Assembly (NCBI GenBank): GCA_010094025.1
Contig: ML991771.1
Span: 62,001 to 126,000 of the forward strand
Direction: 5' to 3'
Origin: Viridothelium virens
Taxonomy: Eukaryota; Ascomycota; Dothideomycetes; Trypetheliales; Trypetheliaceae
Length of the DNA stretch: 64,000 nucleotides
Under the pieces are notes generated by a model. That model searched no databases and was not told the DNA's origin. It saw nothing but the letters and a program-made list of their open reading frames with translations. Shown piece by piece: positions 1 to 64,000 of this stretch (positions are counted from its first letter, which is position 1; the number at the start of each line of letters is the position of its first letter). A program made the translations under genes and the position numbers.

Positions 1-318
1 GAGGCTCTACCTCATGCCATGTGCTGTGTGAGTCTGGGACTGACGTCGATGCTTGTTTGTAGGCTCCAAAGCTTAACTCGAGAGCGCGATGGATGTTTCC
101 CTGTTCGGAAGCTTGTGAATCTTAGAAGATGCGAAACTTATTGAATCGCACCGCTGCCAATATTCACGAGCTTCGACCGAGGTATTGGGGTCGGTTCACA
201 TGGGCATCCATATATACATATACATCTGATTGTCTAAAATGGGCAGATTTGAGTTTCTGTTCTATCGATCCATTCTAGTTGATATTCTCTTTTATTTTTA
301 GCTTCTATTCTCATCGAT
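1..318. other. Upstream region of the P450 gene
   Basis: I see no gene here. It ends in the presumed promoter of the P450, with an AT-rich alternating stretch (tatatacatatacat) near 210-230, about 100 bp before the start codon. Confidence 0.5.
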
Positions 319-2176
319 ATGGCGACCGAAATACCGACACCATTGCTTATGATTCTGCTTGCCGCTCTTGAATCAGTGGTCGGAACGTACGCACTACCAC
401 AATATCTTCCTCCCAACCCGTTCAATTGGTTGTTCATTCGGCTTGCTATCGTTCAAGTCAGCCTGTGGGCAATATGGGCTGTGTTCATCTATCCATTCTT
501 CTTTAGTCCGTTCCTCGACCTCCCTCACCCCAAGGTAACCCTCAAACACATGCGTGATTGTTTATATCATCTGAACGTTCGCAGGGCGGACTGCCGCTGT
601 TTGGTCATGGCGCGGCCATGTTCAACAAGCCCCCGGGCAAAGATTTCCTCAACATGATGACCAGTGTTCCGAATGATGGCCTGATCCATTTTCGAGGCTT
701 CTTCTACCGGGACCGACTCTTGCTCACCGATCCCAAAGCCTTAGCAGAAGTACTGGTCACCAAAACCTATGACTTCGAGAAGCCGTCCAGAGTCCGCGCA
801 TTTCTGCGTACTGTACTTGGCGATGGACTTATCATCGTAGAGGGCGACGAACACAAGTTCCAGAGAAAACACATCATGCCCGTATTCAGCTTTCGCCATA
901 TAAAGGACCTTTACCCAATTTTCTGGGACAAGGCAACTGCGCTTACTCAAAGCCTTGCTACCGAGATTGCAGAATCGCCAATATACTCCTCCAATGAAAA
1001 GGCAAAGGTAACGGGGGACGTTGAGGTCAATCACTGGGCAAACAAAGTCACCATGGATATCATCGGTCTTGCGGGACTCGGTCGAGAATTCAACGCATTA
1101 AAGAACTCGGACGACAAATTAATTCAAAATTATGAAGAAATCCTTGAGCCGACAAGCGAGAAAGTCCTGTTCTTCACTCTGAATATTTTAATGGGCAGGT
1201 CCTTCGTGAGATTGCTACCATGGAAGGTGAATGAACGGATGAGAATTACAACGTCAACATTGAGAGATGTCTGTAGGCAGCTGGTCCGAGACAAGAGAGA
1301 CCTAATTAAGATGAAAGGCGCTGAGCAGATTGATCTCCTTTCCATCTTGATCAAGTCCAACAATTTTTCTGATGACCAGCTTGTTGACCAGCTCTTGACA
1401 TTCCTTGCCGCAGGGTAAGATTTCACAATACTCATAGGGGTCACGTATGAAGGCTCATTGCTAACACTGCATAGCCACGAAACTACATCATCAGCCTTCA
1501 CCTGGACGACCCACATGCTCGCCACCCATACCGACATACAGACCCGCCTTCGCGCCGAAATCCACAAACACGTTCCCTCGGCTTCTTCGTCCAACACAGC
1601 TGACCTCGTCACCATCCTCGAATCTCTACCCCTCCTCAACGCCGTCTGCAACGAGACCCTCCGGCTGTACCCTACCGTTCCTGTCACCATTCGCGACTCC
1701 ATCCGCCCCACCAGCATCTTGGGTCACCCCATCCCCGCGCACACACAGATCCTACTCTGCCCCTGGGCCACCAACCGGTCCACCACCCTCTGGGGTCCCA
1801 ATGCCGCCGAGTTCGTGCCGGAACGCTGGATCGACTATGACGCGGAGAAGGGCGTACGGCCCGAGGATGGGCGGCCGAACAACCACGGGGGGAGCCAGAG
1901 CAATTATAGTAATTTGACGTTCTTGCACGGGCCGAGGAGTTGCATCGGACAAGGGTTTGCGAAGGCGGAGCTGAGGGCGCTGGTGGCCGCGTTTGTGGGG
2001 TGCTATGAGTGGGGCATGGCGGATCCGGATGAGAAGATCATACCGTCAGGGGTGGTGACGACGAAGCCGCAGAACGGCATGAGGTGAGCCGAGCCTGTGG
2101 TCTTGGGCCCTCGAGAAAGTGGGACGTCTTGCTAATGTTGAATAGGTTGAGACTTACATATCTGGGTCCCTGGTAG
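319..2176 (+). CDS. Cytochrome P450 monooxygenase
   Basis: A heme-thiolate monooxygenase, probably anchored in the ER. The exons are 319-534, 585-1414, 1475-2083 and 2146-2176, giving 561 aa in frame. The last exon is only 31 nt and encodes the tail ending LTYLGPW. What is seen: a hydrophobic N-terminus (about residues 5-60), then a proline-rich hinge (LPHPKGGLPLFGHG). The I-helix is AGHETTSSAF, with the split glycine at the exon 2/3 junction. The K-helix ExxR is ETLR, followed by the PERW segment and the heme loop FLHGPRSCIGQGFA with the cysteine ligand. All catalytic signatures are intact. Its general look is of the CYP4/CYP52-like fungal clade, but I cannot assign a CYP family or substrate. 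The next gene is unrelated, so context gives no pathway. Exon 3 switches abruptly from C-rich to G-rich codons near 1820. Confidence 0.93.
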
Positions 2177-2625
2177 GACTTATGTATTATATGTGCTCGC
2201 ACACCTTGGGTGCAGCAATCTGGATATGAAATTAGAAAGGTTACTGATCGTATACAATGGATGGATATTTAGGTAGAAACGTAGACTCTCCTAACATGAC
2301 ATGGAATTACTTCTGTATCTGTCTATGGTAGTCGAAGCAGTCATTATTGCTGAAGATCCCTTCCGAGAATCACCGTTGACATTCACAGCGTTGTTCTTGA
2401 AACAGCATTAACCCACTCCATGCCATCTAAAATTTCACAGACTTCTCGCTACCCTGGGGATGATCGATGCCACACATTCAATACAATGTCCGCGAAGTGC
2501 CTATAGAGAAGCTGCAATATACAAAGACACCAATGCCTCGCCGCAATCACTCTAGAATCTTCTAAACGTAGTATCAAACGTAGCACTACACCTATGATTT
2601 GGGTATCTCGGAGATGCACCTTCGC
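2177..2625. other. Intergenic, convergent 3' ends
   Basis: This separates the P450 (+) from the nucleotidase (-), so it holds two 3' regions. I see no further coding sequence or RNA gene. Confidence 0.5.
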
Positions 2626-3504
2626 TTATTCTCCATTGGCAGTCGACTTGAAAAATTGCGGGAAAAGAGTCCGCAATTCCTCCAGATTTCGAATCTGATA
2701 TTTGCAGGCTTTCGTCTCGGGCAAGGGTAAATCGGGTTCTACTAGATGAACACAGGTCCAACCAAAGGCTTCCCCTCCTGTAACGTTGATTGCGGAGTCA
2801 TCTATTCGTCACATCAGTGACCAATGCTTACTCCAGGCAGCAGTGAAAGGAAATTTACTAAGCTTACCAACGAAATAGCACTCATCGGGAGACTTTTCAC
2901 CGGCCTCTTTTTGGGCCTTCCTATACATATCTTCATGCGGCTTGCAGAGTAAGCGCTCGGCACCGTAGTCACAATACGTGATGCCTTCGAAAAGATCGTC
3001 GATGCCAAGGAGTCTGACTACGCGCTTGCCGTGCGTGATGTACGCATTCGTGAAGAGCCATAATTTAACTTTGGTGATGTCGACGTCTTGGAGAAGCTCG
3101 CGCAATCGAGGGTCTGGTTGGATGATGTTCTCCAGCGGAAGCGCATCATCCACCTTCGCGTTGTAATCGAGAGGATCAACCTTGTGATGCCGGACTAATC
3201 CCTCGATGGCCAAACCATAATCGCGATAATACCGCATGTGGAGGTCGTATGCATCTTCTTGAGAGAGCGAAAGATGTGTTTGGAAGTATTTGTCTAGCGG
3301 AGGAATGAGACTGCTGAGCTCCTCAAATCGGAGCAATACGAGAACACGGCTTACCTATCAGATCTTGCATGTACTGAAAGACCTTCTTACTGCGTGGGTA
3401 AAGCTACGTCTGATGTGAGCCAGGTGGCAAGTCGGCAACGGCAGACTTGTCGCACGTACACAATTATCTATGTCGAAGAAAAACACCGGCCTCGAGTCCG
3501 TCAT
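2626..3504 (-). CDS. sdt1: Pyrimidine 5'-nucleotidase, SDT1/PHM8-like HAD hydrolase
   Basis: A cytosolic HAD-superfamily phosphatase expected to dephosphorylate nucleoside monophosphates, as yeast Sdt1 (pyrimidine) and Phm8 do. Exons in transcript order are 3460-3504, 3355-3403, 2868-3293 and 2626-2801, giving 231 aa in frame. The start MTDSRPVFFFDIDNC carries HAD motif I (DxDxC; Asp nucleophile and general acid), and the first intron falls directly after it, before LYPRSKKVFQYM. The helical cap follows (about residues 30-95). Motif II is LWLFTNA, the motif III lysine lies in CKPHEDMY, and motif IV is YFVDDS, split by intron 3. The length is somewhat short of the usual 220-280 aa but all four motifs are present. 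It is transcribed divergently from the large disordered-protein gene. Confidence 0.9.
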
Positions 3505-3931
3505 GACGAGAATTCTACCCTAAGCGATATCCCAAAATGAAATAAAATAAAAAAAACAAGTAAGGTAGCATTAGCTGATTACGTCTAAGGCATGCTGGCT
3601 GAAGAGGCTGTCCAGGGTCTTGATGGCATGGATGATGGCATGGGTGGCATGGGCGATGGGTGGTGGCTTGCATTTTGGCCGGTCGATCGGGCCGAAACAG
3701 GACAGGTCGAGATCGTGGTGCTTCGTGCTCCTTCACTTCCTCCCTCGGGCCTCTCCCTTTTCTTCACGCATCACACTCACATCTCCATCTCCACGTGTCG
3801 CGTTGACGCCAATCATCCAACCATGAGTGATTCACCGAGCCGCGCATAGCCGCAGCGGCTGCCCACTTTTCCTTCTGTCTTCCTTCTCTTATTTTCTTCT
3901 CCGTGCGCGTGTAGGGTTTTGCTGCTTCATC
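3505..3931. promoter_or_regulatory. Divergent promoter region
   Basis: The 427 bp lie between the start codons of the nucleotidase (-) and the disordered protein (+). A repeated ATGG-type tract (gatggcatggatgatggcatgggtggcatgggc, about 3622-3655) and a pyrimidine-rich stretch (3725-3795 and 3860-3905) are visible. The latter resembles fungal 5' leader sequence. Confidence 0.5.
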
Positions 3932-6931
3932 ATGGCATCGGATCTTGATGTGCACGTAAACGGCAGTATGCTTACTGACGCGCAGCGCCAAGAAGCCTTC
4001 TACAACCAGATTCTCCGTCTGCAAGATGAAGTCTTTGCAGGCACGCACCCGCGCATTAAGCTCCCTCCCGATGTGCTTGCGCAGCATGCCCACTTACAAA
4101 CAACCACTCTCCCAGCTCAACATCCGCCCACCAACGGCTTCGTGCAAGGCCCTAGCCCTTCCAAGACCTTCGACAACTCTTTCGGTACTGTGCAAGACGC
4201 AGGCAAAACGCCGTATCTTAATGGCAACAAAGCTGCCGATGGTTCAGTGGCTTTCGCTCACTTTTCAGATGGCAATCTTGCTTCGGGCGCCAAGCCTCCG
4301 CCGGCCTCTGGCTTAGACCCTATATTCTTGCAAAAGTCTGAGGTAACCGTGAAGGCGGAGCAGCAGCTGAAGCGACAACGTATCGAGCGCTCGCTCAAGG
4401 ATCAGTATGATATACGCAAGCAAACCGCTTGGAGTGAAAAGGATGGCAATGTAGAGACAGCTGCGCCCTTTGACATCTCGGAAACACTGCAGAAAGCTCA
4501 GCTGCTCGTGAAGCATGTTTCTGGTCTCAAATTGGTTGCCGACAGGAGTAGCTCTGGCAGTGATGCTATCCATACCAACTCTTATTATTCCAGCCAAGAC
4601 AATTGGTCGTCTCAAGGTAGCCAGCCAAGCTCACAAGGAGCCATCACTAACAAACAGCAACACACCAAGTCGATAGGTATCCCACTCACAGGTGCTTCGA
4701 TGCCGCAAAGGCAGTCGCAGACTCGGCAGCTTCCGCGAGGTGAGATCAGTTTCAAATATTTTCCACCTTGGAAACACTCCATCTGCACAACTACTACTCC
4801 ATACGCATCATTTTCTGAATACAGCTCACCATTTCTTTCTCAAGAGTCGGAAGACATCGAAGAGGGCGAACGCGAAGAATCAGAAGAGTATGAGCCTCCC
4901 GCTGCGGATGAGCTTGGTGCAGCTGCACCACGACCTAAAACGGTAGCAATGGAGCACCGCGGACGTGAATACCCTCATCGCATTTCTCCGCCAATGCCTG
5001 CTGCATCAGTAGTCCGAAATCATATCGAAACACCCTTTGCCCCCCAGCCCGAGCGTGTATCACCATTAGCAGTCACAAAGATGCCTCAGGTAGGACCAAA
5101 ACAGCCCAATGATCCAGGCCGGGTCCCCTCGCCGAGGCTTAAGCTTCCACCGTTTGGCAACCAAGGGCAGAACACGACCACACAACGGGGCTCCCCGCGG
5201 GCAGAGCAAACCCAAGAAGACTCCTCTGGATCGGCTCAAGGTAAAAAGAATTCTCCGCGCACTGACGGGAAAGACGGAAATCTCAGCAAGAAAAAGAAAG
5301 ACAACCGTAGAAAGCGTAAGCTGCAGGCAGAAGCTGCGAAGGAGCAAAACCGGCGCACGTCAGGCAAGCGACAAGCACTTTCGCCAGACTTTGAGCCACA
5401 GATCAAAGAAGAGCCAATGTCTCCTCCCATGGAGTCCCTGTCCGAATTGCCGGTCGCCAAGCGTAGACAACCTGTGCTTGTAGATGATGACGTAGAGTTG
5501 GTATCTCCCAGACGGTCTGACCCTTTCCGTGGGAGAGAGTATCAGCCTTCACAGATAGCTTACAGGCATGAATTCGAACGGCCCGAGTCTCCCAGTGGTC
5601 ATGTGCCATCTCATCTACGAAACCGCCGACCTGTCGAACGAGACGATCAAGATCTCCGCCGTCTTGCTAGTTTGCAATACGCACGACGCCCATTTTCCCC
5701 TCAATCACAGTACGAAGAACCCCGTTTCCGTGCTACCTCGCAAGCATACATCGAGCGGCCGCGTTATCACGAAGAATCAATTCGGCCTGCAGCCCAATCG
5801 CATCATGTGCAGCGAGTATTATCTCCTGCTACTGTATACATTGATGATGACTACACAGTACCCTCTCGCCGCATACAGACATCATCAGCGATGCCACCAC
5901 CCCCTGCTCGACCTGAAGTAGTCATTGATCAGTACGGCAACAGATACATTGCTGCGCCGCCCGAGCCGGCATACGAAACTCGCCGCGCATCAGTAGCACC
6001 AGCCCAGATCCGCCGACTCGAGCCTGAGCTCTACGAACGCGCCGTCTCGCGCGCCCCAGCCAAAGCCGTCGACCCCTACGACGGCGAAGACGAGCTCATG
6101 CAGACGAGTCCACGGCTCGCACCGCGCACCACCACCACCACGCGCTACATGATCGACAGCCAAGGACGCGAAATCGAGCTCGACCGCCTCCCCAACAACC
6201 GCGAGCTCGATCTCCAAGACAGCAGCCCCCGCCGCTACCGCGAAGCACGCCCCCCAACCCAACAACCCCAACCGCCCCGCGACCTCGATCGCGCCTTCTC
6301 CGTTCGCCCTCGCGACGACGACCAGCAGCAGCAGCGTCTCCACGTGAAAGACCACCGCCTGCGCGAGCACACAGACATGGCGCCTCCGCCCACGATCCCG
6401 CGCCGTCAGCAGAGCGTCGTCTACGACGAGGTGCCGTCGGGCTTCGCGCTCGCGCCGCGCCCTGCGTCGCGAGTCCAGCGTGCGTATAGCGTTCGTCCGG
6501 GGGCAATCGCGTCGGGGGATGCGGAGTTCATGGCGCCTCCGCCGCCGCCGCCGCCGCCGCCGCGGCGTGCGAGTGTGCAACCGCAACCGCAGTCGCAGCA
6601 GTCGCAGCAGTCACAGCAGCAGCAGCAGCAGCAGCAGGGTCGTCAGCCAGAGCGCACGTATCTTGTTCGCGATGGGCTGCCTCGTGGGTACCGGGCTGTG
6701 AGTGTGGTGCATGAGGGGGTGGGGGCCAGAGGGGGAGGGGAGGAGTGGGCGATGTTGCCGCCGTCGAGGATGGAGGTGGGACAGGGGAGGGTGCAGTATA
6801 TTGGGGATGAGGGCGATGGAGGGATGCAAAGGGTGCAGAGTGTGAGGAGGGAGTATGTGGATGATCCGATGGAAGGGGTGGATGATGGTTATAATGGCTT
6901 GGCGGGACGTCGCGTGGAATATAGGTACTGA
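3932..6931 (+). CDS. Large, mostly disordered protein of unknown function
   Basis: The protein is 999 aa unspliced from ATG 3932 (MASDLDVHVNG). The frame stays open upstream to 3827, but the 3932 ATG has the better context and begins the conserved-looking segment. That segment (about residues 15-45, DAQRQEAFYNQILRLQDEVF) is the only part that looks globular. The rest is low complexity: a KKKKDNRRKRK basic cluster that could be a nuclear localisation signal (around nt 5290), a possible SUMO-like site (IKEEP), many RRxSP-type sites, a Pro9-10 run and a polyGln run. I propose a 105-nt in-frame intron at 4740-4844 (gtgaga to caag), because the intervening peptide looks unlike its surroundings; spliced length would be 964 aa. 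I recognise no family. A chromatin or RNA-associated role is only a guess from composition. Confidence 0.75.
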   Translation: MASDLDVHVNGSMLTDAQRQEAFYNQILRLQDEVFAGTHPRIKLPPDVLAQHAHLQTTTLPAQHPPTNGFVQGPSPSKTFDNSFGTVQDAGKTPYLNGNKAADGSVAFAHFSDGNLASGAKPPPASGLDPIFLQKSEVTVKAEQQLKRQRIERSLKDQYDIRKQTAWSEKDGNVETAAPFDISETLQKAQLLVKHVSGLKLVADRSSSGSDAIHTNSYYSSQDNWSSQGSQPSSQGAITNKQQHTKSIGIPLTGASMPQRQSQTRQLPRGEISFKYFPPWKHSICTTTTPYASFSEYSSPFLSQESEDIEEGEREESEEYEPPAADELGAAAPRPKTVAMEHRGREYPHRISPPMPAASVVRNHIETPFAPQPERVSPLAVTKMPQVGPKQPNDPGRVPSPRLKLPPFGNQGQNTTTQRGSPRAEQTQEDSSGSAQGKKNSPRTDGKDGNLSKKKKDNRRKRKLQAEAAKEQNRRTSGKRQALSPDFEPQIKEEPMSPPMESLSELPVAKRRQPVLVDDDVELVSPRRSDPFRGREYQPSQIAYRHEFERPESPSGHVPSHLRNRRPVERDDQDLRRLASLQYARRPFSPQSQYEEPRFRATSQAYIERPRYHEESIRPAAQSHHVQRVLSPATVYIDDDYTVPSRRIQTSSAMPPPPARPEVVIDQYGNRYIAAPPEPAYETRRASVAPAQIRRLEPELYERAVSRAPAKAVDPYDGEDELMQTSPRLAPRTTTTTRYMIDSQGREIELDRLPNNRELDLQDSSPRRYREARPPTQQPQPPRDLDRAFSVRPRDDDQQQQRLHVKDHRLREHTDMAPPPTIPRRQQSVVYDEVPSGFALAPRPASRVQRAYSVRPGAIASGDAEFMAPPPPPPPPPRRASVQPQPQSQQSQQSQQQQQQQQGRQPERTYLVRDGLPRGYRAVSVVHEGVGARGGGEEWAMLPPSRMEVGQGRVQYIGDEGDGGMQRVQSVRREYVDDPMEGVDDGYNGLAGRRVEYRY
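6534..6564 (+). repeat. CCG trinucleotide run (polyproline)
   Basis: A (CCG/CCT)n run in the reading frame of the disordered protein encodes about ten prolines. It is likely length-polymorphic. Confidence 0.85.
6590..6637 (+). repeat. CAG-rich run (polyglutamine)
   Basis: Imperfect CAG repeats (cagcagtcg units, then eight pure CAG at 6614-6637) encode a Gln/Ser stretch ending in Gln8 or more within the disordered protein. Slippage-prone. Confidence 0.85.
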
Positions 6932-7870
6932 GCAATCGGTTAGCTGAGTGTGGAGGTTGGAAGGGACGGTTTGTGGGATTGGAGAAGATCGATGGCCTCA
7001 CGGCGTTTTCCTATACTCTGTTGTTTATTGGGGCAGAGGATCAATCGGTTCCTGGGATGCATCAGCCTGGAGAGATTCTTGTTGTTTCTTTCTTTTCTTT
7101 TTTCGGCCAGCTCATCGATTTAAATGAGGCCTAGCCATCAGTGTTGTAAGACTATTTATCTGGTGACCATGCGAAACAATGAATTTGTATTTCTATGAAG
7201 TGAACAATGTTTCAGATGCAATCTAGACTAATACAGATGTAAATCGAGAGAGCTCACTACGGGGCTTCGTTCATCTAACATCACCTTTGGACCTTGAATC
7301 TCGCGCCAGTGCAATGATGAGAGCTGCTCCGTACAGTGAACAAGATTCCAGTCTTTGCACACCATAATTTTTCTTTCGCTCTTTTCCCCTTCAGGCATCT
7401 GCAGATTACTAGGTCCTGTAGTTTTTCTTTGCGTCGACTGGTTGGATATGGCATCATCCGCCCTAGTCAGGCATCAAGCCGAACCTCAATGGACGTCCAT
7501 CTGAACACCCAATGATGCCCATCACAGACAAGATTGCCGCAGACCGTTGCAAGGCACGGTGGGGTAGAGACGCGATCTATGCCATGACATTCATAAGCCC
7601 GAGAGCTCCTTCCTAGCTGGACCAGGATGTCTGACATCTACACGGCTGGAGTTTGCCCTGTTAAAAGACGCGTTCTTCTATTCCGGCAGGTATATCCATG
7701 AGGGATTGTGCCGCTTTCATTTTTCTAGCATTCATACTATGCCTCTGACTTTCATACTGCTGTTCTTCCCTTATCTTGTGTTATGCTCTTAATCCTGGAG
7801 GATATCCAATTTCATTCAAGGTCAAAGAAGGACTAGCTTGAAGTCGACTATTTCTAAAGCTTCTATCACC
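6932..7870. other. Intergenic, no gene seen
   Basis: This covers the 3' region of the disordered-protein gene and the upstream region of the Dal5-type transporter, both on the + strand. I see no open frame with coding character and no tRNA-like structure. Confidence 0.5.
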
Positions 7871-9560
7871 ATGGAGAAAGACATCGATTCCGGCACCGAG
7901 CCCGCCACCATCGAAGAAGGCGATACCAACACGCAGGACTCTCCTCGCTCCCTCCCCCTCCCTACCTCCTCCTCCGACGTCGATGACACCTATGACCTCT
8001 ACAAGCAGCATGCCGCCGATGACATTTCCGCCGCCGAAGCCAAGCGCGTCCTGCGCAAGATCGACCTGCGCATCCTGCCCATCCTCATTGTCACCTACCT
8101 GCTGCAGTACCTCGACAAGAACGGCATCAACTACGCGAGCGTGTACGGCTTGCAAAAGGGCACAGGCCTGCACGGCCAGGACTATTCCTGGCTGAGCTCC
8201 ATCTTCTACTTCGGATATCTCGTCGCGCAGTACCCCGCGGGATATGCCATGCAGCGGCTGCCCATTGCGAAGGTCCTGGGGTTCACGACGCTCGGATGGG
8301 GCATCATTCTGATCACGACGCCGGCATGTCATAATTTTGCCGGCATCGCGGTGAATCGCTTTCTCCTGGGAGCGGTGGAGGCGGCGATTAATCCGGGCTT
8401 TGTGCTTATGATGAGTATGTGGTATACAGCTTCCGAGCAACCACTACGATTGGAGGCATACTACTGCACGAATGGTGTTTCTACCATGTTCGGTGGCTTA
8501 ATAGGGTATGCGGTTGGACATATCACGACTGGATTAGCCAAGTGGATGTATGTCTTCCTGATTTTCGGAGCCTGCAGTATCGCTTGGGGTGTCGTCTCTT
8601 TAATGGTCCTCCCGGATCTCCCAGCGACAGCCAGATTTTTGAATGAGAGAGAACGTATCGTGGCTGTGGACCGGGTCGCTGGGAATCGCCAGGGGATCAA
8701 GAATCATAATTTCAAGGTTAATCAGGCATGGCAGACGCTGTATGATCCGAAGACATGGATTCTGTTTGTGATGGCCGTCGGGGCTCAGATACCGAATTCC
8801 GCGATCACGAGCTTCACCTCGATCATCGTGGGCTCTTTTGGTTTTGATACGCTTGGAACACAGTATCTCCAAATACCTGGGGGTGCCATCCAGTTCCTGG
8901 CACTCCTAATAGGGGGTTACATATGCACCAGGTATCCTAATATGCGCTGTATTACAATGATTGTGTCAAATACTATCTGCATTGTTGGCGCTGCAATGCT
9001 CGTCGGGTTACCGGACTCTAACAAATGGGGTCGCCTGGTGGGACTCTGGCTCTGTTTCTTTCAGGGACTGGGATTCAGTCTGAGCCTGACGATGGTCAGC
9101 AGTAATATCGCAGGGTATGTCTTTATCTGTCTTGTGTATGGGTGAAAAAAAATAGTGTTCTAATCCACGTACGCTAGGTATACAAAGAAGCAACTAACAG
9201 GTGCAGCGCTGTTTGTGGGATACTGTGTTGGTAATATTATTGGACCTCAGACCTTCAAGACCAGTGAAGCTCCACGATATCCATCTGCCTATATTGCGTA
9301 AGTATTCGCTCTGTCCCGATAGCTGGCCCTTTTTTTTTTTGCTAATACGAGATGTATTTTGTAGTATGCTGATCGGTTATTGTATTAAACTTGCCATGGT
9401 AATCGTCTTATACGTGTACATGTATAGCGTTAACAAGAAGCGAGATCGTGAGGCTGAAGCCGAGGGGACGGCTGGACTGGTGGAAGAGCGAGAGGCGATT
9501 GAAAATGGCATGAGAGACGAGACTGAGCTAGACAACAAGTACTTCCGGTATTCCCTATAA
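7871..9560 (+). CDS. MFS transporter, anion:cation symporter (Dal5/allantoate permease) type
   Basis: A plasma-membrane organic-anion importer by family. The exons are 7871-9114, 9178-9297 and 9365-9560, giving 519 aa in frame. I chose ATG 7871 (caccATGG) over the upstream in-frame 7838 because of its near-ideal context. Family features: KIDLRILPILIVTYLLQYLD at TM1, NYASVYGLQ after it, then QYPAGYAMQRLPIAKVLG. The paired phrases NRFLLGAVEAAINPGF and MSMWYTASEQPLRL are typical of ACS carriers. TM11-12 are split by introns (LFVGYCVGNIIGP, then MLIGYCIKLAMVIVLY). The C-terminal tail is acidic. Substrates in this family range from allantoate and vitamins to small carboxylates, and the sequence does not tell which. 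The first 350 bp are C-rich, then G-rich to about 8400. Confidence 0.93.
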
Positions 9561-9572
9561 AAGTGTCAATGA

Positions 9573-9578
9573 AATAAA
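9573..9578 (+). terminator. Polyadenylation-signal-like AATAAA
   Basis: AATAAA lies 12 bp after the transporter stop codon. Fungal poly(A) signals are loose, so this is only a plausible element. Confidence 0.35.
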
Positions 9579-9701
9579 ATAGATAGTCCGGAAGAGCTTA
9601 TGTGGTCGCTGCAATATCTTACTACATACACGCCACATCTCAAGAAGCAAAGAGATCCGGTCCGCTGTGAGGTCATTGGTATCCGACTCCTCAGAGACGC
9701 C

Positions 9702-10300
9702 CTACGCAGCATTTCGGACCTTTTGGTTAGCCTCTTCTAACTTTAATGTGCTGCAGTCCGTACTCGTATCATCATAGGAACGTGCTCTAATCGTGCTCTT
9801 AGCACTTTTACGAGCTTTGGAAATCTTCTTCTGCTTTCCTTTTTCGCTTGTGATCGTGTTCTCATCATCATCAATTTCGGTTTCAACAATGACCAGGGCA
9901 GCTTTGCGCTTTCCCTTGCTGCTGCTCACAGTAGCGGGGCCGGGTTGACGGGCGGGTTTGGGTTATTGAGGCGTTGAAAACAATTTCTGAGCTTGTTGCA
10001 ATTGCATTTTCAATCCCACCTCGCGCTGGTGCCTCTTCATGATGGTATTGTACCATAGCCTGACCCTCTACATATCCTAAGTTGTTATTGTGGGTAACAA
10101 GCTTTCGAACATACTCTGATTCCAGACGCGGCGATAATGAGGAACAAATCCGTTGACACCGTCATCTTCGCTGTCGCGGAAGGAGCTCCAAATGTCAAAA
10201 TCAAAACTCCCATCAGCCACTTGTTATGACGGTATTCTTTTTCGATGGTAGGCCTCCTGGGTGGCAGGAGCAGGCATAACCTGGAAGTATGGGATAGCTT
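9702..10300 (-). pseudogene. Unrecognised degenerate coding relic
   Basis: On the minus strand, several short frames with coding-like composition follow one another. They end in a Lys/Ser/Glu-rich stretch (KGKRKAALVIVETE, read at about 9850-9929) with an acidic/basic tail. The frames are not continuous and there is no single open gene, so I treat it as a broken relic with at least a few breaks. I do not recognise the family. It could be a decayed host gene or a decayed mobile-element protein. The local sequence is also AT-richer than neighbouring genes. Confidence 0.35.
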
Positions 10301-10873
10301 ACCTAATCTACATCTACGCTATCCTGGATCGGGATTGAATGGGATGAATAATCGCATAACTATCACCACTATCCTTAGTTTCGTTTAGTTTCTTATTATC
10401 TCAAATACAGAAGCGCCGCAATCGGGGTTCATATTATCGAACGTGTGCACTTATCTGAAAAAATACCGCAAGCGTTTGAAGTGAAAAGGAAAAAAAGGTA
10501 TGTAAACGATATACAATTTGTTTGGAAAGCCACAGTGGGTTTTAAAAACCCGCATGGATTAGCTACATCAGCAGTTAGTCGTTGTTATGCTCAGCTCCGA
10601 TGGTCGACATTCCATCTGCTTGGTCTCCTATTTGACAGGAGCTTCTCAACAGCATCAGCACCATTGCGGCGAAGTGGTTATGGTGGATGAAGGTCCACAG
10701 TGGCTGGCTGTCCGTCTCACCACCGCCGAGTTGGCGTGCGTCAACTCCAAAGATTTCAAGGCTTGAAGGCATCTCCCGCCTCTCGCACCCGAGATGTCGA
10801 CATGTCCTTCTTTGTTCGGTCAGCTTTCAACTCTCAGACGTATCTAGCCAACACGACAATACTTCCTCTCCGC
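10301..10873. other. AT-rich intergenic stretch
   Basis: No gene is supported between the relic and the AIM9-like gene. The last 250 bp become pyrimidine-rich and probably hold the promoter and leader of the kinase gene. Confidence 0.45.
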
Positions 10874-12716
10874 ATGAATCGGCTTCGCCAACGACTCTCC
10901 AGCACATCTCGACCAGCAGCTGCCGGAGCTTCAGCTCCACCTGTGTCCTCCGAGCCGAGATAAGACAAGCCGAATTTATACGACTTGAAAGTCATTAGAG
11001 ACTGCGATGTGGAGAAGTTCTACAGCTATACCTCTGGAAGATGGCTTTGGAACGAGAAGCAGCAATTCGAGCGCCGCTACGTCAAATTCAACCTGCCTGA
11101 GCTCCTCAACGTAGCGGCCCGAGCCACCGGTGCGAGACGCTGCGTTGAAGTCCAGAAATTGCCGGAAGGGAATTTCAGCAAGGCCTTCTTGATCACAATG
11201 GACGACGGGCAGCAAATCATCGCAAAACTCCCGATCCCAAATGCCGGCCGGTCACATTATACTACTGCTAGCGAAGCCGCAACGATGGACTATGTGAGAC
11301 GCTCACTCTTCTATCCCTTCTTCAGATTTGGATCAGTAGATAGCTAATGTGGTTGTCAATGTCAGGTCCGGAACATTCTTCAAATACCCGCCCCCAATGT
11401 TCTCGCTTGGAGTTCTTCGAGAGACAATCCGGTCGCAGCAGAATACATCCTGATGGAACGTAGCAGAGGCGTGGAGCTGGGTAAGATCTGGGATGAAGTG
11501 TCGTGGGAGGACAGACTTCAAATCGTCGAAAGCTTGGTCAGCTACGAGAAAGCCTTTGTCTCGGCCAATCTGCCGATGTACGGCAGCATATACTATGCGA
11601 AGGATCTGAAGAACTTGAAATCGAGTCAATTGGTCCAGACAGGAGGATTAGACAACCAAGAAAAGTCCTTCGCCATTGGCCCAACCACGAACAGAGCGTT
11701 CTTCGACGATGGGAGGGATTCTGTCGAGGTCAATCGTGGCCCATGTACGTTCCATTACTTCGCCTGATGGTCCCTAGGCTAATCTCATGACAGGGCCATC
11801 GCTCGAGGAATACATCTTTTCCCGCGCCGATCGAGAATTCGCATGCCTGGACAAGTTCTCAACCTATCCGAGCCAGCAAGGGCTCACCAACGGTCCACAC
11901 CTGTACCATCCTACCAAAACTTTCAAGCTCGAAGTCCTCCAGAATTACATGAAGGTAGCATCTCGTATATTGGCAAATGATCCCGGCCTATCGAAAGCAG
12001 TGTTGTGGCATTCTGATCTACATGCTGACAATATATTCGTCGATCCGAATCAACCAACAAAGATACTAGATATCATCGACTGGCAAGCCGTGAACGTGTC
12101 GCCACCTTTTCTTCAGGCTCGCCATCCGTCACTTATTAACTTCGAGGGGCCGATCCCCGAGGGTTTTGATCCAATCCTGCTTCCAGATAATTTCGAGCAG
12201 CTAAGCAAGGAAGAGCAACAGCAGGCCAAGAATCTTCGGGCCGCCCAATCCATCTACAAGCTCTATGAGATTCAAATGCTTGGTGAGTGCCCCGAGATTG
12301 CTCGTGCGCTGCGCTACAGAGAATCTCTCCTTGGACAAATCACAGGGATTGCAAGTTCTGTGGCCAGTGATGGGGAAGTGATTCTTCAAGGAATGCTCAT
12401 ACAACTACACGACAACTGGTCCGAGTGTATCGGATCTTCCACCCCGTGCCCCCTTACCTTTTCTGCAAATGATCGGACCCAACAAGCAGAACTTCAGGCC
12501 AAATGGAGTGAAGGTGTTGAACTCATGCACGATCTACTGACTGACATTGGCGCTTACCAAGGATGGGATGGTTGGGTCAATCACGACAATTATGAAATAT
12601 ACAAGGAACGGCTAGCCAGGTGCCGAGAGGAATTCTTCAATCGTCATGCGGCAACCGAAGGTGAGAAAAGACAGTGGGCTCAAGCTTGGCCATTTGAGGA
12701 TAAGCCGGACTTATAG
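10874..12716 (+). CDS. AIM9-like mitochondrial phosphotransferase (APH/choline-kinase fold)
   Basis: An aminoglycoside-phosphotransferase-fold protein of the fungal AIM9 group; the substrate is unknown in the family. Firm exons are 11366-11744 and 11794-12716, with an upstream exon ending at 11293. The conserved start FYSYTSGRWLWNEKQQ has no ATG in frame before a stop. I therefore propose a leader exon 10874-10942 (MNRLRQRLSSTSRP: Arg/Ser-rich, no acids, a classical mitochondrial presequence) joined to 11015-11293. That gives 549 aa in frame, but the donor (gtgtcc) is weak, so the N-terminus is uncertain. Kinase features: ATP-site region KLPEGNFSKAF, then AKLP with the lysine. The catalytic loop is HSDLHADNIFVD and the metal site is IIDWQ. 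Fungi often carry several paralogues of this family. Confidence 0.8.
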
Positions 12717-14174
12717 GACAGAACATGACGATTGATTTTAGGAACATGGGCTTCCAAGTATTTTGTTAAGATCGGTATCATTTCCAGTCTGAGAGAGCTT
12801 GGTCTGGGTTCGGTTGTGTCTCTTGGTCTGAGTTTGTTGTCGCTTTTCTGTCCAATCGACCCGCCAGATGCAAAAATCCCGAGTTTCAGCCTCGATGAAG
12901 GCATTATGTCTTCTTGCTGCTACCCTTCTCATGGGGCTCATCGATCGGCCACTCGTCTGATCACTTTAGCTGTCACTTGGAAAAAAAGAACTGGAATCCC
13001 TTATTCTGGAAAATAGAGGGGTGCCGGTGTGGGGCACCTGTATATATAGCTGTACACTACATAGCCGCCTCCAGGTCGACTGAGATAGCCTATGAATCAA
13101 CAGTAATATGGTAATAATGACAAGTTCTCCATTCCCAACCTAAGCGTCTTAAGCTTACTAATCCTCGTCCTAGGACCGATTCTGTCCCAGCATACTTAGT
13201 TCTTAAAAACAATTTGTACTAATACATCTTGTTCTAGGACGACTTTTACCCCAATATTCAGTCTATGACACGTCTTTACCAATTCACCAAAAACCATAGA
13301 CCATAGATCAAAGGCTAGATCCTCTCTCCGCATCTGTCAAGAGGTCCTATTGGGAAGATACGTCCTGCTGAAGGTTGGCAGGAAATGTATGTTATTAGTA
13401 AGGGAGGGATCACCATCACCTTCATCTCACGTATTTGTAGCACCGTCGTGCCTAGTCAGTGGTAGAACTCGCATAAGAATGTCAAGGAATAGCAGCCATA
13501 TCGACATTGACTCTGACTTGGATCGCTACTGTTCAATTCTACCCCAAAAATCCGCTCAACAATCATCATGACAAGTCGCATATGTACAGTCTCATAATCT
13601 CGCCTGCTCACAATCTCGTTTGGCGTCTCTCGAACGACTGTTAATCGAAGACATGCGCCAGCGCACCAACCCAGACGTATCAAGTCGACAAGAACTGCAG
13701 GCCCGAGAAGACCCATGGGGGAATAACTTAAATTCAGGACATGATAGAACCAAGCCACCAGGAAAATAAACACCGCTTCCCTCCCTAGGTTCCCAAATCG
13801 CCATAAAAGACTAGAAAGGAAGATGAAGGGAAGAGAGATGGGATAAAATCGCAGCCAAATAACACGCTAATCATTTTTTCTGAATCCCAGGTGGGAGAAG
13901 CAAATCAACAAGCACCCAAGTGATTCCCAATAGATGATCCTAATCAATCGTGTCAAGCGCGTGAGTGGAAAGGAGGGAAATGAAGAATTTCCAATTTCGC
14001 ACCAAGCACTCAAGTATTCGTAGAAAGGGTTGGGAGTGGTCCAACCTGCATACCGCTCCACTTACTATGTCTCAAAAATATGTGCGCTTCCTAAACTTCA
14101 TTCCGAACTCGCTTTTCAAGAAGTCGACCAGCTAGATCTCTTAGTCTCTTTACCTCCTGCAAGCCCCCACCCCC
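12717..14174. other. Intergenic between convergent genes
   Basis: 1.46 kb lie between the AIM9-like gene (+) and the RhoGAP gene (-). I see no gene. At 13158-13256 two imperfect copies of a unit resembling tactaat...tcctaggac...ccc sit about 60 bp apart. This may be a small repeat remnant. Confidence 0.5.
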
Positions 14175-17100
14175 TTATCTCGGGATTGGGAGCCTCCTGG
14201 ACGATTCCTGATATTCCTTCCCCGCCTGATGCTGATGAATCTGCTTCTCCAGACTCGACTGCTGCAGCTGGGGCGCCGCCTGCTCATCCTTCAACACGCC
14301 CACCCCAACACCACTTCCGCTCTCCGCCCCACTCAAGGCGCTCGCAGATCGAGATCCCTGGCTCCCACTTGCCGCGCCTCCTCCACTACCACCGCTAAAG
14401 ATCATCTTAACATGCTCCAACATGGTCTGCACCACCTTCCGCTGATCCATCATATCCTCCATCTCCTGCTGCAGGCTGGGCGGGCGCATGATAGTCGGGG
14501 CAAACACGACGGACAGGTTATGCGGCGTCATGAGGTTCTCGCGCTCCTGCTCCATCACGCGCGCCAGATGCAGCATCAGCGTCTCGAGGACGTCGAAGTG
14601 GCAGCGCGGCAGCGTCGCCACCGCGCTACGCACCGTGTTCGCGCGCACGCTGCCATCCTCGATGTTGCGCACCGCCTCGATCAGGAGGTCGTACACCTCG
14701 GGCGCGATGAGGGGGACGGGTAGTTTGCGGAAGTACTGCTTGAGGGCGGAGGTGACGGCGTGGATGTCGAGGTCCGGGTCCGAGATGTCGTAGTCGGGGT
14801 CCTTCTCGAAGCCGAGCTGGATCACCTTGACTTGTCCGCTGCCGCCAGATTTGCGGTAGATGCCTTCTTGGTTCATGCCGCGGGCTTCGACTTCGGCGAT
14901 GCAGTGCGTGACGATGGACGGGATCGGGAGGCGCTCGTGGTGGCAGCGGGAGGCGAGGTCGGAGCCGAAGAGGACTGTGCGGAGGTGAGTTAGTTAGGCA
15001 GTCAGTCACACCAGCAGTGAGCATTGAAATGGCATAGCGCAAGGAAAATCGATGGGGAGAATGGAAAATGGAGGTCTGAGTACATACCTGAAGGCGGCTC
15101 GGCAGCAACCAGATTCGAATTGCTGTTGACCTGTTTCAATCCCGCAGTCGCTGCGCCCTTGAGCGCGTTCCCACGCTCCCGCTCCTTCTGCGCATTGCCA
15201 AAGAAGGCTCCGAAACCAGGTGTCTGTCTCTCCCGGCTTCCTTGATCGTGCGTGATCCTAGGCTGCGACCCTTCCCGCTCGCGCTCTCGAATTGTCGAGC
15301 TCGAGTCTGCCGAGTCGTGCCTTGGCATCTGCCCGTATGGTGTGCCCTCGAGATTGTAAACTCCATCCTTCGGCATCTGCCCCGATGGGAAGCGGTCGCC
15401 CGACGCAAAGGCGCCCTTGAGGCCTTTGGAAATGTTCTTGGCAACGCCTTGACCGCCCTTCCGCCAGTTGAATTTCTTGGCCGCCTGAGGCTTATTGATC
15501 CTGACGAGCTGAGGTGCACCAAGGACGGTAGCAGATTCGCCGTCCTCGGGCCCCATGATTGTCGCTGCCAGAGGAGTTTCGACTACAGGAGTACTGGCGC
15601 TGCGCTGGTCTACATACGTCGAAGTAGTGGTTGATGATTCCGATCTATTATCCTTCTGGTGATGGGTATAGATGCCCAGGCCATTCGCTGAGGGACGGCC
15701 ACCATCGAACGAGTTCCCGGGTTGGCGGTTGGCCTTGTACAGATCTTGGATGTTATGAACGAGTTGACCATTGAGCTCATTGAGCTGTTGGTTTTTTGTG
15801 CTCAGAGATTCGTACTCTTGGAAACCCTTGTCTTTCATCTGGATTAGGTTAGAGATCTCATCAGTAAGTTCGTTTCGCCGGTGAATGAGATCTTCGATTT
15901 GTGAGCCTAGGCTGTCCTTGAGTTTCTGCAAAGAGCTTGCAAACTCGGCGAGAATATCTGATTGCAGTTGTGTCAAATCGAGGGGCTTGCCGCTGTCCTT
16001 TGCCTTGCTGAGGTGGTCCGTCATTACCTCAAGCTCGCGAACAACTATCTCTTTTTGAGTATCTAGGAAAGCCACAGTAGAGCGTTTTTGCCGCAATTCC
16101 GTGTTGACCTGCTGCATATCGGCGGATCCGTGGACCTTCTCCAGAAGTGCATTCTTTTCTGTTTCCAGCTCTGTGATCCTTGATTGTGCGCGGCGCAACT
16201 GGTTCTTCAGCTGGGATGTCTCTTCTTTTCCATCCGGACCCGAGAATGTCGGGCTACTGATCTCCATTGTGCCCGTCTTTGGTGAATTCCATTCATTGGT
16301 ACCAGGCGATCTCCACTTTTGTGAACCCCTGTCACTGAAACTACGTCCATGCTTGACAGCATTCGAAACCCGACGCATCATCGAACCATTGACCGTACCG
16401 TCCTCATTGCGTATTATCCGGGCCATCTCTTCTTCCATCGACAATTCACCTGGCGCGCTATCCTCAGGAATGGTAGCCTGTGTTGCTGAGGGGAAACCCT
16501 CCGTGTATTCTGTTTGGACGCTACTGATCGAGCCATTAGCTCTGTGTCGCGAGTCAGAGGACGGTGCAGGTGGTGGAGCTCGAGGCGAAACGAAAGAATC
16601 GCCGGTTGGCAGGGCGTTAGTAGGTGAACGACGGCTGGCGCTACGAGTTGGAGGGGCGGGTGGATCTAGCACACTCTTTGAAACCGGTGATTCTATAGGT
16701 TTGGAGATGGTGACACCACCATTAATCTTGGGGGAATTAGCAGGGAGCTCATATATAGCAGGAACGGACGAAGCAGAGCCTTTGCGATCGTGCCCTCTGT
16801 ATGGCGAGGAACCTTGAGATTCGGTAAGGACTTTGGACATGGCACTTTGTGGTACAGCACTTGAAGGCTGCGACCTCATGGCAGCGAGAGAGTCTCCTCG
16901 GGCGGGCCGCTCGACGTGAGAGTGTTTGGACATTTCCGGGGAAATTTGCCGTGATTGCGCATCCTCGAAGTGAGTGTCCCCTGACTCTGCCGTCGCATCC
17001 GTTGGCAGTGGACCTTCAATCTGCATTTCAGCTGTGCTCGCCTTCTTAGATCCAGTGGTGTCAGCAGGTGATGTGGCAGATGGAGACCGTGTGGCATCCG

Positions 17101-18636
17101 ATTTTGAGCTGCGGCGTGATTCAGCTTTCCGACTCTTAGGTACCTCCTGTAGTTTGAAGATGTCCGAGTTTGTGGAACTCCGTAGCGGATATGATTGAGG
17201 GTTGAGGTGTGGTCGTGGTCGCTCTTGCTTTTCAACTGTTGTATCGGGAAGATCCGAAGCAGCAACGTGATTGTTCTGTTCCTTCCGTCTCTTCAAAGTC
17301 TCGACCTTCTCACTTGATGGTTGCCAGCCCTTCTCCTGATATGCAATATGTGGACTACTTGCCGGTTTGCTGTTTCCCGATGTCGATCTTGAGGACTCAC
17401 GTTCCGCTGACGTCGATCGTGGCGACGAAGTAGATCCATTCTCCTTCATTACGTCTCTATGCGATGCGGAGTGAGGAACTCGACTGAAGTAATCCCTTGC
17501 AGCTTTTGTCTCTTCCGCAGTTGTGGCCGACTCGGTTCCATTTTCATTCAACTTGCGGCGTCGCGTGTGCGGAGCTGGTGTTGGAGCCGGATTGTTGTCG
17601 AGGGCAAGAGGGACAAAGAAACCATCATCCGCATTGGAGCCCTCCTGGTCCACGTTGCCCAAAGACGAGTGTCTGCGCTCGTAAGTGCCTGATGGCAAAG
17701 AGTTGTCTAATTCTATTTCAGCATCACGCAACGACACAAAGACCACCAGATCATCTGGGCCAATGCTCATACCTTTTCGAACAACATCACCGGGAGATGC
17801 TTCATGTTTGAGGTTCAACGTCGATGCTTCCTTCTTTGACCTTAACCTTGGTTTGGGAGCGGGAGCAGGAGACATGTCGCTCGGAGTATCGATCTGACTG
17901 TCGGAGGGCGGGGTTTCCAACTCTGCAGGCAACAAAGCTGCAGCATTCGGTGGTAACGCGGGTAAAGACTTCTCAAAGACACTCGTTCCTGTACCGTTGA
18001 GCGTTGAGGTATGTTGCCGTGATGCTTTCGATTTTTTCCGCCGTCGTGCCATTAATGATTCGTGGCAGGCCATGCAAAAAATTCCCTGCGAAGTGCGTGC
18101 ATATCGAAGGTTTTCGATCTTCCGCTTGCAATTCCGACACTTGAAGCAACTCGCACAGAATGCTTGCTCTCCCGTGAGAATGGCGAGATCCTCGATTTTG
18201 AGCCCGCACGCGCTACAGCTGTATGTACAGTTATTACATATTAGTGATCCGTCGCCGAGAAGGAGGAGGTTCGCATCGGAGTCGAGAAGGGTGCCGCAAG
18301 TATTACACCGGAAGCAGTCGATATGCCATCGATTGCCAGCTATACTAATGTTAGCCGATGAGGCACAGAATCTTGAATCAAGATGACTGGCGGTTGTATC
18401 AGGCAGTGATGGCCCTGATCAGCAGCACAGCCGTGTCCGTGTGGGGGCATACCTAATTCAAAAGCTTTGCCTTCCTCCAATATCTATTCCATGTATATTA
18501 GTCCTCCATGCCTGTTGTTGCCAGCTATCAGATTTGAGCGTACCTCTCCACAGCCTTTGCACGGGAACACGACTTCATCTGGATCTGCCATTGGAGTTTC
18601 CATGGGCGTCTCAGGGAAGACCTCCGGCGATTCCAT
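14175..18636 (-). CDS. LIM-domain Rho GTPase-activating protein (Rga1/Rga2 type)
   Basis: Stimulates GTP hydrolysis by a Rho-family GTPase, by homology Cdc42, in polarity and septation. Exons in transcript order are 18544-18636, 18453-18483, 15088-18339 and 14175-14974. They total 1391 aa with all phases consistent. LIM1 starts at CKGC (residues 26-29, crossing introns 1 and 2) and runs through HIDCFRCNTC. LIM2 has CSAC, then CASCFKCRNC, and ends near residue 135. A long disordered Ser/Pro-rich middle follows, with a coiled coil at about residues 745-890 (RITELETEKNALLEKV). The RhoGAP domain is at about 1126-1310, with the arginine finger in GIYRKSG and the conserved NLSVVFAPTIMRP. Two N-terminal LIMs plus a C-terminal GAP match Rga1/2 rather than Lrg1, which has three LIMs and an internal GAP. 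Confidence 0.95.
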
Positions 18637-19282
18637 GTTGAGCCTCAGGAGTCATACGGCCCGCCGAGGTGATGACTTCTCCTGACGGTTGAGCTGTCGA
18701 TGCTAGATTCGGAGGGTAGCGAAGGGAGATGGAGGATGCGCAGAGCTCCGGTGTCGCGTTCTGCAGGACGAGAAGGAAAGTGAGCGAGCGTGTGCACCAG
18801 CAAAAGTTAGTAAGTTTCAGTACTGTGGGGTATCGCAATTGAAGTGAACGGGGTCCGCTCGGGGGAAGCTGGCGCGGTCTGCCACCCGACTCGGCTGCGC
18901 CTGGACGGTGGCCGTGGTCGGAGGAGAATAAAGAATAGGTAGGTAGAGGACAGCGAGCGGAGATGCAATGGTAGCGTGGAGTTGAGGCAGAGGCCAGCCC
19001 TTCCTCTGACAGCAGCACGAGCGGAGAGGGTAGAGGAAGCCGGGGGATTGCAGGGTTAGGCGGGCGTGTCCTCAGTGCTCAGCAAGCGATGCTGCAAGAG
19101 GGTTGGGAACTGGGACTGGGGACTGGGAGTCTGGTAACACCGGGACTGGGGGGGATAGATGAGTGTACCGAACAGGCAAAGCCCTGGGCCCGGGCGAGTC
19201 TGAAACGAAGACGGTTCTTAGTACAGCAATACGGGCTCGTTCTCGTCTTCTGCTTGGGTCGTGGCCACCCTGGCGTTGGATT

Positions 19283-19306
19283 GTGGGATCGTGGGATCGT
19301 GGGATT
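19283..19306 (+). repeat. 8-bp tandem repeat, three units
   Basis: GTGGGATC occurs twice, followed by GTGGGATT, directly head to tail. A minor microsatellite in the gene-poor region. Confidence 0.8.
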
Positions 19307-22300
19307 ACTGAAGGGTGGAAGGTTACATGGTCCTCCTCTGCAATACTCATCGGAGGTACGCAATGACGGTCGCAGTGATGGTCGCAATGGTTGACGAGGG
19401 AGCATGTATGAACATGCTCATTGATTTGAGCCTTTCCGGCACCATCTCCCGCGGCTGGCGGCCAGTGGCTGACGATGAGCGGTCCATTGGTTGACGTGCT
19501 GAAGCTAATAGCAGCAGATCTGACATATTAAAAAACTTGTTCGCTCAGCGCGCGAACCATTTCCACCCTTTCCCTTCCACGCCTTTCCCCTTCGCTCCAC
19601 CCCGCAGGCCAAGCCGAACACCACCAAATCACCGAATCATCCCAAATCATCCACTCGTCCCAAATCGTCCCAATCAATCTAGCTCTCACCCTGCATCACC
19701 AATCACCACAACGCCCTGTCCACCATCAAAAGTCTGCCTTCTAAGTTCCGCCTACGCCTCTGCCGTCGACCTTGCTGTATGTACGGAAGAGTACACTTTT
19801 GTCTCACTCAGGGGCAGAGTCAGATAGTTACGCATACTCTACGCCTAAAAATATCGTCCACGTTGAGTTGTACGTAGGTGCGTACATCATTTCGCTCCGG
19901 AGTGAGTCGATGCCGGGATGGTCAGGGGTAGCGCAGTTCCCGCGTGTTTGCTTAGGTACGATGACAGGTCACTACTGTACTAATGACTGTGGTGTCGATG
20001 ATGGAATGATAGGATGATGGGTGAGCCAGGTGTTCCTGGCCCGATCATGTCAGCCCTCTCCACGAGCCAAAGGCGATCGGAAGGGCGGATCAATGGGTGA
20101 ATGGGGTACATCGGGGGATCAGGAATCACGACGATCGTGCTGAGTCCCTTGTGTCTCCACTGCGTCCAGCACGGCCCAAGGAGATTTAAGGTTGCTGGCA
20201 CAATGCGCGTCTCTAGCGCCCGTACTCTACATAAAGGTACAGATCCGACGGATGTGTGTCCAGACCTTGACACGACTCTTTTCTTTTCGCCTCGGTCGAG
20301 TAAAGACTTCGGATCTACGGTCAGCATGCTTGACTGCACCCGAAATTGCTTTTGAAACGAATCCGCCCGCCCCCCTGCCCTCTTAAGCTTCTTCTGCTTC
20401 CGTAGCTACGGTCAGGCGACGAGCATGTTTCATGTTTGCGAGACGACACACCCTGGTGCCTCGTAAGAGCCTCATTCATAGTGGCGTTATGTACAAAGCA
20501 ACATGTCCTGTATTAGAGTCTTGTGCAGTCTTGTGGGGCATCTCGGTCATTTTAGATATTTCCGCTGTCTGTCAGTTCTATTAGCCCCCGAATCCTCTAA
20601 GATTCCACCAGCAGCCATACTGAAGTCAAAACGACTAAGAGACGCAACAAAGCATTCTTGGCCGGCATCAGACCAACTCTTGGGTAAGCAGCGGTGAGCA
20701 CAGGAGTAACGTGGACTTGACGTGTTCTATCCCTGGTGGTGAGGTTGCTGAGTTGAGCCACAGCCAACGCGTTTCAGGCGTGCATGCTTCAAGATCCTGC
20801 CGTCTTAGGAGCGCTTGCCAAAACTGAACATGATACCATCCCTTGGTCTTTCCCCGGTCCACGGGCATCGGGACGGGCAAAGGGACAAAACCAATACAGA
20901 TTCGCAATAATCGAGGATCATAAATCTTACCACTCGCTTGTGGAGTACGTTCTTCACGTTTCCTTCCGCAGTGCCTACGCCCTACTGCAGTTGTTTCAAT
21001 ACACCTCTCAGTCTTGACGGCATCACCTTCTGATCTGAGTTGCATACCTTGGCCTATAATACGTAGACCCCTGACAGCTCGATACGTTGAGGGCGTCTCA
21101 GTTTTTTGTGGTGCCTGCCATCGGACATGACATGCTTTCACCACGGCCCCAAGAAATCCCTCACTCCAGCAAGCCCATGCTTGGTATCCATAATCCAAGC
21201 TTACCCTAAGGATGACATCCACCCAGCCCTACCTATTCATGACATGCGGATCCGTGCAGGGCCAGTCGAACACGAACCACATGCTCGTAGAGTCATATCC
21301 CTAGCTGCAAGCGCCTCAGCTGTTCTCGACTGTTGCTTTCGACCTTGTCCATAGAAGGTGTTAGGCTTACGTGCTGCAAAGCATTGAGATGGCCCATGCC
21401 TACCATGATTCTTAGATCAACGCTGAGAGAAAGCGTTCTTCATTTCATCGACCAAATTGTTAGGCTAGAGTTAACAGTAGCTTTTTCCCACAATTATCCG
21501 TGAGGTCAATGGCCATCCAGATTGCGATCTTGTACTCTTTCAATCCATAACTTCAATGAAACCGTTGTCCATCGTACGGTAGCGAACATGCGATTCGATT
21601 GTAAGTCGCTATTGGGATACTGAGAAGATCTGTCATATTCGTTTGCTTGGAGGAGAGTTCTGCAGTAGAGCCGAAGTACCCAAGTAGTCTTCAAAGCATA
21701 AGAAGGATTAGAAGGACCCACTTCAAATCTCCGCCTATTTTACCTGTCTCACTCCACAGTCCAGGCTCGGGATTGCCTTAGCTACCTTACTCTTCAGGGC
21801 CATTCTGTTATCTTGTCATTTGCTATTTTGCTGATTTCTAGGCAACAGTCGGCGCCATAAACTTTTCCGCTCTGTAGGGCGACTGCGGGCCTCATCTCGT
21901 AAGGAGTCTCGCGGACCAGTCGACGGTCGCACATCCGGGATAGACAAACATCAACCAGGCGAAGATAGTTTACGTAGAATTGTTGGAAGCCTGGATCTTG
22001 CTTAACACAACTCTTTCTTGACTGGCGCTAAATCTCTGTAGGAGCATAGGACCCAGGAATGGGCCATTAAGGGGATTACATCCAGCCATAGCCATAACTC
22101 CGTCGGAATGTTCCGCTGAATCGTCGTGTCAGAACACCGACTGAGGATCACCGTTACATCAACTACTGTAACCCGTGTACAATTCGCAGCAGACAATGTT
22201 ATGTCTTCGTGATTTCGGTCCATCATCAAATACGCAGAAACGAGTTTTAACCCTCCGACAATTAGGGGCATAGCCTCCCGGATTTTGCGAACTGTGACTC

Positions 22301-22352
22301 CGATTCTCCGTTCCAACAGTCCAACGTGCATAAGATCCAGATTTTCGAAAGG

Positions 22353-22360
22353 TATAAATA
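22353..22360 (+). promoter_or_regulatory. TATA box of the first SDR gene
   Basis: TATAAATA lies 92 bp before the start codon at 22452, a normal distance for a fungal TATA promoter. TATA promoters often mark inducible genes. Confidence 0.6.
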
Positions 22361-22451
22361 AGCTTGCTCCCGTTGCATTTTGCTGTGGAGAAGCTATCGA
22401 GTCAAATTGTAATCGGATTAATCAGATAAATTTCAAAGGGTCAAAGTCAGA

Positions 22452-23550
22452 ATGTCTGACAAGCACATCGTACTTATTACTGGTGCGAATACCGGCATTG
22501 GTATTCACCTCTATCCCTACAGCTTTTCATTCCCAAGCTGACGTCTATACAGGTTATGAAGTGGTGAAAGCGCTTGCGTCTTCTTCACATGCGTACCATA
22601 TTCTTGTCGGGTCTCGTTCTATAGACAACGGAGACAAAGCAATTGCCGAGGTGAAGAAAGAGGCACCAAACACGACCAGCACCTTTGCAGTCATTCAAGT
22701 CGATGTCTCAAGCGACGACTCAATTAGAAAAGCCGTTGATCAAGTAAAAGCAAGTCTGGACCGTATTGACACGCTCATCAATAATGCTGGTGCGTCCAAT
22801 TTCTTCTTTCCAGCAGGGTTCCGCCAATCCTCTCAGTATAACCCTTCTATACGTTACTATAGCATAAACCCCTAACTCTTTCCAATCCAATCTTTCCGCA
22901 AAAGAGCAAGGAGCACAAAGAGAACCAGTCGCTTTCACGAAAGATCTTGCGCTTGCCCCCCAAAATTTCCTATCCCCCAACTTACATGACACGCCCCAAA
23001 TGAACCACCGCTCACCCTCTCACCAACAGGCTGGTCTCCCGACCAACAAATCGCCTCCGGCAAGCTCACAACCCGCCAAGCCTGGAACGCGGGCTACGAC
23101 GTCAACGTCTCGGGGACGCAAGTCATGACCGAAACCTTCATGCCGCTACTCCTCGCCTCCACCACAACCCCACGCCTCCTGTTCATCACGTCCGGCCTAT
23201 CCAGCCTCGCCGGCGCCGCCGACCCGAACTCAATGCGCTACACGAACCCGCCTGCGGGCTGGCCGAAGCCGCCCGGCCCCGTCTTCGTTGCGTATCGCAG
23301 TTCGAAGACCGCGCTGAACATGCTGATGCTCGACTGGGCGCGCATCCTGAAGAACGATGGCGTCAAGGTGTGGTCGATTAGCCCGGGGTTCTTGGCGACG
23401 GGGTTGGGCGCGGTGGGCGCGGATGCGTTGAGGTCGATGGGGGCGGGCGAGCCGAGGGTTGGGGGGGAGTTTATTAGGGATGTGGTGGAGGGGAAGAGGG
23501 ATGGGGATGCGGGAAAGGTGATTAATAAGGATGGGTTTCAGCCGTGGTAG
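22452..23550 (+). CDS. Short-chain dehydrogenase/reductase (classical SDR)
   Basis: An NAD(P)-dependent oxidoreductase acting on an alcohol/carbonyl pair; the substrate is unknown. The exons are 22452-22500, 22553-22789 and 23030-23550, giving 268 aa in frame. The second intron is long for this window (240 bp). Motifs: TGANTGIG for cofactor binding (the last Gly is split by intron 1), LINNAG split by intron 2, ITSGLSSLAG containing the catalytic Ser, and YRSSK as YxxxK. It then has the usual SPGFLATGL after strand 6. It resembles fungal cytosolic carbonyl reductases. It is the first gene of the 22.4-40.2 kb metabolic island, and the next SDR follows in the same orientation after 408 bp. Exon 3 is very C-rich, then becomes G-rich near 23380. 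Confidence 0.92.
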
Positions 23551-23958
23551 GAGGGAGGTGGGTCTTGTATATGTATATATCTCCCATTTCGAGAGAGAAA
23601 TTAGGGGGAGAAGGCAGCATTGACCTTGCGTAGTTCAATTATACGCTCGTTATAGTGGAAGAATCTTGTCCGTCGTCCGGATAGTTGCGTCTCTCGAAAT
23701 GTCGAGAACGATGATCGTGGACCAGGGGGCTGGTGCACTCTTGGAATTGTTACGACGTCCATTACTGATTCTTAGATGGACTCTGTTAGATGGCTACCTA
23801 GAATACTTGTCAGTCGTCGAAAGTGCAAGCAAAAGCTACAGGCGGGGATATCGGCAACTTGAGCGTTTCTCGACGTCATGTGCAGAGCAACATAAAACTA
23901 CCTATAACCGCGTGATTTCCAAAAGAGTGATAAATCAGATTCACGTTTGTTTTCCACC
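23551..23958. other. Spacer between the two SDR genes
   Basis: This holds the 3' region of the first SDR, with an ATATGTATATAT tract near 23570, and the promoter of the second. No other feature is seen. Confidence 0.5.
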
Positions 23959-24936
23959 ATGAGCGAGCAACCCACACGTCCGACCCGCTCCCTTTCTGGG
24001 CGCGTCGCCATTGTGACAGGAGCAGGCGCTGCCGGCGATGGGATTGGCAATGGTCGCGCGTCTGCTATTCTGCTGGCCGAAGCGGGTTGTTCTGTCGTTT
24101 GCGTCGACATCAAGTCCGAATTGGCAGAGCGTACAGTGGCGTTGATCGAGGAAGAGGGCAAGGGAAAAGCCATCGCAGTCGCTGGTGACATCACCAAGAC
24201 CGATAACTGCAAGTCCATTGTCGAAACAGCGGTTTCGACTTACGGGAGATTGGATATTTTAATTAATGTTGTGGGAGTGGGAGGAGCTAGAGGAACAGCT
24301 TTAGATGTGGATATGGAGGAATGGGCTAAAGGAATGGAGATTAATGTGAGCACTATGGTGATGATGGCCAAGTATGCAATTCCGGAAATGGTAAAGAACC
24401 ACGGGCAATGGCGAGGGAGTATCGTAAACATGGGAAGTGTGGCGGGCTTGAGAGGAGGCACACCACATCTTCTCTACCCCACTGCCAAAGGGGCGATTGT
24501 GGTAAGTGAACACCTTAATGTGGCAAGCACAATGCATTTCGAAACCTGAGTGTGAAAATGCAGGATGGGCTTTCTATTTCTATGCTGAGTGTCTATCAAA
24601 TTCCTGCTTTGCGTTTCTAATTTTTCGGAGCAGAATATGACACGGGCCATAGCGGCTCATCATGCCCTTGACGGTATTCGAGTGAATTGCGTGTGTCCGG
24701 GCATGGTCTATACGCCCATGATGTATGCTTCCGGCATGACTGAGGAGGCACGAGAGTCTCGAAAGAACCGTAGCCTTCTCAAGACGGAGGGCAATGGCTG
24801 GGATGTGGGTGCCGCCGTCCGATTCTTAGCCGGTGACGAGGCTAGATGGATGACTGGTGTAGTTCTGCCTGTTGACGCTGGAGCAACAGTCGCAGTGGGA
24901 AGTGACCTCCCAAAAACTGCCAGTGTCAATCCGTAG
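23959..24936 (+). CDS. Short-chain dehydrogenase/reductase (FabG-like SDR)
   Basis: A second, not closely similar SDR. The exons are 23959-24501 and 24634-24936, giving 281 aa in frame. Cofactor site: TGAGAAGDGIGNGRA, a longer glycine loop than usual. After it come VCVDIKSE (strand 2; Asp suggests NAD preference), GDITKTDN, and INVVGVGG in place of the usual NNAG. The catalytic part is NMGSVAGLRG with Ser and YPTAKGAIV as YxxxK. The intron falls just after that helix starts, followed by VNCVCPGMVYTPMM. The C-terminal WMTGVVLPVDAGATV closes the fold. The type is seen in dihydrodiol and cyclic-alcohol dehydrogenases as well as FabG-like reductases, so the substrate is open. It is tail to tail with the MFS gene at 24992, only 55 bp apart. 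Confidence 0.92.
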
Positions 24937-24991
24937 ATGGGGGAGCTAGAAGAGATTGCTTAGAATTGTCGATATTTGCTCAAGCGCCTTA

Positions 24992-27091
24992 TCAGTCATC
25001 GACTGGGGCAAATTTAGACATTTTCCGTAGCCGAAGTCCGTATTTCATGAAGATGAGAGGCACAGGTATGGCCAGTGTCGCAAAGGCGCCAAGTATTGAC
25101 ATTGCTGGCCCTACGCCCAAATTGTTGAACATCGCTGCCTCTTTTATTAGCATCGTCACGGGCTCACTCTCTGTTAAAGTAACTTACGCCTAGCGAATAG
25201 GGGGAAAGCTGCAGCCAGAACACTTCGAAGAAATGTATTCGCCGAAACTGCAGAGGCTGCATATAACATATAAGTGTCAACGAGAAAGTTGATACATTGT
25301 TGAAAGATGATATTGAAACCAGCTCCGATGAGTGCTGTGGCAATGACTGGTACCACCCAGTGGATACTTTTGTTGCCACCAGTCCAACCAAACCAAAACA
25401 GTCCCACGGCGAAACTTACAGCGCCAACAATCATAGGCTGAAGACGTGCCTCAGGAACTGGCTTGCCCCCATTAGCGTCCACAATCCTGCTGTACCTTGG
25501 TTGGTTCCCGAGATTGACGACCACTGCAAAGAGAACGCCCACGAAAAGGCCCAAAAAGGGTAAGGTGCTAACGACAAGTGGCCAGGCACGGATGTCTAAG
25601 AAGACGATAGGAAATACTTCCAACGTGAGGTAGACCAAAGCGTAGCAGAAAGAAGCGTATATCGCTATACAGGTGACCATTGGTTCGGTGAACAGCATGC
25701 GTAGAGGGCGGGACAAGTGCTTCGTTACGATGCTTTGAAAATCGAGCTTGATGTCTTCGTGCGGATGGTGCCATGCCGAGTTTCCGGTCTCTTTCCGCAG
25801 GCGTTGCGCTTTCTTTTTGAGGAGAACTGGAGCGTAGACTTCGGGCATGCACAGCAAGGTCAGTGCAAATATCGCAAATACCCAGATTGCGATGATGTAC
25901 TCAGTCCAACGCCAGCCAAGCTTGGGATTGACTACAATGGCGCTGCCGATCACAGGACTAATCTAGTAATGAATCGTTTAGCGATTGATGAGGAATAGAT
26001 GATTGCATGCATGTGGGCAGTCAGAGTAGAGGGAAAATATATGAATGGATCAAACTTCTTTCTCGGTACCATTTTGCAAAGAAAGCCAACGGGCTCCCAG
26101 TCAAAGGTGCCTGTATTGGTGTCTAAGGATGCAGAAGTTGGTTCAATCACTCAACCCTGACGTCCGTTTGCGTATAAGAAAGTGTATGGAGAAGCGATGA
26201 ATGCAAAGCAACACTTACCGTTGGACCTCCAACGACAGCGACAGCGTAGAAAGTAACGGCGGTACCTCGTGCTTTTGGATGGTAGATGTCACCAAGCGCA
26301 GCGCTGACATTGCTGATGGGTGATGAGCCAAATACGCCCCCGAAGAACCTTGTGATTATGATTGAGGCAAAATTCTGACTCGTCGCGGTTCCGATAGAGA
26401 ACAATGCGAGACCGAAGACAGCTGGAATCATACTCCATTTTCTCCCCCATACCTCACTGATGGGTGCCCAACACAAGGGACCAAAAGCAAATCCAAGAAT
26501 GTAGAGAGAAATGGTGAGGATGGTGGCTTCAGCAGAGACCCCGGTGTATGCGCTTATTTGTTGTTCGGCAGGTGATATGATACTGCTCGCACTGGAGCCA
26601 GATAGAGCAAGCATGCCCAGCTGGAATGTTATCCAGGCTTTATAGGTGGTGGACCAATTCTTGGGGTTGTCTGGGTCATTAGGCTCCCAGTCAACGAGGT
26701 AGGCATCTTGGTCCTTAGGCTTGGGAGGTTGAAGGTGGTCTGCCCTCTCGACATCTGAAGAATCAGAGCGGCCTGTTCTCTCGGCGTTTAGGACATTAGA
26801 GCTGCCTGCTTCCTCGACGTCTCGAGCGGGGGAGCGACTTGCTTTTTCGATATCAGAGGGAGACAATTGACCCGCATTCTCAAGGTCAGATGTACGATGT
26901 GAATCAGGAGGTCGAGTATCCGGCGGTGCTTTACGAGAGGAGGAGGATTTCAGTGAGGATTTCGGTGAAGTTGTCGATGAAATTTTGAGGTCAGGCCCCG
27001 GAGCATGTGAAGGCGATGACGAAGGTGTCAGTGCGGCCCGAGTCGGCGAAAAAGAATCCGACGAGGGTCTCGCCGTTGTTTGGGCCATCAT
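24992..27091 (-). CDS. MFS drug:H+ antiporter (DHA1, polyamine/Flu1-like)
   Basis: A predicted plasma-membrane proton antiporter. Exons in transcript order are 26219-27091, 25188-25962 and 24992-25140, giving 598 aa in frame; the first intron is 256 bp. Two ATGs in tandem (27091 and 27088) can start it. A long Ser/Pro-rich cytosolic N-terminus (about 130 residues) contains an irregular repeat of an ER(A/T)GRSD/EKASRS-like unit with acidic spacing. The 12-TM core begins after the family signature DWEPNDPDNPKNWS. Motif A is PISEVWGRKWS and motif C is VVGGPTISPVIGS across intron 1. After TM6 come PEVYAPVLLKKKAQRLRKET, as in Tpo1/Flu1-type carriers, and the end signature PLFARQAAMFNNLGVG. It could export the metabolic island's substrate or product. 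Confidence 0.93.
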
Positions 27092-28276
27092 TGGCGCTAA
27101 GTCAGGTCAGGCTCTCCAAGTTCAGCCTCGTGAAGGCCTGAAGGGGAAGGGGACACACCACATGGCTTCTTGGCAACCGCATGTTAATAAAGATTTCTTA
27201 TGAAGGCCGACACCGCCGAGATGGATGTCCGACCCGTGGCCAAGGCTAGGTCTGTCAATCCATCTGATAATTTACCGACTATCGGCCCACAGCCATGGCC
27301 CATCAACGTTTCCAACGTCATGACTCAATAACAGGCACTGACAGGGTGCACAGCGTGCTTGATCGGATATCCGGCATTGCTTGCGTAGCCGTGCATGCCA
27401 TGTACTCCACCAAAAATGTTGTGACCACCAACCCAAACGAGACCAAGGTCCTCATCTCGTAACATTGTTGCCAGCAGATTGGTAAGATTGGTAAGATCTA
27501 CGGAAGTAAATACCGCTTGCGGTAGCAGACTATCAAAACTTTACTTCTTTCTCTCCGTGGAAGGTCTTACCTTACCCTTTATTCGTGCTGAAGTAATACG
27601 ACGGGCGAAGGCTAAACGGCACGACCTCGCCCTCCACTGAAACAAAGAGTTCCGTCAGTTGCTATTTGTCACAGCATACCCGCTACAAGAATAAGATACT
27701 GAGCATGTGAGCCATCCTTTACGAGACGAGCGAAAAAAAAGGCATGCAACAGCAGGTCAGGAAATATTTCGACGCAAGCTGCAGTCTTTACAGGTGTCCC
27801 CTACCTTTATCGGAAGTCTATAGGTAGCATACCGTACCTGTCTCTGTAGCCTACGGACATGGTGTAAACACGTCCAAACAGGAATCGACTTAGAAATATG
27901 TCCAGGCGGCATGCCAGCCTCATTGACGGCTCTACCGAGTCTCCCGAATCTCTTTTGCTATCTTGGTTGAGATTTGGGAGAACAATAAATTGACATCAAC
28001 CAGGGGACGCCTTCTACTGCAGTTGTTCCGGGATACATGAGAGAGAAATTGTAATGCCGGAGATAGACTACCTTTGGAGAGGATGGAGAGAATGAGGAAA
28101 TGCTAGATGTTGCGAATATGGTCTTCTCGCTCCTCATATATCCTCGGCTACCTGCCAGACCTGAGGAGCACAGCTAGTCACAGACGGATAGGGCATGGAC
28201 AAGGAGCTTCATCGATTGACCTTCAATTCATGCTCTCAGTCATTAACGAAAGCTCAAAATAACTCAGATATTAATT
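27092..28276. other. Intergenic, no gene seen
   Basis: 1.2 kb lie upstream of the DHA1 gene and downstream of the next MFS gene, both on the minus strand. I find no coding frame. A short direct repeat, attggtaagattggtaag, lies near 27478-27496. Confidence 0.5.
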
Positions 28277-30379
28277 CTAGTGCGTCTGATTTGGATCCTT
28301 GATCGTGCTGCGGTGCAATCTCGCAAGCCAAGACCGGGAAAAGGAAGTGCGGATCCTCTTGCCCGCAAACATGAAAATAAGCAAAGCCATGTTATTGACC
28401 AGCAACACAGCGGTGAAGACACCAGCGATGACGGTTGCGTATCCGTCCTTCAAAACCCAATCCAGGAGCTCGAACCCCATGCCAAACGAGATGGCTTGCT
28501 TACCGAGATTCATCGCAATAAGCCTAGGAGCATGGTCAGTCGGGATAGATGCAGATAGAGATGGAGTAGGAAAGACCAACATTTCGGAGAGATTGGCGTT
28601 ATAGCTGTCTACCGAGTAGGCGAGCGTGAAAGAAAAGTAGAAATACGCTGTCACCCAAGCTGGTTAGATTTGCACTGTTCATTCATCCAGTAGCTGTACT
28701 TACCACCCCAGTCGACCATTGCGACTCCTGCAAAATAACCTACCCAATGCAGATCTCTCTGCGCAGTCAAGCCATAAACAATTAGCCCCGCAGGACCAAT
28801 CAACATCGCTGGTAACATAACCCCAAGGCGCATCTCAGCCTCCCGGATTCCATTATTCTTACGTGTGAGATATGCTGCCAGCCGGTCCGAAGAAGGCATG
28901 AACCTGTACAAATGCTTAGCAATCCCTTCTATTCACGATGGAACCAAAAACTGAATGAAGACGTACGGTATAGCTAGGCCATATCCAATAATATAGGCGA
29001 TCGCGATGAGTCCCGTGTTCGTCTACTACCTGTTAGGCTGACTGGACTACAGATATCCATTTTGTCAACATACCTGGCTCCAAGAGTACGGCGGCTCAAC
29101 AATCTTTAGAGGGAATGTGTAATTGAATGCCAGAGCGCCCAACCCAATATTTATACCGTAACTAGTCACAACCCATAATACGCAAGGAACGAGATAATAG
29201 GAAAACGCCCGAATACTGGTCATGAAGAACGGCACCTCGTAGTTGATGTGGCCCCACGGCTTCAAGGTTTGGATAAAGGACTTCCGCGGAGGGACGTTTT
29301 CGTCAGCAGCAGGAGAAAGTGCAGCCTCTGAATGCTTCATTGCGGTTCCGGATTTCTCGTTATCAGAATCTGGATGAGAAGAGGGCGGCGACTGTGGTAC
29401 TGGACGCGAGCGTTTGTAATCCGTCTCTTCAACAAAAAAGAACGCGAGGACGAGCAGAGCGGCGCCAAAGGCAAACTCCACATAAAAGAAGAGCCTCCAC
29501 GAATAGCCACCAGCGAGCATGTAACCGGCGTAAAGAGGACCTGTGGAGCCGAGGCAGAGGCAGACTGTCGATCATCCATTAGTGCCCATCATACGCGTAG
29601 GAGAGATAGAGACCTGCTTGTGTATATCCCAATACGTTTGCCCCTCTCGTGCAAGAAGAAAATGTCGTTTACAAGCTGGACCGGGATTGCTTCGCAGACG
29701 GAACTTCCGAACCCTTGTATCACTCGCGCAGCCATCAGCCCGCTATATGTCGTTGCTTGGGATGACCCTATCAAGCCAGCAATATACTGCAAGCCGTATT
29801 AACAATGCCCGGACTGTCATTTCGTGCCTCATACGCACAGTGAGAAGAGATAACAGCAAGATGGGTCTCCGCCCAAATTTCAGGTACGCCGGAACCAAGA
29901 CCAGTGATCCAAACCCGTATGCAAGATTGGGATAGCTGACCAGCCCGCTGGCGGCTTCGGCGGTAATTTTGAACTCCTCGGCATAAATAGCAATGTACAC
30001 CGATGGGCCAAGCAGGGCGGAGTTGCTGAGGAATGAATAAAGGGAACATATGACTAAGATCATTATTTTCTTGAAGTTTGACCACTTGAAGGAACTGCAG
30101 TCAGCGAAGTCCACAACTGATCAGAACATCTACTTACCTGAAGAGGATCGTTGGGGTCCTCAGCTGGGACAGGAAAAAGCGCCTGGCCATACGCTGTATC
30201 GTCGCCCTCTACGACGTTTATCAATACAGCTTCCCCAACAATGCGATGCAGTTTTGCAGACCTTTGGCTTGGAGGTTGACAGTACCGGGGATATCTCCTT
30301 CATGCGCATGACTGTGGACGAGATGTCTGTGCCGCTCATTGGCATCCAGATGGAGGCCATGAGCAATGTTTGACGCCAT
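28277..30379 (-). CDS. MFS transporter (DHA1/Hol1-like), nine exons
   Basis: Exons in transcript order are 30286-30379, 30138-30229, 29839-30084, 29618-29786, 29074-29564, 28967-29022, 28704-28903, 28581-28647 and 28277-28523. They make 553 aa with every phase closing. The start is ATG 30379 (MASNIAHGLHLD). The longer frame upstream has only GTG. The pre-TM signature VPAEDPNDPLQWSNFKK is typical. TM1-TM4 hold SGLVSYPNLAYGFGS and KFGRRPILL (motif A). FVEETDYKR precedes a disordered Ser/Pro-rich loop, and the second half begins near LKPWGHINYEVPFFMTSIR. Exon 4 needs a GC donor (29617-29616) to join in frame with exon 5. The intron density is much higher than in the two other island transporters. 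Substrate unknown. Confidence 0.87.
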
Positions 30380-30993
30380 GATGCGGTTGAGAACAAAATC
30401 GATCTCAAGTTCGCTCAGGGTCGTTTCAGACACCAGCTCGGTATATAAGAAAACGTCTGATACCGTTAAGGACGATGCATGTCAGAGGTCTGGCCATTGG
30501 TTCTTTGGTCTGCATTCTGCTTTCTTCTCGGCAGGTCAATCCTAGTCCCGCGTGGATAATCTCGACGCGTGCTGCGGGGCTAAAGTTAACTAGCTGGGGC
30601 TGATAGTTCTCCCCATGGGGTCTTGATTTGCAGACGACAAGGATCACCGTCAGACCCCGCGCAGTCTAGGCAGCCTAGCTATCGGTAGTTCTAGTTCAGT
30701 CCAATGCCGGATGAAATCAGCTTTCTTCTGGGGTAGAACACGAGAATTTATTAAGATATTCGATCATGTGTAGGATACACAGGTGGCAGATATTCCGTAC
30801 ACAATATAGAATTCAGTCAATATCAAGAAGTATCACACTCACGAGCTGATATTGTTCCAGCCGAAATATCGGACGGTCATCGGTGAAAGAAGAGCGAGTA
30901 ATATGATACGGCAGAGTCCGGCTACCACATCCTGTACAAAGATTGCAATGGTAGTTTTCACGAAGTCGTGATGCTGATGCTGATAATGAGTCT
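30380..30993. other. Upstream region of the MFS gene
   Basis: This is the spacer between the BVMO 3' end and the MFS start, both on the minus strand. It contains a TATA-like element (separate entry) and no other gene. Confidence 0.5.
30442..30448 (-). promoter_or_regulatory. TATA-like element of the MFS gene
   Basis: TTATATA on the minus strand lies about 63 bp before ATG 30379. The spacing is plausible for a fungal TATA box. Confidence 0.5.
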
Positions 30994-33045
30994 TCATTCA
31001 ACACGGTGGTCTATTCCCTCACGGAAGCCTCCTTGCACCTCGGTGGAATCCATTTGCCCACATAGATAGCTTTCCGGCGCCCGGAGAAGTTCGTCTGGCT
31101 TGGTCAAGTAAAAGGATAGGTCATTCTTACCACCATTCTCATCATCGTCTGCCTCCAGCTGGGTCGAGCCATTGCCCAGAAAATTCCACATGTTCCTCGA
31201 GTGATGAACATACTCATAGTCTTCGTAACGAGGTTCGCTGATAGTTTCGTAATAATGCAGCGAAGATCCGGGCCAGATACCGATGACCTTTCCCTCAGCG
31301 CGACCTCCTTTGTACCATGATCGGCAGTTGTCAGAAAAGACCATGCGTTGTAAGAATTGTTGGTGACGTATGTTAAGCTGATAGGTCACGGAGCGCCTTA
31401 CACACACTGCTCTGAGATGAGTTAGCTTTGCGATTCTTTGTCAGACGTGAAGTTATGCCTGTCATACTTGATATGCTCACGCTGCATTTTTTGAACCATC
31501 TTCAACATATAGTCACATTGCTTTTCGAGGACAGGAATTAACGTTCCGTTGGAGATTGGAGCGTTGGGGCCGTTGAACACTGAACGATGGTAAGCTGGAA
31601 ATGTTCACCAGGGTGCTGAACGGCATACTAAAGTAATTTGGGAAATCGGGTATCGCCACAGCAAGATAGGCTTCGATATCGTTTGTGTCAGCCCACAACT
31701 CTGAAAGGGGCGCCTGCTGCCGGCCCACAAGCTTGAATCGCGGTTTGTATGTGGTGTCGAACCCTGTCGCGCAGACGATGGCGTCGACTTCATGCAGTTT
31801 TCCGTCGGCAGTCACCAGACTTTTCTCTTCAATACGCTCGATCTCGTCCTTTACGACTGTCACATTCTCCTTGATGAGACTTTCTAGGAAGTTTTGGCCC
31901 GGAGTCAATCTTCTGCACCCAACCCCCCATTTAGGTGTAAGAAGTTCAGAGAGTTCTTCATTGCCTCCTAGACGACTCTTCATCATCTTTGCAAACTCCT
32001 CGAGTGCTCCTTTTTGCTTTTCGCTTCCCTTCATGAACGTACCAAAAGTTCGATTCATATCGGACTCGATGGATTTGCGATAAGCGAGGAAGTAATCCGG
32101 ATCTTCGCGAAACTTCTTCTTATCCTCGTCCGTATAGAAAAAGTTTAAGGGACCCTCGGTCTTTGGGTCGACAAACCCCTGAGAAGGGGCTATCCAGGTT
32201 GGTGATCGGATGAAGGCGCTGAGATGTTGAGCTATTCTTTGCAATTCGGGCACGATTTGGATGGCGGAAGAACCGGAGCCGATGATTGCTACCTTCTTTC
32301 CATAGAAATCGTAATCTCTATCCCATCTGGCAGAGTGACATAGATGTCCCTTGAAGTCATTCAGACCGGGGATGATTGGCCATTTCCAATTGTTGAGCAA
32401 ACCGCAAGCATTAATTAAAACAGCACAATCTCTTTTGAAGATCGTCGTATGTTGAGGATTCTCGGGCGTGCTGACCTCAAACTCGAGCTCCCAAACACCT
32501 CGATACTCGTTCCAAATGGCACTGTTAAGCTTATGGTGATACCTAATGTACTTTCCCAATGCATGCTTTTTTGCCACCGCTTTAAGGTAGTTGTGGATTT
32601 CCACGGAGCCAATGTAATATCTTGAGCTTCCAATTTTTTAGCATCAATGGACGGGTTATAGTTCTTTGTCCAGACTTACTAGTCTGGATTCGGCTCGAAC
32701 GTGTAGGCGTATGCATGAGCTGGCACGTCGCCTGCAAAGATGGTTCAGAAAACGAAATTGACGAAAAAAACAAAATGAGAACCCACAAGCGCAGCCAGGG
32801 TATCTATTTTCCAACCAAGTTCCGCCAAGATCTCCATTCTTTTCATAGATATCAAAATTGCAATTCGGCATGGATTCTTGCACTTTCATGGCAGCCGCCA
32901 AACCCGAAACACCAGCTCCGATACATACCACATCGATTTCGCGTTTGGTATTTAGCGGTTCTTCTCGGATCACATCTTCTAACGTGTTCTCGCTGCTGGA
33001 CCAGCCGTTGGTGTGAGCAAAAGCTTCCTCCGCATGGGGTGCCAT
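30994..33045 (-). CDS. Type I Baeyer-Villiger monooxygenase (FAD/NADPH)
   Basis: Predicted to insert one oxygen atom from O2 next to a carbonyl, turning a ketone into an ester or lactone. Exons in transcript order are 32787-33045, 32680-32731, 31629-32626, 31468-31579 and 30994-31411, giving 612 aa in frame. The start is ATG 33045 (MAPHAEEAFAHTNGW); the longer frame begins with TTG. Motifs: FAD Rossmann CIGAGVSGLAAA, then GGTWLENRYPGCACD (the usual GGTW..N.YPG..CD). The BVMO fingerprint is FKGHLCHSARWD (FxGxxxHxxxW-D). The NADPH Rossmann is VAIIGSGSSAIQIVP, followed by ATGFDTTYKP and FNGPNAPISNG. The C-terminal half has SDNCRSWYKGG. All catalytic signatures are intact. It sits centrally in the metabolic island, with no esterase next to it. 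Confidence 0.94.
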
Positions 33046-34738
33046 TAAGATTGGTAGGGCACTGATCAAATTGCGGATAAGTGATCTTTCAATGGTCTAC
33101 CGGTAAGCGAGAATAAGATAGATGAAGTACTCAGCCACCGAGCATTTGTAGTATCTCGGATGGATGGCCTTGGCCGCCTCATAGTGGAGAACTCCACCCG
33201 AAGCTAAAGTGATCGTCATAGATAGCTGGGGTATCAGAGGTTTGCCGAGCCTGTCAGTCTGGGTCCTCCTGGTGGGCTGGTGGGCTGAGGGATGACTGTG
33301 ACCTCAATTGCCGGCAGTGGGGTATTAACGCAGGTACGCCAGTTTTGCCTGTAACATGATTAGCACAGTGTTTGCATAATCTATACCATGTATTGGCATT
33401 AGCCATGCAGGGGATGCACCAACAGTAAATATCGAATCTTGAACCTTCATCTTGTCAAACTCCACCTTGAGACAACATGCTATCTTTCACGCACTGAGCG
33501 TTGGCACGGCTGGTTAGATAGTAAGAAAAACCTTAAGAGGGTTGAAGTTAAAATAGCGAAAGTGGGGTTGCTGCTGGGGTCATCCGAAAATTGGAGAACT
33601 ACAATTTCTTAACAGCCAGACAATGTCCACCTCGAAGCCTCGTCCTTTCAGTGTATTTCTGAGACACGGTTGGATGATTTGTACGGTTTGTCTTTCACGA
33701 GTGTAATCACTAGCGATGGGGCTCATTGCACAGCGCTATCCTGGCGCCTCTCAGACGAGAGAATTCGCTATCAGTCAGGCTGCATGGAATAGTTTAGAAC
33801 CAAAGGATGCGGCTGTTGCAGCGGTTTAGCTCATTCACAACCTTTTCGAGATAACGGAGTCCTGCAGCTCAGCAGTACTGATAGCAAATGAGATGCCTAG
33901 GAAGTTTTGACCAGAATGAAGTCTGATGAGCGTAGAAAAAGACTCTGGGGAAGACTGTGCTCCAAGTCCCAACTTTTTCGAGGCAGCACTGCTCGATCCA
34001 GAGATCCATCTCAAGAAATGCGCAGATCTATTTCTCTCGACAACGCGCAGCCTCACCTAGGAGACGGCTTTCCATTGTAGCGTCCAGCCTGACTGCGAGA
34101 GAGCATGCATTTTAGTTCTGCATACCATAGTATTGTTTTGAGAAGTCCGTATTGCTAACGCTTACCCACAGCAGATGAGCTACCCTTTTTTGGCATTGGG
34201 GGTTGGCAAAGACTGCCACCGATGCTCTGTGCAATGCCATTGTTGTTGATTCTCCAGTCTGTCATACTAATTGTCTTTTGGTGGGATCAACGGTACCCTC
34301 GCTGATCGTTGTTGCTGGGAGGGTGGAGAAGTGCAAAGTAGCGACTTGGGACATCGTTTGAAGCAGGAGTGCTGTGGAATTTTACGGGAATATACGCCCT
34401 GGGACGCTACGTGAAATAGAGAGGATTGGACGGCAAAAAAATAGCAAGTACCAAGATAGAGGGTTCGGAAGCTGTTTGCACGACAACGAGTCGACGATAA
34501 ACCATCTTGTCCATACCATAGATGTACGTATACGTCACTTGACATGAGTCGGTACAGGTAGGTTTACCGGAAACGCCGAGACTTTGGAGATGTAGCAGGT
34601 GGAAAGGAGTTGAAGTGGCTCTGCCCTGCTAGCAGACAACAACACCACCGAATTTCGTTTAGATTCAGCTCCTGCGCAACCATGCGGATCTTTGGAACAC
34701 CCAAATATCATCCTTTGCCATTTAGGCGGAATGATGTG
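33046..34738. other. Intergenic, no gene seen
   Basis: 1.7 kb lie between the BVMO start and the 3' end of the class II aldolase gene. The first part must hold the BVMO promoter. Small frames at 33835-34056 and 34267-34545 (-) lack motifs and coding bias. Confidence 0.5.
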
Positions 34739-35681
34739 CTAGATGACGAGGTTTACATACATACCTTGCGCCTCCACTTCCCTTACCCACAATCTCCATG
34801 GCCTGTGCGCACTCCAAAGCGTCATCTCCATAGCTCCCTCCGTCTCCTCTTCGCTCAGCACGGCCAGTCCGCCGGCGACCTCCGATCTCTTCAGTCCATC
34901 ATCCTTCGCAGCGACACCATTACTCCCACCAAGATAGGCACTTCTCGTGAGTAAGGCCGTGGTCTGGATCTCGGCATTCTTCTGGGTGTAGATCGCCCGC
35001 AAAACACAATCCTCAATCGTCTTCGCACACACACTATATCCGTGACCTCTCATCAGCACGACAGAATTGGGCGGCTCGCCATCCCGGCCTTTTGCGATTT
35101 TCTCATCCCCTGTATCCTCAAATGACTCCGCCAAAGATGCACCAAGGCGCGTGTCCCTTACCAGCATATCCCTCCTATCTCCCTCCTTATATAGCTTTCC
35201 AATATCCCAGATTGGCGTCCTGGTCCCCAGAAAACCCGCCATATGATAGCATGGCTGGATCGGCACGCCCGACACCGAGTACGGAACCACAGCTTCAGAA
35301 TGACTGTGGATGACAGCATGCACGCCTGGGTACCTCTTGTAGGTTTCGGAATGGATGCAGCGCTCGGAGTAGCCGGGAGGCGAGGAAGGGTCGACGGGAG
35401 AGGCGTCCGAAACGTGGTAGACGACGAGATCGAGGGGCGAGGAGATGGTGCCTGGGGCAATGTAACGCGACATTATGAAGGTAGTGGGATCATGGGGGTG
35501 CCGCACAGAGAGGTGGCCATAGGCGTCGAGGACACTGGTGGAAGACAGAGCATTAGGTTTGAGGTTGAACTACTTGGGAGCTAAAGGAACCCTACCGTTG
35601 GTAATGAAGAATATGGCATCCTGAGATGAAGGTTCGTTGGATATGCTTAAGCAAGAGTTCATCTGATTTGGTAGTAGACAT
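34739..35681 (-). CDS. Class II aldolase/adducin-family enzyme
   Basis: A zinc-dependent aldolase-fold enzyme; family members cleave sugar phosphates or decarboxylate and hydrate related acids. Exons are 35596-35681 and 34739-35534, giving 293 aa in frame. The start is MSTTKSDELLLKHIQ. Fold signatures: YGHLSVRHP near the start, SRYIAPG, then HSHSEAVVPYS with two metal ligands, LRAIY, and LMRGHGYSVCAKTIED with the third His. A helical tail follows. The substrate is open, since fungal members of this family sit in many clusters. It is transcribed divergently from the MFS gene at 36598 across a 916-bp shared region, which would suit co-regulation. A second paralogue lies at 49410-50414. Confidence 0.9.
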
Positions 35682-36597
35682 TGGGGAAAAATAAGTGAAA
35701 GCAACTAGCTTTGGATGAAAGAATGATGAGGCTTTCCAGCCTTAGAATGTCTTGCAGTGCGGTCCTTCGGAGCCATCTTCCGCGAGCCGCGCATTGCTGT
35801 CGTCTGATTGTCCATTGCTTTTCTGTCTTGATCACTCCTCTAAGCGGTCATCTGCGAATGAGGGGTAGAGGGGTGGCACAGGTAAGGTAGGTAGAGAGGG
35901 AGTCAAGGTCGGCAACATGCTCGGCTTAGTTGCTGCATCTCAACCTGGGATGATACCACCAATACGCAATCCTGCAACCAAGATCGGCACGCCGTTATGC
36001 ACGGATCTTGGGCATCTGTAAGAAGCGGGTCATCTAAGCCCCTTTCATCGTAATAAAACCTTTCCTTGCGATATTAAATACCGCCAGCGGGCATCCTCCT
36101 TGTACCTCCGTCAGCTAGCTACCTATCTCCTAGATAAAAAGAAGGGGCTTAGGACTTGAAATCACTCGAAACACGTCCCTATCCTTCTTTCATTCATAAT
36201 TCAGGACTATCTTTTATCATCTGATAGTTTAGGTCAAATGAAGCAGGATAAAGGAGAACAGTAGGTACTTCAATAACGAAGCGGTATACCTATGTTGTAA
36301 CTTGCCAGAAAGGTTAAGTGATGCGCGCCATACAGGCTAGTGGTATGGTCCTTACAGGCCTCCCCCGCACTTGGCTCATTGAGGGAACTCTAGCCATTGT
36401 AGGCTTGCTTCCTTATGCGGACGGACTTCACCTAATAATATGGTCATGGAGGACGCCGAGGCGGTCGGACCGCTGAACTGCTTCGTAAGATTGGTACATG
36501 ATACATAATCATCGTCACTCCGTACGTATATCTCCTTAGTGCCCTTCCCCAATACCTTTCTCATGGTCTTCTTCTCACTAGGTAGTCTTGAACCATA
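35682..36597. promoter_or_regulatory. Divergent intergenic region, aldolase/MFS
   Basis: 916 bp lie between the two start codons. It is AT-rich with several short GTAGGTA-type words (35884-35892) and a pyrimidine-rich leader (36540-36590) before the MFS start. No gene is seen. If the island has a pathway-specific regulator, this is a likely target. Confidence 0.45.
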
Positions 36598-38347
36598 ATG
36601 GCCGTCTTAGAAGACGACAATGGTGAAAAGGAGCTCAAGTCCTTGCCCAGTCACGACCTTGAGCAACCTTTAAAACTCGATCGACATGGTCTCCCCCTTG
36701 TGCCTCAGCCCACTGACCATCCCTCCGACCCCCTAAATTGGCCTTATTACCGAAAGGCTTACATTGCCCTTCTTGTTTCTCTCTTCTCCTTCACTTCTCA
36801 GTTAACCTCAGCGCTCCCTAATCCAGCCTTCAATGTCATAGCTGCTAGTCTAGGGATCAGCGTAACAAGAGCAAGCTACATTACCACCGTATGGATCCTT
36901 TTCGGTGGAGTTACGCCCATGTTCTTGGTTCCCTTGGCAAATGTCTACGGAAGACGGCCATTGTATGTTTTCGGTGCATTGGTCTCGGCGGTATCCGGTG
37001 TGGGATGCGCAAGGGCGACCACTTATGCAGGTTTGATAACTGGAAGGGTATTCAACGGTATTGCAAGTAGCATTGCATTGGGCTTTGGAGCGGCGACCAT
37101 CTGTGATTTGTTTCCGCAGGGTGAGAGAGGCCTGTGGATTGGGATCTACGCTGTTTCGTACGAACACCCATTCGCCGTCGATGCCTCAGTACGTTGTCCA
37201 GAAGCTAATTTGATCCGAACAGGACTACGAACGGACCTCATGTAAGTCCAATCGCTGGCGGTTATATCACTGAAAATTTAAGTTGGAGGTGGACTTTGTG
37301 GATCCCAGCAATCATCCAAGGGTGCCTGTGGCTTCTCGTCCTCTTCACGCTTCCTGAGACTCTTTTCTCCCGCTCCGACTTCAGCAGGCTGGAGAATGAA
37401 CGGAGCTATCTCAGAAGGATGTTCTTCCCAGGAAAAGTCCTCGATCGCCCGATTCGGGTTCGAGATTTCTTCACTGCATTGCGGATGGTGAAATATGCTG
37501 CAGTGCTTTTGCCTTGCATTTACTATATGACCGCAAATACATACGGCTCGACGTTGTTTGCTGTTACTGGCTCCCATATCACCAAGGCCGTTTACAACTT
37601 CAACCCTGGCCAAACTGGTCTGTTCATGGGGGTTCCCCTTACAATCGGCTGTCTGATTGGCGAACTCTTTTCTGGTTGGATTTCCGATCTGCTCATTAAC
37701 GCATATGCCAAACGCCACGGGAGCTATCGAAAGCCTGAGGTACGGCTATGGCTGCTACCGTGGACGATTCTCTTACCCATCGGAACCGCAACTTACGGCT
37801 ATTGCATTCAGCACAAGAAGCCTTGGATCGACTCGGCCATCACTATGGCTGTATCGGGCCTAGGGACCCAAGTTGGGACGACTCTCGTCTACACGTACTG
37901 CACGGATAGCTATAAGCCGCAGAGTGGAGAGATTGGCGCGATCCTCAACCTTTTCAAGTCTAGTAAGTTGCTCTTGACATATCCCTTCCATTCGGGCACT
38001 GCTTGATGCATTGGAGGAAAAGAAGAGATCACACTGGTTCCGATGAAGATTTTGTAGCCACTATTCGTTCGATCTCTATCCATCTTTCGAGAGGTGGTTT
38101 TATTGGCTTTTTTGACCAGTTACACCTTGACCGGCAAAGAACAACGTGCTGACATTGGAGGATAGCCTTTGCCTTTACAATCGGTTTCTATGCCCTGCCA
38201 TTTAGCGAGAAATCTGGTTACGACGTTGCATTCGCTATTCTGGCTATGATTAATGTGGTTGCAATCTTTCCCCTTGTTTTTATGCTCTTTAATGGAAAGC
38301 GAACAAGAGAAAGACAAGGTCTGCCAAAGGAGCACCAGGATCTGTAA
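36598..38347 (+). CDS. MFS transporter (DHA1-like)
   Basis: The third transporter of the island. The exons are 36598-37157, 37223-37962 and 38166-38347, giving 493 aa in frame; the last intron is 203 bp. The pre-TM signature HPSDPLNWPYYRKAYI is followed by TM1 and motif A VPLANVYGRRPLYVFG. TM4 is GRVFNGIASSIALGFGAATI. The join after YAVS gives TTNGPHVSPIAGGYI, motif C-like. TM7 onwards begins near RPIRVRDFFTALRMVKYAAV. The C-terminal exon encodes TFAFTIGFYALPFSEK and NVVAIFPLVFMLFNGKR. All 12 segments appear present. The substrate is unknown, but the position beside the aldolase and the Zn2Cys6 gene ties it to the island. Confidence 0.92.
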
Positions 38348-38992
38348 GATATCAAGAATAAAATGTTGTTCCGTTGAAGGCTTTCCGAGGTATTCCAATG
38401 ATGTAGCTCTCACGACAAGAAGCTTTAGGTACTGCAGAGCGTATTTTTCAATAATCCGGTGGTATCGACCTATATTCCGCACTATTCTGCATGGATTCTC
38501 ATCCTCGAGAGGGCTCTGACTTCAAATCACCTCCGACGCTCAGATCTTATGATCACATCCGGGTCGTGACAAAAAATATGTGCAATTGTTTCGCAGTGTT
38601 ACAACTGGAGGACTCGATGCCTTGATTGTTCGAGCTGCACCGCTCGCCATAGCTTGGACACTTTGACGGGAGCTAGTTCAGTGGAGTATCCCCCAGCCTC
38701 ACATGAATCTCAGTCAGCACCTAGCCTTGAGATTGGTTTGATGTTGCAGACTAATTATAGGGAGTCCTGCGATTCAAATCGAGACTATACATAGTCACAA
38801 ACTAGTCAGTGAGGTTTTCCGATGCAGTCGCGGTCGGTGATGAAATCACTGGTAGAGTAATCGCCTCGATAGATCACTTGAGTACGGTGTGGCGGGCTTG
38901 CAAGCCAACAGTATTAACACTGTAAGTTCGAAAGCTTGGTACCGGACCGGCTAACCATCGTCGCCAACGCATCCGGATAAAGATAGAGTTCG
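38348..38992. other. Intergenic between convergent genes
   Basis: This separates the MFS gene (+) from the Zn2Cys6 gene (-). A B-box-like word (gattcaaatc) near 38771 is not part of a tRNA. I see no gene. Confidence 0.5.
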
Positions 38993-40173
38993 TCAGTCTT
39001 CGCCTGAGATCGTAGATAATGGCCAAGCTAAATGAGGTAACCAGTAATCATCAAGACAGCGAAGGCATTCATCGAACAACGTCCGGGACCAATTCCGCAT
39101 GTACCAAACAGAGTCATCATTCATCTTCTCAAGAATGATACAGAAGTGTGCGAAGATGAAAACAGCATCGGCTCTGCGTTGGGCGAGCAGAGCAAAAAAA
39201 ATCCAAGGGTATTCTTGCGAGGGCTGCTGTGAAGACAGCTTTCGTAGTAGCAGTCCGATCTCCATTAGCCTCATGGGCGAAGAGGTGGCGTAATATTTGG
39301 AGTACTTCCTCATAAGTATCCAAATTCGTATTCTCACTCACTGATCCATTTATTAGGCTTGTAACTCTCTCCAAGTTCTCTTTATAGGGGCTCTCAACGT
39401 TATCTGAAACACCGTTCCAGCAGTCACTCGCGGTACAACTCATGGGTCCTCTTCGAAGTATTTGAGAGTGCGAGTCTCTGATCGAGTACGCTCCTCTAAT
39501 GAGCATTAACCAGTCCGTTTGAGCCGAACTATCTAAAATAGGGGAGAGGAGAAGACGTTGCGGACGTTTCTCGCACGCTAAGGCATATTTGGCAAGCAGT
39601 TGAGAGCTTCCATATAACGCATGGCAGTTTGTCTCATCCATGAATTGTAAGTTAGCACGAAACAGCGGCAAAGCTGCGCTGTAGTGATGGCGTGCAAGGG
39701 TGGAATAGACCGTGTTTTCGTTTGGCTTCAAATATGCTAGATGTAGAGATGAAACAGCCAAAATGAGGTGTCTGATTGAAGGAGTTAGCATCAAGGAAAT
39801 GAAAAGTAAGCGCGGAGCAAACGCACAGAAGGTACGGTTTGGCAAAGCCTTCTATTGGCAATTTGTCGCGCATCATAACCCTGAGGTCGTCAGTGCCACC
39901 GATGGTGAAAGCTGTGGCGCTCGTCCAATGATGGAGCAGCTCCATATCGCGAGTACTAAAACGAATGGTGCTTCGATCCAAGTAGTCAGCTGGAGAGAAG
40001 ACCGGATAACTTGGAAGTACGTGGTGATAGATGCATTTGCGGCCGACCAAAGAGCAGTTTGAGCATGCCGGGCGTACTTCATCGCATTTGACTCGACGTC
40101 TCTTGCACGTCTCGCAGCCAGTGCGAACCTTGTGATGAGGTACTATCTTCCTTTTGCCGCTATCGCCAGCCAT
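38993..40173 (-). CDS. Zn2Cys6 transcription factor (UPC2/sterol-uptake-like)
   Basis: A nuclear DNA-binding regulator, probably of the surrounding island. Exon 1 is 39827-40173, starting MAGDSGKRKIVPHHK, with the zinc cluster GCETCKRRRVKCDEVRPACS, then NCSLVGRKC. It joins in frame to an exon starting at 39771 (HLILAVSSLHLAYL, a family signature). The C-terminal regulatory domain continues to VFTAALARIPLDFF. From there the conserved end (FIFAHFCIILEKMNDDSVWY and onward to HLAWPL) lies in a different frame. The switch falls at an A8 tract (39194-39201 on the + strand). A 67-nt gtactc...gaaag intron upstream would also restore the frame but would remove conserved-looking sequence. It is either a one-base assembly error in a homopolymer or a true lesion. 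Confidence 0.8.
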
Positions 40174-40950
40174 AGTGGTCCACGTGTTGGATGACCGGTG
40201 ACGATCAGCTTCCGTTGTGTTGCAAAAGTCGACAAAAGAAAGATCGAGTCAACCATCTGAGTAGCATGGTAATCAGGAGTGAAAGAAACGAGGTTGAACA
40301 ATGTCGGTGATTTCAATACCTGGCCACGGCTGGCCTCGAGCAGCTTTAGTAATGTTTAAGCGACAGATGCTGATACCACCACCTACAGTAGGTAGTCAAG
40401 GCATGGCCCTGGTTCTAGTAGAGATTTGGCATGGGATATGTAATATCGAAGGGCTTATTCGTCTGTGTAATTGGCACGTGAGGTGGGGCCAAACTCCCTC
40501 AGATGTTCCTCCTAGTGTTACAGCCAGGAGGCTGTGACGGCGGCTGACAAGATTGGAGTTGTTGTGCCCTAAAGTGAAGTGCCTAGCCAGACTGAAACGT
40601 CACCACAGTCTATTCCAGGTCATTCCCACCCTTCAGCCCTTCGCCTCGAAGTCGTACCTTGCAGCTTTCGTCTTGTACCTCTCGCCTCTCGCCTCTCGCT
40701 ACTGCTTTTTCATCTCTACTATACCCTGCTCGCGTGCTTCGTCTAGCAACACCGGGGTTGCGACAACCAATTGCTGCCGGGCGGCGGGGTCTCCGACCGG
40801 AACTGCATCATCTCTGGCGCTTGCTTTGCCTTTCTCTTCGTTGCTGAATGTCTAATCCTCAGTTTGAATCTCCCTCTGTGTACCGAAACTATATAGATTC
40901 CTTCGACTGAGAGAACCTCACACTGTCCGCCGCTGGGCGGTTCATCGATC
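40174..40950. other. Divergent intergenic region
   Basis: 777 bp lie between the Zn2Cys6 gene (-) and SSH4 (+). The last 250 bp are pyrimidine-rich with a repeated ctcgcctctcgcctctcgc stretch near 40680-40700, which looks like a 5' leader. No gene is seen. Confidence 0.5.
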
Positions 40951-42716
40951 ATGGCACCGCCGATTCCACAACCATCGCCACACACCCTGCTTAAACGATA
41001 TACGTCCGTCGAAAAGCGAGAGTCTTTCTCTCTTCACCATGGTGCTAGATGGACTGAAGATGGCCTCATTCATCCTGCGGGTGCAGTTTCTTCCACTGGC
41101 AAGGGCATCCTTATCGGCATGCTCTCTGCGTTCGGATCTGCTGCTTTCCTAGCCCTCATCGTGGCCATCGTATACTTCTTCCGACACACCACCCGCGGCC
41201 GAATATTTTTGGACCGGATAGGCAGGCCAGGAGAATATGATGATGAGCAAGCATTTGCGAAGGAAGAAGCCGATGCTCTGGAGCAAATGGACGATATCCA
41301 AACGGCAGAATATCTTCGGGCGAAAGGTAGGCAGCATGCGCAATCAAGAAGCAATTGTGCTTTATTCATCTTCGCATGTGCCAATGTTTGCTAATTGCTC
41401 TCTGTATAGCATTTGTGCAAGCCAATCCACCCGAGTCTGTTCAGACCGATATCTCATTATCGCAATTCCTGGCAATCCAAGAGAAGGGCGTTTCGGCTTG
41501 GGAGTTCGAACCCGAGTTAGAAATCGCCAACTGCTTTGTCGAAGCGCGAACAGAGGTCGAGTTCTTCGACTCCGAGTGCAGCGTCCAGAGCAATCTCCCA
41601 ATACCCAAACAAAATGAAGTGTACTACTGGGAAGCCAAGATCTACGAGAAGCCTGAAAACACCACAATAGCAGTCGGATTAACGACGAAACCTTACCCCC
41701 TCTTTAGACTCCCGGGCTACCACAAGCAATCTATTTCCTATGTCTCTACAGGCACAAGGTTACACAACCAACCCTTTCCACAATTACTTCCCTCCCGACA
41801 TCCTACCCACTCCTCCCACCCACCATTCGCTCACGGCGATGTCATCGGCTGCGGCTACCGTCCTCGCACCGGCACCGTCTTCTTCACGCGGAACGGCAAA
41901 AAGCTCGAGGACGTCGCGCACGGCCTCAAGACGCAGAACTTCTTCCCCACCATCGGCGCCACCGGCCCTGCAACCGTGCACGTGAACCTTGGCCAGCTCG
42001 GGTTCGTATACATCGAAGCGAACGTCAAGAAATGGGGTCTCGCGCCCATGGTAGGGAGCTTAGCCCCGCCACCGCCCTACGGCAGCGAGGCCGGAAGCAT
42101 ATTACTAGAAGGTGGGGGCACGCCCAGGCAAGAGAGCACGCAGGATTTCTTTGGGAATGTGACGGTGAATACGGGCAATCTCGCGCCTGCTGGCCAGGGG
42201 CTTGGCCGTATCAGATCGGGAAGCTACGCGCGGACCTCAAGGAATCTTGGCCCCACGAGTCCGGGTCCGCAAAGAAGCCCAACAGATATCTCGTTGGCTC
42301 AGTTGAGCCTGATTGATAGTCGGGAGGGATTTATTCCCGATGAGGCTCAAGATGATGCTGGGGAGGGCAATAGCAATGCTGCAGCAGTTGGCGCCGCTGC
42401 AGGTGCCGCACCTGCCGAGGGTGCAAGTACAGGAACGACGGTGCTGCATCCGAGTGAAGTGGGACTGGGGTTTGAAGGCGTAGAAGCTGATGCACCTCCT
42501 GAGTACGAGAGCCCTGAGTCGCACAGTGACGAGGATCATGGTGATTTCTACCAGGGAGGACAGGAAGAGCAGAGTCCTCTAATACAGAGGCAGCGGCGGC
42601 GGAATGTTGAAGACACGCCGCCAATACCGAGTTATGAGGCTGCGGTGGGGAATGAACAGGAAGGCTCACCCACTCGGGGCCGGGAGAGAAGTGACACGAT
42701 CAGGCCACGACGATGA
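40951..42716 (+). CDS. ssh4: SSH4-like SPRY-domain membrane protein
   Basis: An adaptor of the Rsp5/Nedd4 ubiquitin ligase on endosomes and vacuoles in yeast, sorting membrane proteins into the multivesicular body pathway. The exons are 40951-41326 and 41410-42716, giving 560 aa in frame. One membrane segment lies at about residues 50-75 (ILIGMLSAFGSAAFLALIVA), followed by RHTTRGRIFLDRIG, then an acidic stretch. The SPRY domain runs about residues 150-330: VYYWEAKIYEKPENTTIAVG, GYHKQSISYVSTG, HGDVIGCGYRPRTGTVFFTR, then NGKKLEDVAHG. The C-terminal tail is disordered and contains PPPPY and PPEYE, PY-type motifs that bind WW domains of Rsp5-type ligases. Length and order match the family well. 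Confidence 0.93.
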
Positions 42717-43208
42717 CCAAAAGGACCCGGCAGTCAGCTTGAGAAGATTTTGGTGTCACTTGGGCCGGATGGCTAGCATGTCTTGCATTGGTAAAGCGTT
42801 ATGATATCATTTGTATGAACGAGGAATTTTGGGTACACATGTCATGGAATCGGAAACGCAAGGCTTTTGAGTGGCGCATTATACGGTGAAGAGGAGCGTC
42901 GACCTTTGGGACGCTCGATTTGTGAATTGCGATGGTGGCCGCTGTGGGCGTAGTCCTATATGTTCGTTGAGACACATCGTGTAGTTTAGGAGCGAAGAGA
43001 CGAAGGATATGTATGTTAGTAGTACTAGTTACTCTACACACCTTCTGTCTAGTCAAGAGCTAACCCGGTGAGAGACCTATGCCGTCTTGTGTAGATTGTT
43101 CATTTGGTCCCAGATAACTTCGTCGTGTATTATACAGACATTACAATTGAATCTAGGCTCCACCATCGTACAAAAGTATCAAGCTGGATCTTATCTTGTC
43201 TAAGCAGC
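42717..43208. other. Intergenic between convergent 3' ends
   Basis: This holds the 3' regions of SSH4 (+) and the UCH37-type gene (-). Nothing else is recognised. Confidence 0.5.
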
Positions 43209-44378
43209 TTACTCGTCAAGATCCATCTCATCGCCACCCCGCCCCTTCTTTCTCCTCTCTTCCGCTCTCTCCTTTGCACCCTTCAACCACTCATCCCACG
43301 TCCCATTCTTGACTTTCTCGGCCGCAACTCCCTTCGCCACCTCTCCAATGAGCCCGACAAAATTGTGACGCCTCAGCGCATTCTCCCACGCCCAATTCCG
43401 CCTCTTGGTCCTCTCGCGCTCCAACAGTACCATATCGCCCATCTCCTGCGCTCGCAACCTCAGGTCCCGACAGCAAGCGAGAAGATTGAATCTTATCTCG
43501 CTCTCGCCATACCGTCCTATCCTCCGTTGAATAACCTCAACCACCTGCTTTGCAAACTGCTGACTGTACCAATTTTGGTCCGAGGTTTGGGTGGAAGAAG
43601 CGGGAGGAACAAGGGGACCGTGAGATATGGGGTGTGGTTGCAGACCGTCGAGCTCGTAGAGAGTATTGTTGTGGGGGATATACGCTATGAAATGGTATAG
43701 GTCGGAGTCATTGGGATCCACAGGTGGTCGGAGGGAGGGGTCTAGGGAGAAAGGCGAGGCACGGGCAAAGGAGTTATGAACTTCGCGGATGGTCGGGTCA
43801 TTGGAAAGAGCTTCACCACGGAGCTATGTCACTACTGTCAGTGTCCGGGTATCTGTCGCAAGCATTGGTAACAATACCTCCGTAGGAAATCCTTGCGTGA
43901 AGTCTTTGAATAACGTCAACGTCGGTCCAAGTTCAACACCTTCATGGTCTTTATTCAGCAGTACGCTCAGCAACGCTTGTGTCCCGCAGGCGTTTTGAAT
44001 TGTTTGAGCGGCGAAGAACATGTTTTCCGGGGCTTCGGAGTCGAACTTGCCATCGCGAGGTGTCGAACTTGGTTTTTCGCCGATGTATTTGAAAAGGAAG
44101 ATTACGCCGTACACAGGGCTATCCGAAGGGTATGAGTATTCACAGAAAGTAGGTTAGAAAAGGGCCGATTAACCTAAGCTCCTGTATACTCTCAGCATCC
44201 AAGCTCAACAGCTCTTCAAATTGTACACCCTTGACTCCAAGCTCTTCAATCAGATATGTAAAGACTCCCTAACATCCCCAAACGCCCAGGTCAGTCCCAG
44301 AGAGTCTGGAGATGTAGGCGTTGACGGCAAACAAACCGCGTCCGACTCGATAGTATTCCAGCCGCCTTCTTCAGCCAT
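43209..44378 (-). CDS. Ubiquitin C-terminal hydrolase, UCH37/UCHL5 type
   Basis: A cysteine deubiquitinase that in other eukaryotes (human UCHL5, fission yeast Uch2) trims ubiquitin chains at the 19S proteasome. Exons in transcript order are 44337-44378, 44174-44268, 43878-44118 and 43209-43823, giving 330 aa in frame. The start [20 protein letters not shown] is characteristic of the family. The catalytic triad is complete: Cys90 in NACGTQA, His170 in YHFIAY and Asp185 in LYELDGL; the oxyanion Gln lies just before Cys90 (TIQNAC). The crossover loop is at about 145-165. The C-terminus is a charged Lys/Glu tail ([14 protein letters not shown]), like the KEKE tail that docks UCH37 to the proteasome. 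It is divergent from the NmrA-like gene. Confidence 0.94.
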
Positions 44379-44790
44379 CGTAGATGTTGCACCAGACGGC
44401 TTGTAGTTTCAGATGCTCAAGAGAGTTAGGGAAAAGCTCCAGGATAGCGGAAGCGAATAACGTTCTCGAAAAACTTTAGGTGAGCTTGGCGGAAAAGAAT
44501 TGCCGACTCTGATCCGAGTGACGTGCCCGCAGTAGCCAAAGACACCTCGGACTTTCTTCGTAATCCTACGGAGTACTCCACACTGTAATCTTTGATTGAC
44601 ATTCAGCGGACTTGTCGCCTCGTCACGAAGTGTGGTGGCTTGGCGGATCCGCTCTAAGCGTCACCGTAGTTGGGTGAGTCAGGATAAAATCAGAAGCAAT
44701 TTTCCTTCACCTTCACCTCTTCGGTCAACCATCTCTGTTCTGCCTTGCTCGATCTCACTTTGGCTACTTTCTTGAATTCTCGTCTTCAAG
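44379..44790. promoter_or_regulatory. Divergent promoter region, UCH37/NmrA-like
   Basis: 412 bp are shared by two divergent genes. The NmrA side ends in a pyrimidine-rich leader (44700-44785). No TATA box stands out. Confidence 0.45.
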
Positions 44791-45705
44791 ATGCAAAAGA
44801 TTGCCATACTTGGAGCCAGTGGCTCTCTCGGCCGTGCGGTTCTCAACGGTCTACTATCCGCGGGCTTCACTGTGACAGCACTCCTTCGAGAGTCCTCACA
44901 ATCCAAAATTGAGCACCACTCAAATCTGTCCATACTCAGAATACCAGACTCGATCATAGAGTGTCCTATCGATGATCTTGTCAAGGCTGTATCTGGCCAG
45001 GAGGCCCTCGTTATTACTATCGCTGGCAGTCAGGTTCGCGAACAAATGCGACTGGCAGATGCCTGCGAAAGTGCTGGCGTAACACGCATTATTCCTGCTG
45101 ACTTCGGGAGTTGTGACAGTGATGATCAAGCAACGGTGGACATTCTGCCTCTCTATTCCGCAAAATACAAAGTCCGTGCCTACCTCCAGGACTTGGCCGA
45201 GAAGCCAGGCTCCAAGCTCACCTGGACGAGTATTATCGGTGGTCACTTCCTGGATCTAGGTTTACAGGGCGATTTGTTGCTATTCAACGTCAAAGGGAGA
45301 AAGGTAGACCTCTTGAACGGAGGCAACATCAGGTTCTCAACTAGCACAATTGATAGATATGGGCTTGCTGTCGCCAGGATCTTACAAAGGCCTGAAGAGA
45401 CTAAGAATAAGATTATCTATGTTCAAAGCGCTTGTGTCAGTCAGAACGAGCTCCTGGCGAGCTTGAAGCGTGCAACGGGGGAACAACAGTGGTCAGTGAC
45501 TGATCACAAATGGAGAGAGAAATTGGACGGGGCCCGCGAGAAAGCGGATCAAGGCGATAGGGACGCAATTGAGGAGGTAGTTGGCGTATGGGGCATAGTG
45601 GCTAGCAATTGGGAAAAGTCACGACAGCTGTCGAATGGGTTGCTGGGCTTGGAGAACGAAGATGTGGATGAAATCGTGAAGAGAAGTGTCTCTGAAATAG
45701 AGTAA
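44791..45705 (+). CDS. NmrA-like / isoflavone-reductase-like NAD(P)-binding protein
   Basis: A single-exon gene of 304 aa. It is an atypical SDR of the NmrA/phenylcoumaran benzylic ether reductase group, which includes both reductases and redox-sensing regulators. The N-terminal nucleotide site is KIAILGASGSLGRAVL. The family landmarks are TALLRESS after strand 2, then ALVITIAGSQ, and VTRIIPADFGSCDSDD. The active-site Lys is plausible in YSAKYKVRAYLQ, and the substrate-side stretch is WTSIIGGHFLDLGLQ. Fungi have many such genes and the substrate is not evident. It lies outside the metabolic island, about 4.6 kb beyond the regulator, with housekeeping genes on both sides. Confidence 0.9.
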   Translation: MQKIAILGASGSLGRAVLNGLLSAGFTVTALLRESSQSKIEHHSNLSILRIPDSIIECPIDDLVKAVSGQEALVITIAGSQVREQMRLADACESAGVTRIIPADFGSCDSDDQATVDILPLYSAKYKVRAYLQDLAEKPGSKLTWTSIIGGHFLDLGLQGDLLLFNVKGRKVDLLNGGNIRFSTSTIDRYGLAVARILQRPEETKNKIIYVQSACVSQNELLASLKRATGEQQWSVTDHKWREKLDGAREKADQGDRDAIEEVVGVWGIVASNWEKSRQLSNGLLGLENEDVDEIVKRSVSEIE

Positions 45706-46112
45706 CATCGTTTCTGAAGTACGTGATGCTGGGGATGAGCATATTATCCACGAGGAATACGATGCTTCCGTGATAATTCATCGCCATGCATTCCAATGAG
45801 ATACCATCCACCAATCATGTAAGTAAGCACCTAAGGTATCCGATGGTTATGCAAAGCAAATCGTACACATTTTAAGGTCTTGTGTTATGTAGGTCCAGTG
45901 ATCTTGAAGGTGCATTGAAGATGCATTAAATGCACAACTTCTTACACATAAAGCTAAAGTGGAACGCGTTCGCGTGTCGTTTGCCCCGCGTCGCGTCGTG
46001 CTTTGACCTCATCATCAAAATATATCTTCGCTCTCTCCAAATCGCCTCCTCTTGCCAATTCTGCCATAATTTCCATTTCAATTGTGAACAACATAGTCTC
46101 GGAACCGCAAAC
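45706..46112. other. Upstream region and leader of PCNA
   Basis: It contains the ACGCGT element described separately and a C/T-rich leader (46020-46080). No other gene is seen. Confidence 0.5.
45964..45969. promoter_or_regulatory. MluI cell-cycle box (ACGCGT) upstream of PCNA
   Basis: ACGCGT lies about 145 bp before the PCNA start, within a CpG-rich patch that also has gcgtcgcgtcg. In yeasts this hexamer binds MBF and drives G1/S genes, PCNA among them. Function here is inferred. Confidence 0.5.
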
Positions 46113-47109
46113 AGTATGTTTTGACAATCAGGAACGAACAAAAATGACTGATTGTGCGACACAGTGTTAGAAGCACGCTTAGAACAAGCAGAACTGCTGA
46201 AAAAGGTATGCGAGCTTCCATCTTCAGTATCTATGTGTGATACTCACATCTCTCAAGGTAGTCGACGCGATCAAAGATCTAGTCCAAGACTGCAATTTCG
46301 ATTGCAATGATTCTGGCGTTGCCCTTCAAGCCATGGACAATTCCCACGTCGCCCTCGTCTCTATGATGCTCAAATCCGAAGCCTTCTCCCCCTTCCGTTG
46401 CGACCGAAACATTGCTCTTGGCATAAACCTCAGCTCTCTCACCAAAGTCTTGCGATGTGCCCAGAACAACGACATTCTCACCGTCAAGGCTGAGGACGCG
46501 CCTGATGTTGTGAACCTAATGTTCGAGAGCTCGGATAGTGATAGGCTTAGCGAATATGACATTAAGTTGATGGACATCGATCAAGAGCATCTGGGTATTC
46601 CAGAGACAGAATATGCAGCTACGGTTACGATGCCCTCCCCAGAATTCCAACGCATCTGCAGAGATCTCAGTGCCCTCTCCGAATCAGGTGTGCTTGTCTA
46701 ATCAATTGTGTTTTCTGAATCTCGGACTGACGCAAACTACAGTCTCGATCGAGTGTACAAAGGAAGGCGTCAAGTTCGCTTGCAATGGCGATATTGGCTC
46801 TGGCGCTGTAACTCTCCGAAGCCACTCCGACGTTGAGAACCCCGACCAGAATATCAAGATTGACCTGACGGAGCCTGTCGCCCTCACCTTCTCTCTTAAA
46901 TACCTTAGTAATTTCTGTAAAGCCAGTGGCTTGGCAAAGTCGGTCAACATCTGTCTCTCGAATGAGGTCCCTCTCTTGGTAGAGTATGGTCTTGCTGCCA
47001 ACAGTTATCTTCGATTCTATCTTGCGCCAAAGGTGGGTGGCTAGGGTCCTCAACCGCCTCAACCTAGTTATATGCTGATTCAACCTCCTAGATTGGCGAC
47101 GAAGAGTAG
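46113..47109 (+). CDS. PCNA: Proliferating cell nuclear antigen (PCNA sliding clamp)
   Basis: The trimeric DNA clamp of replication and repair, in the nucleus. The exons are 46113 (one base), 46165-46205, 46258-46687, 46743-47032 and 47092-47109, giving 259 aa, the normal length. The first exon contributes only the A of the start codon: the intron at 46114-46164 (gtatgt to acag) divides A from TG, and [14 protein letters not shown] follows. Conserved parts include [53 protein letters not shown], and the C-terminal [13 protein letters not shown], split by the last intron. Lys164, the main ubiquitin/SUMO site in yeast, is present (CTKEGVKF). Yeast Lys127 is replaced by Gly. If the first intron is retained, no clamp can start here. 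Confidence 0.96.
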
Positions 47110-47445
47110 ACATGATAGGCGTAGGATGGTATCTGATCGTTCATGGAAGTGTGTCACGGCGGAGTTCGATGTCTGGTATTCGACAGGAGGTTATCTTAGA
47201 GTACCCTAGATGTAACCATGTTCGATTGTGGATAGGGAACAACTAATGGCACGATTTTCCATATCGTCTCAACATACTCTCGTAAAACTTCAGCAAAAGC
47301 ACCATTTCATCGGCATATCCAGAAGCGGAGCATATTGTTGCCCATGCTGCCTTGGCTTAAATCGGCATGACAAGTGTCATAGTCTCGATCAAGAAGTTTA
47401 AAAGCATCGAGCCATGCCTCGACTATATGTAGGTTAGGCGAGAAT
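47110..47445. other. Intergenic between convergent 3' ends
   Basis: This holds the 3' regions of PCNA (+) and the 2EXR-like gene (-). No further feature is seen. Confidence 0.5.
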
Positions 47446-48664
47446 CTAAGAATTGAGGGCGCTCATGCGCATGTATCGCGTCTTGTGCTTAATCTCCAGT
47501 GTTTCCTCCCCAAAGAAGTTTCGTCGTGATACAAAGCGACATCCTCCAAAACCCTTCAGTACTCTTGCTGTTTTTCTGAGTCCTGCACTTTTAGCAACCC
47601 TACCGCCTCGTGCATGCCCTTGTTCTTCATGCTCGACAAACAATTCTGGAACTCCGACAAACTCGTCGGCTTCCGTTGAATCCCAAATCAGGGGCAAATC
47701 CAGGATTTCCTCGGTCTGGGTGTCGCTACTCGTATAAATTGTCCCTTTACCGCACCTCACATCTATACCATGCTGTAACAGCGTGGGGATGGCGCGATGA
47801 TGTATATTCGCACCACTCTCAGTCACTAGTACCATTTTCTTGAACGTGTACTGGCACTCCGCTTCACAGCCCCATGGAAAGTCGATCATGTCGACACAGA
47901 TGTCCTGACCTTCAGCAGCGACCAATTCCATGGCTACTCTCCAAAGGCCTTCCGCCCGCATCATTTCTAAGACAGCCACAAACCGAGTAACCTGCTTCTC
48001 GACGTAAGCCATGCGTAGTTTGGGTTCATTCTTGGCGCATGATTCATTGCTAGGCCATGGCCAGATAGTCCGTGACCTCGCGAAAGGTGGCATGACTTGT
48101 ATCCTGTTGAGCCTTGATCTAGCAACAGGGCCAATGGTAAGGAGGAATCGATAAAGTATCAACCACTCCCAGTCATGCGTGAAGCGAAAGGTATTTTCTG
48201 ACCAGAAATACGCAGATCCTAGGTTGTGCTACAGTCAGACAGTGTGTCCTATGTGCGTCACTCATTCCAGTGTTACTACTACCTTCATTGTATGCCTGCG
48301 CGCATGTTGACAGAAGCGCCACACACTTTTGAATCCGGAGATATTTGAGGTCGTCTTGATTTCGATATAGGTTGAGAGGTGCGATAGGTCTTCCCGTTAC
48401 GCTGCCACATGATTGATTGGCCTCGTAAATCGCGAGGGTTTTCGCGTACTCTTGCTCTTGCTTTTCTCGACGGGCCGCCAAGACCGGATCAGCCCTGATG
48501 GTGGATATGTCGGCGGTGTAGCTTTCAGGACAAAGGTCGATAGGTTTATGGTAGACGAGAGCATGTTTGTAGATGAGGTTTCGAATTTCTGAAGGAAGAC
48601 TAAAGAAAGGAGATTGATACTGTATTTTGTGGTAGGAGCGGAAATTCTTGCGACGAGGAGCCAT
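47446..48664 (-). CDS. 2EXR/F-box-like fungal protein of unknown function
   Basis: The exons are 48283-48664 and 47446-48218, giving 384 aa in frame. The N-terminal motif FFSLPSEIRNLIYKHALVY is the hallmark of a large fungal family (2EXR and related) found next to F-box-like sequences; its biochemical role is unknown. After it come CVALLSTCAQAYNEGSAYFW across the intron and FTHDWEWLILYRFLLTIGP, a second conserved block of the family. The C-terminal third contains a basic cluster (RFVSRRNFFG and HKTRYMRM). There is no signal peptide or membrane segment. It lies convergent with PCNA and divergent from the second class II aldolase gene. Confidence 0.83.
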
Positions 48665-49409
48665 GATCTAAAACCAATATCTGTCCACAAATGTTGAATT
48701 CTATTTTTTCCAGCCGCAGCAGTAATTTCTGAACACACTAAATGAAGGAAGTAGACAGTAGACGAGAGGGAAGTGATGATTTAAAGCCCTCAACTCCGGA
48801 TGACTCTACTACACGGTCGGAAGTCAGACTCACAGGGCGGTGCTCCGTGCTGTCCAACTCCTCAGTTTCGCTACATTATGTCCAGCATATGAATGGCCAG
48901 CTATACCTCGTCCTGTGCAAGAGAGACACCACCGAAGATACTATGTCCGGACCAGGTGCTGTAGTGCAAGACGTTGAGGTGACTCAATACAAAGGAACCA
49001 TTGCATCTAGCTTGCCTTTACTCTTGACATTTGCGATACTGATGCAAGTTGGATACTTTGAATTCCATGCCGGTTGACATCGATCCATAAGATACCCAAG
49101 GCCAGAGTTAGGCATGAAGTCTGTCGTACCACTTGTATTGCGTCCTAAATTGGGGGCAAGGTAGAAACGACGTATCGTGGAGGTGGATCCCTAAGGTACC
49201 TGTCAGCCTGTGCAGAGTACAGTACCTAGGGATCATCGGAGGTTGCGAGCGGCTGACACCAGTTCCTTCTGTTGCGCTGTGGCGTTCTACGCAGTGTGGC
49301 ACGTGTGGGCACGCCGTCCCGTCTCCGTCCCATCACCATAAGGTAGGCCCCTCTTCATCAATACTGCCAAACATGACTTCGTCTGCTCTGGCATGCAAGT
49401 CTCGTAGAA
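48665..49409. other. Divergent intergenic region
   Basis: 745 bp lie between the 2EXR-like gene (-) and the second aldolase (+). A + strand open frame at 48742-49077 has no motif, so I do not call it. A near-perfect inverted repeat is listed separately. Confidence 0.5.
49186..49234. repeat. Inverted repeat, 13-14 bp arms, 22-bp spacer
   Basis: GATCCCTAAGGTAC-like sequence (49186-49199) pairs with GTACCTAGGGATC (49222-49234) with a single bulged base. It could form a hairpin or be a relic of a short palindromic element. It lies 176 bp before the second aldolase start codon. Confidence 0.7.
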
Positions 49410-50414
49410 ATGTCGAATGGTTATTTTGGTGCTCATCGCACCAAATTGAGCCTCGATGACCTTCACGCCGGCCTTATAACTGCCAACCATATTCTTCACC
49501 ACCATTCCGTATTCGACGCCTATTCCCATATCTCTGTGAGAAATCCCGATAGTACAGATACCTTTTTCCTCGCCGATACTACGCCTCCTTCCGTTATCTC
49601 TTCCTTATCCGACATCATCGAATTCAAATTCGAGGATGGGTCCCCCCTAGACACAACCCTCTCCCTATCGGGCGTGAGCGAGCGGTGGATCGACTCGGAG
49701 CTTTACAAGCGCTTCCCGGGCGTAAACTGCGTCGCTCACAGCCATTGTGTCGATGTCCTCCCTTTCTGTACCGCAAAAGTGCCTCTCAAACCAGTCATCC
49801 CCTCTGCTGGATTTCTCGGCAGCGAAGCACCGGCCTGGGACATCGCTTCCGCGTATAGCTCAGGTATCTTTCCGGGCAGCGGTTCTAGCGGCGAGAAGCA
49901 TGATCGGCTTGTCCGCAGCCAGAATCTTGGCGCCGCGTTCGCGATCAAGTTCAGTAAGACGAGTACGTCGACAGGATTCATCTATTCCAAGCTCAGCGAG
50001 AGCGTGTCGTCTGTGACTGGTGGGCACAAGGACAAGGAAGAGCAAGCGGATCCAGACTATGCGGTCATTTTGATGCGGGAACATGGCTTTACTGTCGCGG
50101 CAAGAGGTATCGAAGAGGCTGTGTACATGGCGATATACACAGCAATAAATGCACGGGTACAAAGGGAAGCGCTGCAGATGAGTGAGAGCTACTTTGGCGG
50201 TACGATCGAGGGTAGCATACCTGAAAAAGGTGGTTCAATTAAGGGCGGAAAAACAAAGGTGACGGAGGAGGTGCAGACCTTGAATGCAAAAGAGGCAAGA
50301 GATGCGTGGGAGACCGGAAGGGAGAATGGTTGGCTGGATAGGGGATGGCTGGAATGGAAGAGAGCGGTGGAGAAGAACCCTCTTTATGAGAATCAAGTCC
50401 AGAGCGACGAATAA
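49410..50414 (+). CDS. Class II aldolase/adducin-family enzyme, second copy
   Basis: A single-exon gene of 334 aa starting MSNGYFGAHRTKLSLDDL. It has the same family landmarks as the enzyme at 34739-35681: FDAYSHISVRNP, SERWIDSELYKRFPGV, HSHCVDVLPF with the HxH metal pair, SAGFLGSEAPAWDI and LMREHGFTVAARGIEE. It is longer at the C-terminus (GRENGWLDRGWLEWKRAVE). The two are clear paralogues but diverged throughout, so the duplication is old. The substrate is unknown. Unlike the first copy it has no island neighbours. Confidence 0.92.
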   Translation: MSNGYFGAHRTKLSLDDLHAGLITANHILHHHSVFDAYSHISVRNPDSTDTFFLADTTPPSVISSLSDIIEFKFEDGSPLDTTLSLSGVSERWIDSELYKRFPGVNCVAHSHCVDVLPFCTAKVPLKPVIPSAGFLGSEAPAWDIASAYSSGIFPGSGSSGEKHDRLVRSQNLGAAFAIKFSKTSTSTGFIYSKLSESVSSVTGGHKDKEEQADPDYAVILMREHGFTVAARGIEEAVYMAIYTAINARVQREALQMSESYFGGTIEGSIPEKGGSIKGGKTKVTEEVQTLNAKEARDAWETGRENGWLDRGWLEWKRAVEKNPLYENQVQSDE

Positions 50415-50662
50415 CAACTTAGCTCATGATCGATATGATGTGATGATACCAAGTTAATCATGAGGGATCTGAAATGGAGTCGTGATCAAGCTGCTAGGGC
50501 TCGTAACGATAAGCACATATTAAATGACAATGACCTATATTATTACAACAACTATCCGGCTTCACATAGCGGGTATGGGGTATAGCAAATCCAAAACAGT
50601 ACACCGACTACCAGCCGTCATTATGACATCCCTTCTTGAGCATCGTGAGATGGACGACACGA

Positions 50663-52408
50663 CTAGTAGGCTACGCCAACGTTCACCGCCCGCTCGGGGA
50701 AGTTCTCCATCTCCTTCCACTTATCAGCCCCGGCTTCGGTTTTCGTCCTCATCTGAATCCGCTCGTATTCAAGTACACTTGAGATACTCCGCCCTGCCTC
50801 GAAGCTCTTCTTCCCGCCGGAGTCGGAGTCGACCTCCGTGATGCTAGTTGCCACTGTTCGTGTTGTCTTAGACGGTGACGATTGGATTGATGAATGCGGA
50901 GATGCCGTCACTGTTGAGAAGGAGTCGCGAACAGGCGTAATGGGCGGGCATGAATATAGCGGGTGAACGTTCATGTTCTGGTGTGAGGTTTGGAAATGCG
51001 GTGGGGTTCGAGGAGGGAGATCAGTCATGGTAAGGAGGGCCGTGGGGGATTTGATTTCTAATTGTGGTAGTGGAGCTCCGGTTGGCGAAAAGGGAAGTGA
51101 AGTCCGAATCCAGTTTGTCAATCGCTCTCGGGCTGATGATCGGGATGGTGGGCTTCGCAGTGGCTCATCGAAAATATCAGCTGTGCTTAATGAGGAGCTT
51201 GACATTTGTCTGCTATGCGTTTCAAGAGGAGGTAAAGGAGGTGGCGATAGTACTTTGCTGGTATGGGGAATGGAAAGAGCCGAACCAATGTCAGAGAGGG
51301 TTTCCGTCCGGACGCGCATTTTCATCGACGGCGCAATTGCAGGAACATGAGCGGGAGAATGACCCCCAGCTTCTTCATCTTTGTCTGCGGCATCTTCATC
51401 ATTTCCAGGTCTGACGTTAGCATCTGCACGACGCTCTTCTACGATGGTATTGAGCTCGCGGATGGCTTCGTCGACGTCGGAACGATTTCCACGAGATTGG
51501 TTGGATTGCCGACGGCTCAACCCAAGAGGTTCGCTTAAAGCGCGGGACCGGGAAGAAGGGGGTGAAGTTGGGTCCGTAATATCCCATCCATCCGAAGCTC
51601 TTGTGCTTTGAGTTCCAGATCGAACAAGAGAGCTTGAATGGGACTGAGGCGGTACTGTAGGCAATTGCGAGGGCAGTGTCGGAGGTTCGTCCTGAGCAAG
51701 AGATCCGTAGATCAAGCTGGAGTGATTGCTGTCTAGAATAGAAGGGGAGACGAGAAAAGAAGCCGATTCTACCGGCTTTCGTTGAATCACGAACGTACTT
51801 GTTGAGAATGTGAGGTTAGGATCAGTAGCCGGTCTTATCATTGCTGGACGAGGCACTTCTAAGTCTAGCGGTTTTGCACTCCAATCCGATTTGCTGAAGT
51901 CCGGTAGCGGAGAGAGGCGATTGTGCGGCAGGTAAATGCTAAGCTCAAGAGGCCTGAATTCTTGCCTCCTGCGCCTGGGAATCGGGACGCTGTCAACTCT
52001 TCGAAAATCGGATGGTGCGCCAATGACGAGCTGCTGGCGGGATTCGGCAGTCTTGGGTCGCCAGAATGATGCACTCGTGCGGGTCGTTACTCTTGATGCT
52101 GCATCCCATCCACCCGCCACCAAAGTTGAGAAGGATTTGGTCGAGTAGCTTGTGCTGGGTCGTGCGAGTGCAGGCTCGGCGTGAGGTAGAGAAAATCGTT
52201 GTGGTTGCTGTTCACAGATTTCCTCACGAGTTTGACGAGCTATATGGTTCAGAATTGAAATGATTCGCATGTAGTTGTAGCACCGCAGCTTACCGGCTTC
52301 TTCGAGATCCTCGAGATCCTCCTTCTCTCTAAACCTGGGCGCACAGCACCCAAATGACGTGGCCAGCCATCGTTTGCCTCCGTCGTCAACAGAGCATTGT
52401 GATCCCAT
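50663..52408 (-). CDS. Disordered protein of unknown function, possible lipid anchor
   Basis: The open frame runs from 52456, but its first codon there is GTG. The first ATG is 52408, giving MGSQCSVDDGGKRWLA. A 54-nt segment (52240-52293) has perfect intron borders (gtaagc to atag) and is stop-free and in frame, so I expect it to be spliced. This yields about 563 aa. Apart from a short acidic/basic helix (REKEDLEDLEEARQTREEI), the protein is Ser/Pro-rich and disordered. It has many SPP, TPP and RSxS phospho-like sites and a possible helix DVDEAIRELNTIVEERRA. No family is recognised. MGSQCS fits a myristoylation and palmitoylation signal, which would place it on membranes; that depends on the start being right. 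Confidence 0.6.
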   Translation of the reverse strand: MGSQCSVDDGGKRWLATSFGCCAPRFREKEDLEDLEEAGKLRCYNYMRIISILNHIARQTREEICEQQPQRFSLPHAEPALARPSTSYSTKSFSTLVAGGWDAASRVTTRTSASFWRPKTAESRQQLVIGAPSDFRRVDSVPIPRRRRQEFRPLELSIYLPHNRLSPLPDFSKSDWSAKPLDLEVPRPAMIRPATDPNLTFSTSTFVIQRKPVESASFLVSPSILDSNHSSLIYGSLAQDEPPTLPSQLPTVPPQSHSSSLVRSGTQSTRASDGWDITDPTSPPSSRSRALSEPLGLSRRQSNQSRGNRSDVDEAIRELNTIVEERRADANVRPGNDEDAADKDEEAGGHSPAHVPAIAPSMKMRVRTETLSDIGSALSIPHTSKVLSPPPLPPLETHSRQMSSSSLSTADIFDEPLRSPPSRSSARERLTNWIRTSLPFSPTGAPLPQLEIKSPTALLTMTDLPPRTPPHFQTSHQNMNVHPLYSCPPITPVRDSFSTVTASPHSSIQSSPSKTTRTVATSITEVDSDSGGKKSFEAGRSISSVLEYERIQMRTKTEAGADKWKEMENFPERAVNVGVAY

Positions 52409-54038
52409 GCCTCCGAGGGCCTCTTCAAGGGCACATCGCTCAGCAAACCAACGCACCCGTCCGCGACACGAAAATCAAGGCACGGAAGAAAAAAACGAAA
52501 GAATATGAATTCTCCTACTTACGAGCCGGCGGTTATGGCAGGTTAAAGATAGCGCACAGAGGTGCAGACGGCAAAGCGCATGACAGCGGCACCTGTCGAA
52601 AAGGTCATGGTCAAACTACGACTAGATTGCCAGTTGGGAGCCAGGAACGGCTCATCGACCTCGAAGCGCCCAATGGTTCACGAATGTCAGAGGGCAGACA
52701 CGTTTGGGACACTGGATTTCCCAATCGCCGCACTCCACGACGAGAGGGGAGTCCCAGGGCAGGGAGCACAGTCCGCCAGTGCGAGACACTTTGGCGTTAG
52801 AGAATATCCGAACTGTAGTAGGAGCCTACGTGTGATTGGTGCTGCATCTATCTCGGTTCCTGATGTGGGTCAGCGCTTAACATCTCTTCCGTGCCCACCG
52901 TCCCCACTTGCGACGGCCCTAGCAGTTCGCCCGAGCGCTAATAGCAAATCAATTATGGGTCGGAGCAAAACACTCTTGCATCACCTGCAGATGTCCACAC
53001 CGAAGATGGCCTGGTGTCCGTCGACATCATCTAAGTTTATGATAGTGTCCGCATGATTGCAGACTTCGTACAAACGCATCTGGTAGACTGTGAACTAAGA
53101 TCCGCCAGTGGACGCTAATTTGGGTAATTTAATCTGCGTGGGTTGAACTGTCTGTCTTCGACGCGTGCAAGTGGAGGATTGAGGGGCAAGATTGAATGCA
53201 CAATATCATGAGACCGAGGCACTGATCAGTATCCAGGATCGAGCTTCAGCAATGATTCTCTCTCAATCAGCGAAGCAATCTAAGACCTTTCTTGACCAAA
53301 CGGTAAGGTTGCATTGTGGAAATTAAAATCCATCGGTGATAAGATCATGCCTTGGTCAACGGCGAATTGGCTGTTTCCCTTTCTGGCCTCTGACTGGAGT
53401 TCCTTCCTCAATCGACATCTCTACCGTTTTCCACTCTTACGGACACTTAGCTCGCACCTGTAAGGTGACCAGATACAAATGCCTTGAATGGATTGCCATG
53501 GAAAAAGCAATGATTGCGAATGGACTATCAAGGAAGTGAAATCAGGAAAAGACTCAACGTTCATGCCATGCATAAGTGCAGAGTGACGAACATCGTGTTC
53601 CTCGCGCCTCTCTGTCTTAGGCTTAATCTTATCAGTTCCTTCTCTTGTGGCGCTAAGAGACTTCACGCATTAGGGACCTATTGATTAGAGCATGGACAAT
53701 CCTGAGAAACATCAGTCAGATCGGTATAGGTAGGAACTTTGTGAGCTCGTCCGAGCCGCAATGGAACTCGATGGAGCCATTAATATTATGAGGGTATAAC
53801 TACTCATTAAACTTCCGAGGTGCTGCTCGACACCGCATACAGAAAAAACATCAAGGGGTATGATCTCTCGATTCAGTGGCCTGCTATACCTTCCTTTATC
53901 AACCTTTTGAAACGCCCGAGCCTTGATTTACCACGTGGCGGGAAAACGAGATGAGTAAGACAGGTCTCCTACCCCTTTGCACCCTTCTCGCTGTAGCATC
54001 AATAGGCAGCAAGATCACAAGGGGCAGATTTCGAAGAA
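52409..54038. other. Intergenic, no gene seen
   Basis: 1.6 kb lie between the disordered-protein gene and the 3' end of the AreB-type gene. The first 100 bp probably hold the start and leader of the former. The frames at 52562-53056 (+) and 53336-53539 (+) have no coding signature. Confidence 0.5.
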
Positions 54039-55678
54039 TTAGTTCTCCGTTTCGGTCTCGCTGACGCGGCGACGCTTAACCCGTTTTCCATCGACGTCGA
54101 TTTCGTCAACTAGTCCATTAAGCATTACGTCTTGTTCCGGCGTATCCACTCCTTCCACCTTTTTTTTGAGGGTCTCTTCCCTCTGGCGCGCCTCTTCTAC
54201 TTCCTGCCTCAAGCCCTCAAGTTCTCCTCTCATCACCTCTTCAGCATCTCTCGCATCCTGTTCACTTTTCTCGAGCTCTGCCACCCTTCCCCTAAACAAA
54301 TCGTTGATAACCTCTAGTTCAGATACCCGTGTCTTCAAACTTGTGTTCAGAGCGACAATGGCGTCATACGTCTGTGGTGGTTCAAGATGACCACCAGCCC
54401 CATTGAGTTGACTCGAGGACGCCGAGAGGTGCGATGGCACTGGTGACGGATGACGAAGGGAGAAGTGAGGTAGCGATGGAGAATGAGACGATGGGTGAGG
54501 CGCCCCGTCAAAGATCGTGACTTGGTCGAAAAGGTGCTGTGGGGCAATGTTCGGATTCTGTTGGTGAGGAGTTGCAGACCGGGAGCGCTCAGCCGGCAAT
54601 TGAGGGGGTTGAGACGGCTGCTGGAGCTGTGGATTGAATGATAAGGAGGTGGACGGAGGGGCGGCGGTGGCAGGCAGTCCGCCATTCGCTTCGAAGGATG
54701 TCTGTCAAAAAATAATTTTAGAGCAGCAATCAATGACGCCACACGGCACACCTACCCTTTTTTTTGGGCCTTGACCAGTCTTGACCCGGTTTCTACTCTT
54801 TATGACATCCGTTTTCAGACTGATGGGCCGTGGTCTGCCATGCAATTTGAGGAAAAGACCGCAAGCGTTGCAGAGGACGGAGCCAAGCTCATCACGTCGC
54901 CAGAGCGGCGTCGTACTGGTCGCGCAGTTCTGGCATACGGGCTACAATCATTAGTAGTGCTCTCCGACGTCGATGTTGCGCCGTTCTAAGGGGATGTTTT
55001 ATCGATAGTCGATAAGACCGCTGATAAGAAACATGGAGCTCTGGCTGCCCCATCGCAATCAAGAATAATTAATTACTCACAGGTGATGAGCCCTGTCCAC
55101 TCGCAGCGGTTGCTGGAACGGAAGTCGAGAAGGTCATATTTGACTCGCTATTCGTGAGTCTAGGTAGATACAAATCGAGTCAGTTCGGAATGGTACGCGG
55201 AGGTGAGGAAGAGTAGGTGTGCAAGCACGCAGGGATGCCAGCTTCGGCGGAGCTCCACTGCCCGACGCGATTCTCCTCCACCCAAGAACCACACAACTGC
55301 CCTATCCGACTATCCACTCCGATTGGCACGAATAGACGACTGCTTAACGTACCTTTCATAGCGTGGCAAGGGCGATGTTGATGCTATCGATGCCGATGCT
55401 ATCGATGCCAGAGCGGCGAGGCCTGGCAGCTGCACCACTGGGCTTCCACTTCGTTGGTGATGCGAAGTTTCCGTCGATGTCGAGGAGGGCCGCGAGATGC
55501 CCTGACCTAGCTTGGCCAACTCAGGTCTGGGACTAGCTGTAGAATTGGTACTGTATGAAGACAGGCTTCGGTGATGATGTAAGGATGAAGGTGGTCTGAA
55601 ATAGTCAATGGCCGGAGGCCGTTGGATTAAGGGTGAAGCCAGTGTGGATGCCGTGGTGATTAATGAAGTAGGAGACAC
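54039..55678 (-). CDS. areB: GATA transcription factor, AreB/Asd-4 type
   Basis: A nuclear GATA-binding regulator of nitrogen metabolism and development in filamentous fungi. Exons in transcript order are 55353-55678, 55081-55147, 54756-54941 and 54039-54701. Phases all agree (413 aa if read from 55678). The single zinc finger has CQNC (residues 134-137), TTPLWRRDE, then [17 protein letters not shown] and KSRNRVKT. The C-terminal coiled coil ([15 protein letters not shown] and on to ELEGL) is diagnostic of AreB, and a basic end (GKRVKRRRV) follows. The first exon carries the family-like [20 protein letters not shown] but contains no ATG. The first in-frame ATG is in exon 2 (SNMTFSTS), so the long form needs a non-AUG start or an undetected upstream exon. 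Confidence 0.9.
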
Positions 55679-56873
55679 GAGTTAACGCGTCTCTGAAGGT
55701 GTCTGGATTATTTGGCCGGGATATCTGCTGATGGCCGGTCGGATTATGGAAGGGATGAAGGCTTAAAGAATTAAGGCGTCAAAACGAACGACAAGATACA
55801 AAGGATGAAAGGACACAAATGGACGCAGTAGACTCTAAGCGACAGGATTTCTCAACGAATGTGGGGAGGTGACAAGGAGAAGGCATTATTTTGGAGGAGA
55901 CTCTTTTGGCATGCAGCTCCAGGCACAGACCAGATAGGGGGCTTCTCCACAACGCAAGGATGGCGAACAATTATCAGTCTAATCTACCCGCTTGCTAAAT
56001 ATGACCGTTCGGCAGCGCTTATGCACGCCTTACCTTGTTGGAAGTGTTGCTTTGTCGCACCACCGTCAAGCTTTGCAGATGAACACTGTTTGAAGGTAGG
56101 GCAGGAATGACTTGCTCACGCTGGTTTGCTTACCGCAGTGAAACAGCGTGAAACAACTTGCATGTTTTGGTCTATATGTTGAGCTACACGACATGGTCTT
56201 ATTGCTTCTGGCACTCACTCTATTATGCGTCTTGTCTCAGGAACGGAAGCTTCGCCGGCGAGCAACAAAAACAAAGCCTGTCATGATCGAAGATTGAGAC
56301 CGCAACTAGAGCACTGGGTTACCCCGAGCATTCCCCACGACGCTTTTGCCAAATTGCAATAATTCACGGTCTGGTCGACGCAAGTGTAGCTTAGCTAGCG
56401 GCATGCGAATCGCCGAGTTGGCCTGAGATTTCGTTAATACTCCGTAGTTGCCGCCAGCTCTATAGCCAGCGCGAGCGCTTGTGGTTCCATGGCGTTTCAA
56501 CCTTTGTAGACGATTGAACATTTCCGAAGCTTACCATCGCGCGTCAACGTTCGTTGTGATTCGAGCCTTTAATACATGCTCGAAGGACATCCCATTTGCC
56601 GAAATGTTGGTGGTTGACGGCACTGAAAAAGGGGCAGGGGAGATGTTGATCGGCATACGGAAAAGACGCCATGCCGGCAGAAAAATAAGGTTGTGGGGCT
56701 CTCAAAAGCGGTCACGCTTGAAACGCGGATCTTCGCGTGCAGCGGATGACAAGGATGAGCCGATGCGTGGCTTAAACGGCTCTCAACGAGCAATCCTCAA
56801 ACTAAACATCAACCTGGCTCGAGATGCACCATCCTAGCATGAACTCATTAACCATTCCTTGATCTTCGACACC
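55679..56873. other. Divergent intergenic region, AreB/LSB6
   Basis: 1.2 kb lie between two divergent genes. The areB side (55679-55870) looks like a transcribed leader: pyrimidine-rich when read on the minus strand, with a possible acceptor (ccttcag) at 55692-55698. A + strand frame at 56481-56837 has no recognisable motif. Confidence 0.5.
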
Positions 56874-59265
56874 ATGCCTAAGCCCCGAATTAATCGTAAT
56901 ACGTCCGGATACGCACGTATAGCAGAAGCAGAGGAAGAGCAAGGTCTCATCAGCGATTCGGACGACGATGACCCCTTTGAACCCCAGACCTCACTGTCAA
57001 CACCGGGAGCTCCAAGCTACGAGCCGATTCAGCCGAAGCCAAATGGGCGTATGCAAGTCCCTGGCTCTCCCGGAAGACGGAAACTGCCCCCAGGCCAACG
57101 ACGACAGAGAAGTAATTCAGGAGTGGACATAAAAGCCATCAACGCAAGGCTTGAGCGGTGGGCAGAAGAAATAGCCCAAAAGTTCAAGAGACGGAACAGA
57201 GGCAGAAGTCCTGAGGACGATCATCTCGAGATCCATCACTCCGTCTTTCAAGCACCGGAATGGATCCGGCCGGCAACTGCGGAAGCCCTAGCGTCGGATC
57301 AACTAGAGACAGCAGGAGAAACAATAACGAAGTTGGAGTTTGACGACAATGTCGAGCGAGTCCGCGTCGCCATCGAGCTAGGCATTCATCCAAAACTCAT
57401 ATCACAGGGTAGCTCCGGTAGCTACTTTGCCAAAGATGCCCAAGGAAAGACAGTGGCTGTATTCAAGCCCAAAGATGAAGAGCCTTATGCATCTAAGAAT
57501 CCAAAGTGGACGAAGTGGATACATCGCAACCTGTTCCCCTTCTTTTTCGGGAGAGCATGTCTGATACCTAATCTGAGCTATGTTTCAGAAGCTGCGGCAT
57601 ACGTTCTTGACGCCCGATTACGAACTCATCTCGTACCCTACACCGACATCGTCTCACTCTCCTCAAAATCTTTTCACTACGATTATTGGGATCGCCGACA
57701 ATACTACAGGCGTAGGAAGCCACTGCCTCCAAAAGTTGGAAGTTTCCAAATCTTTCTGAAAGGTTATAAGGATGCCAACCTGTTTTTAAAAGAGCATCCA
57801 TGGCCAGATCAACATAATTCAGGGTTTCGGACGGATGGGGCGCCTAAAAAGAAACGGCGCTGGAGTGAGAATTGCCGACGAAGTCATGATCATGAGGAAG
57901 ACCTTGACGACGATCCTACGCCACGGCCAAGTACATCAGAATCATCTTCAAGACGAAGGGAATTTTGGACAGACAGTTTGCAGCTTGCTTTTCGAGAGCA
58001 GTTGGAGAAGTTGGTCATTTTAGATTACATCATGCGGAATACAGATAGAGGATTGGATAATTGGATGATTAAGATAGATACTGTCAGGGAAGAGGCTAGT
58101 ATAGTAACTGAGCCACCTACGAGCCAAGGCAAAGACAATACGGATTCACCACATTTGCAAGCTAATGGAGATCGAGCCGACGCTCAGTACAGTCGGGAGG
58201 AGCGAATGCAAGCGACGACTCCAAGCGCTTCTAGTAACGTCCGGGTGCAGATCGGTGCCATAGATAACAGCCTTTCTTGGCCTTGGAAACATCCTGACGC
58301 AGTAAGTACTTTTTCTGAAGCATCGTGATGAAAGATCTAAGAAAAGCTAATGTGTGTCGTCGCAGTGGCGGAGCTATCCATTTGGTTGGCTGTTCTTGCC
58401 TGTATCTTTGATCGGACAACCTTTTTCGGAGGCAACAAGACTGCACTTTCTTCCCCTGCTCACCTCAAGACAGTGGTGGAGCGAGACGCAATATGCATTA
58501 CGGCAGTGTTTCAGTCAAGATTCAGATTTCAAAGAGCGCATGTTCGCACGACAAATGGCTGTAGTGAAAGGTCAGGCATGGAATGTTGTCGAGACGTTGA
58601 AGCAACGCGATCATGGTCCACTCGAACTAACGAGGCGCACCCGGGTTTGTGTCTGGGATGACGTAGTCGACATACCCGTTGCAGTTCCCCTCCGAGTTCC
58701 ATCTGCGGAGATGCGCCGTCGTGAAGCGGACGAAATGCATAAAGCAATTGATGAGGAGGAAGTTGACATTGGCACGGCGCAAGTGCGGACAGCGCCACCG
58801 GCGACAGCTCAGCACGATCTCCTCAGCATGTCACCTCCCAATGACCCAACGTCCAATCGGTTCAACATGTCCCGCCAGACGAGCGCAAATGATATTCATG
58901 CTGCTGAAGGGGAGAATGGCACACTTTCCCCAACCACGGTCAAATCTGTCAACTGGCAAATCCGGCAAGGCGATTCGCCGGATGGAAATCTGACCTCGTT
59001 TAAGGCCCAGCGGCCGTCTACATATCGATCGAAGACACGCTTTAGTCTCGAGGCGCCGCGTCGCCAGGCTTTCAGCCCGGAGAGTCGACGCCGGCGGTTT
59101 AGTTTTGGTGGAAGTAGAGGGCCGCCTGTCTTTGGGTTGGATGAAGATGATGATGGTGACTTGGGCTATTCTGCGGCGGAGGTTATGGAGGGTAATAGGA
59201 GAAGAGTGATTGTCGAGAGGCTGGAGACGGTGAAGGCGAAGAACCCGGTATTTACTTGCTGTTAG
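56874..59265 (+). CDS. lsb6: Type II phosphatidylinositol 4-kinase (LSB6)
   Basis: Makes PI4P on endosomal and vacuolar membranes. The exons are 56874-58301 and 58366-59265, giving 775 aa in frame. The start is ATG 56874 (MPKPRINRNTSGYARI); the frame upstream begins only at TTG. An acidic and basic disordered N-terminus runs about residues 1-150. The kinase domain spans about 165-590: glycine loop GSSGSYFAKD, lysine region VAVFKPKDEEPYA, FGRACLIPNLSYVSEAAAYV, and catalytic RNTDRGLDNWMIK. The metal-site stretch is IGAIDNSLSWPWKHPD, followed by WRSYPFGWLFLPVSLIGQPF. Insertions rich in charged residues separate these blocks. The usual type II palmitoylation motif (CCPCC) is not obvious. The Cys pair at the very end (FTCC) could serve instead. 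Confidence 0.94.
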
Positions 59266-59927
59266 TCGTCGGCCAGATTATTCGCCCGTCATGGCGACTG
59301 TTCTAAAAAGAGAGGTTCAACGTATGATGGACGCCTGCAATTACTTTGGAGATTGGTTGGACTCCGCTGGGAATTAGATAAATCTGAAGGGGGAGAGATA
59401 CGCCTGTACTCAATACATTCTGTGATGTATATACTTGTAGTCCAGCCACCTACCTGTAGGTACCTTGCCATCCTGACATCATATCTAATGGGCACCTCGG
59501 CGTGCTGAGGTACTGTACCTACAGTCACAAAAACGCCCTTTATCAAGGAGGGTCACATGCTTGCTAGTGTACCAGCAGATTGGGGGCGTTGCGCGATAGA
59601 CGAGCGGGCCCAAGCGCGTGGGGCGCGTAGCCGCATCTTGTCTTCTGCTTGATTACGTACCTAGTCTTCTGTAACTACTACTTAATATCAAATCCTCACC
59701 TCCATCACTGTCAGGTAACTGCTTGTAAGTGCCCATATGCGGTAACAACCTTTTTCGCTCGCTCAGCGACCGCGCGACTCACTCTTTGTTAAACCTCGCT
59801 CACCACCTGACCTAAGTCGTTGGTCTGGTGCGCAATGTTCTCCCCATCAACATCGATTTTTTTGCCACTTCGAGAAGTAGCGATTCTCTTTGCGGCTACT
59901 GGTGAATAACTGTGTCTGCTATTCATT
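59266..59927. other. Intergenic, LSB6 3' end to Rad5-like 5' end
   Basis: 662 bp without a gene. It contains the inverted repeat listed next and a promoter region with GC-rich words (gcgcgtggggcgcg, near 59615-59630). Confidence 0.5.
59454..59524. repeat. Inverted repeat, 10-bp arms, 51-bp spacer
   Basis: CTGTAGGTAC (59454-59463) is perfectly complementary to GTACCTACAG (59515-59524). The spacer has a further short palindrome (ACCTC...GAGGT, about 59494-59511), so a folded structure is possible. Confidence 0.7.
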
Positions 59928-62900
59928 ATGGCAGGGCCAACTCCGGCCATGCTATTAGACCCAAAGGCGTACGCTAAAAAAAACGGTATAGCAGATTTCG
60001 ACTTCTCACTTCCAACTTCAATTCCTTCATGGCCTCTACACGTGCTTCGAGTGCACCACCTGTGCTCTACTCTGACTCTGAATCTCCCCCGACTCCTAGT
60101 GTGTCTTTGCCTTGCTTGTTTCAGTCCCAAAAGACAAATTTATTGACTGTCAAAGGAAAATCTCCACAGGCTAAAGCGAAGAGCGTTGTCAACGAGCCTA
60201 CCGAAGCCTCGAACTCGAATGGCTTTGATCCGAAGATGCTACTCAATCCTAAAGGAGCCCTCAAACGTGGGCAAGATGCTGACTCTCCACCAAATGACAC
60301 CGTCAAGGATGACGCAACTACTTCCGAAGTCGCACCTGCAACAGGAATGAGTGGCATGATTGAAAAAATGCATAAGGTTGGAAAGCGAGAGGATGAAGCC
60401 CGGAAGCGCATCAAGACCAGTCACATGCCCGACGACGATGCAGAAGAAGAGAAGAAGAACACGTCGAAGTTTCAGGCGGCAACTGGCGGCGGCGTTATTG
60501 GCGACTATGTCAAGACCAAGCGCGAGCAAGGCCTAAACAATGCCGGTCCTCCAGCAAGCACTATCGATCTCACAAATGGTACGTATAAAGTAATCCTCAG
60601 TGAATTTCCTGAAAATACCTTTTGTTAATGTCAGAAATTGTAGGCAGTGACGATGAAGTTGTGTTTGTCAAAGATTCTGGCGACAAAGAGGTATGCCTGG
60701 GAACCGTTACAAATTCAACAATACGCGCCCATAATGTGCCTACTCCGAAGAAGGATCTGAAAGGCAACTTTTGGCCGCCAATACCAGTGACATTCTTACG
60801 AGTGCCTCTTTCAAAAGACAGTACGATTGACGTGGTGGATCCTTCCGGAAATCACTTCGGGAAGCTAGATATGCGTATAGCTTTCGGACTTGCTCCACTC
60901 TTGGACGGCTACTCAACGAATCGACTTCGTCTTTTTGGAGTAGTCCAGCCCCGAAAGAAGATACCTCATCATCAGCCGGGCCAAGCGGTCTCGGAGACTT
61001 ACTTCGTCCATATTACACTTTTGGCTCCGAAGAAGATGGTTCCAGGGCTTGGAAAATTCCTAAGCCAAAAGCAGATCTTCTTGCATACCCCAAATATAGT
61101 ACTGTTGAAGACGCTATTCAAATTAAATGTTGAGGTAATCAATCCCCATAAGCCGAAAGACCATACGCCAAAACCGGTACCGGCCGCTGCCTACGGCTAT
61201 AGTAATGGGAAAACACTGGGTTCCAGCTCCGGTTTTGCCGTGCGCACCGCCGAGGAAATTCAACGGGATGTAAACGGAATGTTTGATAAACTCACGTCTC
61301 ATGAAGATATGCCTCTGAAAGAAACTCCAGCCAGAATCGCCACTGATCTCATGACTCACCAAAAGCAAGGGCTGTATTTCATGACAGACAAGGAGACTCT
61401 AAAAGACGAAGACGAAGGCGATTCCTTCTGGCAAAAGAAACAGAGACAGAACGGAGTTACTTACTATCAAAATGTTCTCACTGGTATCGAATGGAGCCGG
61501 CGACCACCCTCGGTACAAGGCGGCATCCTGGCCGACATGATGGGACTTGGGAAGACTTTGAGCATCTTATCATTGATAGTTGACAGTCTGGACGCAGCAA
61601 GAGAATGGGGTCGAACTCCTCCAGTGAAAACTCATGAAGAAAGCGTCCAATGCAACGCTCAGACGACTCTACTCGTCGTTCCTGTCAGTACGGTAGCCAA
61701 CTGGGAAGAGCAGATCAAGATGCACGTCAAGCCGAATACCCTCAAATACTATATCTACCATGGCCAGAATCGCACTCGCAATTTGCAACATCTGAGTGCG
61801 TACGATGTGGTAATTACTACTTACAATGTAGTTTCCACCGAATACGAGGGTCGGAAGAGCAGCGTGCTGGATGAGATAAATTGGTTCCGCATAGTACTTG
61901 ATGAGGCTCACATCATACGGGAGACATCGACAAAACAATCAAGAGCAATCTGTGCCTTGCCTGCTCAACGCCGGTGGGCAGTAACCGGCACTCCCATCCA
62001 GAATCGTTTGGAAGATCTGGGCGCCTTGGTAAAATTTCTCAGACTACAACCTTTTGCAGAGCCAGGCGAATTTAAGCGCAATTTCCTCTCTCCTTTGAAG
62101 AATGCGGATGAGGGCGCAATCGATAGAGTCCGACTTCTGGTTGATAGTATCACACTCAGACGAATGAAGGATAAGATTGATCTACCTCCTCGCCAAGATC
62201 TCGTGTATCGGCTCGATATGTCTGACCAGGAGCTTGCTCTTCACGAAGCCTTTGCACAAGACTCCAGACAACTCATTATGCGACTGGCCGTGAACAGTGA
62301 GAAGAAAGGCATCGGAGCCAAAAACTATGTCCGGGTGCTGCGCTGCATACTTCGCATGCGGCAAGTTTGTGCACATGGATCGGACCTACTCAATGACGAG
62401 GACATGCAAGCATTAGAGGGGCTCAATCCCACCAACGCGATTGATCTTGGCGACGAAGATGAAGAAACGAAACAGGTTCTTAGTCTTAAGCAAGTGGTAG
62501 ACATGCTGAACCTCTTGCGCGAAGGAGATGAAGATCGCTGTGCGTACTGTAAAACCAAAATTCGTACTGGCTCCCCTGGATTCGATGAGACGGGCAATAC
62601 TTCGAAGGATGCAGACTGCATGGGATACATGACGCCCTGTTTCCACCTCATCTGCCCTTCGTGCTATCCCTCATTCCTGGAGGACGTCGAAGCCCGCCGC
62701 ACCTCCGACAACTTCATGACCTGCCCAATGTGCCAAGACTACGTCCGCGCGACCTTCTTCTCCCTCAGCGAATCCGCCATCACAAAGCAAGAAGACGCCG
62801 AAGCCCGCCTCCGCTCCGACCCCAAACTCGCCAAGCGCATGGGCCGCTACACAGGGCCCAGCACCAAGACCAAAGTCCTGCTCGCGGAGCTCGACAAGGC

Positions 62901-63432
62901 GCGCACCTGGAGCGATGCCCACCCCGACGAACCCCCGCTCAAGAGCGTCATCTTCTCGGGCTGGACCAACCACCTCGACCTCATCCAGATCGCGCTCGAG
63001 GAGCACGGCCACACCTGCGTCCGCCTCGACGGCAAGATGCCGCGCAAGCAGCGCGCTGCGTCCCTCGCCGCCTTCCGCGATAACGCAGCTATCCACCTCA
63101 TCCTCGTCTCCATCGGCGCCGGCGGCCTCGGCCTCAACCTCACGTCCGCCTCGCAGGCGTTCGTTATGGAGCCGCAGTTTAATCCGGCGGCGGAGGCGCA
63201 GGCGGTCGATCGCGTGCATCGCCTCGGCCAGAAGCGGCCGGTGACGATCGTGCGGTTTATCATGCGGAATAGCTTTGAGGAGAAGATGCGAGAGCTGCAG
63301 GAGCGGAAGATGCGGATTGCCGATTTGACTCTTATGGGGCAGAAGGGTGGGAAGGAGGGGCAGGTGGGGAAGAGGCAGAGTGGTGGGGTGAAGGTGGAGG
63401 AGTTGAAGGCGCTGTTTGGGAGTGCGAGGTGA
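59928..63432 (+). CDS. SNF2-family ATPase with RING finger (Rad5/HLTF/Rad16 group)
   Basis: A nuclear DNA-dependent ATPase with an embedded E3 ubiquitin ligase. The main exons are about 60125-60578 and 60635-63432. The 5' end is uncertain: ATG 59928 (MAGPTPAMLLDPKAYAKKNG) needs an intron ending before SQKTNLL, while ATG 60029 reads straight in. A disordered basic N-terminus is followed by a HIRAN-like segment near 60640-60910 (GKLDMRIAFGLAPLLDG). The SNF2 N-lobe has Walker A ADMMGLGKT (61531-61557), and the Walker B box is LDEAH (about 61897-61911). The RING finger (62539-62733) has CAYC, then CFHLICPSCY and CPMC, inserted between the helicase lobes. The C-lobe ends with QAVDRVHRLGQKRP. This order fits Rad5/HLTF. 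The last 750 bp shift to very GC-rich codons. Confidence 0.9.
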
Positions 63433-64000
63433 GAGTTATCTGCAGCGAGGCCTGCATTGTGGGAGTTGGAATGGTGGCGAAGGGTTTCTCTTCTATCCAA
63501 TATACTCTACATTTGGTTGAAGGATTTGGGCTTAGAAGACTGGCGGGGAGGCGTTTCTAGTGCCGATCGCCTTTGAAGATACCCGAATCAAGAGAGAGGG
63601 AGAGAAAGATCAACGACGGAAGGTAATGCCATGAAGCTCTTGGAAGGAGGCGAGTACAACGAGTTACTGTTGTTAGATAGCGTTGCTAGATCGATCAGCT
63701 ACCAATCTGAGGTTTTTCTTGTTTTTATACTCGTTTCTAGATTTCCAGTTGTGCAAAAGAGGTTTTTTTGCGGTGCTATTTGAATGACAGATTGAGGCAT
63801 CCTCAATATCTACCGAGTATCTCACAGAACTCCTTTGTGACCTCAGTTTTACAAGTTCCCTCTAACCCATTCTGCATATGATGTTGGCTTCCTACCAAGC
63901 AACCACTCCAACTGGTTTGAGTTTCCCAACAGCCCCCTCCTTTCGTAGTACAGAATCAATCTCTCCATTATATCCTTCATCCCGGGGTCGCAATCCTCAG
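63433..64000. other. Downstream region, window end
   Basis: This is the 3' region of the Rad5-like gene and onward to the window edge. I see no gene or gene fragment in either strand. Confidence 0.5.

What the first reader, a model, noticed from the sequence alone, without database searches (positions are those of the whole stretch)
22452..40173. Candidate uncharacterised metabolic island: 2 SDR, 3 MFS, BVMO, class II aldolase, Zn2Cys6 regulator
Eight adjacent genes form a plausible oxidative pathway with transport and its own regulator. Seen: intact motifs for two SDRs, a type I Baeyer-Villiger monooxygenase, an aldolase-family enzyme, three MFS carriers and a Zn2Cys6 protein, with no housekeeping gene between them. 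Known: BVMOs make esters or lactones from ketones, SDRs can supply the ketone, and class II aldolase-fold enzymes cleave hydroxy-carbonyl products. Inferred: breakdown or detoxification of a cyclic or aryl ketone. There is no backbone synthase, and the expected esterase or lactonase is missing, which would have to act from elsewhere.
Basis: partly seen in the sequence, partly recalled or inferred. Interest (0 to 1): 0.7.

Follow-up and report, generated by a model that had tools for sequence, protein, structure and literature searches.

The report
Fungal catabolic gene cluster, substrate unknown
Eight neighbouring genes in a fungus encode enzymes, membrane carriers and a regulator that look like a small pathway for breaking down or detoxifying an unknown compound; the grouping is real, but such clusters are a well-known kind.

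Summary
The window lies in a 30.7 Mb genome that reads as an ascomycete fungus. [quoted passage not shown] no synthase or housekeeping gene was recognised between them. Of 279 listed genes of these families, 8 fall here in 18 kb; no 18-kb stretch starting outside this locus holds more than 3, and 2000 random placements reached 5 at most.

Corrections: (1) the "aldolase" is nearest, by sequence and predicted fold, to a metal-dependent decarboxylase (M. loti HMPDdc), then by fold to the fungal iron enzyme TqaM; aldol cleavage is one option only. (2) The regulator keeps its zinc finger, but its C-terminal part lies in another frame after a run of eight T. (3) An 11-base word stands upstream of MFS1, BVMO and MFS3 (3 of 12 copies genome-wide), a weak sign of co-regulation (control draws: 25 and 152 of 2000).

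Best reading: an accessory catabolic or detoxification cluster. A cyclic or aryl ketone substrate is plausible, not shown.

The parts
22452..23550 (+). SDR1, 268 aa, 3 exons (introns 22501-22552, 22790-23029)
   Evidence: adh_short 3e-33, TGANTGIG and YRSSK; one solved relative at E<=1e-15 (7xwl 8e-16)
23959..24936 (+). SDR2, 281 aa, 2 exons (intron 24502-24633)
   Evidence: adh_short_C2 3e-55, YPTAK; 58% identity over 83-85% of the query to bacterial plasmid/megaplasmid genes; its two best-scoring own paralogues reach 34-36% over most of the length, short pieces of others up to 49%
24992..27088 (-). MFS1 carrier, 595 aa, 3 exons
   Evidence: MFS_1 2e-33
28277..30379 (-). MFS2 carrier, 568 aa, 8 exons in the model, one GC-AG intron 29565-29617; gene structure less sure
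   Evidence: MFS_1 4e-29; paralogue C56:70586-71842 59% identical over residues 151-563, with one stop inside the match
30994..33045 (-). Type I Baeyer-Villiger monooxygenase, 612 aa, 5 exons
   Evidence: both BVMO motifs and two Rossmann motifs; solved relatives include cyclohexanone, phenylacetone and steroid monooxygenases
34739..35681 (-). Class II aldolase-fold protein (ALD1), 293 aa, 2 exons; nearest known relative a decarboxylase
   Evidence: Aldolase_II 2e-20; 2z7b (HMPDdc) E 5e-28; E, HxH and H conserved in four paralogues
36598..38347 (+). MFS3 carrier, 493 aa, 3 exons
   Evidence: MFS_1 5e-38
38993..40173 (-). Zn2Cys6 regulator with the start of Fungal_trans_2; frame changes at the T run 39194-39201, C-terminal part in another frame
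27483..27493 (+). TAAGATTGGTA, 395 bp upstream of the MFS1 start
33046..33056 (+). TAAGATTGGTA, directly before the BVMO start codon
36486..36496 (+). TAAGATTGGTA in the divergent ALD1/MFS3 promoter, about 100 bp upstream of MFS3

Best explanation
An accessory catabolic or detoxification gene cluster of an ascomycete. MFS carriers move a small organic compound or its products across membranes. The SDRs interconvert its alcohol and ketone forms. The BVMO inserts oxygen next to the ketone to give an ester or lactone. The class II aldolase-fold enzyme removes a carboxyl group or cleaves a C-C bond with a bound metal. The Zn2Cys6 protein switches the genes on. Shown here: the genes, their families, motifs and dense linkage. 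Inferred: all enzymatic steps, their order, the substrate and the regulation.
For: Eight genes of five families in 17.7 kb, the densest such place among the listed genes of this genome. Catalytic motifs present. No PKS- or NRPS-like domain in the 13 ORFs of at least 300 aa in the window. ALD1 nearest to decarboxylase 2z7b by sequence and by predicted fold. Two bacterial relatives of SDR2 lie in gene groups of acid/CoA type. A rare 11-mer is shared upstream of three genes. Published precedent in kind: an Ophiostoma piceae sawdust-induced cluster holds a class II aldolase gene and a Gal4-like factor (PMC3680317, passages); Grosmannia clavigera BVMOs are implicated in terpenoid detoxification (PMC8120277, passages).
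Against: No expression, metabolite or cross-species data. The expected esterase or lactonase is absent. The regulator is out of frame as assembled. The genes point both ways and lie up to 1.7 kb apart. A second class II aldolase (49410-50414) lies outside, beyond housekeeping genes. No second copy of the set was found in the genome places looked at. The shared 11-mer sits at three different distances, once directly at a start codon; shared 11-mers also arose in 25 of 2000 draws from single neighbourhoods and in 152 of 2000 draws from 18 stretches with overlap allowed.
Confidence: 0.6

Rival explanations
1. A chance or neutral gathering of accessory genes: unrelated oxidoreductase and carrier genes piled up in one permissive spot, two or three small units side by side (e.g. 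SDR1+SDR2+MFS1; BVMO+MFS2; the divergent pair ALD1+MFS3) without one pathway.
For: Mixed orientations. MFS2 has a paralogue (59%) on C56; in the 9 kb that could be read 3.6 kb to one side of it I recognise, by eye, a methyltransferase-like gene, an SDR and a photolyase-like gene, not this set; its immediate surroundings could not be fetched. Around the BVMO and aldolase paralogues only partial pairings were seen. Regulator out of frame.
Against: Density beyond random placement and beyond the other places listed in this genome; enzymes, transport and a regulator together are what pathway clusters have.
Confidence: 0.22
2. A tailoring part of a biosynthetic (secondary-metabolite) cluster whose backbone synthase lies elsewhere or was lost; BVMO, SDRs and a decarboxylase or oxygenase would modify a polyketide or terpene, and MFS carriers would export it.
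For: A type I BVMO acts in aflatoxin biosynthesis (MoxY, PMC6315744, passages); the fungal iron enzyme TqaM, of the same fold as ALD1, is second in its fold search and is recalled to act in tryptoquialanine biosynthesis.
Against: No synthase-type domain in the 13 ORFs of at least 300 aa in the window; recognised flanking genes are mostly of housekeeping type.
Confidence: 0.13

Closest known systems
Grosmannia clavigera terpene response: a gene cluster that responds to terpenes, and two detoxifying BVMOs (CMQ_7007, CMQ_6956)
   Same: A fungal gene cluster thought to metabolise a toxic plant compound (PMC3680317), and BVMOs implicated in terpenoid detoxification in the same species (PMC8120277).
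   Different: About 30 genes; whether the two BVMOs lie in that cluster, and whether it holds a class II aldolase, was not seen in the passages read; no sequence comparison was possible.
Ophiostoma piceae sawdust-induced cluster 6 (OPP_01491 to OPP_01495)
   Same: Class II aldolase/adducin gene beside a Gal4-like regulator, induced together on a plant substrate (PMC3680317 Table 4).
   Different: The other listed genes are an N-carbamoyl-amino-acid hydrolase and an isoflavone reductase; no BVMO, SDR or MFS is listed in it.
[quoted passage not shown]
   Same: Best match by sequence (E 5e-28) and by predicted structure; E, HxH and H are kept in the alignment.
   Different: About 30% identity; bacterial vitamin B6 breakdown enzyme; the same substrate is not implied.
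TqaM, fungal non-heme iron enzyme of class II aldolase fold (PDB 9m09, 9n43)
   Same: Same fold; ranks next after 2z7b in the fold search; fungal.
   Different: Only 17-20% identity there; weak by sequence (9n43 E 4e-4).
MoxY and bacterial type I BVMOs (cyclohexanone, phenylacetone monooxygenase)
   Same: Both BVMO motifs and both dinucleotide motifs.
   Different: Substrate pocket not compared; about 33% identity to the eight best plasmid-borne homologues; not compared with the MoxY sequence itself.

Membership tests
Type I Baeyer-Villiger monooxygenase | Single chain with two Rossmann motifs, FxGxxxHxxxW[P/D] and GGxWxxxxYPxxxxD | tested here: met
   motifs, FMO-like, BVMO structures among the top matches; motif wording from PMC6315744 (there WP and YPM, here WD and YPG)
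Type I Baeyer-Villiger monooxygenase | NADPH-dependent conversion of a ketone to an ester or lactone | not testable with these tools
   needs an enzyme assay
Class II aldolase/adducin family (PF00596) | Family profile and metal-site residues (E, HxH, H) | tested here: met
   2e-20; invariant in four paralogues; that the three His bind the metal follows, that the Glu belongs to the site is recalled
HMPDdc-type decarboxylase | Closer to HMPDdc than to FucA, AraD or POD | tested here: met
   2z7b first in both; the model is modest (mean pLDDT 59, 264 of 293 residues)
HMPDdc-type decarboxylase | Mn-dependent decarboxylation of a hydroxy-pyridine dicarboxylate | not testable with these tools
   needs an enzyme assay; the HMPDdc paper was not held
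Pyruvic oxime dioxygenase (POD) | High sequence similarity to AfPOD (E < 1e-60 in PMC11841055) | tested here: not met
   no POD structure among the matches at E<=1e-3; PODs appear only by fold, 13-17% identity, in the 50 rows shown
Short-chain dehydrogenase/reductase | TGxxxGxG and YxxxK | tested here: met
   (SDR2 has an insertion in the first motif)
Fungal Zn2Cys6 transcription factor | Six-cysteine binuclear zinc cluster and an in-frame fungal regulatory domain | tested here: inconclusive
   zinc cluster met; regulatory domain broken by a frame change
Fungal biosynthetic gene cluster | Backbone synthase (PKS, NRPS, terpene synthase, DMATS) in or next to the cluster | tested here: not met
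   13 of 13 ORFs of at least 300 aa in the window scanned with Pfam, two of them as part of MFS1 and BVMO; none is a synthase; a small intron-rich synthase could be missed
Fungal catabolic/detoxification gene cluster | Enzymes, transporter and regulator adjacent beyond chance | tested here: met
   (gene list biased and incomplete)
Fungal catabolic/detoxification gene cluster | Co-induction by a substrate and linkage kept across species | not testable with these tools
   no expression data; no fungal genome collection on hand

The most novel reading that the evidence does not exclude
A so far undescribed fungal degradation route in which Baeyer-Villiger oxidation is paired with an HMPDdc/TqaM-like class II aldolase-fold enzyme that decarboxylates, or oxidatively cleaves, the hydroxy-acid product, driven by a cluster regulator and including an SDR obtained from bacteria.
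Probability: 0.2. Interest if true: 0.55.

Novelty: new member of a known kind. Interest (0 to 1): 0.3.

Why it matters
[quoted passage not shown] This one pairs a BVMO with a decarboxylase-like class II aldolase-fold enzyme. No held paper has the terms class II aldolase, Baeyer-Villiger monooxygenase, gene cluster and fungi together, and none of the 20 of 206 papers listed has class II aldolase beside the BVMO; most subscription papers are not held, so this is not proof of novelty. It gives a short list of genes to test, and could give a role to a fungal class II aldolase/adducin protein.

Tried and rejected
A first automatic gene finder merged neighbouring genes into giant models; it was replaced by single-gene models per region with hand-checked splice sites.

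A 79-bp intron in the regulator that would rescue the frame (chosen automatically) was set aside. In the C15 paralogue both halves match in the same phase of one 372-codon open frame, 231 bases apart; in our gene the same points are 208 bases apart without an intron. In a second paralogue (C1:693k) the halves are in phase too, 276 bases apart against 298 here, but its N-terminal match reads across two stops. An intron is not fully excluded without RNA.

A second copy of the cluster was looked for around BVMO and aldolase paralogues in 17 fetched stretches. Partial echoes only: on C4 a BVMO next to an MFS1-like carrier, with an SDR piece about 3 kb off beyond a CAF17-like gene; on C24 an aldolase paralogue with a Zn2Cys6 gene about 7 kb away, beyond a histidine-kinase gene. 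No duplicate cluster.

Paired CGG/CCG sites typical of Zn2Cys6 proteins: no single spacing stood out in the promoters; this scan had no shuffled control.

Bacterial relatives of ALD1 in genome contigs: 7 loci, only one over most of the length (L052, 34%); its neighbours gave no clear function. Plasmid relatives were more useful.

Genome-wide Pfam searches for MFS and SDR scored few candidates (9 of 392; 19 of 256 and 18 of 214), so protein queries were used for most of the density test.

Literature: (all four terms) found no paper; one search listed one, without class II aldolase; one search listed 20 of 206, none with class II aldolase; searches did not ask for both terms together. The MoxY, POD, O. 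piceae, G. clavigera, C. immunda and plant-defence papers were seen in passages only; the HMPDdc paper was not held.
Full report
Setting. The window is bases 62001-126000 of contig C1 of a 30.7 Mb genome in 175 contigs. Genes carry short GT-AG introns, Zn2Cys6 domains are many (112 matches) and the neighbours include UCH, PI3/PI4-kinase and SNF2 genes, so it reads as an ascomycete fungus. The species was not identified.

Gene models. Stop-to-stop frames, splice-site scoring and hand-checked junctions give: SDR1 + 22452-23550; SDR2 + 23959-24936; MFS1 - 24992-27088; MFS2 - 28277-30379; BVMO - 30994-33045; ALD1 - 34739-35681; MFS3 + 36598-38347; Zn2Cys6 gene - 38993-40173. Pfam confirms every family. 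Catalytic or binding motifs are present in both SDRs, the BVMO, ALD1 and the zinc cluster. MFS2 needs one GC-AG intron and is the least certain model. The gaps between genes are 55 to 1693 bases and hold no stop-to-stop frame above 98 codons lying wholly inside them; four ORFs overlapping gaps had no Pfam match.

Not chance. I listed 279 genes of the five families: 112 Zn2Cys6, 65 SDR (one place, SDR1 added by hand), 80 MFS (further places), 18 BVMO-like, 4 class II aldolase. In 18-kb stretches the locus holds 8 genes of 5 families. Six stretches hold four or more; all six start in this locus, one of them reaching on to ALD2. Elsewhere the maximum is 3. With 2000 uniform placements the maximum was 5 (12 of 2000) and never all five families, four at most (19 of 2000). 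The list is incomplete and leans towards relatives of the cluster's own proteins, which favours this locus; the MFS gene at 7793-9142 is an example of one missed. Real genes are also not placed uniformly.

Surroundings. Left: a gap of about 3.8 kb (18.6-22.4 kb) in which five ORFs gave no Pfam match, then a LIM-domain gene. Right: a SPRY gene, a UCH deubiquitinase, an NmrA-like gene, a PCNA-like gene (recognised by eye), and a second class II aldolase, ALD2, at 49410-50414. None of the 13 ORFs of at least 300 aa in the window matches a synthase.

The class II aldolase-fold protein. ALD1's only strong relative among solved structures is 2z7b (E 5e-28; next 1e-4). PMC11841055 (passages) names 2Z7B as the Mn-dependent decarboxylase HMPDdc and describes Fe-dependent POD on the same fold. 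The predicted structure (264 of 293 residues, three aligned sequences, mean pLDDT 59) again finds 2z7b first, followed by TqaM, AraD, FucA, NovR and POD entries. ALD1, ALD2 and two further paralogues share the expected metal-site residues. A decarboxylase-like or oxygenase-like role is therefore at least as likely as an aldolase one. POD membership is not met.

The BVMO. It has both type I BVMO motifs as worded in PMC6315744 (passages), with YPG in place of YPM and D in place of P in the fingerprint, and cyclohexanone, phenylacetone and steroid monooxygenases among its relatives. The genome holds about 18 BVMO-like genes; the best-scoring paralogue match is 42% identical (C14).

SDR2. Its two best-scoring own paralogues are 34% and 36% identical over most of the length; short pieces of others reach up to 49%. 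Genes on a Roseomonas mucosa plasmid and the Cupriavidus metallidurans megaplasmid reach 58% over 83-85% of the query. Around the latter lie cyclase, SDR, TctC and AMP-binding (CoA ligase) genes; around the former iron-containing alcohol dehydrogenase, CoA transferase and acyl-CoA dehydrogenase genes, and transposases. Only these 2 of 155 matching records were looked at. This hints at catabolism and possibly at transfer from bacteria, but without fungal homologues transfer is not shown.

The regulator. The zinc cluster and the first part of Fungal_trans_2 are in frame. After a run of eight T (39194-39201) a further stretch continues in another frame; Pfam gave no match for it on its own, but it matches C15:164267-164473 and C1:693230-693427 (E 7e-8 and 3e-4), near and in phase with the matches of the N-terminal part (C15:163373-164035, C1:693704-694249, phase). 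The C15 pair lies in one open frame of 372 codons; the N-terminal C1 match reads across two stops. The spacing of the halves (208 and 298 bases here, 231 and 276 there) fits a frame change without an intron. So either the gene is damaged, or a base was miscounted in the assembly; an intron is less likely.

Co-regulation. Among the 11-mers in seven promoter segments, one, TAAGATTGGTA, is shared by three (MFS1, BVMO, ALD1/MFS3); two overlapping 10-mers shared by three were seen where shuffles gave 0.08. The word occurs exactly three times in the window, with two one-mismatch copies outside the cluster, and 12 times in the whole genome, against 6 for the reversed control. Drawing seven non-overlapping segments from single neighbourhoods, seven others of this genome, gave a shared 11-mer in 25 of 2000 draws; drawing from 18 stretches with overlap allowed gave 152 of 2000. 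It contains a reversed CCAAT box (recalled). I take it as weak support.

Echoes elsewhere. A BVMO beside an MFS1-like carrier on C4 and an aldolase paralogue with a Zn2Cys6 gene about 7 kb away on C24 show partial pairings; MFS2 has a 59% paralogue on C56. No second whole cluster was found in the stretches fetched or in the density scan.

Literature. PMC3680317 (passages) lists a sawdust-induced O. piceae cluster with a class II aldolase gene and a Gal4-like factor, and mentions a 30-gene terpene-responsive cluster in G. clavigera. PMC8120277 (passages) lists two G. clavigera BVMOs in terpenoid detoxification and notes that detoxification genes are often clustered, with only individual genes credited. 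PMC5595782 (passages) reports bacterial transfers and clustering of degradation genes in C. immunda. These are precedents in kind, not homology shown here.

Verdict. A genuine and dense, but ordinary kind of, fungal accessory cluster, most likely catabolic or detoxifying. The substrate is unknown, "aldolase" should be read as "class II aldolase-fold, decarboxylase-like", and the regulator may not be intact.

Noticed in passing
window 49410-50414: A second class II aldolase-fold gene (ALD2, 334 aa, single exon, 35-40% identical to ALD1) lies 14 kb right of ALD1, beyond housekeeping genes, with an NmrA-like gene at 44791-45705 nearby.
   Followed up: partly
G000:C138:14760-18287 (L036) and L064 6869-11037: An ALD paralogue lies about 1.3 kb from a thiamine-diphosphate enzyme gene in this fungus; on Agrobacterium plasmid pAt2 a relative sits beside aldehyde dehydrogenase and thiamine-pyrophosphate protein genes. 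The pairing may point to a pathway.
   Followed up: partly
window 39194-39201: Run of eight T at which the Zn2Cys6 regulator changes frame; damaged gene or assembly miscount.
   Followed up: yes
window 23959-24936: SDR2 is 58% identical to bacterial plasmid/megaplasmid genes, against 34-36% for its best-scoring own paralogues: candidate for transfer from bacteria.
   Followed up: partly
window 18640-22440: Stretch of about 3.8 kb without a recognised gene on the left border of the cluster; five ORFs gave no Pfam match.
   Followed up: partly
window 3827-6928: A 1034-codon open frame on + without any Pfam match at 1e-6.
   Followed up: no
window 29565-29617: Probable GC-AG intron in MFS2.
   Followed up: partly
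L062 2037-11656: A Caballeronia relative of ALD1 lies near MFS, PdxA-like, rhamnonate dehydratase and tannase/feruloyl esterase genes.
   Followed up: no
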